In this document: in pieces, positions 1 through 64,000 of the stretch
How positions within the stretch are numbered: the stretch's first letter is position 1
Layout: each line of letters opens with the position of its first letter
Source: Protonemura montana
Lineage: Eukaryota > Arthropoda > Insecta > Plecoptera > Nemouridae
Direction of reading: 5' to 3'
Length of the DNA stretch: 64,000 bases
Assembly (NCBI GenBank): GCA_947568835.1
Contig: OX387608.1
Location: 1,166,501-1,230,500, forward strand
Translations under genes and position numbers: made by a program
The notes under the pieces: generated by a model
Seen by the model: the letters and a program-made list of their open reading frames with translations, nothing else
What the model was told of the DNA's origin: nothing
Databases searched by the model: none

Positions 1-1316
1 TTGAGCTGGACAACAGCATGGACTGCAAGCTTTGTTTGGCAAGCCATGTCTTGAGCTGGACAACAGCATGAACTGCAAGCCATGTCTTGAGCTGGACAAC
101 AGCATGGACTGCAAGCTTTGTTTGGCAAGCCATGTCTTGAGCTGGACAACAGCATGAACTGCATGCCATGTCTTGAGCTGGACAACAGCATGGACTGCAA
201 GCTTTGTTTGGCAAGCCATGTCTTGAGCTGGACAACAGCATGAACTGCATGCCATGTCTTGAGCTGGACAACAGCTTGGACTGCAAGCTTTGTTTGGCAA
301 GCCATGTCTTGAGCTGGACAACAGCATGAACTGCATGCCATGTCATGAGCTGGACAACAGCATGGACTGCAAGCTTTGTTTGGCAAGCCATGTCTTGAGC
401 TGGACAACAGCATGAACTGCAAGCTTTGTTTGGCAAGCCATGTCTTGAGCTGGACAACAGCATGGACTGCAAGCTTTGTTTGGCAAGCCATGTCTTGAGC
501 TGGACAACAGCATAAACTGCATGCCATGTCTTGAGCTGGACAACAGCATGGACTGCAAGCTTTGTTTGGCAAGTCATGTCTTGAGCTGGACAACAGCATG
601 GACTGCAAGCTTTGTTTGGCAAGCCATGTTTTGAGCTGGACAACAGCTTGGACTGCAAGCTTTGTTTGGCAAGCCATGTCTTGAGCTGGACAACAGCATG
701 GACTGCAAGCTTTGTTTGGCAAGCCATGTCTTGAGCTGGACAACAGCATGGGCTGCAAGCTTTGTTTGGCAAGCCATGTCTTGAGCTGGACAACAGCATG
801 GACTGCAAGCTTTGTTTGGCAAGCCATGTCTTGAGCTGGACAACAGCATGGACTGCAAGCCTTGTTTGACAAGCCATGTCTTGAGCTGGACAACAGCATG
901 AACTGCAAGCTTTGTTTGGCAAGCCATGTCTTGAGCTGGACAACAGCTTGGACTGCAAGCTTTGTTTGGCAAGCCATGTTTTGAGCTGGACAACAGCATG
1001 GACTGCAAGCTTTGTTTGGCAAGCCATGTCTTGAGCTGGACAACAGCTTGGACTGCAAGCTTTGTTTGGCAAGCCATGTCTTGAGCTGGACAACAGCATG
1101 GGCTGCAAGCTTTGTTTGGCAAGCCATGTCTTGAGCTAAACAACGGCATGAACTGCAAGCTTTGTTTGGCAAGCCATGTCTTGAGCTGGACAACAGCATG
1201 GACTGCAAGCTTTGTTTGGCAAGCCATGTCTTGAGCTGGACAACAGCATGGACTGCAAGCTTTGTTTGGCAAGCCATGTCTTGAGCTGGACAACAGCATG
1301 GGCTGCAAGCTTTGTT
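1..1316 (+). repeat. 50-bp minisatellite array (left window edge)
   Basis: Head-to-tail copies of a 50-bp unit beginning ttgagctggacaacagcatg and ending tttggcaagccatgtc. Several units in the first 550 bases are 36 bp because they lack the 14 bases between the two 'aagc' words. The array is cut by the window edge and stops sharply at 'gtttgat'. The same family in the same orientation fills the last kilobase. Long open frames through it exist only because the unit lacks stops in the frames used. Confidence 0.97.
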
Positions 1317-4300
1317 TGATAATATGCTGCAGTGTATCTTTGCTAGTTTTTAAATTAATTTTCTTTAATCTTTCTTAAGTCCGGATTTGGAACTACTCAG
1401 TAGGTGACTTTATTGCCGAAGTTTATTCATCTGATAACAATGAGCGAACTATTTGAGTTGATCAGCTCGAAATTGAAACGTGAAAATGGCCTCATGCGAA
1501 AATAGTATCTCGAAGCAACTTTGACCTGATTCATCCTGGTTTAACAACAATGCACGACGCATGGGCTCGGCTGGGAAGGTATGAACAGTTACCCGCACAT
1601 TCAATGGCCTAACGGGGATTCGAAATCGAAACCACCACACGTAGGTATACGAGTTCATTGTAGTAACACTTTGGTAAAGTTGATCGTATCTGACTCTTGA
1701 GACGGCAAACAGTGTTGGAGGGAATAGACTTTGATGTTGCCGTGGGGTCCGAGGTAATCATCAAGTGGTACTTCTGTGTGGTAATCAAATCCTCTCACCG
1801 CTCTCCTAGAAATGCTAGGAAGTGCAAGCTCTTCTTGCTGCTGGAGTTTTTTTTTGCATGAAACACTTTTTCTTGATGGATACGAAAATGAAACTGAGGC
1901 TTATGCAGGAAAAGATGTTTAATTAAGTTTTTGCGAGTAGGTACCAAATGGAATACCGCAAGGCAACTTGAAGTAAATACTTCAGGTAAATTAACCTGCA
2001 ACTTCAACGTGGTACTTGGCTACCAAATATAATTACAAATGAAATGCCTACAGATTACTTATTTTTTATTGTGTAAATCTTCTTAGGAACCGTTAGTTGT
2101 GTACTTTTCATTCCGTATACATTTTCTCTATTTAGAGCCTGAAAAGGATCGGTGGGTTTTACATATTTAAATGGGACCCATTGCTCTCTCAAGGCACAAT
2201 ATTCTCACAAATGTCCATAATAAACTTGTGGCTACTTCAAGCAAAGACCCAGCAATACTTTGAAATGCTAGCAGAAGTTGGTCCTCCTGTTTATGCCATC
2301 CTGTCAGAGGTCTTTACTTCCTGTCGTTAAGAACCCGCCATAGCTTTGAATATTTAGTTCATTACTTGTATAGAGGGCAGTGTTAAACGCATCCGGGGGA
2401 GTAATACGGGACGCGGTGTGCATTTTCCCTTTCCACACATTTTCTACCGTGGCACAAGGGGAGTGTATCACGTGGGTGTCTCGCTTTGCGTCTGGAGATT
2501 TGATTGGGAACCATATGATACTGAATGTATAAGCCGATTTGCGATAAAAATGTTCCGAGAATCGCTAATACCAGAGCCATTTAACTCAAAAATCCATCTG
2601 ATGCTAATAATTGAATTTTGAAATTTTTTAAAGCACCATAACATTCGGCTCTGAGACCTGATTTCAAATCAGTTTAAATGTTTGTTCTAATGTTGAAACT
2701 ACCCTCTCTAGCATCAATTTACCGTGATCAACCAGCAAGGTCACTGGGCTGCTCGTGCTCCATCTCGCCAAACCATCGTAATCGCCTGGCGATATTATTA
2801 TAAAACCTAGTAATGCGGGAATTCCAAGAAAATCAACATTGAGATAAGCACCCGCCAAGTCACAGTACCTATCATTTGATCGATTTCCGAAATTTGAAAC
2901 AATCCACATTACTTTCCGAAGTTTTCTATGCGGAAATCTTTTTTGATCGACATCCTAGCCCCAGATTTAGCGATTTGACATAATTTCTCACCCAACAATT
3001 TCAATGTGACATGGTCATGATCGTGAATTTATGCAATGAGAGGCTGCCAGCGACTTCCAAACGTGTTTTTATAAGCGATATCCACCGAGTTTATCGGGCT
3101 GCAATATGGTATTACAATTTAGTTCAGTAGCAAGCATTTTACTTACCGAAATAAGCAGCCGACTAGATTGGACATATCGCGTGTACGATTTATAGCTAAG
3201 AAAACTCCTTCATGACATCGCTCTGAGGTGCATTGTGACAATATTCTTTCTGTACCAAACTGAACTTCTCGGTGCAAGAAATTGAACTAATTAACGGTGT
3301 AACTAATAATGAAAATATACAACAAAGCAGGGAACAAGAAATCACCCTTTCTATACTTATTACTATTTTTTATTGATTTCTTATTGAACCACGCAGCACC
3401 AAAACTGTATGCACATGGCGCTAATGAAAGACCGGCAATTTGAATAGTCTAACAGGCCGAAAGTCCAAACGTTTTCATTGGATTTTACGTATCATGACGA
3501 CATTAGGCAAAAAGTTAGTAATTGAACAGACCACTGCCATCCCATTATGCCGCACAAGTTGACGCTAAATTTTGCCGATGATATTTCTCAAGACTCGGGC
3601 AGCCTCTGAATCTGGAAGGATTGAATGTGTTGCTCGCTCAGTCACTGCAGTCGCTCGGCAATTATTATAATCCCGAGCTATTTCCGTCGTGCGCTAGGAA
3701 TTCGAATGCGATAACGCTGCTTCGACAGCCGCAAGAGGGGAAAAACTAGCAGTTTTTGGACAGAGAATTGCATCGATTCACCTCTGTTTACAATTAGGTA
3801 ATGCTCGTGTACCGCCTAGCTCATTAAAGATAGAGCGTTCGTGATTTTTTTCAAAACAAATATTTACATAATCTAGTGTTCGGCCTTCGTTTTTATACGA
3901 AGTTTGCACTCCGAAAAAAGATATCAGCAATTTTGATAAAAAAATATAAAATGCATTTATGTGTGAACCAAATCGAATTTCGAAAAAGTCGTGGGCACAA
4001 AACATGGTTTCTGTGTCAACAACATAAGTGTTTAATTTCAAGTTTGTAGCTCAAGTCGTTTCGTGGCAATCTTGGCATTAGCTGAAAAACAGTCCCTTCT
4101 TCTTCGGTCAATTGCATAAAGAATATTGATTGGAACCGATTGAAACGTACAGGGCGGTAGGAGAACACATGCACCTATCCAAAGAATTTTGAATCATATT
4201 TTTAGGCTAAACGATACGGCAGCTGTGAACAAAAGATGTGAAATTGTAGCGAAATGTTGCATTGTGAATCGACGGAGAGGATTAGATGATTATAATAAAA

Positions 4301-5150
4301 AATAATCGCTGTAGCATATCCTTAAGAACATGGTAGACTTGGAGCATGGAGTAAACAAAGCAAAGAAACTCACCGAAGTCGCTGTCATCAACGACCACGC
4401 AGAGTAATGCACATTATTTCCAAGCCGAGTAAAAATTAATTCCGCTCATAATTCTGTATGCCATGTCATTGCTTTCCATCTCAGATATGAAATGACCGAG
4501 AAAATGACAGCTGACAGTTTGGCATGAACTGGAACCACTGTTTTAACAATACTTATATAATTGGTTGTACATTTAATAAAAACACATTGTCATAACAAGT
4601 CATTGCCTCAATTTTAATTTTTTCTTACTTTTTAGCAATCAAAATACAAAAGTGATCAAAGTTATGTCCACCTAACCTAAAAATTATTTTGGCGCTCAAA
4701 TGTTCAACCAGCTAAAGCAGTTCACTCCGGATATCAGGTAAAATAAAGCGATTTCACCCAACTGTAAATAACAATGATACGCACTTTAATGCGTGGTCTA
4801 CGCATTCCACGTTACCTAGATACTACGTTACGACATCGCCGATCTGTGCTGGCAACTTCGATGCTAGCGATGGTCGTGTGCTGATAACGCTCCGTGTGTT
4901 TCTAACCCAAGTAGGGCGTTAATTCATCTTCAATCTTCCACCGTCCCTCGAGCCCCCGGGCGTTCTTCGTGCACCGACTGGTCACGATCAGTGGCGACGT
5001 GCCGCGGTGGCGTGCGGTCGACGCTATCAATGGGAACTGGGTTTTTAGAGTAAAGAAACCGCGCGTCTTCAAGATGCGGTTGTAATCTTGGTCTTTCAAC
5101 TCAGTCGATCGTCTTCGTGGATACGACCGTTGCATGGTGGAACCGTTCTA
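1317..5150. other. Unique AT-rich sequence, no gene recognised
   Basis: No tandem array and no convincing coding region. Minus-strand open frames at 1449-1658, 2664-2909, 3778-4041 and 4902-5135 are short and match no domain I recognise. The stretch 4900-5150 is more GC- and CpG-rich than its surroundings. A B-box-like word on the minus strand near 1605-1640 may be a decayed tRNA-derived retroposon, but it is too degraded to call. Confidence 0.6.
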
Positions 5151-5154
5151 ATTT

Positions 5155-5400
5155 GACAGATGAAGTTAAGATACACTTTTTAGATGGGTTACCGCTTGAC
5201 AGCTCAGATTAACCTAAGTTAAGCAACACTTTTTAGATGGGTTACCGCTTGACAGCTCAGATTAACCTAAGTTAAGCAACACTTTTTAGATGGGTTACCG
5301 CTTGACAGCTCAGATTAACCTAAGTTAAGCAACACTTTTATTGAGTCACATAAAGGATGGGTGACCAGCAACTACGATCGCCAAACACGGTTCTGACCAG
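5155..5400 (+). repeat. 53-bp triplication derived from a 5S-like sequence
   Basis: Three copies of a 53-bp unit (starts near 5173, 5226 and 5279) contain 'cctaagttaagcaacac' and 'gatgggttaccgc'. These resemble the internal promoter region of 5S rRNA (gaagttaagcaac ... gatgggtgacc). The third copy runs into 'ttgagtcacataaaggatgggtgaccagc', which resembles the 91-bp 5S-derived repeats elsewhere. Identity of the three copies suggests a recent small expansion inside an old 5S-derived fragment. Confidence 0.8.
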
Positions 5401-5815
5401 TTTTATAATTAGATATAAAACAAAATAAACTTTTAACAAAGCAATTTTAGAATCTAAGAGGAGGGCAAAATTACCGACAGATAAGAAAGAGACGTAAAAT
5501 TACAGAAAATACACCAAAAAGCGTAGGAGCAAATATTTTTAACAAATTACCAGAACATTTTAAAGGGTAGAACATCAAAATGTAAATTTTTAAAACAACA
5601 ACAAAACTGTTTTGATTGAATCATGGTTTTTATACAATAGACGAATTTGAATCAACAAAGAATTGTAAATGTGAATATTGTTAAGCTTTCATCTAGAACT
5701 TTAAGACCTAATACATTTAACTCGTTTCCACGCTCATATACATTTACCATCTCCAAGAGTGTTCTTTTTTGGCTGTATTTAAAGAAATGGAAATAAAACA
5801 TAATTTAATTGAAAT
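5401..5815. other. AT-rich sequence, nothing recognised
   Basis: Single-copy, strongly A/T-rich sequence with poly-A-like runs. I see no gene, splice site or repeat. Confidence 0.5.
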
Positions 5816-6110
5816 AGCTATAACTTGACTTGCCTTGCTTATGAACTTCTCGTTGACAGCACCTATATTAGGATGAATCCTGTTGTTCGCATCGTAACGT
5901 CCTTCGGAAGGGATTCTAACCAAGTGGCTTCAGGTTCTGTTTGGTAGTGTTCAGCATTGGTAACTTCAAGGCGCCGGGTCTCCCCGAGGCACCCTTCCAT
6001 CTATATGTACAGACTATTAGCTAACTCATTCATTATCCTCATTTTCACACAATCATTCACAGACGTCATAATACCAGCGCTGCAGGGCAGGTTTAAAAAC
6101 AATAACGGCT
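5816..6110 (+). mobile_element. Old, diverged copy of the 5S-SINE body
   Basis: Matches the body of the SINE at 27755-28060 in order: 'cttgccttgcttat', 'aatcctgttgttcgc', 'cgtccttcggaaggga', a CCGGGT-like segment and the 'cattcac.gacg' end. It has many substitutions and small indels. The reading frame that stays open in young copies is broken. There is no recognisable 5S head. This is the oldest copy in the window and shows the family has a long history here. Confidence 0.65.
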
Positions 6111-6289
6111 CGATTTGAAACAACGTGCAATCATCACAGCAGACAAAAGATGGCGCTAATATCTGACGTAGAAAACTAGCAGAGACTTGACTAGTACTTT
6201 GACAGCTCACAAAATTAAAGAAGATCCACACATTTTTTATTTTATTTTAAAAATAGGTTCAACAGAAAATACACAAATATGTCTTGTTA

Positions 6290-6950
6290 TTTTTTTTATT
6301 ATTAGGAACACTACTAACCTCTCAAAGATTGATGCCCAAACAAATGCACTGGAATTTTGTCAACAAATGTCGAATATCCGAGTAGCTCAATTGGTTAGAG
6401 CAACACCCGCGACAGGTGGAGATCGGGGTCCAAGTAGCTCAATTGGTTAGAGCAACACCCGCGACAGGTGGAGATCGGGGTCCAAGTAGCTCAATTGGTT
6501 AGAGCAACATCCGCGACAGGTGGAGATCGGGGTCCAAGTAGCTCAATTGGTTAGAGCAACACCCGCGACAGGTGAAGATCGGGGTTCAAGTAGCTCAATT
6601 GGTTAGAGCAACACCCGTGACAGGTGGAGATCGGGGTCCAAGTAGCTCAATTGGTTAGAGCAACACCCGCGACAGGTGGAGATCGGGGTCCAAGTAGCTC
6701 AATTGGTTAGAGCAACACCCGTGACAGGTGGAGATCGGGGTCCAAGTAGCTCAATTGGTTAGAGCAACACCCGCGACAGGTTGAGATCGGGGTCCAAGTA
6801 GCTCAATTGGTTAGAGCAACACCCGTGACAGGTGGAGATCGGAGTTCGAGTCTCCGTTTGGGCATCAATGTTTGAGAGGTTATTAGTGTTTCTAATAATA
6901 ATAGAACCCGCGCATTGCAAGCTTTTGCAATTGAAATCAGATCTCACATA
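6290..6950 (+). mobile_element. tRNA-headed element A with 52-bp array
   Basis: About nine 52-bp units from 6378 to 6868 each carry tRNA-like D-arm and anticodon-arm sequence (tagctcaattgg, then acacc...ggtgg). The left flank 6301-6341 is the reverse complement of the right flank 6856-6893 (tttgggcatcaat...gagaggtt.ttagtgt), so the array sits inside an inverted repeat. The right end continues into the 'cccgcgcattgcaag..tttgcaat' module found at other copies. The hairpin leader seen in copies B to F is missing here. Confidence 0.8.
6792..6864 (+). other. Terminal full-length tRNA-like copy of element A
   Basis: Exactly 73 nt. A-box-like TAGCTCAATTGG, anticodon arm, then the T-arm region (ggagttcgagtctcc) and a 3' segment pairing with the 5' gtccaag. 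Of the nine units only this one has a T arm, and therefore a B box. The base before the expected anticodon is G rather than the near-universal T33, so I read it as a tRNA-like retroposon head and not a decoding tRNA gene. Confidence 0.7.
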
Positions 6951-7640
6951 AGTCTTGTAAGTTATTGGCACTTTATCGGTTGACGTTGCTGTAATCGGCC
7001 ATTTTGTTTAGTGGCTAACCCAAGGTTGTACTTCTCACAAATGGTGTTTTGGGAAGGTTTTGTATGTCCTCGTTGATGGCAGCACCGGCGCGCGCCTTCA
7101 TAAGCTTCTATCCCGCTCAGTTACCTGTTAATCGCTTTGTAGGAACAAAACATATGAACTGCAAGTACATTTTGCATTCAGATGCAAGAAATCTGGGACT
7201 CGTCAAGTTTCCAGCTCGCCGTGATTTGCTTGGTAATCACTTGTTTTGGGGCACTTATTAAGAAATGAGTCTCCTTCAATAAAGCTCTCAATTCAAAGTA
7301 TTCCAAGATGTGTTGGAAAGGAATCAGCCAATGAAGTGTTATGTAATTCATTTGACTCTGAGCATGGCGCTTGAAAACTTGCCATGAACAACTGAGAGAC
7401 GTTGTGCTGGTATAACTGTAAGGGTCATTACTTTTTTGTTGGATTGTTGGATAATGTTGATTGATGGGAATCTTACAGCACCAAGCTCTGGGTGGTCAAA
7501 CTATTTGCGAACTTGATTCAGTATAGAAATAGGTTTGCCCGCAGCGCAAATACGGTACACGACCAGATTTTTGCCAGTTTTTTTCTTTGCGAAGTTAAGA
7601 TGGACCCCGAAGATGAGCGGGATGGCTCGCTGATTTCCTC
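6951..7640. other. Unique sequence, no gene recognised
   Basis: Single-copy sequence between element A and the 31-bp array. A 70-codon plus-strand open frame (7049-7261) has no recognisable domain and no splice or promoter context that I can support. Confidence 0.5.
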
Positions 7641-8049
7641 GGGGAGGCCAGGGTGAGCTTCCAACGTGCACGTGGAGGCTAGTGTGAGCGTCCATCGTGC
7701 ACGGGGAGCTTCCAACGTGCACGGGGAGGCCAGGGTGAGCTTCCAACGTGCACGTGGAGGCCAGGGTGAGCTTCCAACGTGCACGGGGAGGCCAGGGTGA
7801 GCTTCCAACGGGCACGGGGAGGCCAGGGTGAGCTTCCAACGTGCACGTGGAGGCCAGGGTGAGCTTCCAACGTGCACGGGGAGGCCAGGGTGAGCTTCCA
7901 ACGTGCACGTGGAGGCCAGAGTGAGCTTCCAACGTGCACGGGGAGGCTAGTATGAGCGTCCATCGTGCACGGGGAGCTTCCAACGTGCACGGGGAGGCCA
8001 GGGTGAGCTTCCAACGTGCACGGGGAGGCCAGAGTGAGCTTCCAACGTG
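7641..8049 (+). repeat. 31-bp minisatellite
   Basis: About 13 copies of a 31-bp unit (gaggccagggtgagcttcca then acgtgcacggg), with variants cacgtgg/cacgggg and two short units lacking 'ggccaggg'. It abuts the 27-bp array with no unique DNA between them; the junction reads 'ccaacgtgca|gtttatcatt'. Confidence 0.95.
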
Positions 8050-10124
8050 CAGTTTATCATTGGTGCTATGGCAGTACAGTTCAACATTAGTGCTATGGTA
8101 GTACAGTTTAACATTAGCGCTATGGTAGTACAGTTTAACATTAGTGCTATGGTAGTACAGTTTAACATTAGCGCTATGGTAGTACAGTTCAACATTAGCG
8201 CTATGGTAGTACAGTTTAACATTAGCGCTATGGTAGTACAGTTTAACATTAGCGCTATGGTAGTACAGTTTAACATTAGCGCTATGGTAGTACAGTTTAA
8301 CATTAGTGCTATGGTAGTACAGTTTAACATTAGCGCTATGGTAGTACAGTTCAACATTAGCGCTATGGTAGTACAGTTTAACATTAGCGCTATGGTAGTA
8401 CAGTTTAACATTAGCGCTATGGTAGTACAGTTTAACATTAGCGCTATGGTATAACAGTTTAACATTAGCGCTATGGTAGTACAGTTTAACATTAGCGCTA
8501 TGGTAGTACAGTTCAACATTAGCGCTATGGTAGTACAGTTTAACATTAGCGCTATGGTAGTACAGTTTAACATTAGCGCTATGTTAGTACAGTTCAACAT
8601 TAGCGCTATGGCAGTACAGGTTAACATTAGCGCTATGGTAGTACAGTTTAACATTAGCGCTATGGCAGTACAGTTCAACATTAGCGCTATGATAGTACAG
8701 TTTAACATTAGCGCTAAGGTAGTACAGTTTAACATTAGCGCTATGGTAGTACAGTTCAACATTAGCGCTATGGTAGTACAGTTCAACATTAGCGCTATGG
8801 TAGTACAGTTTAACATTAGCGCTATGGTAGTACAGTTTAACATTAGCGCTATGGTAGTACAGTTTAACATTAGCGCTATGGCAGTACAGTTTAGCATTAG
8901 CGCTATGGTAGTACAGTTCAACATTAGCGCTATGGTAGTACAGTTCAACATTAGCGCTATGGTAGTACAGTTTAACATTAGCGCTATGGTAGTACAGTTT
9001 AACATTAGCGCTATGGTAGTACAGTTTAACATTAGCGCTATGGCAGTACAGTTTAGCATTAGCGCTATGGTAGTACAGTTCAACATTAGCGCTATGGTAG
9101 TACAGTTCAACATTAGCGCTATGGTAGTACAGTTTAACATTAGCGCTATGGTAGTACAGTTCAACATTAGCGCTATGGTAGTACAGTTTAACATTAGCGC
9201 TATGGTAGTACAGTTTAACATTAGCGCTATGGTAGTACAGTTTAACATTAGCGCTATGGCAGAACAGGTTAACATTAGCGCTATGGTAGTACAGTTTAAC
9301 ATTAGCGCTATGGTAGTACAGTTTAACATTAGCGCTATGGTAGTACAGTTCAACATTAGCGCTATGGTAGTACAGTTCAACATTAGCGCTATGGTAGTAC
9401 AGTTTAACATTAGCGCTATGGTAGTACAGTTTAACATTAGCGCTATGGCAGTACAGTTTAGCATTAGCGCTATGGTAGTACAGTTCAACATTAGCGCTAT
9501 GGTAGTACAGTTCAACATTAGCGCTATGGTAGTACAGTTTAACATTAGCGCTATGGTAGTACAGTTCAACATTAGCGCTATGGTAGTACAGTTTAACATT
9601 AGCGCTATGGTAGTACAGTTTAACATTAGCGCTATGGTAGTACAGTTTAACATTAGCGCTATGGCAGAACAGGTTAACATTAGCGCTATGGTAGTACAGT
9701 TTAACATTAGCGCTATGGTAGTACAGTTTAACATTAGCGCTATGGTAGTACAGTTCAACATTAGCGCTATGGTAGTACAGTTCAACATTAGCGCTATGGT
9801 AGTACAGTTTAACATTAGCGCTATGGTAGTACAGTTTAACATTAGCGCTATGGCAGTACAGTTCAACTTTAGCGCTATGGTAGTACAGTTTAACATTAAC
9901 GCTATGGTAGTACAGTTCAACATTAGCGCTATGGTAGCACAGTTTAGCATTAGCGCTATGGTAGTACAGTTTAACATTAGCGCTATGGCAGTACAGTTCA
10001 ACTTAAGCGCTATGGTAGCACAGTTTAACATTAGCGCTATGGTAGTACAGTTTAACATTAGCGCTATGGCAGTACAGTTCAACTTTAGCGCTATGGTAGT
10101 ACAGTTCAACTTTAGCGCTATGGT
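8050..10124 (+). repeat. 27-bp satellite, about 76 copies
   Basis: Unit is gctatggtagtacagtttaa plus cattagc. The period is nine codons, so frames on both strands stay open for hundreds of codons: a nonapeptide with VVQFNISA on plus and MLNCTTIAL on minus. A 2-base change near 8448 interrupts the plus frame. Variant units recur with higher-order spacing: 'gcagaacagg' at about 9259 and 9664, and 'gcagtacagtttagc' at 9043 and 9448, both 405 bp apart. Strong conservation of the DNA unit, with both strands open, argues for satellite rather than gene. Confidence 0.96.
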
Positions 10125-10815
10125 ACAATGCCGTTACCTGTTGGCTGTATTATGTGAGCCACTTTCCGAATGATCTATTCAGGAATAAAAACTGACTCCC
10201 GCTAAGCTTAGAGGAACGTGAACAAAGCAGGGAAAGCGAATGTAGATGTTTCCTGGTAATACCTTTCATGCGGCGCATTGTCGAGCCGGGGTCCGTCCAG
10301 GAAACCCTTCTCATCCTCCTCTTCCTCCTCCAACTCCTTCTACCCATGGTTTATCAGCCCCTTTCAACGGTTTCCTCGTCCTTCTCAAGGACAGTGCGAC
10401 CTGGCAACTAAATACAGCATTACTTCTGATAGCGAACATTTATTTAGAAAGCAACGAAATCTTTTTAGCAACTCAGCTTTTTAGTGACGGAAAATCTCTA
10501 GGAACATTCGGATTCTATTTCGTTTTCAAGCTCCTACTTTTCCAAACATTTTTACAGGTTCAAATCCCATGATCTGATTTCAAATATCCTGAATAGCGGT
10601 TGCCATAGAGAGACTTTGAAGCCAAGGCCGCCATCTTGAGAGTCTCTCATTTTTAATTCTCTCAAAGAGCCAGTGCTATTTTCCTGCTTTCGATGTGTTT
10701 ATCACCTAAAATTGGTAAACATTTGTTGATAAGGGTTCAAAAAACTCTAAAATTAGCATTGAAATCATATGGACTCCTACATCAATGGAATGCTACCCAT
10801 TACTAATGGGTTGCA
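10125..10815. other. Unique sequence between arrays
   Basis: Mostly single copy. A pyrimidine-rich stretch at 10310-10345 (tcctcctcttcctcc) gives the only open frame of note (10246-10572, 108 codons, low complexity). At 10625-10640 there is 'ggccgccatcttgag', a lone word resembling the core of the 45-bp repeat. No gene called. Confidence 0.5.
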
Positions 10816-11568
10816 ATCCGTGTTATTTGAGATCAGCTGACTGGATCCTATGTTCTATCCATGTTATTTGAGATCAGCTGGCTGGATCCTATGCTCTATC
10901 CAGGTTATTTGAGATCAGCTGACTGGATCCTATGCTCTATCCGGGTTATTTGAGATCAGCTGGCTGGATCGTATGCTCTATCCAGGTTATTTGAGATCAG
11001 CTGGCTGGATCCTATGCTCTATCCAGGTTATTTGAGATCAGCTGACTGGATCCTATGCTCTATCCGGGTTATTTGAAATCAGCTGGCTGGATCGTATGCT
11101 CTATCCAGGTTATTTGAGATCAGCTGGCTGGATCCTATGCTCTATCCAGGTTATTTGAGATCAGCTGACTGGATCCTATGCTCTAGCCATGTTATTTGAG
11201 ATCAGCTGGCTGGTACCTATGCTCTATCCAGGATATTTGAGATCAGCTGGCTGGATCCTTTGCTCTATCCAAGTTATTTGAGATCAGCTGACTGGATCCT
11301 ATGCTCTATCCAGGTTATTTGAGATCAGCTGGCTGGATCCTATGCTCTATCCAGGTTATTTGAGATCAGCTGGCTGGATCCTTTGCTCTATCCGGGTTAT
11401 TTGAGATCAGCTGGCTGGATCCTATGTTCTATCCAGGTTATTTGAGATCAGCTGGCTGGATCCTATGCTCTATCCAGGTTATTTGAGATCAGCTGGCTGG
11501 ATCCTCTGGTCTATCCAGGTTATTTGAGATCAGCTGGCTGGATCCTATGCTCTATCCAGGTTATTTGT
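10816..11568 (+). repeat. 41-bp satellite, array 1 (about 18 copies)
   Basis: Unit is gttatttgagatcagctggc plus tggatcctatgctctatccag. Same family and orientation as the arrays at 45884-47190 and 49708-51919. Variants are mainly ggctgg/gactgg, cctatg/cctttg and ccagg/ccggg. Most units contain an E-box hexamer CAGCTG. Confidence 0.96.
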
Positions 11569-11715
11569 CTGGTCAGTTCAGTGCCTACGTGATTGGTTTT
11601 TGTTGAAATTTGTCGCGAAGGTCAATATGTAATGACGCAACTCACTGCCGGAAATACCCGGTGCATTTCTTTCCTCGACGTGCGGTTACTAATTGCTATT
11701 TTTTTTCTGTTTCAG

Positions 11716-11748
11716 AATTTTTAAAAGGCGAGACGTTACCAGACACAG
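11716..11748 (+). CDS. Candidate 33-bp microexon
   Basis: An unusually good acceptor (a 'ttactaat' branch-like word, then 'gctattttttttctgtttcag') precedes 33 bases that end in 'cacag|gtaaga', a consensus donor. Read in phase 1 the exon gives xAA-F-L-K-G-E-T-L-P-D-T-G/x with no stop, and its length keeps the frame. Phase 2 is also open; phase 0 has a stop. The strand and the permitted phase match the LDLa exon 40 kb downstream, so it could belong to the same gene as a skippable exon. With so few residues homology cannot be judged, and chance pairing of splice sites in 64 kb is possible. Confidence 0.4.
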
Positions 11749-11854
11749 GTAAGATTCGTGGCCGACTTTTCAGAGATCTTTTTAGAACTCATCAGCCCGT
11801 TAATTTATTATTTGCTAAGCTAATCAGGAGATATATCATTTAAACTGTGATTTA

Positions 11855-13070
11855 ATTAGCAAGCGCTTGCAATGCGCGGGGTATTTTATTACTATGAACA
11901 CTAAAACCGTCTCAAAAATTGATGTCTAAACGGGGACTCAAACCCCGATCTCCACCTGTCGCGGGTGTTGCTCTAACCAATTGAGCTACTTGGACCCCGA
12001 TCTCCACCTGTCGCGGGTGTTGCTCTAACCAATTGAGCTACTTGGACCCCAAACTCCACCTGTCGCGGGTGTTGCTCTAACCAATTGAGCTACTTGGACC
12101 CCGATCTCCACCTGTCGCGGGTGTTGCTCTAACCAATTGAGCTCCTTGGACCCCGATCTCCACCTGTCGCGGGTGTTGCTCTAACCAATTGAGCTACTTG
12201 GACCCCGATCTCCACATGTCGCGGGTGTTGCTCTAACCAATTCAACTACTTAGACCCCAATCTCCACCTGTCGCGGGTGTTGCTCTTACCAATTGAGCTA
12301 CTTGGACCCCGATCTCCACCTGTCGCGGGTGTTGCTCTAACCAATGGAGCTACTTGGATCCCGATCTCCACCTGTCGCGGGTGTTGCTCTAACCAATTGA
12401 GCTACTTGGACCCCGATCTCCACCTGTCGCGGGTGTTGCTCTAACCAATTGAGCTACTTGGACCCCGATCTCCACCTGTCGCGGGTGTTGCTCTAACCAA
12501 TTGAGCTACTTGGACCCCGATCTCCACCTGTCGCGGGTGTTGCTCTAACCAATTGAGCTACTTGGATCCCGATCTCCACCTGTCGCGGGTGTTGCTCTAA
12601 CCAATGGAGCTACTTGGATCCCGATCTCCACCTGTCGCGGGTGTTGCTCTAACCAATTGAGCTACTTGGACCCCGATCTCCACCTGTCGCAGGTGTTGCT
12701 CTAACCAATTGAGCTACTTGGACTCCGATCTTCACCTGTCGCGGGTGTTGCTCTAACCAATTGAGCTACTTGGACCCCGATCTCCACCTGTCGCGGGTGT
12801 TGCTCTAACCAATTGAGCTACTTGGACCCCGATCTCCACCTGTCGCGGGTGTTGCTTTAACCAATTGAGCTACTTGGACACTGGCTTTTTGAGAAGATTT
12901 TAGTGTATTTGATGAGAATGACGGATCTCCAAGGAGTAGAACCAAGAGGCTGTGAATACTCACAGTCACTCTGATTCTAGTGACGCTATATCACGTCACA
13001 ACCTGTCAAACTCGAGTAACTCCAATTTGACGTTGGATGAGTTTTCTATTCATGTAAATCTTATTTTAAT
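11855..13070 (-). mobile_element. tRNA-headed element B with 52-bp array
   Basis: Read on the minus strand: a structured leader (about 13070-12885, hairpins around 'ctgtgagtattcacag'), the word 'agccagtgtccaag', about 18 tandem 52-bp tRNA-like units, one full tRNA-like copy (11995-11923), then 'atttttgagacggttttagtgttcat' and a terminal 'aataccccgcgcattgcaag' module. A TTTTT and a TTTT lie just beyond the last copy and could act as Pol III terminators. Two units share 'aatggagctacttggatc', showing local unit duplication. Confidence 0.85.
11923..11995 (-). other. Terminal full-length tRNA-like copy of element B
   Basis: 73 nt on the minus strand with A box TAGCTCAATTGG, B-box-like ggtttgagtcc and 3' end gtttagaca. 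It is the only unit in the array with a T arm. Several acceptor-stem pairs are lost compared with copy E (58459-58531). Confidence 0.65.
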
Positions 13071-13076
13071 TGGAGA

Positions 13077-13385
13077 GGTTGGAGGGATGAAAGTTAGTAC
13101 AGCAACTTCACTCGCCTTGCTTATCAACCTCTCGACAGCATGGATTTGTGGAGGAGTCCTGTTGTTCGCGTTGTACCGTCCTTCGGAAGGGACGTTAAGC
13201 CGGTGGTACCCTTGGTCTTCGACAGGAGTAGGCTACGTGCCGGCACCGAGTTTCCCCTCCTCTCTTCTGGAGTAGGTAAGGTTCATCATCATCCACTCAT
13301 TCACTGACGCCATTAGACCAGTGACGCATGGCCAGATGTCAAAACAGTGCGTCGTTAAACACAACAAATGAATGAAATATAATTG
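13077..13385 (+). mobile_element. 5S-SINE body without 5S head
   Basis: Begins at the 'ggttggagggatgaaagtta' junction that normally ends a 91-bp 5S unit, then runs through the full body to 'gtgcgtcgttaaacacaaca'. The 5S head is missing; its place is taken by the end of tRNA element B. The body keeps an open frame of about 62 codons (MKVSTATSLALL... ) shared with other young copies. Confidence 0.88.
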
Positions 13386-13529
13386 AAACAAACACCGAGC
13401 GTGAAGTCGATGGTTGACTGCCGAATATGGTCGCCCAATCCGCATGATTGAAGTCGCCGACCTCTGCACGGCCAGGTTTATGTTCAGGTATCACGCCGAG
13501 CTAATGCACGCTCGGAACTTGCTAATTAC

Positions 13530-13985
13530 ATTACACGGTCAGAGAGTGGCCATGTGCAGGCAATGGCCGCCATGTTGGCACGGTCAGAGAGTGGCCATCT
13601 CCAAGCAATGGCCGCCATTTTGGCACGGTCAGAGAGTGGCCATCTCCAGGCAATGGCCGCCATGTTGGCACGGTCAGAGAGTGGCCATCTCCAGGCAATG
13701 GCCGCCATGTTGGCACGGTCAGAGAGTGGCCATCTCCAAGCAATGGCCGCCATGTTGGCACGGTCAGAGAGTGGCCATCTCCAAGCAATAGCCGCCATGT
13801 TGGCACGGTCAGAGAGTGGCCATCTCCAGGCAATGGCCGCCATGTTGGCGCGGTCAGAGAGTGGCCATCTCCAAGCAATGGCCGCCATGTTGGCACGGTC
13901 AGAGAGTGGCCATCTCCAAGCAATGACCGCCATGTTGGCACGGTCAGAGAGTGGCCATCTCAAGGCAATAACCGCCGCTTTGAGT
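13530..13985 (+). repeat. 45-bp satellite, array 1 (about 10 copies)
   Basis: Unit is cggtcagagagtggccatct plus ccaagcaatggccgccatgttggca. The period is 15 codons, so several frames on both strands remain open. Each unit carries GCCGCCATGTTG, a close match to the YY1/Pho binding consensus. The array ends with a short inverted fragment 'ttggccactctctgaca' at about 13983-14001. Confidence 0.95.
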
Positions 13986-14154
13986 TGGCCACTCTCTGAC
14001 AGGCCTGCGACTTTTTCGCCAAATCTGTCGCTAATTAGTGACGCGAGCCGCCAGGGTCGCTGAACTTGACATTTGCATGCCGTCGAGCGCTCGAAGAGCT
14101 TCCCGTCGCCTCGTAGAGCATCGTCCCGGCTTCACAGACTGGCGCGGGGGCCAC

Positions 14155-14750
14155 GAGGCACTGGTCTACTGGCGTCGGTGAATAACTGGGTGATGATGAA
14201 TCTAACCTAGCCAAGAAGAGAGGAGGGGAAACCAGGTGCCAGTACGTAGCCTACTCCTGTCGAAGACCAAGGGGACCACCGGCTTAACGTCCCTTCCGAA
14301 GGACGGTACAACGCGAACAACAGGATTCCTCCACAAATCCATGCTGTTGAGAGGTTGATAAGCAAGGCGAGTGAAGTTGCTGTACTAATTTTCATCCCTC
14401 CAACCTCTCTCCCGAACAGAACTGTTCATGTGTATGATGGTCACCCATCCAATACCTGACTCAGCGCAGTGTTGCTTAACTTTCATCCCTCCAACCTCTC
14501 TCCCGAACAGAGCTGGTCATGTGTATGATGGTCACCCATCCAATACCTGACCCAGCGCAGTGTTGCTTAACTTTCATCCCTCAAACCTCTATCCCGAACA
14601 GAACTGGTCATTGGTATGATGGTCACTCATCCAATACCTGACCCAGCGCAGTGTTGCTTAACTTTCATCCCTCCAACCTCTCTCCCGAACAGAACTGGTC
14701 ATGTGTATGATGGTCACCCATCCAATACCTGACCCAACGCAGTATTGGTT
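14155..14750 (-). mobile_element. 5S-SINE with 5S-derived tandem head
   Basis: Minus-strand copy. The head is about four 91-bp 5S-derived units (14750-14400) and the body runs to about 14155. The body keeps the 62-codon open frame (14395-14207). The 3' end is truncated at 'ccagtgcctcgtgg', where it meets GC-rich unique DNA. Confidence 0.88.
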
Positions 14751-14819
14751 AACTACGTGCACTTAAAACAATTGTTGAAATTGGCTATGTTTTGAGCAGA
14801 TTTTACCAACATCACGGTA

Positions 14820-15070
14820 AACGCGGTTTAAGCCGTAGGTTTGATTTTTTAACTGGGTTTTAAATGCTAAGTACAAGAAATAATTTTCCTGTTTTTCTTT
14901 GAAATTTTGCCCCGGATTTTGTTGCATTAGATTGCCTAGAGTTGCCTATTTAGTTTTTATCATCGGAAAAATGTCGCAAAAGTTTTTATTCTTGATAAAG
15001 TAACGGGCATAAAATGGTTAATATCGGGAAAATTAGCTGTTCTTTACCAAGCGTTTAAAACCGAAGATTA
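14820..15070. mobile_element. Decayed member of the foldback MITE-like family
   Basis: Contains 'aactgggttttaaatgctaag' at about 14855 and, downstream, 'cttgataaagtaacgggca' and 'gttctttaccaagcgtt'. The same landmarks occur in the same order in the elements at 38447-38745 and 56286-56921. Heavily substituted; no clear terminal inverted repeats left. Confidence 0.5.
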
Positions 15071-15445
15071 AATATTAATAAAAAGATTTCATCATTTTGA
15101 TTTCCTTGTTGGTAGAAACGTCATTTGAGGTTGTGGGGGAATTTCCGAACATCCATGTCCACATAAGTTGTAAAAAAACCGCAGAGCGAAGTATCAGCCG
15201 CACAAACTTTGTCAACCGTCTTCACGTTCGAGCTTCAGAGCTCAGTGAAGCGAGCAAACCCAATGTCAAGTCTCTTCTTTCCAGTTTCTTATCCACAAGA
15301 AGTAAATCAATCAATGTTTCCAGACGATCAATTTCAAAACCGCTCGCCGATATTTTACTGTCAGATATTATTGGGATGCAGAAATAAATCATATGGATCC
15401 CACATGAGATGCGAGAGTCGATTCGTCACGAATAGTTTGAAATAG
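15071..15445 (+). other. Unique sequence with 96-codon open frame
   Basis: A plus-strand open frame at 15097-15387 encodes a Ser- and Lys-rich protein with no domain I recognise. It ends just before the 114-bp array. There is no splice or promoter support, so it is described but not called as a gene. Confidence 0.35.
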
Positions 15446-15447
15446 AA

Positions 15448-15860
15448 TTGAGAAGCTCTGTCAGGCGATCTCAGCATCTCCATGGCTACCAAACGTTGAA
15501 TCTACCATTGAACCTCCTATGCTAGGCCATGGTATACCCGTGGTAACATAAGATAGCAGAATTGAGAAGCTCTGTCAGGCGATCTCAGCATCTCAATGGC
15601 TACCAAACGTTGAATCTACCATTGAACCTCCCATTCCAGGCCATGATATACCCGTGGTAACATAAGATAGCAGAATTGAGAAGCTCTGTCAGGCGATCTC
15701 AGCATCTCTATGGCTACCAAACGTTGAATCTACCATTGAACCTCCCATTCCAGGCCATGATATACCCGTGGTAACATAAGATAGCAGAATTGAGAAGCTC
15801 TGTCAAGTGATCTCTGCATCTCCATGGCTACCAAACGTTGAATCTAGCATTGAACCGTTT
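15448..15860 (+). repeat. 114-bp repeat, array 1 (about 3.6 copies)
   Basis: Unit starts agaattgagaagctctgtca and ends cgtggtaacataagatagc. Same family as 19676-20175 (inverted) and 36577-37675 (direct). A (GT)n stretch at about 15917-15931 follows soon after. Confidence 0.94.
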
Positions 15861-16084
15861 GCTTGAATTTTTTGTTGTTGTTTGCAAAGTTGGCAAAGAA
15901 AATGCCTCCAGACAAATGTGTGTGTGTGTGTTAATGGGATACCCCTGCTCTTCTCTATTCAATTCTTTTCTTTGCTCTACGAAGCTGGTAAGGGTTGACA
16001 TCTTTGCCCAAGTACATTTCTGCCGTCGTGTTTGACTTATTACACCCAGCAAACAAATTTCCCTTCCTCACTTCTAGTATATAC

Positions 16085-17180
16085 AGTTATAGGCTTGAGG
16101 TTTGGTTAGGTTAGGTTAGGTTAGGTTAGGTTAGGTTAGGTTAGGTTTGGTTATGTTAGGTTAGGTTAGGTTAGGTTAGGTTAGGTTAGGTTAAGTTCTG
16201 TTAGGTTAGGTTCCGTTGGGTTAGGTTAGGTTAGGTTAGGTTAGGTTAGGTTAGGTTAGGTTAGGTTAGGTTAGGTTAGGTGAGATTAGGTTAGGTTAGG
16301 TTAAGTTCTGTTAGGTTAGGTTCCGTTAGGTTAGGTTAGGTTAGGTTAGGTTAGGTTAGGTTAGGTTAAGTTCTGTTAGGTTAGGTTCCGTTAGGTTAGG
16401 TTAGGTTAGGTTAGGTTAGGTTAGGTTAGGTTAGGTTAGGTTAGGTTAGGTTAGGTTAGGTTAGGTTAGGTGAGATTAGGTTAGGTTAGGTTAAGTTCTG
16501 TTAGGTTAGGTTCCGTTAGGTTAGGTTAGGTTAGGTTAGGTTAGGTTAGGTTAGGTTAGGTTAGGTTAGGTTAGGTTAGGTTAGGTGAGATTAGGTTAGG
16601 TTAGGTTAAGTTCTGTTAGGTTAGGTTCCGTTAGGTTAGGTTAGGTTCCGTTAGGTTAGGTTAGGTTAGGTTAGGTTAGGTTAGGTTAGGTTAGGTTAGG
16701 TTAGGTTAGGTTAGGTTAGGTTAGGTTAGGTTAGGTTAGGTTAGGTTAGGTTAGGTTAGGTTAGGTTAGGTGAGATTAGGTTAGGTTAGGTTAAGTTCTG
16801 TTAGGTTAGGTTCCGTTAGGTTAGGTTAGGTTAGGTTAGGTTAGGTTAGGTTAGGTTAGGTTAGGTGAGATTAGGTTAGGTTAGGTTAAGTTCTGTTAGG
16901 TTAGGTTCCGTTAGGTTAGGTTAGGTTCCGTTAGGTTAGGTTAGGTTAGGTTAGGTTAGGTTAGGTTAGGTTAGATTAGGTTAGGTTAGGTTAGGTTAGG
17001 TTAGGTTAGGTAAGGTTAGATTAGGTTAGGTTAGGTTAAGTTCTGTTAGGTTAGGTTCCGTTAGGTTAGGTTAGGTTCCGTTAGGTTAGGTTAGGTTCCG
17101 TTAGGTTAGGTTAGGTTCTGTTAGGTTAGGTTAGGTTAGGTGAGGTTTGTTTATGTTAAGTTAGGTTTTGTTATGTTAGG
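16085..17180 (+). repeat. Interstitial (TTAGG)n telomere-type tract
   Basis: About 1.1 kb of the pentamer TTAGG, the telomere motif of most arthropods, with in-register variants 'ttaagttctg', 'ttccg' and 'tgagattagg'. The spacings between 'ttctg' marks (120, 55, 125, 115, 185, 95, 150) are all multiples of 5. The tract therefore grew by unit-wise slippage or unequal exchange. Both flanks are ordinary internal DNA. Confidence 0.95.
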
Positions 17181-17740
17181 AAGATTACTTTCATCGCACT
17201 TGATATATTTCCCAACGAATTTTGTCAGTCTAGCTGAACGTACAAAGCGAGAACGCGCGTGTTTTTCAATTTCATCTTCTAAAATTGAATGTTATTTTGT
17301 CTGAAATTTTTGATCAAATTGAGCGGAATAGAATTTAAATTTAGATTCTTTCAACGCAGCAACATTCCATCGGTAAACAGCAGCGCATCAATATGTGTTC
17401 ACGGCTTTGTTGCCATGCAAGCGACGCTCGCGTGATATTGATTCTGAGAACTTCATTAAATTCTAGTCAAACATAAGAAATAATCAACGAAAATATGTCA
17501 ATTAAATGTGGAGCTGATATTGCAATCAATATTGATTAATTTGCAAATATAATTGCAACTTTCATGATTGGACGCTTGTTTTAAAAACCAGCTTTTGTCT
17601 TCCTAAACGTTGCCACGGTGACGTTCAGTTACAATTGCCCTGATTCTGTATACCTTAGCGTTGAAGGATGAGTGTTGAAGGATGAGCGTTGGCCAACTAG
17701 TGGCGTCATCACCTGCTCGGCAAGCAGTGTTTGCATCTCT
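17181..17740. other. Unique sequence, no gene recognised
   Basis: AT-rich single-copy sequence. A small local duplication 'ttgaaggatgag' occurs twice near 17660-17690, just before the 47-bp array. Confidence 0.5.
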
Positions 17741-19290
17741 CCAATATCACCGTTGAGTGTGCAGGTTCTAGGTAGAGACAGAACGTTAATGTTAAACCGT
17801 TGAGTGTGCAGGTTCTAGGTAGCGACAGAACGTTAATGTTAAACCGTTGAGTGTGCAGGTTCTAGATAGAGACAGAACGTTAATGTTAAACCGTTGAGTG
17901 TGCAGGTTCTAGGTAGAGACAGAACGTTAATGTTAAACCGTTGAGTGTGCAGGTTCTAGGTAGAGACGGAACGTTAATGTTAAACCGTTGAGTGTGCAGG
18001 TTCTAGATAGAGACAGAACGTTAATGTTAAACTGTTGAGTGTGCAGGTTCTAGGTAGAGACAGAACGTTAATGTTAAACCGTTGAGTGTGCAGGTTCTAG
18101 GTAGAGACAGAACGTTAATGTTAAACCGGTGAGTGTGCAGGTTCTAGGTAGAGACAGAACGTTAATGTTAAACCGTTGAGTGTGCAGGTTCTAGGTAGAG
18201 ACAGAACGTTAATGTTAAACCGTTGAGTGTGCAGGTTCTAGGTAGAGACAGAACGTTAATGTTAAACCGTTGAGTGTGCAGGTTCTAGGTAGACACAGAA
18301 CGTTAATGTTAAACCGTTTAGAGTGCAGGTTCTAGGTAGAGACAGAACGTTAATGTTAAACCGTTGAGTGTGCAGGTTCCAGGTAGAGACAGAACGTTAA
18401 TGTTAAACCGTTGAGTGTGCAGGTTCTAGGTAGAGACAGAACGTTAATGTTAAACCGTTGAGTGTGCAGGTTCTAGGTAGAGACAGAACGTTAATGTTAA
18501 ACCGTTGAGTGTGCAGGTTCTAGGTAGAGACAGAACGTTAATGTTAAACCGTTGAGTGTGCAGGTTCTAGGTAGAGACAGAACGTTAATGTTAAACCGTT
18601 GAGTGTGCAGGTTCCAGGTAGAGACAGAACGTTGATGTTAAACCGTTGAGTGTGCAGGTTCTAGGTAGAGACAGAACGTTAATGTTAAACCGTTGAGTGT
18701 GCAGGTTCTAGGTAGAGACAGAACGTTAATGTTAAACCGTTGAGTGTGCAGGTTCTAGGTAGAGACAGAACATTAATGTTAGCCCGTTGAGTGTGCAGGT
18801 TCTAGGTAGAGACAGAACATTCATGTTAAACCGTTGAGTGTGCAGGTTCTAGGTATAGACAGAATGTTAATGTTAAACCGTTGAGTGTGCCGGTTCTAGG
18901 TAGAGGCAGAACATTCATGTTAAACCGTTGAGTGTGCAGGTTCCAGGTAGAGACAGAACGTTAATGTTAAACTGTTGAGTGTGCAGGTTCTAGGTAGAGA
19001 CAGAACCTTAATGTTAAACCGTTGAGTGTGCAGGTTCTAGGTAGAGACAGAACGTTAATGTTAAGCCGTTGAGTGTGCAGGTTCTAGGTAGAGACAGAAC
19101 GTTAATGTTAAACCGTTGAGTGTGCAGGTTCTAGGTAGAGACAGAACTTTAATGTTAAACCGTTGAGTGTGCAGGTTCTAGGTAGAGACAGAACGTTAAT
19201 GTTAAACTGTTGAGTGTGCAGGTTCTAGGTAGAGACAGAACGTTAATGTTAAACCGTTGAGTGTGCAGGTTCTAGGTAGAGGCAGAACGT
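17741..19290 (+). repeat. 47-bp minisatellite, about 33 copies
   Basis: Unit is ccgttgagtgtgcaggttct plus aggtagagacagaacgttaatgttaaa. Variant units such as 'ggttccaggt' recur at multiples of 47 (18375 and 18610). Diverged units cluster at about 18760-18960 in the right third, while the left half is nearly uniform. Confidence 0.96.
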
Positions 19291-19321
19291 TAAAAGGTTC
19301 TACCTAGAACCTGCACACTCA
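19291..19321 (-). repeat. Inverted cap of the 47-bp array
   Basis: The last unit turns around: 'aggttcta cc tagaacct' is a perfect 8-bp-arm palindrome, followed by 'gcacactca', which reverses the unit's 'tgagtgtgc'. The array thus ends in a small hairpin. Confidence 0.8.
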
Positions 19322-19675
19322 TCGATGTCACCGATCCAGTGCAAGCATCGTTCGCTCGGCGTGCGTTTACTTTGCCGTCTTCCCGAGATCCTGTTTCTCT
19401 TCCTACGGGAACTACTTCGCGATCGTGCTTTTATTGTGTCGCTCTTTTTTTCCCTTTCGGTGCGGATTATCGAGTTCTTTACGATTAAACACATGGAGAG
19501 CGATGGCGAGATGTGGGACGGCGATAGCAACGGAGAATTTGTCTCTGTGCAAACGTCGGGTAAACTCTGCAGGGAGACATTTCTGAGACGATCATCGAAT
19601 GATATTCAAATTCAAAACTTTTATCGTTGCGAGAATGTCTGATCTCGCCGATTACCGAGCGTTATAATGTCACAT
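19322..19675 (+). other. CpG-rich unique sequence with 105-codon open frame
   Basis: Plus-strand frame 19325-19642 begins just after the hairpin and codes for a protein with a hydrophobic, Leu/Phe-rich first half and an acidic stretch (MESDGEMWDGDSNGEF). I do not recognise it. The sequence is less AT-rich than the neighbourhood. No convincing donor site was found. Possible exon fragment or chance frame. Confidence 0.3.
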
Positions 19676-20175
19676 AACGCTTCTCAATTCTGCTATCTTA
19701 TGTTACCTCAGGTATATCATGGCCTAGCATAGGAGGTTCAATGGTAGATTCAACGTTTGGTAGCCAGGGAGATGCTGAGATCACCTGACAGAGCTTCTCA
19801 ATTCTGCTATCTTATGTTACCTCAGGTATATCATGGCCTAGCATAGGAGGTTCAATGGTAGATTCAACGTTTGGTAGCCATGGAGATGCTGAGATCGCCT
19901 GACAGAGCTTCTCAATTCTGCTATCTTATGTTACCACGGGTATATCATGGCCTAGCATAGGAGGTTCAATGGTTGATTCAACGTTTGGTAGCCATGGAGA
20001 TGCTGAGATCACCTGACAGAGCTTCTCAATTCTGCTATCTTATGTTACCACGGGTATATCATGGTCTAGCATAGGAGGTTCAATGGTAGATTCAACGTTT
20101 GGAAGCCATGGAGATGCTGAGATCGCCTGACAGAGCTTCTCAATTCTGCTATCTTATGTTACCACGGGTATATGA
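19676..20175 (-). repeat. 114-bp repeat, array 2 (about 4.3 copies, inverted)
   Basis: The same 114-bp unit as 15448-15860 but in the opposite orientation. The two arrays bracket the TTAGG tract and the 47-bp array as inverted arms about 3.8 kb apart. Variants include 'ttacctcagg' for 'ttaccacggg'. Confidence 0.94.
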
Positions 20176-20740
20176 TGGTTGAACTTTATGGTATGTCGAG
20201 ATCACAGGAGTACTTTGCGATGATAATCGCGCGCGTTCAAATTCAAATTCTAAACTTTTGTCGTTTTGTGCGCTGCCAGAGAGTTTATTAAAATTCGCAG
20301 AGCAGCGAACTCGAGTTTTTATTCAGCTTTAACGCCCTCCCCCCCACCCTCCCCCCCCCACCCACTGCCAGTTCATCGGGGCAGTGGCTTTTTTTTTTGT
20401 AAGGGAGAAGTTTTCCGCATTTTTTTTTTGCCTATCATCGCTGGGCCGAATGCCAGGGAAATTGTGTAGCGACGCTGTGCTGTAGAATTACACGCTGGTT
20501 AACAATTGCAGACGTTTCTTTGGCTATCGACGATGACTTGAATGCGATCTGGCAGAAGCTTGACGAAAGGTTAATCAAGTGTTTAACTCTGAGGAAGTCG
20601 GCGGAGATTTGGGCAACTGTTTTACTGTCATCGACCAGGGCTAATAAAGTAACGGACTCATTTCACAATCACCATCTTAATCTTGCTTAATCAGCGTTTA
20701 ATAGCGGTTTAAAACTAATATTGTTTTTGCCCGTTTAGCC
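20176..20740. other. Unique sequence with poly-C/poly-T runs
   Basis: Contains a C-rich run at about 20336-20365 and T-runs at 20389-20398 and 20420-20430. No gene recognised. Confidence 0.5.
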
Positions 20741-20925
20741 GAAATTTTAAAATATATGAAAAAGGATCTTTCAAATAAATACACACAAAAAAAAATTGAA
20801 TTTGTTGATGATACAGGAAGGCTTTGTCCTGTCACATAAAAGAAATTTAATTTAGCAGCCGTCACTATTTTCTCTCTGTTCAAATCAGTGTTTAATATTT
20901 GAACCTGGAAGGATGGGGTTTAACT
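20741..20925 (+). repeat. Dispersed repeat, copy 1
   Basis: Shares a series of words in order with 22240-22425: 'tacaggaaggctttgtcctgtca' (partner 'ccagaaggctgtgttctgtca'), 'tttaatttagcagccgtca', 'attttctctc' and 'tcaacctgga'-like text. The copies are diverged, direct, and about 1.5 kb apart. Confidence 0.6.
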
Positions 20926-21404
20926 TTTAAACTGTCATTTGGAGGTCAAAGTAAGAAGTCACATTGATATTTTGTTTGTATTTCCAAGTCACCAAATATT
21001 CTGTTTCGAAGCAAACACACTGTAACTTTCTTCGCTTGTGGTTCAATTTGTTTGGTTAACAGTGATGACAATACCATTGTTTAACAGGAGACTAGAAGTC
21101 ACCCAGAAGACTTCATTCCTGAATCTACCTGAAGTTTCACACCTTGACAGGATTGTCTTTCTAACTGGACCTGCTACGCTCATCTTCCAACTCTAAACAG
21201 TCTGCTCGTAGATTCAGTATCCCTACCAACCCTTAATGACCACCCACCCTACCCTACCCTACCCCACCCTACCCTACCCTCGCCGCGCCTCGCTGCATCC
21301 AACGATTGCACCCGCCACGGTCGACTGAGTTTTCCAACGATGCACTTTGCCAACGCTGCAAGTGCATGTGCATTCAACCAAGCGCTGGGATGCACTTCCA
21401 CTGC
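20926..21404. other. Unique sequence with short (CCCTA)n
   Basis: Mostly unique. At 21241-21285 there is a short CCCTA pentamer run (ccaccctaccctaccctac), distinct from the arthropod CCTAA motif. A GC-rich lead-in then precedes the 30-bp array. Confidence 0.6.
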
Positions 21405-22190
21405 ACTGCATCTACTAGATGCAACTCTACCTGGCAGTGGCGTACTAGATGCAACTCTACCTGGCAGTGGCGTACTAGATGCAACTCTACCGGGCAGTGG
21501 CGTACTTGATGCGACTCTACCTGGCAGTGGCGTACTAGATGCGACTCTACCTGGCAGTGGCGTACTAGATGCAACTCTACCTGGCAGTGGCGTACTAGAT
21601 GCAACTCTACCTGGCAGTGGCGTACTAGATGCAACTCTACCTGGCAGTGGCGTACTGGATGCAACTCTACCTGGCAGTGGCGTACTGGATGCGACTCTAC
21701 CTGGCAGTGGCGTACTAGATGCGACTCTACCTGGCAGTGGCGTACTAGATGCGACTCTACCTGGCAGTGGCGTACTAGATGCGACTCTACCTGGCAGTGG
21801 CGTACTGGATGCGACTCTACCTGGCAGTGGCGTACTAGATGCGACTCTACCTGGCAGTGGCGTACTAGATGCAACTCTACCAGGCAGTGGCGTACTAGAT
21901 GCAACTCTACCTGGCAGTGGCGTACTAGATGCAACTCTACCGGGCAGTGGCGTACTAGATGCGACTCTACCTGGCAGTGGCGTACTAGATGCGACTCTAC
22001 CTGGCAGTGGCGTACTAGATGCGACTCTACCTGGCAGTGGCGTACTAGATGCGACTCTACCTGGCAGTGGCGTACTAGATGCGACTCTACCTGGCAGTGG
22101 CGTACTAGATGCGACTCTACCTGGCAGTGGCGTACTAGATGCGACTCTACCTGGCAGTGGCGTACTAGATGCGACTCTACCAGGCAGTGG
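21405..22190 (+). repeat. 30-bp minisatellite, about 26 copies
   Basis: Unit is ctagatgcgactctacctgg plus cagtggcgta. Its period is ten codons, giving open frames on both strands (LDATLPGSGV on plus, PLPGRVASST on minus). Variation is limited mainly to gca/gca-gcg, ctaga/ctgga and cctgg/ccggg. No signal peptide, splice site or non-repeat coding flank supports a gene. Confidence 0.95.
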
Positions 22191-22239
22191 TACCAACACT
22201 GACGTCAATTTGCATCCATATTAACCGATTTTCTGTTAT

Positions 22240-22425
22240 TTTCAAAAGTTTAAAAGAAGAAAATCAGACAAATACTAAAAAAAACCTTGGTTGAAATTTG
22301 CGTTTAAATCTGGTTTTAATTCCAGAAGGCTGTGTTCTGTCAAATGAAACAAAATTAATTTTCTAGCTGTCAATATTTTCTCTTCGTGTTAATCTGAGTT
22401 TAAAATTTCAACCTGGATTAACGGA
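22240..22425 (+). repeat. Dispersed repeat, copy 2
   Basis: Diverged partner of 20741-20925, in the same orientation. Together they bracket the 30-bp array and the CCCTA run. Confidence 0.6.
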
Positions 22426-22616
22426 GGTCAGCTCTTCCCCTCCCCACGCCACGAATGCAGCGCCAGAGAGGAAGTAGTGGTGTCTAGGGGGGAGGGGAGG
22501 GGGGTGACCCGGAAGCTGCTCGCTGCGCTATCAACACTACGTGCCGGACGTGACGTCACGGTTGCATGAGACGGCCATCGGACATCGGACACGTGCGTCG
22601 AGAGAAATCCGTTAAA

Positions 22617-25600
22617 AGTGACCAAGAATCGAACGGTTTGTCGAGTTGGTAACACCGGTCCTCGTGAGATCACCGAAGTTAAGCAACACTGCGCTGAGTC
22701 AGGTATTGGATGGGTGACCATCATACACATGACCAGTTCTATTCGGGAGAGAGGTTGGAGGGATGAAAGTTAAGCAACACTGCGCTGAGTCAGGTATTGG
22801 ATGGGTGACCATCATCCACATGACCAGTTCTGTTCGGGAGAGAGGTTGGAGGGATACAAGTTAAGCAACACTGCGCTGAGTCAGTTATTGGATGGGTGAC
22901 CATCATCCACATGACCAGTTCTGTTCGGGAGAGAGGTTGGAGGGATACAAGTTAAGCAACACTGCGCTGAGTCAGTTATTGGATGGGTGACCATCATACA
23001 CATGACCAGTTCTGTTCGGGAGAGAGGTTGGAGGGATACAAGTTAAGCAACACTGCGCTGAGTCAGTTATTGGATGGGTGACCATCATACACATGACCAG
23101 TTTTGTTCGGGAGAGAGGTTGGAGGGATACAAGTTAAGCAACACTGCGCTGAGTCAGTTATTGGATGGGTGACCATCATACACATGACCAGTTTTGTTCG
23201 GGAGAGAGGTTGGAGGGATACAAGTTAAGCAACACTGCGCTCAGTCAGGTATTGGATGGATGACCATCATACACATGACCAGTTCTGTTCGGGAGAGAGG
23301 TTGGAGGGATGAAAGTTAAGCAACACTGCGCTGAGTCAGGTATAGGATGGGTGACTATCATACACATGACCAGTTCTGTTCGGGAGAGAGGTTGGAGGGA
23401 TGAAAGTTAAGCAACACTGCGCTGGGTCAGGTATTGGATGGGTGACCATCATACACATGACCAGTTCTGTTCGGGAGAGAGGTTGGAGGGATGAAAGTTA
23501 AGCAACACTGCGCTGGGTCAGGTATTGGATGGGTGACCATCATACACATGACCAGTTCTGTTCGGGAGAGAGGTTGGAGGGATGAAAGTTAAGCAACACT
23601 GCGCTGGGTCAGGTATTGGATGGGTGACCATCATACACATGACCAGTTTTGTTCGGGAGAGAGGTTGGAGGAATACAAGTTAAGCAACACTGCGCTGAGT
23701 CAGTTATTGGATGGGTGACCATCATACACATGACCAGTTTTGTTCGGGAGAGAGGTTGGAGGGATACAAGTTAAGCAACACTGCGCTGAGTCAGTTATTG
23801 GATGGGTGACTATCATACACATGACCAGTTCTGTTCGGGAGAGAGGTTGGAGGGATGAAAGTTAAGCAACACTGCGCTGAGTCAGGTATAGGATGGGTGA
23901 CTATCATACACATGACCAGTTCTGTTCGGGAGAGAGGTTGGAGGGATGAAAGTTAAGCAACACTGCGCTGGGTCAGGTATTGGATGGGTGACCATCATAC
24001 ACATGACCAGTTCTGTTCGGGAGAGAGGTTGGAGGGATGAAAGTTAAGCAACACTGCGCTGGGTCAGGTATTGGATGGGTGACCATCATACACATGACCA
24101 GTTCTGTTCGGGAGAGAGGTTGGAGGGATGAAAGTTAAGCAACACTGCGCTGGGTCAGGTATTGGATGGGTGACCATCATACACATGACCAGTTCTATTC
24201 GGGAGAGAGGTTGGAGGGATGAAAGTTAAGCAACACTGCGCTGAGTCAGGTATTGGATGGGTGACCATCATCCACATGACCAGTTCTGTTCGGGAGAGAG
24301 GTTGGAGGGATACAAGTTAAGCAACACTGCGCTGAGTCAGTTATTGGATGGGTGACCATCATACACATGACCAGTTCTGTTCGGGAGAGAGGTTGGAGGG
24401 ATACAAGTTAAGCAACACTGCGCTGAGTCAGTTATTGGATGGGTGACCATCATACACATGACCAGTTTTGTTCGGGAGAGAGGTTGGAGGGATACAAGTT
24501 AAGCAACACTGCGCTGAGTCAGTTATTGGATGGGTGACCATCATACACATGACCAGTTTTGTTCGGGAGAGAGGTTGGAGGGATACAAGTTAAGCAACAC
24601 TGCGCTCAGTCAGGTATTGGATGGATGACCATCATACACATGACCAGTTCTGTTCGGGAGAGAGGTTGGAGGGATGAAAGTTAAGCAACACTGCGCTGAG
24701 TCAGGTATAGGATGGGTGACTATCATACACATGACCAGTTCTGTTCGGGAGAGAGGTTGGAGGGATGAAAGTTAAGCAACACTGCGCTGGGTCAGGTATT
24801 GGATGGGTGACCATCATACACATGACCAGTTCTGTTCGGGAGAGAGGTTGGAGGGATGAAAGTTAAGCAACACTGCGCTGGGTCAGGTATTGGATGGGTG
24901 ACCATCATACACATGACCAGTTCTGTTCGGGAGAGAGGTTGGAGGGATGAAAGTTAAGCAACACTGCGCTGGGTCAGGTATTGGATGGGTGACCATCATA
25001 CACATGACCAGTTTTGTTCGGGAGAGAGGTTGGAGGAATACAAGTTAAGCAACACTGCGCTGAGTCAGTTATTGGATGGGTGACCATCATACACATGACC
25101 AGTTTTGTTCGGGAGAGAGGTTGGAGGGATACAAGTTAAGCAACACTGCGCTGAGTCAGTTATTGGATGGGTGACTATCATACACATGACCAGTTCTGTT
25201 CGGGAGAGAGGTTGGAGGGATGAAAGTTAAGCAACACTGCGCTGAGTCAGGTATAGGATGGGTGACTATCATACACATGACCAGTTCTGTTCGGGAGAGA
25301 GGTTGGAGGGATGAAAGTTAAGCAACACTGCGCTGGGTCAGGTATTGGATGGGTGACCATCATACACATGACCAGTTCTGTTCGGGAGAGAGGTTGGAGG
25401 GATGAAAGTTAAGCAACACTGCGCTGGGTCAGGTATTGGATGGGTGACCATCATACACATGACCAGTTCTGTTCGGGAGAGAGGTTGGAGGGATGAAAGT
25501 TAAGCAACACTGCGCTGGGTCAGGTATTGGATGGGTGACCATCATACACATGACCAGTTCTGTTCGGGAGAGAGGTTGGAGGGATGAAAGTTAAGCAACA

Positions 25601-26715
25601 CTGCGCTGGGTCAGGTATTGGATGGGTGACCATCATACACATGACCAGTTCTGTTCGGGAGAGAGGTTGGAGGGATGAAAGTTAAGCAACACTGCGCTGG
25701 GTCAGGTATTGGATGGGTGACCATCATACACATAACCAGTTCTGTTCGGGAGAGAGGTTGGAGGAATGAAAGTTAAGCAACACTGCGCTGAGTCAGTTAT
25801 TGGATGGGTGACTATCATACACATGACCAGTTCTGTTCGGGAGAGAGGTTGGAGGGATGAAAGTTAAGCAACACTGCGCTGGGTCAGGTATTGGATGGGT
25901 GACCATCATACACATGACCAGTTCTGTTCGGGAGAGAGGTTGGAGGGATGAAAGTTAAGCAACACTGCGCTGGGTCAGGTATTGGATGGGTGACCATCAT
26001 ACACATGACCAGTTCTGTTCGGGAGAGAGGTTGGAGGGATGAAAGTTAAGCAACACTGCGCTGGGTCAGGTATTGGATGGGTGACCATCATACACATGAC
26101 CAGTTCTGTTCGGGAGAGAGGTTGGAGGGATGAAAGTTAAGCAACACTGCGCTGGGTCAGGTATTGGATGGGTGACCATCATACACATGACCAGTTTTGT
26201 TCGGGAGAGAGGTTGGAGGGATACAAGTTAAGCAACACTACGCTGAGTCAGGTATTGGATGGGTGACCATCATACACATGACCAGTTCTGTTCGGGAGAG
26301 AGGTTGGAGGGATGAAAGTTAAGCAACACTGCGCTGGGTCAGGTATTGGATGGGTGACCATCATACACAAGACCAGTTTTGTTCGGGAGAGAGGTTGGAG
26401 GGATACAAGTTAAGCAACACTGCGCTGAGTCAGTTATTGGATGGGTGACCATCATACACATGACCAGTTTTGTTCGGGAGAGAGGTTGGAGGGATACAAG
26501 TTAAGCAACACTGCGCTGAGTCAGTTATTGGATGGGTGACCATCATACACATGACCAGTTCTGTTCGGGAGAGAGGTTGGAGGGATACAAGTTAAGCAAC
26601 ACTGCGCTGAGTCAGTTATTGGATGGGTGACCATCATACACATGACCAGTTCTGTTCGGGAGAGAGGTTGGAGGGATGAAAGTTAAGCAACACTGCACTG
26701 GGTCAGGTATTGGAA
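22617..26715 (+). repeat. 91-bp 5S rRNA-derived satellite, about 45 units
   Basis: The array opens with a longer 5S-like piece (gttggtaacaccggtcctcg, then tgagatcaccgaagttaagcaac). It continues as 91-bp units holding 'gttaagcaacactgcgct', 'caggtattggatgggtgacc' and a non-5S tail 'agttctgttcgggagagagg'. The conserved parts match the 5S internal promoter. A higher-order pattern is visible: 'gtataggatgggtgactatc' falls at about 23340, 23887, 24706 and 25252, so a block of 15 units (1365 bp) is duplicated. No SINE body follows; the array stops inside a unit at 'caggtattgga'. Confidence 0.95.
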
Positions 26716-27375
26716 TAATATTTAAGTATCTCCAGTGCAACCGCTTTCCATGTTATATGAGATCAGTGGTTTGCAAAAAAGGTACTCAATTCCTGCCCCA
26801 TAACACGGCGCCGGGGTGAAATTACCATATTTGGTCCACATTCCCAAATGAATAAACAAGTTTATTCAGAAACATCGGCATATATCTGGCGAAAGAGAAT
26901 AAAACAAGAACATGTTGCTGTTGTTAAATCATTTTTGCAAATGAAAAATGCCCGTTTGGTTTTGTCATTCCGCACAACGCAGTACAGATCGATGTTGGAC
27001 CAAAGCATGTCCGAACCATTCTGATGCAGAACCCACCCTCACCCAACCCCCACCCAACCCCCACCCAACAGCTCGGCGCTCGCCGGCACAGTATTTCAAT
27101 TCTTTGCTTTTAATCACCGCTCTGTATTTCCGAACTTTAATTGCTTTATTACCAACCATGAGGCCACGTGTAATTGTAAATTGTAATTGTAAATTGTAAT
27201 TGTAAATTGTCAGCTGATATCGAATGCCGCTGTCAGGTGTCGAGCAGTGCTGGCCATTTGTTGATTTAGTAGCAAGTTGTATCGTCATTGTATCATCAAA
27301 CAAGAATTTACAAAATATAATTACTGATTAAATTCAATCAAAACTGCCTTCGTAACTAATGGCTTAAACACATCA
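26716..27375. other. Unique sequence, no gene recognised
   Basis: Holds a C-rich heptamer-like run near 27036-27070 (acccaaccccc) and a 15-bp repeat 'aattgtaaattgtaa' at about 27171-27210. A short word resembling the 41-bp repeat ('gagatcag') is at about 26759. Nothing coding. Confidence 0.5.
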
Positions 27376-28060
27376 ACCTATAGTGAGATCACCGGAGTTA
27401 AGCAACACTGCGCTGGGTCAGGTATTGGATGGGTGACCATCATCCACATGAACAGTTCTGTTTGGGAGAGAGGTTGGAGGGATGAAAGTTAAGCAACACT
27501 GCGCTGGGTCAGGTATTGGATGGGTGACCATCATACACATGACCAGTTCTGTTTGGGAGAGAGGTTGGAGGGATGAAAGTTAAACAACACTGCGCTGGGT
27601 CAGGTATTGGATGGGTGACCATCATACACATGACCAGTTCTGTTCGGGAGAGAGGTTGGAGGGATGAAAGTTAAGCAACACTGCGCTGGGTCAGGTATTG
27701 ATTGGGTGACCATCATACACAAGACCAGTTCTGTTCGGGAGAGAGGTTGGAGGGATGAAAGTTAGTACAGCAACTTCACTCGCCTTGCTTATCAACCTCT
27801 CGACAGCATGGATTTGTGGAGGAATCCTGTTGTTCGCGTTGTACCGTCCTTCGGAAGGCACGTTAAGCCGGTGGTTCCCTTGGTCTTTGACCAAGAGTAG
27901 GCTACGTGCCGGCACCGGGTTTCCCATCCTCCCTTCTAGACTAGGTTAGGTTCATCATCATCCACTAATTCACCGACGCCATTAGACCAGTGCCACATGA
28001 CCAGTTGTCAAAACAATGCGTAGTTAAACACAACTAATCAATGAATCGACCAGTGTCAAG
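27376..28060 (+). mobile_element. 5S-SINE with about four 5S-derived head units
   Basis: Complete-looking SINE3-type copy. It starts with 'gagatcaccggagttaagcaac', carries about four 91-bp units, then the body from 'gttagtacagcaacttcactc' to 'gcgtagttaaacacaacta' with an 'atcaatgaatc' tail. Known SINE3-class elements have a 5S-rRNA-derived Pol III promoter; here that head is tandemly repeated. The body has the conserved open frame of about 62 codons and includes 'taggttaggtt'. Confidence 0.9.
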
Positions 28061-28289
28061 TCCCGTATCTCGCTCTCCCTTCTAAGTCGGATCTAAATAA
28101 CAAAGCATTCAACATCTTGAGCTCGACAGAAGACGACGCCCAAGTTCATTGAGATGATATTGTTATTCAGGAACATTGTCTCCATCTTTAATAAACAGCG
28201 TCGCATTCCATTCCAAGATGAATGAAGCTTCTTCGATATCGTATTCATACTTCTAGCTCAAGTGATATTTGATTAGATAAAGGAGAGCG

Positions 28290-29625
28290 CTGTTCATAAT
28301 AATAAAATACCCCGCGCATTGCAAGCGTTTGCAATTTAAATCAGATTTAGTGGTTTTTATTATTATCAACACCATAACCGTCTCAAAAATTGATGCCCAG
28401 ACGGGGACTCGAACCCCGATCTCCACCTGTCGCGGGTGTTGCTCTAACCAATTGAGCTACTTGGACCCCAAACTCCACCTGTCGCGGGTGTTGCTCTAAC
28501 CAATTGAGCTACTTGAACCCCGATCTCCACCTGTCGCGGGTGTTGCTCTAACCAATTGAGCTACTTGGACCCCGATCTCCACCTGTCGCGGGTGTTGCTC
28601 TAACCAATTGAGCTACTTGGACCCCAAACTCCACCTGTCGCGGGTGTTGCTCTAACCAATTGAGCTACTTGAACCCCGATCTCCACCTGTCGCGGGTGTT
28701 GCTCTAACCAATTGAGCTACTTGGACCCCGATCTCCACCTGTCGCGGGTGTTGCTCTAACCAATTGAGCTACTTGGACCCCAATCTCCACCTGTCGCGGG
28801 TGTTGCTCTAACCAATTGAGCTACTTGGAGACCGATCTCCACCTGTCGCGGGTGTTGCTCTAACCAATTGAGCTACTTGGACCCCAATCTCCACCTGTCG
28901 CGGGTGTTGCTCTAACCAATTGAGCTACTTGGACACCGATCTCCACCTGTCGCGGGTGTTGCTCTAACCAATTGAGCTACTTGAACCCCGATCTCCACCT
29001 GTCGCGGGTGTTGCTCTAACCAATTGAGCTACTTGGACCCCAATCTCCACCTGTCACGGGTGTTGCTCTAACCAATTGAGCTACTTGGACCCCGATCTCC
29101 ACCTGTCGCGGGTGTTGCTCTAACCAATTGAGCTACTTGAACCCTGATCTCCACCTGTCACGGGTGTTGCTCTAACCAATTGAGCTACTTGGACCCCTAT
29201 CTCCACCTGTCGCGGGTGTTGCTCTAACCAATTGAGCTACTTGGACCCCAATCTCCACCTGTCACGGGTGTTGCTCTAACCAATTGAGCTACTTGGACCC
29301 CGATCTCCACCTGTCGCGGGTGTTGCTCTAACCAATTGAGCTACTTGAACCCTGATCTCCACCTGTCACGGGTGTTGCTCTAACCAATTGAGCTACTTGG
29401 ACCCCGATCTCCACCTGTCACGGGTGTTGCTCTAACCAATTGAGCTACTTGGACACTGGGTTTTTGAGATGATTTTAGAGTATTTGATGAGAATGACGGA
29501 TCTCCAAGGGTAGAACCAAGAGGCTGTGAATACTCACAGTCACTCTGATTCTAGTGACGCTATATCACGTCACAACCTGTCAATCTCGAGTAACTCCAGC
29601 TTGACGTTGGATGCGTTTTATTCTG
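28290..29625 (-). mobile_element. tRNA-headed element C with about 20 52-bp units
   Basis: Minus-strand order: hairpin leader (29620-29460), 'cccagtgtccaag', array, full tRNA-like copy (28466-28394), 'tttttgagacggttatggtg', then the 'ataccccgcgcattgcaag' module at 28305-28345. Local unit duplications are visible: 'ccaaactcc' at 28468 and 28624 (3 units apart) and 'accctgatct' at 29141 and 29349 (4 units apart). Confidence 0.85.
28394..28466 (-). other. Terminal full-length tRNA-like copy of element C
   Basis: 73 nt with A box, exact B box GGTTCGAGTCC, a 5-bp T stem (cggggttcgagtccccg) and a 3' end tctgggcat. Acceptor pairing with gtccaag is possible at six of seven positions if G-T pairs are counted. 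The base before the expected anticodon is G rather than T, so decoding is unlikely. Confidence 0.7.
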
Positions 29626-30470
29626 TGAAATGTGAATGCTTTTACAACTGGCAGAAATATTGATTGTTTATCGGTTAATTGTTTGATTTCATTAATTGAA
29701 GTTCACTTCCATCAGCGCCGCGTACTTGTTAACGCGAGGTAATTATGTTTATTAGTAAACAGATGAAAGCTAAAATACTGGCGAGCACTTTACGTTTGAG
29801 TAAAATTATTCAACCGCTCGATGCATAGCAGGGCACTCAACACAACAAAACTACATACAATTTTAAATATGGCAGCCGTTACCATGAAGTCACCAATAGT
29901 ATCTGATACCAACTTCAAATATATTTGGATAACTAGCAGTACCCGCTGCCTAACGGCCGCTGAAGATTTTGAGGGAGTGGGCATTTTGGTTTAAATGGGA
30001 CCACAACTAAAAGTACTATGCAATACCATACAGTACCCCCATTTATTTTATTTGAAATTTGCCGCTTATGTCAGTCGGGGTCACTGCATTGTGGAAACTC
30101 TGTGAATTCCAATGTGACCACGATGACAATTTCGAAAACAAACGACGTTGGCTGTCTAAAAGATTTCCGTGTATGATTTCTTGAAATATTTCTTAGATCA
30201 CCGATAGCATCTGATACAAATTGCAAATATATTTGGATAATTATACAAAAAAAATTACATTTCTGTGTGAAAATGGATTGATAACCATCGAGAAATATCA
30301 GATGTTTGTTTCGTGGGTTGACCACCAATTAATTGATCGCCATATAAAAGCAGCAAGATGCTAATTTTGTAAGAATTTTAATCAGTTTCATCTTCACCTT
30401 GTGAAACGCGTGCCAAGATTCACGCGTGGTAACTTCACGTGCGTGCACACTCATTCACGCTCACACTTCT
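29626..30470. other. Unique sequence with one diverged direct repeat
   Basis: Words around 'tagtatctgataccaacttcaaatatatttggataa' (29893-29932) return near 30202-30242 ('tagcatctgatacaaattgc', 'aaatatatttggataa'), about 308 bp apart. No gene recognised; minus-strand frames here are short and featureless. Confidence 0.5.
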
Positions 30471-30475
30471 ATGCG

Positions 30476-30504
30476 TGAGTCACGCGTGAGTCATGCGTGA
30501 CTCA
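30476..30504 (+). promoter_or_regulatory. Cluster of three AP-1-like sites
   Basis: TGAGTCA at 30476-30482, TGAGTCA at 30487-30493 and TGACTCA at 30498-30504 lie exactly 11 bp apart, one helical turn, within a run of 'gcgtgagtca' words. TGA(G/C)TCA is the AP-1/bZIP consensus. It may be only an 11-bp microsatellite; regulatory function is inference. Confidence 0.3.
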
Positions 30505-30649
30505 TGCGTGTGTTGGCTGCAGAGAAGTTGAGCGTTGCTTCCCTAAGAGATCTGCGGACCTCGGCGCTCACGAGCATAAAACTAACACAACTCAAAGCTG
30601 GAGGGAAGTTTCAACAAATGTTCTTTCAAACTCACGGGGGCTTCAATTA

Positions 30650-31640
30650 CAAAGATAACAGATCGCTTTTTATTATTATGAACGCTATAACCGTCTCAAA
30701 ATTTGATGCCCTAACGGTGACACGAACCCCGATCTCCACTTTTCGTGGGTGTTGCTCTAACCAATTGAGCTACTTGGACCCCGATCTCCACCTGTCGCGG
30801 GTGTTGCTCTAACCAATTGAGCTACTTGGACCCCGATCTCCACCTGTCGCGGGTGTTGCTCTAACCAATTGAGCTACTTGGACCCCGATCTCCACCTGTC
30901 GCGGGTGTTGCTCTAACCAATTGAGCTACTTGGACCCCGATCTCCACCTGTCGTGGGTGTTGCTCTAACCAATTGAGCTACTTGGACCCCGATCTCCACC
31001 TGTCACGGGTGTTGCTCTAACCAATTGAGCTACTTGGACCCCGATCTCCACCTGTCGTGGGTGTTGCTCTAACCAATTGAGCTACTTGGACCCCGATCTC
31101 CACCTGTCGCGGGTGTTGCTCTAACCAATTGAGCTACTTGGACCCCGATCTCCACCTGTCGCGGGTGTTGCTCTAACCAATTGAGCTACTTGGACCCCGA
31201 TCTCCACCTGTCGCGGGTGTTGCTCTAACCAATTGAGCTACTTGGACCCCGATCTCCGCCTGTCGCGGGTGTTGCTCTAACCAATTGAGCTACTTGGACC
31301 CCGATCTCCACCTGTCGCGGGTGTTGCTCTAACCAATTGAGCTACTTGGTCCCCGATCTCCACCTGTCGCGGGTGTTGCTCTAACCAATTGAGCTACTTG
31401 GACCCCGATCTCCACCTGTCGCGGGTGTTGCTCTAACCAATTGAGCTACTTGGACACTGGCTTTTTGAGATGATTTTAGTGCATTTGATGAGAATGACGA
31501 ATCTCCAAGGAGTAGAACCAAGAGGCTGTGAATACTCACAGTCACTCTGATTCTAGTGACGCTATATCACGTCACAACCTGTCAAACTCGAGTAACTCCA
31601 ATTTTACGTTGGATTCGTTGCTGTATTAGGATGAAATCTT
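30650..31640 (-). mobile_element. tRNA-headed element D with about 15 52-bp units
   Basis: Minus-strand order: leader with hairpins (31640-31460), about 15 units, terminal copy 30779-30707, then 'aaattttgagacggttatagcgttcataat'. The terminal copy's T arm is damaged (ggggttcgtgtcaccgtt). The leader side ends at the palindromic module 31645-31747. Confidence 0.85.
30707..30779 (-). other. Terminal tRNA-like copy of element D (damaged)
   Basis: 73 nt, but the anticodon arm reads 'acacccacgaaaagtggag' and the T stem and B box carry substitutions (ggttcgtgtca). The other units of this array are near-identical, so the end copy is the most decayed. Confidence 0.6.
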
Positions 31641-31644
31641 ATTT

Positions 31645-31747
31645 TAAACTGCAAACACTTGCAATGCGCGGGGTATTATTATAATAGTGTTGATAATAAT
31701 AAAATACCCCGCGCATTGCAAACGTTTGCAGTTTAAATACAGATTTC
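31645..31747. repeat. Near-perfect palindrome of element end modules
   Basis: Left arm 'aaactgcaaacacttgcaat' plus 'gcgcggggtatt' faces right arm 'aataccccgcgcattgcaaa' plus 'cgtttgcagttt', with about 25 bp of AT-rich spacer containing 'gtgttgataataat'. Outer bases extend the pairing (aaatctta / ..cagattt). This is two copies of the end module of the tRNA-headed elements, head to head. Confidence 0.85.
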
Positions 31748-32285
31748 ATTTAATTAACAGAATTTTGTCTGTTAATTTAAAAAAAAATTTGAATTTTGAA
31801 AATGTGTTTAAAGAAATGAGACAAAACATGAAAGTTGCAAGCGCCGGACTAGAACTTGACTTGGGGTTCACTAATGAGCTTCTCGGGTCCGCCACTCGAC
31901 GCCACTGTTCCGTCAAACAAAGACAGAAACTTTGCCGTTCAACGACCAATCACAGCGATGCAAAGAAACTCAAGTCAATTCAGTCGGCGAAACTCCGAAC
32001 AAGTTTTTGTCAATATTTACGTAATTACCTGCAGCAGAATTGAAATTACTGGGTGGTAATTAAATATAAATATCATCAAAATAACATAAGACTGTCTTTA
32101 AGTTGAGTTAAAGAAGCTTGTATTGCAGGAAGTTATTTATAATGCAAGGAATGGCCCCCGGGTAGATGGTTAGGTATAACGCCATGTTAACATTTAACAT
32201 CAGTTCACTGAGTTTTACTGGATATATTTAACAGATTGTTAGGCGCGTGTACTTTTAACAATTATTACCACTGCTGGATTTATTT
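31748..32285. other. Unique sequence, no gene recognised
   Basis: Open frames on both strands overlap at 31687-32059 (up to 118 codons) but show no domain. GC rises around 31840-31920. No splice pair found. Confidence 0.4.
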
Positions 32286-33030
32286 AATTGATTTGTAGTG
32301 TTTAACGACGCACTGTTTTGACATCTGGTCATGCGGCACTGGTCTAATGGCGTCGGTGAATGAGTGGATGATAATGAACCTAACCTAGCCTGGAAGGGAG
32401 GAGGGGAAACCTGGTGCCGGTACGTAGCCTTCTCCTGTCGAAGACCAAGGGGACCACCGGCTTAACGTCCCTTCCGAAGGACGGTACAACGTGAACAACA
32501 GGATTCCTTCACAAATCCATGCTGTCGAGAGGTTGATAAGCAAGGCGAGTGAAGTTGCTGTACTAACTTTCATCCCTTCAACCTCTCTCCCGAACAGAAC
32601 TGGTCATGTGTATGATGGTCACCCATCCAATACCTGACCCAGCGCAGTGTTGCTTAACTTTCATCCCTCCAACCTCTCTCCCAAACAGAACTGGTCATGT
32701 GTATGATGGTCACCCATCCAATACCTGACTCAGCGCAGTGTTGCTTAACTTTCATCCCTCCAACCTCTCTCCCGAACAGAACTGGTCTTGTGTATGATGG
32801 TCACCCATCCAATACCTGACCCAGCGCAGTGTTGCTTAACTTTCATCCCTCCAACCTCTCTCCCGAACAGAACTGGTCATGATGTGTATGATGGTCACCC
32901 ATTCAATACCTGACCCAGCGCAGTGTTGCTTAACTTTCATCCCTCCAACCTCTCTCCCGAACAGAACTGGTCATGTGTATGATGGTCACCCATCCAATAC
33001 CTGACCCAGCGCAGTGTTGCTTAACTTTCA
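32286..33030 (-). mobile_element. 5S-SINE with about five 5S-derived head units
   Basis: Minus-strand copy. Head units run 33030-32575 and the body 32574-32290, ending 'gtgcgtcgttaaacactaca' plus an 'aatcaattaaat' tail. One unit has a 3-bp insertion (catgatgtgtatg). The 62-codon open frame is intact (32573-32385). Confidence 0.9.
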
Positions 33031-33685
33031 TCCTCTTTTGGTACAATTATTTCATCGTTTTGATTGTAATCGCAGTAGTCTGATAATATCCTTATAAGAG
33101 TTGAATTGAAACGTTGTCAGTGCTATCAAAGATCCGAGTCAAGTTCTGTTGTCGGCGATCCATCAAAGCACCGAGACGAAGCTGCTCGAGGCTGCTGATA
33201 AGACGGCTAACTTCTGTGCTAGGTACCAAAGAGTCGGGAGCTACCAACGCGGCAAGTCTTTGATCTCGGTGGTTGGGGGGGGGGGGGGGGGGGGGGGCAA
33301 GCTTATATTAAATACATTACATCGTACGGGAATATATCCCCCCCCCTTCCGTTGCAGATTCGATCCTAATAGGGAACGCCTGACTTTGGTTCTCGTTGAA
33401 ATTACGAGCGAAATCAATTGTTCCATTAGTCCCCCTTTGCTCTTCCTCCCTTTCCCTCTCCACTTTCTTAGCAATCTCTTTCATAACTCAGATTTACTTG
33501 AATGTTTTGAGTTTCCAATTAGTTGATCGTCTCGCACTAAAGTAGCCCACTCGCTAAATGTCACCCTAAGAAGGATCTAAGTTCTGTATCATCTTCGTTA
33601 CAGCACTTTATTGTTAAAGATATCAAAACAAAAGTTGTATTCATTTATTTAAGTATTATTCATCTGTAATGATGATTAGTTGTGT
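33031..33685. other. Unique sequence with poly-G run
   Basis: A run of about 23 G at 33275-33297 and a C run at 33340-33348 face each other about 50 bp apart and could pair. The open frame 33149-33526 depends on the G run (poly-Gly) and is not called. Confidence 0.5.
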
Positions 33686-33930
33686 TTAGCGACGCACTAA
33701 ATTGACAACGCGCAATGCGGCACTGGTCTAATCGCGTCGGTGAATGAGTGGATGATGATGAACCTAACCTAGCTTAGAAGTGAGGACGGGAAACTCGGTG
33801 CCGGCACGTAGCCTACTCCTGTCGAAGACCAAGGGGACCACCGGCTTAACGTCCCTTCCGAAGGACGGTACAACGCGAACAACAGGATTCCTCCACAAAT
33901 CCATGCTGTCGAGAGGTTGATAAACAAGGC
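33686..33930 (-). mobile_element. 5S-SINE body feeding a 36-bp satellite
   Basis: Minus-strand SINE body from the 3' tail (33686, 'cgctaaacacaactaatca') through 'tccttcggaagggacgttaa' to 'ctcgccttgtttatcaacctc'. It does not continue into the expected 'gttagtacagc' and 5S head, but into tandem copies of its own segment (33908-34515). Confidence 0.88.
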
Positions 33931-34515
33931 GAGTGAAGTTGCTGTCGAGAGGTTGATAAGCAAGGCGAGTGAAGTTGCTGTTGAGAGGTTGACAAGCAAG
34001 GCGAGTGAAGTTGCTGTCGAGAGGTTGATAAGCAAGGCGAGTGAAGTTGCTGTCGAGAGGTTGATAAGCAAGGCGAGTGAAGTTGCTGTCGAGAGGTTGA
34101 TAAGCAAGGCAAGTGAAGTTGCTGTCGAGAGGTTGATAAGCAAGGCGAGTGAAGTTGCTGTCGAGAGGTTGATAAGCAAGGCAAGTGAAGTTGCTGTCGA
34201 GAGGTTGATTAGCAAGGCGAGTGAAGTTGCTGTCGAGAGGTTGATAAGCAAGGCGAGTGAAGTTGCTGTCGAGAGGTTGATAAGCAAGGCGAGTGAAGTT
34301 GCTGTCGAGAGGTTGATAAGCAAGGCAAGTGAAGTTGCTGTCGAGAGGTTGATAAGCAAGGCGAGTGAAGTTGCTGTCGAGAGGTTGATAAGCAAGGCGA
34401 GTGAAGTTGCTGTCGAGAGGTTGATAAGCAAGGCGAGTGAAGTTGCTGTCGAGGGGTTGATAAGCAAGGCGAGTGAAGTGGCTGTCGAGAGGTTGATAAG
34501 CAAGGCAAGTGAATA
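33908..34515 (-). repeat. 36-bp satellite made from the SINE body, about 17 copies
   Basis: Unit is gagaggttgataagcaaggc plus gagtgaagttgctgtc on plus, i.e. the SINE segment 'cagcaacttcactcgccttg' plus 'cttatcaacctctcgac' on minus. The period is 12 codons, so frames on both strands stay open; these are not genes. The array is contiguous and in frame with the SINE body, so the origin is directly visible. Confidence 0.95.
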
Positions 34516-35450
34516 CATAATTTAAAAATGGTTGAAAAATTTCGGCTACAAACCCAGAAACAAAAAAAGTATTTAAAAAAAAATCGCAAATGAAATTGTA
34601 ATTCAAGTCGGTTAGTCGGTTCAAGGCGGAAAAACTTGGAAGTTATTCGCTCAAAGAAATCTGAACGCACTTTAGCGAAAATATGAACTAAACTTGAATT
34701 GAGCTCATTGAATTGTGCACGCGGAGGTAATCTAAGCAAATGTAATTTCGAACCACTTAGAAAGTTCGGTTTGGTCGGCTTAGCAGTTGAACGTGGTGAC
34801 AGAGCTTCTGATATGGATTCCAGTCCAGTTGGACTTGGACTCGGCTCGTGTAAGCCATGCTTATTCGGGCTAATTCCTCGCGTAATGCCTCCTGTGCGAT
34901 CAGCGGTACCAAAGTTGCGGCACAAGCAAGTTAGCTGGAAGATGTCGGACTTAACCTATAAATAAACGTTTCAGTCGAGTACAGTTGTATTCAAATTGAA
35001 ATAAATAAAAAGTAGGACAGAAATTTAGGTTTTGATGCCCACCTTGCAGATTATCGTGGAATTTATCTTCTTGCTGGAGTCAAAACAGACGATTCTAAAA
35101 TGTTGCTTTTGTGCGAGATTTCGGCGAAGGCGGCTGAAAATATTCGACAGGTACCGAGTCTGTTTAACGTGTCACGTGACCAAATCAAGCCCGCTGATTG
35201 GCTAGAAGCCACGGAGACCTCTTCGAAACCATCGTGAAATGTAGCACTAGAATATAGCAAACATAACCTAGGAACTGATCCCAACTGGCACGTAGGTACT
35301 CTTGTTGAATTAACGCTGAAAGCACGTACACTAGTCTTGTGTAGATCACATCTCGATTTGATTATATTTTCTTCGCTGTAATGTAAACAACGAAGTTGCC
35401 ATGGCGACTCGCTGTCCCACGTTTTCCATCACGCGGGGTTCCGTGACCCA
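34516..35450. other. Unique sequence, no gene recognised
   Basis: Plus frame 34699-34965 and minus frame 35063-35284 are short with no recognised domain. The stretch 34790-34930 is more GC-balanced than its flanks. No splice pair found. Confidence 0.45.
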
Positions 35451-35451
35451 A

Positions 35452-35690
35452 ATCATGAGCGTGACAAACCCCTATATCTTGCCACCAAACCCCAGCCCAA
35501 TCCAGGGAGGACTTTTCATATTTTCAAAACATGAGCGTGACAAACCCCTATATCTTGCCAACAAACCCCAGCCCAATCCATGGAGGACTTTTCATATTCA
35601 CAAATCATGAGCGTGACAAACCCCTATATCTTGCCACCAAACCCCAGCCCAATCCATGGAGGACTTTTCATATTCACAAAACATGATTTG
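35452..35690 (+). repeat. 76-bp repeat, three copies
   Basis: Units start with atgagcgtgacaaaccccta at 35455, 35531 and 35607. Copies 2 and 3 share 'aatccatggagg' where copy 1 has 'aatccaggg'. Confidence 0.93.
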
Positions 35691-35915
35691 AGAAATGATT
35701 TGTCAGTTTCACAGAACGTAGAGTCGCTCCAAGTTGGCGATATCCTTCACAGGCAGCGAGTTGTTGAAAATCTATACGTGCTTCATGATTTGCTCATACA
35801 ACCGAATTATTAACCTTTAGTAAAACACGTTGCTCATTAGCAAGCATTTGCAATTTAAATCAGAGATCACAGAATCAAATCACAGAGATCATATGGGTGT
35901 CACTGGAGATTGAAA

Positions 35916-36112
35916 GGATGGCCACTCTCTGACCGTGCCAACATGGCGGCCATTGCTTGGAGATGGCCACTCTCTGACCGTGCCAACATGGCGGCCATTG
36001 CTTGGAGATGGCCACTCTCTGACCGTGCCAACATGGCGGCCATTACCTGGAGATGGCCACTCTCTGACCGTGCCAACATGGCGGCCATTGCTTGAAGATA
36101 GCCACTCTCTAG
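35916..36112 (-). repeat. 45-bp satellite, array 2 (about 4 copies)
   Basis: Same unit as 13530-13985, inverted: gatggccactctctgaccgt plus gccaacatggcggccattgcttgga. It carries one YY1/Pho-like AACATGGCGGC per unit. The last unit is diverged (gatagccactctctagccgt). Confidence 0.93.
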
Positions 36113-36437
36113 CCGTCAAGCTCGCAGATATCAATGGCCGGTTGTTTTTCTCGTGGTCTCGCCCGTCTTTCCAAGAAATATTGTTGCCATGTTCTTGCGA
36201 TTGTTTCTTGCATTGAGATAGATGAAGCTGTCAGTGTCAACAATACTCTGCCGGGCCGGGACCAGAGCATCGTCCTAACATGGGTTCATCCACTCCATCA
36301 CAGAAACAGGAACATGGGACTCTCTCTCCCAGTCAATCAATTAACTTGCACAGACCGGCGGCTGACTGTTCAATCAAAACACTCAACCAGGCAACACCAT
36401 TCTTTTTACAAATGCAATTACTCGTGTGAAATCAGAT
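36113..36437. other. Unique sequence, nothing recognised
   Basis: Single-copy sequence between the 45-bp array and the solo tRNA-like remnant. No gene recognised. Confidence 0.45.
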
Positions 36438-36565
36438 TTGTGGGAAGTAATTTATTATTAGGAACACCAATCACCTCTCAAACATTGTTGCCCAAACGTG
36501 GACTCAAACCCCGATCTCCGCCTGTCGCGGGTGTTGCTCTAACCAATTGAGCTACTTGGACTAAA
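36438..36565 (-). mobile_element. Solo tRNA-headed remnant without array
   Basis: Has the element end (attaggaacaccaatcacct, 'ctcaaacattgttgccc') and a single tRNA-like copy, with no 52-bp tandem units. Both ends are truncated: leader and end module are absent. Confidence 0.8.
36489..36561 (-). other. Single unamplified tRNA-like sequence
   Basis: 73 nt: gtccaag, TA, D arm gctc..gagc, anticodon arm with loop cgcgaca, four-base variable region, T arm ggggtttgagtcc and 3' tttgggca. This is the un-expanded state of the 52-bp arrays. It lacks T before the anticodon position. Confidence 0.7.
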
Positions 36566-36576
36566 GTTACATGTAG

Positions 36577-37675
36577 CATAACAGCAGAATTGAGAAGCTC
36601 TGTCAGGCGATCTCAGCATCTCCATGGCTACCAAACGTTGAATCTACCATTGAACCTCCTATGCTAGGCCATGATATACCCGTGGTAACATAAGATAGCA
36701 GAATTGAGAAGCTCTGTCTGGTGATCTCAGCATCTCCATGGCTACCAAACGTTGAATCTACCATTGAACCTCCTATGCTAGGCCATGATATACCCGTGGA
36801 AACATAAGATAGCAGAATTGAGAAGCTCTGTCAGGCAATCTCAGCATCTCCATGGCTACCAAACGTTGAATCTACCATTGAACCTCCTATGCTAGGCCAT
36901 GATATACCCGTGGTAACATAAGATAGCAGAATTGAGATGCTATGTCAGGCGATCTCAGCATCTCCATGGCTACCAAACGTTGAATCTACCATTGAACCTC
37001 CTATGCTAGGCCATGATATACCCGTGGTAACATAAGATAGCAGAATTGAGAAGCTCTGTCAGGCGATCTCAGCATCTCCATGGCTACCACACGTTGAATC
37101 TACCATTGAACCTCCTATGCTAGGCCATGATATACCCGTGGTAACATAAGATAGCAGAATTGAGAAGCTCTGTCAGGCGATCTCAGCATCTCCATGGCTA
37201 CCAAACGTTGAATCTACCATTGAACCTCCTATGCTAGGCCATGATATACCCGTGGTAACATAAGATAGCAGAATTGAGAAGCTCTGTCAGGTGATCTCAG
37301 CATCTCCATGGCTACCCAACGTTGAATCTACCATTGAACCTCCTATGCTAGGCCATGATATACCCGTGGTAACATAAGATAGCAGAATTGAGAAGCTCTG
37401 TCAGGCGATCTCAGCATCTCCATGGCTACCAAACGTTGAATCTACCATTGAACCTCCTATGCTAGGCCATGATATACCCATAGTAACATAAGATAGCAGA
37501 ATTGAGAAGCTCTGTCAGGCGATCTCAGCATCTCCATGGCTACCAAACGTTGAATCTACCATTGAACCTCCTATGCTAGGCCATGATATACCCGTAGTAA
37601 CATAAGATAGCAGAATTGAGAAGCTCTGTCAGGTGATCTCAGCATCTCCATGGCTACCAAACGTTGAATCTACCT
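36577..37675 (+). repeat. 114-bp repeat, array 3 (about 9.6 copies)
   Basis: Longest array of this family. Units are more alike here than in arrays 1 and 2 and all keep 'cctcctatgctaggccatga'. The end is abrupt at 'tctacctttgaatctc'. Confidence 0.95.
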
Positions 37676-38446
37676 TTGAATCTCATGTACTTGATAGTCA
37701 TTTTTGTTGAAAAGTTGTCAACGAAGAAGACGTTTTTAGAAGCATTCGGTAAATTATGTTTATTTTTTATTAAATTGTCTTACATCTCTAACTCAAGAAA
37801 TTACATCTCCCCGCGATGAATCTTGTTTATAAAGCTATGTTTATTCCTGTGGGAAACATTCTTTATCCCGGCAAACCCACGATGCCGTTAACGCTTAATA
37901 ATTCCAGGCGCAGAGTAAATTTAAGAAGCTTCTTTTCCACCCGAAATCCTGCAAGAAAAGCTATCCTTCAATCCCCAGAGGGCCTCCACGCAAAGACAGC
38001 CCGTCACCCCCGCTAAACCCCTTCCCTTCAGTACCGTTCAGCACGGCGAACTTATACCCCGTCTTAAATAATTGAACAGAAGCAGAGAAACGCCCCGCCT
38101 TATCGTTTGTCCCCTGTCGACAGTCGCCGGTGTATCTTGTTCCTATGGTTTGATCACGACCCTCTAGACCATGGGTCGACGGTGTCCCCGACAACAGCTG
38201 TTGCGGCTGACGGCACGCGGCTAGGGGTGAGGGTCAGAGTGGTTCGGGGTTGAAATCGATGTGAGGTAGTTTTTGTCTTATGGGATCTGATTTATAATCT
38301 TCCATGTGTTTCACCGTATGAATTCGGGAGCAAGGTTTTATGACGATTATTCACATTCCATGTGCGTTACTTGATATTTCTGATTCGAATGTTTCAGCTA
38401 ACCTGAAATCTTTGGCTATTCTTGAAACATAAATACTTTATTATGG
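37676..38446. other. Unique sequence, partly GC-rich
   Basis: Stretch 37830-38240 is richer in GC and CpG than its flanks and has frames on both strands (66 and 77 codons) without recognised domains. No convincing splice pair. It could hide a conserved non-coding element; a cross-species alignment would show this. Confidence 0.4.
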
Positions 38447-38745
38447 GTTTAGACTCATGTCTACTTTATCTGACTTTAGCACTAGTTTTGACAAAAACTT
38501 TTAAAACTGGGCTGTGAATGCTAAGTAAAGACTAAAGAACAACTAAATTTCTTAACGATTTGTAAATTTCATGCCTGAACTTGGTAATTGTTATAATTTT
38601 GTGTGGTTCTTTTCTTATTGGAAAATTGTCAGGACTGCTCTTACCCTTGATAAAGTAACAGGTACAAGTTACGAAACGTTGGGAAATTCAGTTGTTCTTC
38701 ACTTAGCATTCAAATCCCAGTTCAAACAGTTTTTTGTCATAAATA
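38447..38745 (+). mobile_element. Foldback MITE-like element
   Basis: Left end 'tttagactcatgtctacttt' and 'actgggctgtgaatgctaag' are mirrored on the right by 'cttagcattcaaatcccagtt'. The interior 'ccttgataaagtaacaggta' and 'cgaaacgttgggaaattcag' is shared with 56286-56921. No coding capacity; non-autonomous. Confidence 0.7.
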
Positions 38746-40466
38746 ATTTATTTTGCAAGATGTTTTTAAGTAGATGTTGAACTCTGGGCCTTACTTTGAG
38801 TGAAACGTTTACAATCAGATCACTTCTTTGCAAACCATTTCGTTTCTGAAAGAGATTTAAATTGAACGCTACTTTATAAACGCATTGAATTTCAGTTAAT
38901 CTCGTTGCATCAGGTAAATCTTAAGCCAATTAACTCAGTATTTTCAGTTCATAAAAAGGTGGTGAACATTGACGAAACATGCGATGTACCTTTTATAAAA
39001 CGCACGCTTCTCCCTGACAAAGACAATTCGATCTGCTTTGATGATTTAATTATGTAAATCAGTTGAAAGTGAACGACCTAACATGCTCTGGCATGCCCTA
39101 ATCCCACTCCCTGGCATTTGTCAGCAAACAGCCGAGTGATTATCATTTTCTTCTTGCAATCTTAAAATCAAGTTACCCGAGGATTAGGTGTTTTACAGGC
39201 GAAGCCATTTACCACCCTCTTGATGTAATTTTAAAATATCTTCATCAATAAATTACATGTCTTGCAGTCTTGAGGGATTTCTTGGGGCTTGGTTTCAGGT
39301 CTGGTTTGTAATATGGACTTCAAAGTGGCTAACATTTTAATCCCGATATCAAACTGGATTTTGTACGTAACTTCACACGCTGTGTAACGCGTCAACTTTT
39401 TGAAAGTGCGATGATTTCCTCGGCGTTATGTCGGTGCTTCTTATGGAAGACATATTTGTGAAATTTAGGAATTTTTCAAAATAAAAGCACGATTATGTCA
39501 TGAGATTGTTTTTCTTATCAGTTTCTTTACACGATTTAATATCTGGATGTGCGTGCAGCGGAGATAGCGAGTCGAAGTTTAAAATTTAAAGTTATAACCC
39601 ATCGTTCTTTAATATCAGTTTCAGCACAACAATATTTGTCGCTGGATTTTTTTAAAAAGAAGTCAGATTTCATTCACATTTAGTGTCTTTCAGTTGAGTC
39701 CGAATGCTAGAAATATTATTAATAATCCGCACATTCCGCACATTCCGCTCTTGCTCAGCAAAGAAATTCCTAGATTTAAACATAAATCAAAAACAAAATC
39801 AACTTTTGACACTAAATGTGTTTAAACATTTGAGGTTATGACAGCCAGCTGTCAGTCAGATTTAAAAGCAATGTTGGTACGCGTGAAGGTCGTTACAAAT
39901 TGTACGAACAGTGATTGGTCCAATCGAGTGACGCCAGTAATTGTGACCAATGAAATGCGTGGATTTAGTATAAGAGTTATACCATGGGTTGGGGTCAGTA
40001 AAGTCTCACCCGGGCCGTGTAATAAGCCACCTGGGATCAAACATTGAAAGACAAATTGCACCCCGAAGACAAGAGGTACCTTGATACACTTCACATTTCA
40101 CCAAGTAAAACGTTCTCGACGTGAATACAGGAAGGCTGTGACTTCCCCCGCTAAATTTCCCATAGAGACAACGAACAATAAAGCATTAACTTGCAAGAGA
40201 GAGATGGAGATACCGTGATTACGTTTCACCACACGCTAGAGAGAGATGGAAAGAGAGGATTGCATTTAACAACGGAATTTCAGCTGACAAAGAGAGAAAT
40301 TGTCCTGAAATCTCAGCTTATGAGTAGAGAGTTTAGTACGTAGTTTTATGTCAGAGAGTGGGTATCTCCAAACAAAGACCGCCATCTTGGTATAAACTAT
40401 TATATTACACAGCAGCATCAATTTTGAAGAGCACATAAAAGTGTGAATTCTCTAGAAATGCACAAC
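38746..40466. other. Unique sequence, no gene recognised
   Basis: AT-rich single-copy DNA. A weak exon-like pair at about 38895-38912 (aatttcag ... catcag|gtaaat) spans only 18 bases and is not called. At 40352-40398 'cagagagtgggtatctccaa' plus 'gaccgccatcttgg' is a lone diverged 45-bp-repeat unit. Confidence 0.5.
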
Positions 40467-40467
40467 A

Positions 40468-41112
40468 AGATTCCTTCACAAATCCATGCTGTCGAGAGGT
40501 TGATAAGCAAGGCGAGTGAAGTTGCTGTACTAACTTTCATCCCTCCAACCTCTCTCCCGAACAGAACTGGTCATGTGTATGATGGTCACCCATTCAATAC
40601 CTGACTCAGCGCAGTGTTGCTTAACTTTCATCCCTCCAACCTCTCTCCCGAACAGAACTGGTCATGTGTATGATGGTCACCCATCCAATACCTGACCCAG
40701 CACAGTGTTGCTTAACTTTCATCCCTCCAACCTCTCTCCCGAACAGAACTGGTCATGTGTATGATGGTCACCCATCCAATACCTGACCCAGCACAGTGTT
40801 GCTTAACTTTCATCCCTCCAACCTCTCTCCCGAACAAAACTGGTCATGTGTATGATGGTCACCCATCCAATACCTGACCCAGCGCAGTGTAGCTTAACTT
40901 TCATCCCTCCAACCTCTCTCCCGAACTGAACTGGTCATGTGTATGATGGTCACCCATCCAATACCTGACCCAGCGCAGTGTTGTTTAACTTTCATCCCTC
41001 CAACCTCTCTCCCGAACAGAACTGGTCATGTGTATGATGGTCACCCATCCAATACCTGACCCAGCACAGTGTGACTTAACTTTGATGACCTTACGGGAAC
41101 CTGTGTAACCAA
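40468..41112 (-). mobile_element. 5S-SINE, body truncated, about six head units
   Basis: Minus-strand order: a 5S-like start 'gttggttacacaggttcccg', about six 91-bp units (41100-40545), then only about 75 bases of body (40545-40468), cut after 'ggatttgtgaaggaatcttg'. One unit ends 'gtgtagctt' in place of 'gtgttgctt'. Confidence 0.88.
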
Positions 41113-41435
41113 CACGTTAAGCCTGATATGCACACATGGCGGCCATTTCTTGGAGATGGCCACTCTCTCCCCTTGGCACATCTCTGCAAAAATGTGGCAG
41201 CTGGGTGTGGGGAGAGGGTGGGGAAGGAGGGGGGGGGGGGATTACCATGCACATCGTCGCATCATTATACACTAATATCACTTCCGCCCGCGGCGCTGTT
41301 AGAGGTAATCATATTATTTGCGACCAGATAATTGCTGTCATCGGACAACAAGGACATTTTCCCCGTGAAAACATCCTTCTCTTATCCAACATACCGAACC
41401 AGCATTGAGTTTATAGTCACAGCGCTAATATTAAA
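41113..41435. other. Unique spacer with lone 45-bp unit and G-run
   Basis: A partial 45-bp unit lies at about 41125-41170 ('acatggcggccatttcttgg', then 'agatggccactctct'), and a G-rich run at 41218-41240. No gene. Confidence 0.6.
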
Positions 41436-41875
41436 CGTGCTGCTGAGCAAACGAGGCCGGCAACACGTGGTAACGGTAGGTGCCACCAGATGGTGCTTGC
41501 TGCTGAGCAAACGAGGCCGGCAACACGTGGTAACATAGGTGCCACCAGATGGTGCTTGCTGCTGAGCAAACGAGGCCGGCAACACGTGGTAACGGTAGGT
41601 GCCACCAGATGGTGCTTGCTGCTGAGCAAACGAGGCCGGCAACACGTGGTAACGGTAGGTGCCACCAGATGGTGCTTGCTGCTGAGCAAACGAGGCCGGC
41701 AACACGTGGTAACATAGGTGCCACCAGATGGTGCTTGCTGCTGAGCAAACGAGGCCGGCAACACGTGGTAACGGTAGGTGCCACCAGATGGTGCTTGCTG
41801 CTGAGCAAACGAGGCCGGCAACACGTGGTAACGGTAGGTGCCACCAGATGGCGCTTGCTGCTGAGCAAACGGGGA
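41436..41875 (+). repeat. 60-bp minisatellite, about 7 copies
   Basis: Unit is gctgctgagcaaacgaggcc, ggcaacacgtggtaacggta, ggtgccaccagatggtgctt. Two units are 58 bp (taacataggtg). It abuts the 92-bp array directly. A lone fragment of the same unit is at 52239-52266, beside the LDLa exon. Confidence 0.95.
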
Positions 41876-42695
41876 ACAGAAACATTCACAGAAACATCTG
41901 AATTTTACTGCATGTGATTGGAAGTCGTCATGGCAACAGTTTCAACAAAATGTTCAACTATAAGTTGGATCTCTAGCTCATAGAAACATCTGAATTTCAC
42001 TGCATGTGATTGGAAGTCGTCATAGCAACAGTTTCAACAAAATGTTCAACTATAAGTTGGATCTCTAGCTCACAGAAACATCTGAATTTCACTGCATGTG
42101 ATTGGAAGTCGTCATGGCAACAGTTTCAACAAAATGTTCAACTATAAGTTGGATCTCTACCTCACAGAAACATCTGAATTTCACTGCATGTGATTGGAAG
42201 TCGTCATGGCAACAGTTTCAACAAAATGTTCAACTATAAGTTGGATCTCTAGCTCACAGAAACATCTGAATTTCACTGCATGTGATTGGAAGTCGTCATG
42301 GCAACAGTTTCAACAAAATGATCAACTATAAGTTGGATCTCTAGCTCACAGAAACATCTGAATTTCACTGCATGTGATTGGAGGTCGTCATGGCAACAGT
42401 TTCAACAAAAGGTTCAACTATAAGTTGGATCTCTAGCTCACAGAAACATCTGAATTTCACTGCATGTGATTGGAAGTCGTCATGGCAACAGTTTCAACAA
42501 AATGTTCAGCTATAAGTTGGATCTCTAGCTCACAGAAACATCTGAATTTCACTGCATGTGATTGGACGTCGTCATGGCAACAGTTTCAACAAAATGTTGA
42601 ACTATAAGTTGGATCTCTAGCTCACAGAAACATCTGAATTTCACTGCATGTGATTGGAAGTCGTCATGGCAACAGTTTCAACAAAATGTTCAGCT
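41876..42695 (+). repeat. 92-bp repeat, about 9 copies
   Basis: Unit starts cacagaaacatctgaatttc and ends ataagttggatctctagct. Copies differ by single substitutions (gttca/gatca, gaagtc/gacgtc). The last copy stops at 'aatgttcagct'. Confidence 0.95.
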
Positions 42696-43145
42696 AGGAG
42701 GCGAGATTTCGGTAAAACCGTACATTAAAGCTAGAAACTACGGTGACTCAACTTCGCTGGATCCTCGACTATGTTTGTTGCTGTGAAGAGTCATTAGAGC
42801 TGTGTTAGTCCCGTACCATTCTGTTTGGGAGCCACAGACTGTCACCCGCTGCAATATCGTCTCATGCCGTTGGAAACGTGAATGAGCTCACAACGCTGTT
42901 TCAATAATGGGCAATTCATTAAAGTGCTTTCACTTGAAAACATCCACTAGTTTGCACGTGATTCGACTGTTTTCATTTACATTACCTTTCCATAATTCTC
43001 CAGGGACATTGTTGATTGATTAACATTGTTTAACAACGAAATGTTTGGCAAATCTGCATGCGTCAAGCACTGACAGCCGTCAGGTGATGATCAACAGCAA
43101 GCCGATGATGAAGCTGGTCTAGTCTAGATGGGATCTAGGATTAAC
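42696..43145. other. Unique sequence, nothing recognised
   Basis: Single-copy DNA between two arrays. No gene or splice site recognised. Confidence 0.5.
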
Positions 43146-44518
43146 CCGGTGGACCCTGTCCAACAGCACCAAGGACCGGCCACCGCTTAGCCTTGTCCCT
43201 TTGACACACTGTGTTGGCTGCTCCTGTCCAACAGCACCAAGGACCGGCCACCGCTTAGCCTTGTCCCTTTGACACACTGTGTTGGCTGCTCCTGTCCAAC
43301 AGCACCAAGGACCGGCCACCGCTTAGCCTTGTCCCTTTGACACACTGTGTTGGCTGCTCCTGTCCAACAGCACCAAGGACCGGCCACCGCTTAGCCTTGT
43401 CACTTTGACACACTGTGTTGGCTGCTCCTGTCCAACAGCACCAAGGACCGGCCACCGCTAAGCCTTGTCCCTTTGACACACTGTGTTGGCTGCTCCTGTC
43501 CAACAGCACCAAGGACCGGCCACCGCTTAGCCTTGTCACTTTGACACACTGTGTTGACTGCTCCTGTCCAACAGCACCAAGGACCGGCCACCGCTTAGCC
43601 TTGTCATTTTGACACACTGTGTTGGCTGCTCCTGTCCAATAGCACCAAGGACCGGCCACCGCTTAGCCTTGTCACTTTGACACACTGTGTTGGCTGCTCC
43701 TGTCCAACAGCACCAAGGACCGGCCACCGCTTAGCCTTGTCACTTTGACACACTGTGTTGGCTGCTCCTGTCCAACAGCACCAAGGACCGGCCACCGCTT
43801 AGCCTTGTCACTTTGACACACTGTGTTGGCTGCTCCTGTCCAACAGCACCAAGGACCGGCCACCGCTTAGCCTTGTCACTTTGACACACTGTGTTGGCTG
43901 CTCCTGTCCAATAGCACCAAGGACCGGCCACCGCTTAGCCTTGTCACTTTGACACACTGTGTTGGCTGCTCCTGTCCAACAGCACCAAGGACCGGCCACC
44001 GCTTAGCCTTGTCACTTTGACACACTGTGTTGGCTGCTCCTGTCCAACAGCACTAAGAACCGGCCACCGCTTAGCCTTGTCACTTTGACACACTGTGTTG
44101 GCTGCTCCTGTCCAACAGCACCAAGGACCGGCCACTGCTTAGCCTTGTCACTTTGACACACTGTGTTGGCTGCTCTTGTCCAACAGCACCAAGGACCAGC
44201 CACCGCTTAGCCTTGTCACTTTGACACACTGTTGGTTGCTCCTGTCCAACAGCACCAAGGACCAGCCACTGCTTAGCCTTGTCCCTTTGACACACTGTGT
44301 TGGCTGCTCCTGTCCAACAGCACCAAGGACCAGCCACCGCTTAGCCTTGTCACTTTGACACACTGTGTTGGCTGCTCCTGTCCAACAGCACCAAGGACCA
44401 GCCACCGCTTAGCCTTGTCACTTTGACACACTGTGTTGGCTGCTCCTGTCCAACAGCACTAAGGACCGGCCACCGCTTAGCCTTGTCACTTTGACACACT
44501 GTGTTGGCTGCTCCTGTC
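43146..44518 (+). repeat. 68-bp minisatellite, about 20 copies
   Basis: Unit is gctgctcctgtccaacagca, ccaaggaccggccaccgctt, agccttgtcactttgacaca, ctgtgttg. Two sub-types differ at 'gtccctttg' and 'gtcactttg'; the first dominates the left edge. One unit near 44230 lacks two bases (ctgttggttg). Confidence 0.96.
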
Positions 44519-45081
44519 CGAATTATACTCTCGAAAATATTCCGAATCAATTATTTCCAGACCAACTCACCCTATAAAAAGTAATCTCTCAGTCAATGTT
44601 TTTGAAACGCCAAACCTTCCATTGTCATGACTCGATTACTGCGTTTCGAAACAGGATTTCGTCGCCAAATATTTGTGTTCGCTCAACGATATTGTATGCT
44701 AATTTCCTAATTAAATTTTGCTTTTTCAGTCCAACTCAATTATTGGCCGATAAAATCACAATCAGTTCTGCTTCCATCATACAAATTCATTTCCCTCGAG
44801 AAATTTCAACGTTTGAAAAGTGATTTTCACGTTTAAAAATACATTTCCTGTTGCCGCTCCTCGCGGATGAAACAATTCAAATGAATTCCGTTTCATTAAA
44901 CACACAAATCTGTGGCAATTACTAATTACCATCTGACTCCATTACCCATCTCACTGAAACAAAGATGCAATTACAACAAGTGCTTGTCTTGCATTTGTTA
45001 CGCATCGGCAAGCGCTGACTCATGAAAGTAGGTACAAATAAGTTGCGCTGAAAACTGCACTTGTTTGACGTGACTGCCCTC
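44519..45081. other. AT-rich unique sequence
   Basis: A plus-strand frame of 75 codons (44596-44823) has a fair acceptor-like 'ttgctttttcag' at about 44720-44731, but no consensus donor follows. Not called. Confidence 0.45.
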
Positions 45082-45615
45082 ACCGGTCCTCGTGAGATCA
45101 CTGAAGTTAAGTAACACTGCGCTGGGGCAGGTATTGGATGGGTGACCATCATACACATGACCAGTTCTGTTCGGGAGAGAGGTTGGAGGGATGAAAGTTA
45201 AGCAACACTGCAATGGGTCAGGTATTGGATGGGTGACCATCATTCACATGACCAGTTCTGTTCGGGAGAGAGGTTGGAGGGATGAAAGTTAAGCAACACT
45301 GCGATAGGTCAGGTATTGGATGGGTGACCATCATACACATGACCAGTTCTGTTTGGGAGAGAGGTTGGAGGGATGAAAGTTAGTACAGCAACTTCACTCG
45401 CCTTGCATATCAACCTCTCGACAGCATGGATTTGTGGAGGAATCCTGTTGTTCGCGTTGTACCGTCCTTCGGAAGGGACGTTAAGCCGGTGGTCCCCTTG
45501 GTCTTCGACAGGAGTAGGCTACGTGCCGGAACCGGGTTTACCCTCCACCTTTCGTAACTTGGTTATGTTTATCATCATTTTTATCCTTATCATCACCCAA
45601 CTCTTTCACCGAAGT
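45082..45615 (+). mobile_element. 5S-SINE with about three head units
   Basis: Starts 'caccggtcctcgtgagatca', has three 91-bp units, then the body from 'gttagtacagcaacttcac'. The end is diverged after 'ggaaccgggtttaccctcc' (ttggttatgtttatcatc) and the terminal gtcgttaaac is missing. The open frame runs on to 97 codons. Confidence 0.88.
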
Positions 45616-45883
45616 CATTCAACCAGTGCCACTGGGGCCGATGCCAAAGGAGTGCCAACATTTTAAATCAACTTAACATTTTCTAAGTTCCTTCGCACTA
45701 AACTCTCTTATGAAGCCCGATGACGTAGGCTGTCGTAGATCGTACCATTCTATGAATGAATCTCGCCACGTGACTGAATTGTCAAGTGCCGAGCACAGAT
45801 GATGTCGTGATGTCGCGGGCGAGGCGAGCTACTCTCACTAGATTGCTCGTAATCACAGCTTAGCCGAGAACACCCGGTCGTCT

Positions 45884-47190
45884 GCTCTGGCTGGCTGGAT
45901 CCTATGCTCTATCCAGGTTATTTGAGATCAGCTGGCTGGATCCTATGCTCTATCCAGGTTATTTGAGATCAGCTGGCTGGATCCCATGCTCTATCCAGGT
46001 TATTTGAGATCAGCTGGCTGGATCCCATGCTCTATCCAGGTTATTTGAGATCAGCTGGCTGGATCCTATGCTCTATCCAGGTTATTTGAGATCAGCTGGC
46101 TGGATCCTATGCTCTATCCAGGTTATTTGAGATCAGCTGGCTGGATCCCATGCTCTATCCAGGTTATTTGAGATCAGCTGGCTGGATCCCATGCTCTATC
46201 CAGGTTATTTGAGATCAGCTGGCTGGATCCTATGCTCTATCCAGTTTATTTGAGATCAGCTGACTGGATCCTTTGCTCTATCCTGGTTATTTGAGATCAG
46301 CTGGCTGGATCCTATGCTCTATCCAGGTTATTTGAGATCAGCTGGCTGGATCCTATGCTCTATCCAGGTTATTTGAGATCAGCTGACTGGATCCTTTGCT
46401 CTATCCATGTTCTTTGAGATCAGCTGGCTGGATTCTATGCTCTATCCAGGTTATTTAAGACCAGCTGACTGGATCCTTTGCTCTATCCAGGTTATTTGAG
46501 ATCAGCTGGCTGGATCCTATGCTCTATCCAGGTTATTTGAGATCAGCTGGCTGGATCCTATGCTCTATCCTGGTTATTTGAGATCAGCTGGCTGGATCCT
46601 ATGCTCTATCCAGGTTATTTGAGATCAGCTGGCTGAATCCTATGCTCTATCCAGGTTATTTACGATCAGCAGGCTGGATCCTTTGCTCTATCCAGGTTAT
46701 TTGAGACCAGCTGACTGGATCCTTTGCTCTATCCAGGTTATTTGAGATCAGCTGGCTGGATCCTATGCTCTATCCAGGTTATTTGAGATCAGCTGGCTGG
46801 ATCCTATGCTCTATCCAGGTCATTTGAGATCAGCTGGCTGGATCCTTTGCTCTATCCATGTTATTTAAGATCAGCTGACTAGATCCTATGCTCTATCCAG
46901 GTCATTTGAGATCAGCTGGCTGGATCCTATGCTCTATCCAGGTCATTTGAGATCAGCTGGCTGGATCCTATGCTCTATCCAGGTCATTTGAGATCAGCTG
47001 GCTGGATCCAATGCTCTATCTAGGTTATTTGAGATCAGCTTGCTGGATCCTATGCTCAATCCAGGTTATTTGAGATCAGCTGGCTGGATCCTATGTTCTA
47101 TCTAGGTTATTTGAGATCAGCTGGCTGGATCCTATGCTCTATCCAGGTTATTTGAGATCAGCTGGCTGAATCCTATGCTCTATCCAGGTT
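45884..47190 (+). repeat. 41-bp satellite, array 2 (about 32 copies)
   Basis: Same unit as 10816-11568 with more variation: ggtcatttgag, ttaagatcagctgac and gcaggctgg. It begins mid-unit at 'ctggctggctggatcctatg'. Confidence 0.96.
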
Positions 47191-48011
47191 ATTTGGAATC
47201 AGTGACTTCTTCCAAGCATTTCAAATTACAAATTCAGTAATTAGACTGCAAGGCTAGACCAGGCAATCAGGGAAAAGTGGATCGTGTAATCAGCCGTGAC
47301 GTCGAACTTCTATCGTGGTTCTCCGTAATAATTACCCTGAGGGTCGATGCTCTCCCAGAGGCGATCTCACAAGGATGCATCTTCCTTGCCCTGGGATTTC
47401 CCTCGGGATTTCCCACGCTTTTTCAGCTCGATTCCTGTTCTCAGTGCCGCGTGAGATTGATGGGCCGTGCTGGTTCCTGAGTTCTCCATTTCCTTTTGTT
47501 GGGTGCGATTCACGTTGCGTTTGGCGGGCGGCTTTCAAGTTGGTTTGAAAACATCTTCCCCATCATCTACCCGAGTAGCGGTCAAATATTGAACACTAGG
47601 AAAGTATCGCTGTCTTGCAACACAAATCAGAGTACAGAGGAAAAGTGGCTTTCTTGATTCTCTACTTTTTCACGTTTTGATATTTTAAAAACGTAAACTA
47701 TTTTTATTTGATTTATTTTTATTTTTGTCAATATGCACAGATTTGAAGGCTTTGTGTGTCAACGTGTTTTAAATCAAAGTTTTAAATATTAGTAACCATG
47801 ACTTCAGCCGTTTTCTATACCCAATTTTCTTCTTCTATTTTCCACTTAATTTCGACCCCGAAAAGTTTGACCGCTCAATGGTCGAGTCGAACCCAAACAG
47901 CAACAAAATCACGTGACTTTCAGATTTAAAATCAGCTCAAATCTGACATCAGAAACAACCAAATAATGATCAATTCATTTACAAAAATCGTTACCTCTGT
48001 AAGTTGTCGAT
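47191..48011. other. Unique sequence, no gene recognised
   Basis: Plus frames at 47277-47548 are GC-richer, with a Cys- and Pro-containing product but no recognised domain. The rest is AT-rich. No splice pair identified. Confidence 0.45.
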
Positions 48012-48625
48012 AGTTGATTGATTTGTGGTGTTTAACGACGCACTGATTTGACATCTAGCCACGCGGCACTGGTCTAATGGCGTCGGTGTATGAGTAGATG
48101 ATGATGAACATAACCTAGCCTAGAAGTGAGGAGGGTAAAACCGGTGCCGGCACGTAGCCTACTCCTGTTGAAGACCAAGGGGACCACCGGCTTAACGTCC
48201 CTTCCGAAGGACGGTACAACGCGAACAACAGGATTCCTTCACAAATCCATGCTGTCAAGAGGTTGATAAGCAAGGTGAGTGAAGTTGCTGAACTAACTTT
48301 CATCTCTCCAACCTCTCTCCCGAACAGAACTGGTCATGTGTATGATGGTCACCGATCCAATACCTGACTCAGCGCAGTGTTGCTTAACTTTCATCCCTCC
48401 AACCTCTCTCCCGAACAGAACTGGTCATGTGTATGATGGTCACCCATCCAATACCTGACCCAGCGCAGTGTTGCTTAACTTACATCCCTCCAACCTCTCT
48501 CCCAAACAGAACTGGTCATGTGTATGATGGTCACCCATCCAATACCTGACTCAGCGCAGTGTTACTTAACTTCTATGATCTCACGAGAACCGGTGTTACC
48601 AACACGACAAACTGTTCGGTCTAAA
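48012..48625 (-). mobile_element. 5S-SINE with about three head units
   Basis: Minus-strand copy. The 5S-like start is 'gttggtaacaccggttctcg' (48605-48586), followed by units and then a body ending 'gtgcgtcgttaaacaccaca' with an 'aatcaatcaac' tail. The 62-codon frame is intact (48303-48115). Confidence 0.9.
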
Positions 48626-48705
48626 TTGTCTTAGAGATGACTGAAGTTAAGCAACATTGCGCAGGCGCATGTGTGTTGGATGGGTGACCACCACACAGTA
48701 AAGAG
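48626..48705 (+). repeat. Lone 5S-like fragment, opposite orientation
   Basis: 'gactgaagttaagcaacatt' and 'ttggatgggtgaccaccac' with a unit-internal insertion (gcaggcgcatgtgtg). It faces the 5S start of the minus-strand SINE next to it, so the two heads lie head to head within 80 bp. Confidence 0.7.
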
Positions 48706-49151
48706 GTTACCGGGATCGAAGCTTGTCTGTGAACCTCGCCGATCCACGGGACAGTTTCATCCCGAGTCTCGAGGGAGAAGCGAATCTTCCCGAACGTGGC
48801 TCGCCGCTAGAATTATAACGTAATTTAAAAGTTCCCCATTCATCGGTGATGAGCTGGGGCCGCCTTGATCGCTCAACTTTTCACCCCCCAACCACCCACC
48901 ACCCACCACCCAACCCCTCGACCACCCAACCCCTCGACCACCCAACCCCTAACTGAGCACCTTCTTCCCCCCCGAACCTCGGCATAGATCCCCCGACCTA
49001 GAACCACTACGATCTGTTCAGCATAAGAAGCAAGAAGTAACTCAACATTTTACTATACAAGTAGTTACAACCATCAGATGTAAGATGCTTATTATATCAT
49101 TATATTCAATATTATTTAATAATTACCTCACATAATTATATTAAGAGATTG
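48706..49151. other. Unique sequence with C-rich tract
   Basis: C-rich imperfect repeat at 48885-48955 (accacccaacccctcg). Otherwise AT-rich. No gene. Confidence 0.5.
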
Positions 49152-49300
49152 TTTTTAGACTCATGTCTACTTGATGTAAACTTAGCACTAGTTTTAACAA
49201 AAACTATTTCAACTGGGTTTTCAATGCTAAGTGAAGAACAACTAAATTTCCCTTTAATTTAGAATTTTAGTTGTTCTTTCAAATAGTTTTTGATATTTGA
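49152..49300 (+). mobile_element. Fragment of the foldback MITE-like family
   Basis: 'tttttagactcatgtctact', 'gatgtaaacttagcactagt', 'aactgggttttcaatgctaa' and 'gaacaactaaatttccc' match the left arm of 56286-56921. A short reversed piece 'agttgttctttcaaatagttttt' closes it, so this is an internally deleted copy. Confidence 0.7.
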
Positions 49301-49707
49301 AGAGATATAAGCAAATAGCTGCATTTAATTTCCAATGAAATGGCGATTACAAAATGGTTTTTGAATGTTTCATTAAAAAGAGAACCCCTCTGTAAAACTG
49401 AAGTTAAATTGTGATAATTGTTGCAAAGTCAACTTAGTAGAGAGGAACTGTAGTTGACCTTTCATCGACGTCAGGGGGGAGGGGGGTCCTCCCCTCCTCA
49501 ACGTGAAATAAGTTTAAACTCCAGAATTTCAACCTTTATCGCTGCTGATTCCCGGAATACTTCGATTTCCATCAAAGTTCTCTCAAACGCTCGTCTTTCT
49601 CTGCTACTTACTCGGATTAGGTTTTTCTAATAGAACCTTTCGATCAATTTTATACCTGCAAACATTTGATATGTTTTTCAGATTTTTTTTCCGTAAAATT
49701 ACGATCG
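49301..49707. other. Unique sequence, nothing recognised
   Basis: Includes a G/C switch tract at about 49468-49500 (ggggggaggggggtcctccc). No gene. Confidence 0.5.
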
Positions 49708-51919
49708 CTTGATCCTATGCTCTTCCCAGGTTATTTGAGATCAGCTGACTGGATCCTATGCTCTATCCAGGTTATTTAAGATCAGCTGGCTGGATCCTAT
49801 GCTCTATCCAGGTTATTTGAGATCAGCTGGCTGGATCCTATGCTTTATCCAGGTTATTTAATATCAGCTGGCTGGATCCTATGCTCTATCCAGGTTATTT
49901 GAGATCAGCTGGCTGGGTCCTATGCTCTATCCAGGTTATTTGAGATCAGCTGGCTGGATCCTATGCTCTATCCAGGTTATTTGAGATCAACTGGCTGGAT
50001 CCTATGCTCTATCCAGGTTATTTGAGATCAGCTGGCTGGATCCTATGCTCTATCCAGGTTATTTGAGATCAGCTGGCTGGATCCTATGCTCTATCCAGGT
50101 TATTTGAGATCAGCTGGCTGGATCCTATGCTCTATCCAGGTTATTTGAGATCAGCTGGCTGGACCCTATGCTCTATCCAGGTTATTTGAGATCAGCTGGC
50201 TGGATCCTATGCTCTATCCAGGTTATTTGAGATCAGCTGGCTGGATCCTATGCTCTATCCAGGTTATTTGAGATCAGCTGGCTGGATCCTATGCTCTATC
50301 CAGGTTATTTGAGATCAGCTGGCTGGACCCTATGCTCTATCCAGGTTATTTGAGATCAGCTGGCTGGATCCTATGCTCTATCCAGGTTATTTGAGATCAG
50401 CTGACTGGATCCTATGCTCTATCCAGGTTATTTGAGATCAGCTGGCTGGATCCTATGCTCTATCCTGGTTATTTGAGATCAGCTGGCTGGATCATATGCT
50501 CTATCCAGGTTATTTAAGATCAGCTGGCTGGATCCTATGCTCTATCCAGGTTATTTAAGATCAGCTGGCTGGATCCTATGCTCTATCCAGGTTATTTGAG
50601 ATCAGCTGGCTGGATCCTATGCTCTATCCAGGTTATTTGAGATCAGCTGACTGGATCCTATGCTCTATCCAGGTTATTTGAGATCAGCTGACTGGATCCT
50701 ATGTTCTATCCAGGTTATTTGAGATCAGCTGACTGGATCCTTTGCTCTATCCAGGTTATTTAAGATCAGCTGGCTGGACCCTATGCTCTATCCTGGTTAT
50801 TTGAGATCAGCTGGCTGGATTATATGCTCTATCCAGGTTATTTAAGATCAGCTGGCTGGATCCTATGCTCTATCCAGGTTATTTAAGATCAGCTGGCTGG
50901 ACCCTATGCTCTATCCTGGTTATTTGAGATCAGCTGGCTGGATCATATGCTCTATCCAGGTTATTTAAGATCAGCTGGCTGGATCCTATGCTCTATCCAG
51001 GTTATTTAAGATCAGCTGGCTGGATCCTATGCTCTATCCAGGTTATTTGAGATCAGCTGGCTGGATCCTATGCTCTATCCAGGTTATTTGAGATCAGCTG
51101 ACTGGATCCTATGCTCTATCCAGGTTATTTGAGATCAGCTGGCTGGATCCTATGCTCTATCCAGGTTATTTGAGATCAGCTGACTGGATCCTTTGCTCTA
51201 TCCAGGTTATTTAAGATCAGCTGGCTGGACCCTATGCTATATCCTGGTTATTTGAGATCAGCTGGCTGGATCATATGCTCTATCCAGGTTATTTAGGATC
51301 AGCTGGCTGGATCCTATGCTCTATCCAGGTTATTTGAGATCAGCTGACTGGATCCTGTGCTCTATCCAGGTTATTTGAGATCAGCTGGCTGGATCCTGTG
51401 CTCTATCCAGGTTATTTGAGATCAGCTGGCTGGATCCTATGCTATATCCAGGTTATTTGAGATCAGCTGGCTGGATCCTATGCTCTATCCAGGTTATTTG
51501 AGATCAGCTGGCTGGATCCTATGCTCTATCCAGGTTATTTGATATCAGCTGGCTGGATCCTGTGCTCTATCCAGGTTATTTGAGATCAGCTGGCTGGATC
51601 CTGTGCTCTATCCAGGTTATTTGAGATCAGCTGGCTGGATCCTATGCTCTATCCAGGTTATTTGAGATCAGCTGGCTGGATCCTATGCTCTATCCAGGTT
51701 ATTTGAGATCAGCTGGCTGGATCCTGTGCTCTATCCAGGTTATTTGAGATCAGCTGGCTGGATCCTATGCTCTATCCAGGTTATTTGAGATCAGCTGGCT
51801 GGATTCTATGCTCTATCCAGGTTATTTGAGATCAGCTGGCTGGATTCTATGCTCTATCCAGGTTATTTGAGATCAGCTGGCTGGATCCTATGCTCTATTC
51901 AGGTTATTTGAGATCAGCT
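49708..51919 (+). repeat. 41-bp satellite, array 3 (about 54 copies)
   Basis: Longest array of the family; ends at 'gatcagctacctaagg', only 57 bases before the LDLa exon. A marked unit series (ctttg, then ggaccctatgct, then tcctgg, then ggat.atatg) recurs with 'ggaccc' at about 50776 and 51227, 451 bp or 11 units apart. Confidence 0.96.
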
Positions 51920-51976
51920 ACCTAAGGTTATGTTTTAAAGTTGCTATGACTGACTTGATCTCGTGGCTGTTCACAG

Positions 51977-52102
51977 ATGTCAGCAGCACTGTCTGCGGTC
52001 CAGGGACCTTCAAGTGTCCAGAGGGAAAATGCATCCCTTCCCTCTGGGTGTGCAACTACCAGCAAGACTGCGAGAAGGGCGAAGACGAGTTCCAGGCTTG
52101 TG
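51977..52102 (+). CDS. LDL-receptor class A (LDLa) exon
   Basis: The acceptor 'gtggctgttcacag' (with 'tgactgac' as a possible branch site) and donor 'g|gtaagt' bound a 126-bp exon, exactly 42 codons, entering and leaving in phase 1. Its first two bases finish a codon; the protein then reads [13 protein letters not shown]... to ...GEDEFQAC. Six cysteines are spaced C-x6-C-x4-C-x6-C-x5-C-x9-C, with the Trp before Cys4, DC at Cys5 and the acidic EDE before Cys6 that LDLa modules use to bind calcium. LDLa modules are extracellular, disulfide-bonded, ligand-binding units, usually encoded by phase 1-1 exons. The host gene is not identified; lipoprotein-receptor-like proteins and perlecan-like proteoglycans are candidates. 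No neighbouring exon lies close by. Confidence 0.93.
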
Positions 52103-52129
52103 GTAAGTGCTAAGTCATAGTTTGGGTGC

Positions 52130-52192
52130 GTGGGGTTAAGCAACATTGCGTCTGATCTGGTATTGGATGGATGACCACTTTGATGACAAGTT
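52130..52192 (+). repeat. Diverged 5S-like fragment in LDLa downstream intron
   Basis: 'ggggttaagcaacattgcgt', then 'tggtattggatggatgacca'. One 5S-like unit with substitutions, starting about 28 bases after the donor site. No SINE body is attached. Confidence 0.7.
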
Positions 52193-52238
52193 GAGTTTGT
52201 AGGTGATGTCACAGAGCCAGCGTTGATGTTAAGCTTTC

Positions 52239-52266
52239 TGCTGAGCAAACGAGGCCGGCAACACGT
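52239..52266 (+). repeat. Lone fragment of the 60-bp minisatellite unit
   Basis: 28 bases (gctgagcaaacgaggccggc plus aacacgtg) match the unit of the array at 41436-41875. The two are 10 kb apart. Confidence 0.8.
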
Positions 52267-52359
52267 GCTGACGTAGGGTGGTTACTCAGTGTTGATTGGC
52301 TTAAGAAATATCATGAGGATCGGTGTTTTTAAAACGTCAAAACCATGCACTCGTGTTAG

Positions 52360-52926
52360 CCTTACCTAACGTAACCTAACCTAACCTAACCCAACCTAAC
52401 CTAACCTAACCTGACCTAACCTAACCTAACCTGACCTGACCTAACCTAACCTAACCTAACCTAACCTGACCTAACCTAACCTAACCTAACCAAACCTAAC
52501 GTAACCTAACCTAACCAAACCTAACCTAACCTAACCTAACCTAACCTAACCTAACCTAACCTAACCAAACCTAACCTAACCTAACCTAACCTAACCTAAT
52601 CTAACGTGACCTAACCAAACCTAACGTAACCTAACCTAACCTAACCTAACCTAACCTAACCTAACCTGACCTAACCTAACCTAACCCAACCTAACCTAAC
52701 CAAACCTAACCTAACCTAACCTAACCTAACCTAATCTAACGTGACCTAACCAAACCTAACGTAACCTAACCTAACCTAACCTAACCTAACCTAACCTAAC
52801 CTAACCAAACCTAACCTAACCTAACCTAACCTAACCTAACCTAACCTAACCTAACCAAACCTAACCTAACCTAACCTAACCTAACCTAACCTAACCTAAC
52901 CTAACCTAACCTAACCTAACCTAACC
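52360..52926 (-). repeat. Interstitial (CCTAA)n telomere-type tract
   Basis: Reverse complement of TTAGG, so opposite in orientation to the tract at 16085-17180. Variants: CCTGA, CCAAA, CGTAA and a marked block 'aatctaacgtgacctaacca' at 52595 and 52730, 135 bp (27 pentamers) apart. It lies about 260 bp downstream of the LDLa exon. Confidence 0.95.
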
Positions 52927-53650
52927 TTACCACAACCTGGTGGACTCTAACTACACATTGCCAACTTAAGAATGCAAAATAAAGCCAGTCTTCACCGCGG
53001 AGTTTGAAAATTAACCAGTAAATTATGACCAAACAATGCATCATGCACTTAAATTCTTTGTGAATTTAACAGTTTATTTACGTGAAATTAATTCTATTGA
53101 AAAATAAGAACTTAAATGCAAAACTAAAAGTCCTAATGACTTCTGCTAAATACCCACCGTACACTAGCGGATTCTAGCAATGGCTGCCAAAAAGCAGTTT
53201 GCGAGCTTGGTTTCCTGCCTAAACCTGATAAAAGTTAAAAGTAATCCAAAATATATTAATTTTAACTTTGGTTGATTAACATTTATTGTTTTTCATTAAA
53301 TATTTTGTTTTCCTGAAATTATTAAATGTTTCAACCAAACAAAAACATTATTTAGTTGCTTTTAAATCGGATAGTTAACAGTAGCATCTTGGTGTCATAT
53401 TTTCTAGGATGTTATGAGAAATTGTTGTGTATGGCTGATATTTTAAAGTGTAATGTAAACTAAGATGGAGAAGTGTCCTCGTCGCGACGTCGGTAGGTGG
53501 CGTCGCGACGCCCGATCTTGGGCTGCTTTGTCTTGCTTGGTGAACAGCGAGACAAAGAAGCGTCGTCTTATTTCTTGAGACGTTCATTGTTGGGACGTAA
53601 CAGCGTCTCGGTCCTAATTATCCTCCTGGTGGTCAGCATGTCAGTCTAGA
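52927..53650. other. Unique sequence with one strong hairpin
   Basis: AT-rich, no gene. CGTCGCGACG, itself a palindrome, occurs at 53480-53489 and 53501-53510, 11 bp apart, in a short CpG-rich patch. The minus frame 53375-53587 covers this patch and has no recognised domain. Confidence 0.5.
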
Positions 53651-53654
53651 GAGT

Positions 53655-54740
53655 GGCCCGGCCATGTTGGCACGGTCAGATGGGAGATGGCCACTCTCTG
53701 ACCGTGCCAACATGGCGGCTATTGCTTAGAGATGGCCACTCTCTGACCGTGCTAACATGGTGGCCATTGCTAGGAGATTGCCACTCTCTGACCGTGCCAA
53801 CATGGCGGCCAATGCTTGGAGATGGCCACTCTCTGACTGTGCCAACATGGCGGCCATTGCTTGGAGATTGCCACTCTCTGACCGTGCCAACATGGCGGCC
53901 AATGCTTGGAGATGGCCACTCTCTGACCGTGCCAACATGGCGGCCATTGCTTGGAGAAGGCCACTCTCTGACCGTGCCAACATGGCGGCCATTGCTTGGA
54001 GAAGGCCACTCTCTGACCGTGCCAACATGGCGGCCAATGCTTGGAGATGGCCACTCTCTGACCGTGCCAACATGGCGGCCATTGCTTGGAGATGGCCACT
54101 CTCTGACCGTGCCAACATGGCGGCCATTGCTTGGAGATGGCCACTATCTGACCGTGCCAACATGGCGGCCATTGCCTGGAGATGGCCAGTCTCTGACCGT
54201 GCCAACATGGTGGCCATTGCCTTGAGATGGCCACTCTCTGACCGTGCCAACATGGCGGCCATTGCCTGGAGATGGCCACTCTCTGACCGTGCCAACATGG
54301 CGGCCATTGTTTGGAGATGGCCACTCTCTGACCGTGCCAACATGGCGGCCATTGCCGGGAGTTGGCCACTCTCTGACCGTGCCAACATGGCGGCCATTGT
54401 TTGGAGATGGCCACTCTCTGACCGTGCCAACATGGCGGCCATTGCTTGGAGATGGCCACTCTCTGACCGTGCCAACATGGCGGCCATTGCTTGGAGATGG
54501 CCACTCTCTGACCGTGCCAACATGGCGGCCATTGCCTGGAGATGGCCAGTCTCTGACCGTGCCAACATGGCGGCCATTGTTTGGAGATGGCCATTCTCTG
54601 ACCGTGCCAACATGGCGGCCATTGCCGGGAGTTGGCCACTCTCTGACCGTGCCAACATGGCGGCCATTGTTTGGAGATGGCAACTCTCTGACCGTGCCAA
54701 CATGGCGGCCATTGCTTGGAGATGGCCACTCTCTGACCGC
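53655..54740 (-). repeat. 45-bp satellite, array 3 (about 24 copies)
   Basis: Inverted relative to 13530-13985. It preserves AACATGGCGGC in nearly every unit. Marked units recur: 'gttggccact' at 54361 and 54631 (6 units), 'gatggccagt' at 54181 and 54541 (8 units). Long open frames on both strands follow from the 15-codon period. Confidence 0.96.
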
Positions 54741-55027
54741 TAGTTAACTCTCTATGTCTAGCGCAATGCTCTAATTAGGTGGCCTGTGTAGGGGGTTGGG
54801 TGGGAGGGGGACGCGTAATTGCTCGGTAATTGACTAATTAGCTGTAGACGCACTTTTTTAGTACAAAAGACCAGTGCTGCCCTCACCGGATTCCTTGGAA
54901 TACTAACTCAATGACAACAATCGGAAGGATAATTCACTGAGAGAATCTTCACGTGAAATGAACTCGCGTTGAAAAGTTGGGGAATCAAATAATGGACTAA
55001 GAGGAGATGAAGAGGAGATGAAGATTT

Positions 55028-55828
55028 ATGTCCCATGTGCCGCATGTCCCATGTGCCCCATGTCCCATGCCCCATGTCCCATGTCCCATGTCCCATGTCC
55101 CATGCCCCATGCCCCATGTCCTATGTCCCATGTCCCATGTCCCATGCCCCATGTCCCATGTCCCATGTCCCATGTCCCGTGTCCCATGCCCCATGCCCCG
55201 TGTCCCGTGTCCCATGCCCCATGTCCCATGTCCCATGCCCCATGCCCCGTGTCCCATGCCCCATGTCCCATGTCCCATGTCCCATGTCCCATGCCCCATG
55301 TCCCATGCCCCATGTCCCATGTCCCATGTCCCATGTCCCATGTCCCATGCCCCGTGCCCCATGCCCCGTGCCCCATGCCCCGTGCCCCATGCCCCGTGCC
55401 CCATGCCCCGTGCCCCATGCCCCATGCCCCGTGCCCCATGCCCCGTGCCCCATGCCCCGTGTCCCATGTCCCATGTCCCATGCCCCATGTCCCATGCCCC
55501 GTGCCCCATGCCTCGTGTCCTATGCCCCATGTCCCATGTACCATGCCCCATGCCCCGTGCCCCGTGTCCCATGTCCCATGCCCCATGTCCCATGTCCCAT
55601 GTCCCATGTCCCATGTCCCATGTCCCATGTCCCATGTCCCATGTCCCATGTCCCATGTCCCATGTCCCATGTCCCATGTCCCATGTCCCATGTCCCATGC
55701 CCCATGCCCCATGCCCCATGCCCCATGTCCCATGCCCCATGTCCTATGTCCCATGTCCCATGTCCTATGTCCCATGTCCCATGCCCCATGCCCCATGCCC
55801 CATGCCCCATGTCCCATGCCCCATTTCC
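55028..55828 (+). repeat. 7-bp repeat (TGTCCCA)n, about 114 copies
   Basis: Uninterrupted heptamers with T/C change at one site (atgtccc / atgcccc) and occasional cgtg. The minus strand reads GGG-N4-GGG-N4 throughout, satisfying the usual G-quadruplex pattern. Low-complexity open frames in all six readings are not genes. Confidence 0.96.
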
Positions 55829-55965
55829 CACAACCTCCAACCTCTCTCCCGAACAGAACTGGTCATGTGTATGATGGTCACCCATCCAATACCTGACCCA
55901 GCGCAGTGTTGCTTAACTTCAGTGATCTCACTAGAACAGGTGTTTCCAACACGACAAACCGTTCA
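55829..55965 (-). repeat. Single 5S-like head unit
   Basis: Minus strand: 'gtcgtgttggaaacacctgt', 'tctagtgagatcactgaagt', 'taagcaacactgcgctgggt', then the 91-bp unit tail. An un-expanded 5S head with no body, abutting the heptamer array. Confidence 0.8.
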
Positions 55966-56285
55966 GTTCCAGATTTTTTTTTTTTGATTGTCGTAATCAG
56001 AAATTTCCCCGCATCCTGACGCAACGTTCATGTTTTGAAACTCATACCACGGCTAGAACGTGAAGGGGACGGGGGGAGGGGGAGGGGGGCTGGACCCCAC
56101 CCTCCTGTCGACGGGGTCTAGGGGCAGGGGAGGGTTGCGTGCTCCCACGGGACTCAGCCGGGAACGTTAATGAAGGTGCATCATCCCGTTTACCTTGATA
56201 GCGACCTCGCGATTCTATTCCAGAGATTGCTTGAAAAAAAAAACCCAAAAGTCTTAACAGATATCGGCAACCACTTTGATTTGAT
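55966..56285. other. Unique sequence with G-rich tract
   Basis: G-rich run at 56066-56092 on plus, C-rich partner near 56093-56105. No gene recognised. Confidence 0.5.
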
Positions 56286-56921
56286 TGTTCTTAGACTCAA
56301 GTCTACTTGATGTAAACTTAGCACTAGTTTTAACAAAAACTATTTCAACTGGGTTTTGAATGCTAAGTGAAGAACAACAAAATTTCCCAATGTTTCGTAA
56401 CTTGTACCTGTTACTTTATCAAGGGTTAAAGCAGTCCTGACAATTTTCCAATAACAAAAGAACCACATAAAATTATAACAATTACCAAGTTCAAGCTTCC
56501 TAAATGCATCTAAATAAAATAATCAGGGTCAATAACTCAAAAACTAATGTATTCTGTATTTTCTGAAATAAGATCTCGAACACATTTTTTTCAATACACA
56601 TAATAAGTCAGTAAAAACGCCAGTTTGTTCGGGATTTTATTTCCGAAAATACAAAATATGTTAGTTGTTTAGTTATTGACTCTGAATATTTTATTTAGAT
56701 GCATTCAGGAAGCTTGAACTTGGTAATTGTTATAATTTTATGTGGTTCTTTTGTTATCGGAAAATTGTCAAGACTGTTCTTACCCTTGATAAAGTAACAG
56801 GTACAAGTTACGAAACGTTGGGAAATTCAGTTGTTCTTCACGTAGCATTCAAAACCAAGTTGAAACAGTTTTTGTTAAAACTAGTGCTAAGTTTACATCA
56901 AGTAGACATGAGTCTAAGAAC
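56286..56921. mobile_element. Full foldback element, about 295-bp inverted arms
   Basis: Left end gttcttagactcaagtctac, right end gtagacatgagtctaagaac. Landmarks mirror one another across the whole length: 'cctgttactttatcaaggg' / 'cccttgataaagtaacagg' and 'attaccaagttcaagcttcc' / 'ggaagcttgaacttggtaat'. A central loop of about 50 bp is all that is unpaired. No transposase; a non-autonomous element, superfamily not determined. Confidence 0.85.
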
Positions 56922-57385
56922 ATTCATGTACCGGTCATGACGCTGTGATTCCAAGAAATACTGGTCGCCATGACAACTGACAATAATGATAAACAATTCA
57001 TTTAAAATATACTTGCACTTTTTGTTCCTTATATTGAAATAATCCGAGTAGTTTACAATTGACGTCATTTGTTTTGACTGGAAAACACTGCCTGGAAAAC
57101 ATTTACAAAATAATAACTAATGAACAGGCATTTGTTTGAAGTAATTTCATGACTAACGTTGTTTTAATGTGTGACGTAGAACGACTAAAATAAATCAAGT
57201 AATTAATTTCTTTGTGTTCTGCGACCGCCCACGGCGTAGTTTCATTAAAACATAAGAAATTGTCACATAAACTTTATCTTAATGAGGAACTTTGCATAGT
57301 TTTTAAATTCAGTTCGCCGCTCTTCAAATCGCTTACACATTCCAGAATTATTCACATTTTTCAACTGTCGTTAAGAGATTTTTAG
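56922..57385. other. AT-rich unique sequence
   Basis: No gene or repeat recognised. Confidence 0.5.
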
Positions 57386-57556
57386 ATGAAATCTGATTTA
57401 AATTGCAAACGCTTGCAATGCGCGGGGTATTTTATTATTATCAACACTAATAACCGTCTCAAAAATTGATGCCCAAACGGGGACTCGAACCCCGATCACG
57501 AATGAAAAATAAAACTCATCCAACGACAAATTGGAGTTATTCGAGTTTGACAGGTT

Positions 57557-57606
57557 GTGACGTGATATAGCGTCACTAGAATCAGAGTGACTGTGAGTAT
57601 TCACAG
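57557..57606 (+). other. Overlapping-hairpin leader of the tRNA-headed family
   Basis: Three inverted repeats in 50 bases: GTGACG..CGTCAC (57557-57576), GTCACT..AGTGAC (57572-57591) and CTGTGA-gtat-TCACAG (57591-57606). Neighbouring stems share bases, so they are mutually exclusive in part. The block is kept in copies at about 12957-13000, 29526-29570, 31528-31572 and 59417-59461. Confidence 0.75.
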
Positions 57607-58458
57607 CCTCTTGGTTCTACTCCTTGGAGATCCGTCATTTTCATCAAATACACTAAAATCATCTCAAAAAGCCAGTGTCCAAGTAGCTCAATTGGTTAGA
57701 GCAACACCCGTGACAGGTGGAGATCGGGGTCCAAGTAGCTCAATGGGTTAGAGCAACACCCGCGATAGGTGGAGATCGGGGTCCAAGTAGCTCAATTGGT
57801 TAGAGCAACACCCGCGACAGGTGGAGATCGGGGTCCAAGTAGCTCAATTGGTTAGAGCAATACCTGCGACAGGTGGAGATCGGGGTCCAAGTAGCTCAAT
57901 TGGTTAGAGCAATACCTGCGACAGGTGGAGATCGGGGTCCAAGTAACTCAATTGGTTAGAGCAACACCCGCGACAGGTGGAGATCGGGGTTCAAGTAGCT
58001 CAATTGGTTAGAGCAACACCCACGACAGGTGAAGATCGGGGTTCAAGTAGCTCAATTGGTTAGAGCAACACCCGCGACAGGTGGAGATCGGGGTCCAAGT
58101 AGCTCAATTGGTTAGAGCAATACCTGCGACAGGTGGAGATCGGGGTTCAAGTAGCTCAATTGGTTAGAGCAACACCCGCGACAGGTGGAGATCGGGGTCC
58201 AAGTAGCTCAATTGGTTAGAGCAACACCCGCGACAGGTGGAGATCAGGGTCCAAGTAGCTCAATTGGTTAGAGCAACACCCGCGACAGGTGGAGATCGGG
58301 GTCCAAGTAGCTCAATTGGTTAGAGCAACACCCGCGACAGGTGGAGATCGGGGTCCAATTGTAGCTCAATTGGTTAGAGCAACACCCGCGACAGGTGGAG
58401 ATCGAGGTCCAAGTAGCTCAATTAGTTAGAGCAACACCCGCGACAGGTGGAGATCGAG

Positions 58459-58531
58459 GTCCAAGTAGCTCAATTGGTTAGAGCAACACCCGTGACAGTT
58501 GGAGATCGGGGTTCGAGTCCCCGTCTGGGCA
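58459..58531 (+). other. Terminal full-length tRNA-like copy of element E
   Basis: 73 nt with gtccaag / tctgggc acceptor pairing, A box TAGCTCAATTGG, exact B box GGTTCGAGTCC and discriminator A. TTTT at about 58548 may end Pol III transcription. Anticodon loop 'cgtgaca' lacks T33. Confidence 0.72.
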
Positions 58532-58560
58532 TCAATATTTGAGACGGTTTTAGTGTTCAT

Positions 58561-59230
58561 AATAAAAAATAGTCTTTCGAGATTTTTTGCTCAGTTTCAC
58601 CGCTTTATTCCACCACTTTATTACACTGCAACGCTCATTCTTCAACGAGATACAGACGCGTTCGCCCAGCCCTTGCACCAGCGACAAGCGAGAAGCGTTA
58701 AAATCTAATATTCCCGTTCGTCTTCCCGCTCTCCCGACAATCAGTCGGGAAGTTATCCCTGTTCGTGGTTGGTTTCCTGGATGAAGTTACACCCGACGTC
58801 TCCCCCGGGTCAGGACCTGTCATCCCTGCGATCAGATCGACGACGTGACTACGAATCAATGTATCGGAAGGTCGATCGTTCAACGGGGCCGTGTGTTGAG
58901 ATCGGGTGGTTGGAGGTTCGCCGATAAAAGCTTGGAGTCGAGACGTTACGTAGGCCATCTTTGTCGGTCTTTGATCTTGCAGAGCCGGCCGAAGACGTTT
59001 AGCATTTAGGCTTTGATCCACTCGCTAAATTGTGTTCTTATTTCGCTGTTTTTCTTTTAAGAATTCTGTGATTTTTTTTTGTAAAATTTTTTATATAAAT
59101 TTAGGTCACATTGATGTGGTTCTGTCATTTTTGTTTTTAAAAAGATAAATCCCCCCCCCCCCCACTTTCCACAGCTGTCAAAAATAAGGACAGCTTCAGT
59201 CGATGAGGGCTTGCTCTGACTGATCTGTAC
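58561..59230. other. Unique sequence, no gene recognised
   Basis: CpG-rich from 58690 to 59000, with a minus frame of 107 codons (59021-58698) that I do not recognise. A C-run of about 15 lies at 59150-59164. No splice pair found. Confidence 0.4.
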
Positions 59231-59232
59231 GT

Positions 59233-60112
59233 GAAATCTGATTGAAATTGCAAACGCTTGCAATGCGCGGGGAATTTTATTATTATCAACACAAATAACT
59301 TCTCTAAAATTGATGTCCAAACGGGGACTTGAACCCCGATCTCTTCACCTATCGCGGGTGTAAAATGCATCGCATCCAACGTCAAGTTGTAGTTATTTGA
59401 TTTTGACAGGTTGTGACGTGATATAGCGTCACTAGAATCAGAGTGACTGTGAGTATTCACAGCCTCTTGGTTCTACTCCTTGGAGAACTGTCATTCTCAT
59501 CAAATACACTGAAATCATCTCAAAAAGCCAGTGTCCAAGTAGCTCAATTGGTTAGAGCAACACCCGCGACAGGTGGAGATCGGGGTCCAAGTAGCTCAAT
59601 TGGTTAGAGCAACACCCGTGACAGGTGGAGATCGGGGTCTAAGTAGCTCAATTGGTTAGAGCAACACCCGCGACAGGTTGGAGATCGGGGTGCAAGTAGC
59701 TCAATTGGTTAGAGCAACACCCGCGACAGGCGGAGATCGGGGTCCAAGTAGCTCAATTGGTTAGAGCAACACCCGCGACAGGCGGAGATCGGGGTGCAAG
59801 TAGCTCAATTGGTTAGAGCAACACCCGCGACAGGCGGAGATCAGGGTCCAAGTAGCTCAATTGGTTAGAGCAACACCCGCGACAGGCGGAGATCAGGGTC
59901 CAAGTAGCTCAATTGGTTAGAGCAACACCCGCGACAGGCGGAGATCGGGGTCCAAGTAACTCAATTGGTTAGAGCAACACCCGCGACAGGCGGAGATCGG
60001 GGTCCAAGTAGCTCAATTGGTTAGAGCAACACCCGAGACAGGTGGAGATCGGGATTCGAGTCCCCGTTTGGACATACATTTTTGAGAGGTGATAAGTGTT
60101 CCCAATAATAAA
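59233..60112 (+). mobile_element. tRNA-headed element F with both inverted ends
   Basis: End module at 59237-59275, inverted tRNA 3' half and part of the anticodon arm (59310-59360, 'atctcttcacctatcgcggg'), leader (59380-59530), about 10 units of 52 bp, full copy 60002-60074, and right end 'gaggtgataagtgttcccaa'. Units carry 'ggcggagatc' in a run of seven, unlike other copies, so the array expanded in place. Confidence 0.87.
60002..60074 (+). other. Terminal full-length tRNA-like copy of element F
   Basis: 73 nt with A box, near-exact B box (gattcgagtcc) and 3' end tttggaca. The loop reads cgagaca. Confidence 0.68.
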
Positions 60113-60786
60113 ATGACTGGCCCTTCTTTGCAGCCATCTTCTCTCCATCCCTTGTAATTAATTACACCGAATATTCTTGCAAGTATTTAGGCGACTTACT
60201 TATTATTGAAGTTTACAACAGAGATTAGAAAGTTGTAAAACTATGAACTTGATCGATGAGTAGCGTCCCTAGAATAACGGACTTAGCAGCTACTTACCTA
60301 CGAGCTTGGTTTAAGCATGAATACAGCATCGCTTGCAAGATATGCCGCTCGTTAGAAGACGAGGCATGTTTTGATGGAAGAACACGAAGCGGCCGTTTCC
60401 AGCTACACACGTTGCAAATCTTCACAATTACATTTCATAAACAAAGCGAGTATTAACGACCACGTGACTGTTTCTTGAGTATCCAAGTCGTAGGTAGGGT
60501 AGAAGTGGTCTAACATTTCAAAGTTTTCATCATTACTCTTATCTTAAAGCTAATATCTTCAATCTAGGTATCTTTAACATATTATCAATACTTGATATTA
60601 ATGCACAATGTTCATAAATAACTATAGGCAATACCATATTCTTACCAAAATATTATTGCTACTTTTCTAAGAAATTATATTTTATAATATAGATTAGTGC
60701 GCTGGATCCCAATGGTCAGCCATGTGTTTGCAGAGCTGTCAGTTAATAAATTGATTTTCTCTCTGAAATCCAAGTCAATCAGCAAC
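60113..60786. other. AT-rich unique sequence
   Basis: A plus frame of 66 codons (60256-60456) includes a Cys-containing stretch but no recognised domain. No splice pair found. Confidence 0.45.
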
Positions 60787-61004
60787 AACACATTCTGTTT
60801 TTAGAAAAACTATTTGAACTGGGTTTTGAATGCTAAGTAAAGGGCTACTAAATTTCCCTAAATTAACTAAATTACTAAATTAAGGGAAATTTAGTAGCCC
60901 TTTACTTAGCATTCAAAACCCAGTTCAAATAGTTTTTCTAAAAACTTGTGCTAAGGATAAATTAAATAGACATGAGTCTAAAAACCATCATAACACATTC
61001 TGTT
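60787..61004. mobile_element. Short foldback element bracketed by a 13-bp direct repeat
   Basis: 'aacacattctgtt' at 60787-60799 is repeated at 60992-61004. Inside, 'agaaaaactatttgaactgg' to 'aagggctactaaatttccct' is mirrored by 'agggaaatttagtagccctt' to 'ccagttcaaatagtttttct', about 68-bp arms around a short AT loop. The right end adds 'agacatgagtctaaaaacc', the family's terminal word. Confidence 0.82.
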
Positions 61005-61554
61005 ATTTTTTTAAACGAATGTCTCGCTGCCCTCGCTCAATTATTTCAGTGATGATTAACGACAATGGGTGAAATCGACGCCGTACAGTCGTGTTAGCCT
61101 TACCTTGCCACATTGTATTCCCATTCGTATTGTATTTGTATTCGTTCCGATTCCCCACAAGTTTCCACCACTCAAGTGGTCAACACTCATCGCCTCTCTT
61201 ACTTTGCTAGACTTTATATTATTCCATAAATCATAAGTCGAGGCCAGCGGTTGCCGGTAGTGCATGGCATGGGTTCACATGTTCGTTGTGTGTTTCGTGA
61301 TGGGGGGGGGGGGGGGGGGGGGAATATTTAGACACAATTCCATGGGTAGAAGGGGCTGTGGACTAAGTTAGGGGTAGGCAAGCCGCGCGAAAAGCTAATT
61401 GCTAAATTTGAAAATTAAAAACTAGGTCTTTGCAATGCATCACTAAAGAAAATTGATAGTGAATGTAAATTTAAAAATTCGCCAATTTATTGGCGGTATT
61501 ATATGACACTTAATATGTTTTTCTTTCTATTCCATTTATTTCCATCGAACGGTT
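61005..61554. other. Unique sequence with poly-G run
   Basis: A run of about 20 G at 61302-61322. AT-rich otherwise. No gene. Confidence 0.5.
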
Positions 61555-62335
61555 TGTCGTGTTGGTAACACCGGTTCTTGTGAGATCACCGAGGTTAAGT
61601 AACACTGCGCTGGTTCAGGTATTGAATGGGTCATACACATGACCAGTTCTGTTCGGGAGAGAGGTTGGAGGGATGAAAGTTAAGCAACACTGCGCTGGGT
61701 CAGGTATTGGATAGATGACCATCATACACATGACCAGTTCTGTTCGGGAGACAGGTTGGAGGGATGAAAGTTAAGCAACACTGCGCTGGGTCAGTTATTG
61801 AATGGGTGACCATCATACACATGACCAGTTCTGTTCGGGAGAGAGGTTGGAGGGATGAAAGTTAAACAACACTGCGCTGGGTCAGGTATTGGATGGATGA
61901 CCATCATACACATGACCAGTTCTGTTTGGGAGAGAGGTTGGAGGGATGAAAGTTAAGCAACACTGCGCTGGGTCAGGTATTGAATGGGTGACCATCGTAC
62001 ACATGACCAGTTCTGTTCGGGAGAGAGGTTGCAGGGATGAAAGTTAGTACAGCAACTTTATTCGCCTTGCTTATCAACCTCTCGACAGCATGGATTTGTG
62101 GAGGAATCCTGTTGTACGCGTTGTACCGTCCTTCGGAAGGTACGTTAAGCCAGTGGTCTCCTTGGTCTTCGACATGAGTAGGCTACGTGCTGGCACCGGA
62201 TTTCCCCTCCTCCCTTCCAGGCTAGGTTAGGTTCAGTATCATCCGCTCATTCACCGACGCCATTAGACCAGTGCCACATGGCCAGATGTCAAAACAGTGC
62301 GTCGTTAAGTCCCAATAATCAATCTTATATTTCCT
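61555..62335 (+). mobile_element. 5S-SINE with about five head units
   Basis: Starts 'gtcgtgttggtaacaccggt', then 'tcttgtgagatcaccgaggt'. Head units run to 62040, body to 'gtgcgtcgttaagtcccaat' plus an 'aatcaatct' tail. The open frame stops earlier than in sister copies because of a TGA in 'tcgacatgag'. Confidence 0.9.
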
Positions 62336-62944
62336 TTTTGATTCTTTCATCATAATTTGTCTCATCGTGGTTTTTTTGTTAAAATCTCAGTAAATTCGTT
62401 GTCAGAAGCGTCTTGCTTGCAGCGTTTTCAGAGAATACCAACATTGGTAAGAAATTTCACACCTCTGCGGATGGTAAACTCGTGATTCCACCAGCGACAT
62501 TTTAATAAATTCAATATCAATTGTCCACCCATAACTTTATTACACCAAATATGATTGTCTGGTTTGTTCAGGAAAGATACAGTTTCAACATTTTCACCAA
62601 TCTCTCCTCACGGTAGTAACTCTTGATATTTGGTCACATGACACCCCCTACATACGTCATGATACTGACGCCATCCTCCCCTCATACACAGACCAAGCTA
62701 CTAACGAGCGACCGAGCTAGCTTGGGTTTCGGACTGCGAAGTAGGTTTTGTTAGCGTTGGTTATATCAGGTTAGATATCGAGGACTGGGTGCTTTGAGAC
62801 CAAAGTTGGTTGTGGGACAAGAAGAAGATAGAAATGTGTGGATTATTGAGACGCTTCAAAAGTCAGCGATGTGCATTTCTTACTCCAAGGAGGTCGGCAT
62901 CAGCTCGGTGGGTTACAAGCACTATTCATGTTATTTGGAGTTGG
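62336..62944. other. Unique sequence around the candidate microexon
   Basis: Single copy. Apart from the microexon candidate at 62423-62446 I see no gene. From 62935 the sequence becomes the first, diverged unit of the 50-bp array ('gagttggacaaccgcagact'). Confidence 0.5.
62423..62446 (+). CDS. Weak candidate 24-bp microexon
   Basis: Acceptor 'tcttgcttgcag' and donor 'attg|gtaaga' bound 24 bases. In phase 1 it would add xCG-F-S-E-N-T-N-I-x, keeping frame with the LDLa exon upstream. The polypyrimidine tract is short and the size is tiny, so chance is likely. Confidence 0.2.
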
Positions 62945-64000
62945 ACAACCGCAGACTTTGTTTGGCAAGCCATGTCTTGAGCTGGACAACAGCATGGACT
63001 GCAAGCTTTGTTTGGCAAGCCATGTCTTGAGCTGGACAACAGCATGGACTGCAAGCTTTGGCAAGCCATGTCTTGAGCTGGACAACAGCATGGACTGCAA
63101 GCTTTGTTTGGCAAGCCATGTCTTGAGCTGGACAACATCATGGACTGCAAGCTTTGTTTGGCAAGCCATGCCTTGAGCTGGACAACAGCATGGACTGCAA
63201 GCTTTGTTTGGCAAGCCATGTCTTGAGCTGTACAACAGCATAGACTGCAAGCTTTGTTTGGCAAGCCATGTCTTGAGCTGTACAACAGCATAGACTGCAA
63301 GCTTTGTTTGGCAAGCCATGTCTTGAGCTGGACAACAGCATGGACTGCAAGCTTTGTTTGGCAAGCCATGTCTTGAGCTGGACAACAGCATGGACTGCAA
63401 GCTTTGTTTGGCAAGCCATGTCTTGAGCTGGACAACAGCATGGACTGCAAGCTTTGTTTGGCAAGCCATGTCTTGAGCTGGACAACAGTATGGGCTGCAA
63501 GCTTTGTTTGGCAAGCCATGTCTTGAGCTGGATAACAGCATGGACTGCAAGCTTTGTTTGGCAAGCCATGTCTTGAGCTGGACAACAGCATGGACTGCAA
63601 GCTTTGTTTGGCAAGCTATGCCTTGAGCTGGACAACAGCACGGACTGCAAGCTTTGTTTGGCAAGCCATGTCTTGAGCTGGACAACAGTATGGGCTGCAA
63701 GCTTTGTTTGGCAAGCCATGTCTTGAGCTGGATAACAGCATGGACTGCAAGCTTTGTTTGGCAAGCCATGTCTTGAGCTGGACAACAGCATGGACTGCAA
63801 GCTTTGTTTGGCAAGCCATGTCTTGAGCTGGACAACAGCATGGACTGCAAGCTTTGTTTGGCAAGCCATGTCTTGAGCTGGACAACATCATGGACTGCAA
63901 GCTTTGTTTGGCAAGCCATGCCTTGAGCTGGACAACAGCATGGACTGCAAGCTTTGTTTGGCAAGCCATGTCTTGAGCTGTACAACAGCATAGACTGCAA
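62945..64000 (+). repeat. 50-bp minisatellite array (right window edge)
   Basis: About 21 units of the family at 1-1316, same orientation, cut by the window edge. It lacks the 36-bp short units. A marked series (gacaacatca, then 'ccttgagctg', then 'tgtacaacagcatagac') at 63131-63250 is repeated at 63881-64000, 750 bp or 15 units later. Confidence 0.97.

Follow-up and report, generated by a model that had tools for sequence, protein, structure and literature searches.

The window analysed here is a stretch of 64,000 nt from the Protonemura montana genome (contig C11, OX387608.1; C11:1166501-1230500). Tandem repeats make up 51% of its bases, and among them lies a short sequence that reads as a single LDLa exon, which raises the question of what such an exon belongs to. 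An earlier note, made from the letters of the window, had proposed one large LDLa-repeat gene of which the window would be mostly intron. We are confident that this short exon belongs to an apparently intact LRP2/megalin gene on the + strand, in which it is exon 2 and the first LDLa exon to be detected. Under this model the remainder of the window is certainly intron downstream of the exon and probably so upstream of it.

An LDLa exon between tandem arrays

The exon (51977..52102, + strand, 126 nt) has six cysteines in the reading frame starting at 51979, and its product matched Pfam PF00057 (Ldl_recept_a) with 50.5 bits against a cut-off of 24.1 (E 2.5e-13) over profile positions 3-37 of 37, with no other family found in a Pfam search at E up to 1. 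The complete six-cysteine module noted earlier was thus recovered, as was its phase 1-1 exon structure, since the exon is preceded by TTCACAG, opens with AT GTC AGC, closes with TGT G, and is joined as G|GTAAGT to a 5′ splice site (52103..52108, + strand) that also serves as donor in the spliced model described below. With an LDLa profile built excluding this exon, its open frame scored 43.6 bits, compared to 7.1 bits for the runner-up in the window and 15.9 bits for the best of 20 first-order Markov shuffles of the window, which argues that the match is not due to chance. Neither a cysteine-pattern scan nor the profile detected a second LDLa module in the window.

Tandem Repeats Finder placed a 41-bp satellite array of 54 copies at 49707..51919 (+ strand), ending 57 bases before the exon, the same distance as in the earlier note. 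The acceptor island in between (51920..51976, + strand, 57 nt) holds CTGAC, a pyrimidine-rich stretch and CAG, and the CTGAC would fit a branch point. On the other side, a CCTAA pentamer tract (52360..52931, + strand, 114 copies) starts 257 bases downstream, close to the 260 or so estimated before. Just inside intron 2 are a fragment resembling a 5S-rRNA-like 91-bp unit (52135-52177, + strand) and one resembling a 60-bp satellite unit (52233-52277, + strand), with blastn E values within 52135..52277 of 2e-9 and 2e-14, respectively, against a chosen set of three sequences. A 5S gene beside the LDLa exon was considered and rejected, as an Rfam search of 51900-52400 came back empty at E up to 1 and fragments alone are present.

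A spliced gene model downstream of the window

A search with a local LDLa profile of 100 kb fetched on either side found further modules only downstream, from C11:1231278 to 1294587. In a whole-genome LDLa search (258,480,905 bases in 34 contigs, 150 of the 224 candidates scored), C11 contributed the window exon, + strand matches downstream to 1294587 and one match at 11.07 Mb, with no LDLa match upstream of the window exon on C11 among the scored candidates. Six YWTD (PF00058) matches fall in the gene region (C11:1250242-1299253), and one further YWTD match on C11 is located at 7.05 Mb on the opposite strand.

The spliced model starts at the window exon and comprises 70 exons over 87.8 kb (C11:1218477-1306271), with a stop codon at 1306269-1306271 and a product of about 4,496 residues; its 69 introns have a median length of 762 bp, the largest being 12,664 bp. 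The model is heuristic, having been built from codon-usage segments linked by a simple splice-site script, and the one junction at which the automatic chain had failed, with loss of frame beyond it (93 stops), was placed by hand. The open frame across junctions is partly by construction, since the script discards frames with stops. Some junctions are weak, in particular C11:1269071-1270313 (donor -2.0, acceptor -2.9), and both the end of exon 61 and the last LDLa module of cluster IV look shortened, so that the gene model is to be read as approximate.

The model contains 35 LDLa modules in four clusters of 6, 8, 10 and 11, all on the strand of the window exon, which comes first. The one large LDLa-repeat gene of the earlier note, with further LDLa exons along the + strand, is therefore borne out by these modules and by a modelled chain that reaches a stop codon. 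LDLa modules encoded as single phase 1-1 exons are a pattern of the LDLR family, and the earlier note had read the window exon in this way. That reading holds for the window exon and the next (exons 2 and 3), yet these are the exception among the 25 modelled exons that touch LDLa: exon 62 is also phase 1-1 but contains only the edge of one module, and most of the others encode two or three modules, whole or partial.

Exon 3 (C11:1231267-1231398, + strand, LDLa, phase 1-1) starts 767 bases beyond the end of the window, so the window after the LDLa exon is intron. This intron 2 covers window 52103..64000 on the + strand and runs on to C11:1231266, 766 bases beyond the window end; it is the 12,664-bp intron of the model and is 47% tandem array. 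Near the C-terminal end of the product, a hydrophobic stretch recognised by eye near residues 4341-4370 fits a single membrane span, and a pattern search found NPMY, an NPxY motif, at residue 4427.

The 5′ end of the gene

For the 52 kb before the LDLa exon, the claim that the window is mostly intron is valid only if the first coding exon lies further upstream. A scan of C11:1141000-1218476, with tandem repeats skipped, was made for an ATG, a signal peptide and a phase-1 donor; the stricter version yielded a single + strand candidate (C11:1150173-1150281, 16.2 kb before the window start, peptide MAFHVSRRFGVDLTRVPVISVCLVLGLTSLVASRTE), alongside a single control candidate from the - strand. In a looser version, with charge and cleavage-site terms that were added to the score after the candidate had first been seen, the candidate at C11:1150173 scored 12.43, a second + strand candidate at C11:1151174 scored 8.69 and the best of the - strand 9.65; a score of 12.43 was reached by 0/60 first-order shuffles (95th percentile 10.67). 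We regard C11:1150173-1150281 as a probable candidate for the first coding exon. If it is right, intron 1 would be 68,195 bp long, consist for 52% of tandem array and cover window 1..51976 (+ strand), and the 52 kb before the LDLa exon would probably be intron of the LRP2/megalin gene. The local LDLa profile found nothing above 10 bits in the 152 kb upstream (best 9.2 bits on the - strand, at most 6.8 bits on the + strand).

The nearest recognisable upstream coding segment is at C11:1140318-1140707 on the - strand and reads by eye like Skp1. Between C11:1140707 and the LDLa exon there are only weak coding segments, with two scoring above 17, both on the - strand; the strongest other coding segment of the window scores 18.1 and is also on the - strand, at C11:1180538.

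The gene could alternatively start within the window or not far ahead of the exon, and much of the upstream 52 kb would then be promoter or intergenic DNA. Such a late start is favoured by the 68 kb that separate the LDLa exon from a first exon that is only a candidate, and by a scan that omitted tandem repeats and presumed a signal peptide of the ordinary type, followed by a phase-1 donor. However, the LDLa exon follows an acceptor and opens in phase 1, so that a coding exon should precede it, and both + strand candidates (C11:1150173 and 1151174) precede the window; we consider a late start rather unlikely, and retain the distant first exon as the preferred placement.

Identity of the gene

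The ends of the model product were compared with the PDB, using the N-terminal 600 and the C-terminal 621 residues, which flank a middle part of 3,275, and for each of them the four best sequences were all LRP2. At the N-terminal end the stretch collinear with the top PDB chain corresponds to LRP2 67-652 (398 bits), and at the C-terminal end to LRP2 3969-4567 (341 bits), which includes part of the tail. As the alignment starts at LRP2 residue 67, the window exon is placed at the second LDLa module of vertebrate LRP2. Whole-sequence scores for the first 600 residues were 1467-1536 bits for LRP2 versus 591 for LRP4, a lead that is inflated by the many repeats in LRP2; when scored by single stretches the lead is smaller, with 398 bits for LRP2 versus 286 for LDLR.

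Vertebrate LRP2 has 7 LDLa modules in cluster I and 8, 10 and 11 in clusters II, III and IV, the latter three numbers fitting LRP1 as well, which has two modules in cluster I. Clusters II-IV of the model match these numbers, the last module being shortened, and cluster I has six modules in an alignment that begins at the second module of LRP2, where an exon that is split or diverged may have escaped detection. The first module (LDLa 1) is taken as absent or undetected. In addition to its LRP2 matches at both ends, the model resembles LRP2/megalin in its four LDLa clusters (6/8/10/11), its YWTD motifs, its hydrophobic span and its NPxY motif, and differs from it in that LDLa 1 was not found in 152 kb upstream and in introns that are 39% tandem array, the comparison being with PDB chains only. 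Based on these sequence comparisons, the gene is very likely LRP2/megalin. In Drosophila, Mgl is described as the orthologue of mammalian megalin/LRP2 (PMC8710305).

An LRP1-type gene or another member of the LDLR family would share LDLa, EGF and YWTD units with LRP2, and the PDB results, in which full-length LRP1 was absent from the matches and hence no competitor and whole-sequence scores favour repeat-rich chains, leave such a gene some room. The six modules of cluster I, compared to two in LRP1, make LRP1 unlikely; the alignment also reaches the LRP2 tail (3969-4567), and a separate group of LDLa and YWTD matches on contig C13 near 6.27-6.32 Mb could be LRP1, so that assignment to a relative of LRP2 appears very improbable. 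Weaker still is the notion that the LDLa sequence is a relic exon stranded among satellites outside any working gene, which would suit a window where nothing else is clearly coding and arrays crowd the exon on both sides, but which is hardly credible given consensus splice sites in phase 1-1, an LRP2 alignment that continues on from the exon, and a downstream 70-exon chain that starts in matching phase and by itself largely refutes it.

As an LRP2/megalin gene, if expressed as modelled, the locus would encode a large single-pass endocytic receptor. LDLa modules are small disulphide and calcium domains that bind ligands, and in LRP2 the YWTD/EGF units release the ligand while the NPxY motif of the tail serves to recruit clathrin adaptors; the window exon would thus be expected to encode one ligand-binding module of such a receptor. 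The gene is of a known kind, conserved and ordinary, with normal splice signals.

Repeats of the window and their distribution

The 41-bp unit is found in further arrays of the window (10822-11567 and 45890-47202) and, with up to 2 mismatches allowed, 24,020 times across the genome, compared to 0 for a reversed control pattern. The 41-bp satellite is thus not special to the LRP2 gene, and its arrays in the window would be members of a genome-wide family. Seven 8-kb samples at hand-chosen positions elsewhere contained 1.0-6.7% tandem repeat versus 51% in the window. Among 3.1-kb loci around eight LDLa matches, seven had 0-8.5% tandem repeat, while L002 in the LRP2 gene had 54.6%; L004, another LDLa locus of this gene, had 4.6%.

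The idea that satellites are enriched towards chromosome ends has partial support. On contig C1 the 41-bp unit is concentrated near the two ends: a hand count put 79/83 exact 41-bp copies less than 4 Mb from an end, among the 100 listed of the 24,020. On C11, 2-kb samples had 23% tandem repeat at 2.5 Mb and 9% at 4 Mb, and those at 0.6, 0.9 and 1.7 Mb had none, which speaks against an enrichment towards the end. No telomere array was seen in the first 1 kb of C11 or of C1; by eye, C11:1-1000 starts in sequence resembling an ordinary 5S rRNA gene and not in telomere repeats.

Other repeat families were also observed in the window. All six 52-bp arrays (6377-6864, 11923-12879, 28394-29454, 30707-31455, 57677-58531 and 59533-60074) repeat the head of a tRNA-like sequence in tandem, each array ending in a full tRNA-like sequence; these ends account for 6/7 Rfam tRNA matches, five being called tRNA-Ser by ARAGORN, and an upstream body ending in CCAGT is common to 5/6 of the arrays. 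The 52-bp arrays look like a SINE with a multiplied promoter part. The 91-bp arrays at 22628-26714, 40531-41130, 48294-48620 and 61544-62046 resemble tandem copies of a partial 5S-rRNA-like sequence, with 44 copies at 22676-26714, and a full 5S Rfam match overlaps 4/8 of the 91-bp arrays of the window. Finally, a 7-bp array of ATGTCCC (55028-55830, 114 copies) adjoins 5S-like sequence at 55847-55967.

Tandem arrays in the introns

The satellite-filled introns that the earlier note had envisaged recur along the gene: tandem arrays account for 39% of all bases in the modelled introns, are present in 29/69, and fill at least half of the intron in 19. The median length is 926 bp for introns with arrays versus 664 bp for those without. 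Of the 29 array-bearing introns, 11 have an array no more than 50 nt away from the 5′ splice site (0, 3, 15 and 16 nt in the four closest), and in 6 the distance to the 3′ splice site is at most 60 nt (17, 24, 29 and 48 nt in the four closest). Only 34 of the 13,493 exon bases are inside arrays, all in exon 11. A 404-bp intron that splits an LDLa module (C11:1280760-1281163) is made up almost entirely of 50-bp satellite, whose array begins at the fourth intron base, where it overlaps the donor, and leaves the acceptor 24 nt outside. For this intron we considered whether mobile satellites had brought whole introns, as introners would, and rejected this, as there was no evidence of insertion together with splice sites.

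The simplest reading is that arrays may grow freely in introns while selection preserves the short sequences that splicing relies on. Presumably they are transcribed within the introns and then spliced out, and they may be tolerated provided that the splice signals beside each exon, which are short, stay intact; no role for the satellites is required by the evidence. Satellite introns as such are known: the Drosophila Y genes kl-3 and kl-5 are described as having introns that hold megabases of satellite, making up >99% of the gene (PMC6508621). As presented there, they resemble the P. montana gene in that coding exons are separated by satellite-bearing introns, and differ in scale, since the largest introns here are 68,195 bp (candidate, 52% array) and 12,664 bp (47%), with several repeat families. 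The megabase size and the >99% of gene length that mark satellite intron gigantism were not found in the LRP2 gene. Something new is unlikely here, given a conserved gene with normal splice signals and the far more satellite-rich introns already described (PMC6508621); an ordinary LRP2 gene in repeat-rich DNA is the most likely reading. The unusual part is the closeness of the arrays to the splice signals, together with an array at the edge of exon 11. In our literature search, no paper combined satellite DNA, introns and megalin, or intronic satellites, tandem repeats and arthropod introns.

An array at the edge of exon 11

This array (C11:1244455-1246856, outside the window) has a 49-bp unit, the first of which consists of the final 28 nt of coding sequence in exon 11 and the 5′ splice site. 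The unit is present in 33 copies at up to 3 mismatches, all in this array and none elsewhere in the genome. As the peptide of unit 1 falls within the part aligned to LRP2, the edge of exon 11 is the probable origin of the array. There are 33 GTAAGT sites in the array, and the frame is open into the next modelled exon from the first only (1/33); any other site puts a stop codon in frame, so that the spliceosome would have to pick the first of 33.

It is tempting to extend this to a view in which arrays are born in place, exon edges included, and grow until minimal splice signals stop them, with the first of the 33 GTAAGT having to be chosen; we hold this as a tentative and somewhat doubtful possibility. 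A plus-strand blastn comparison of all modelled exons (70) with all modelled introns (69), at E up to 1e-3, detected an exon-derived array only for exon 11 in its own intron, which speaks against the wider form of this view, and exon edges as a general source of arrays in the gene were rejected in favour of one case and not a rule.

Conclusions

With the LRP2/megalin reading, an isolated exon becomes part of a nearly complete gene that can be named, and the window is explained as mostly megalin intron. The closeness of arrays to splice sites in a large conserved gene is informative on how short an intron sequence may suffice for splicing. With the array at the exon 11 edge, the choice of a 5′ splice site can be tested directly, and, if arrays are indeed born in place, it would be a natural test of how the first is chosen among many equal 5′ splice sites.
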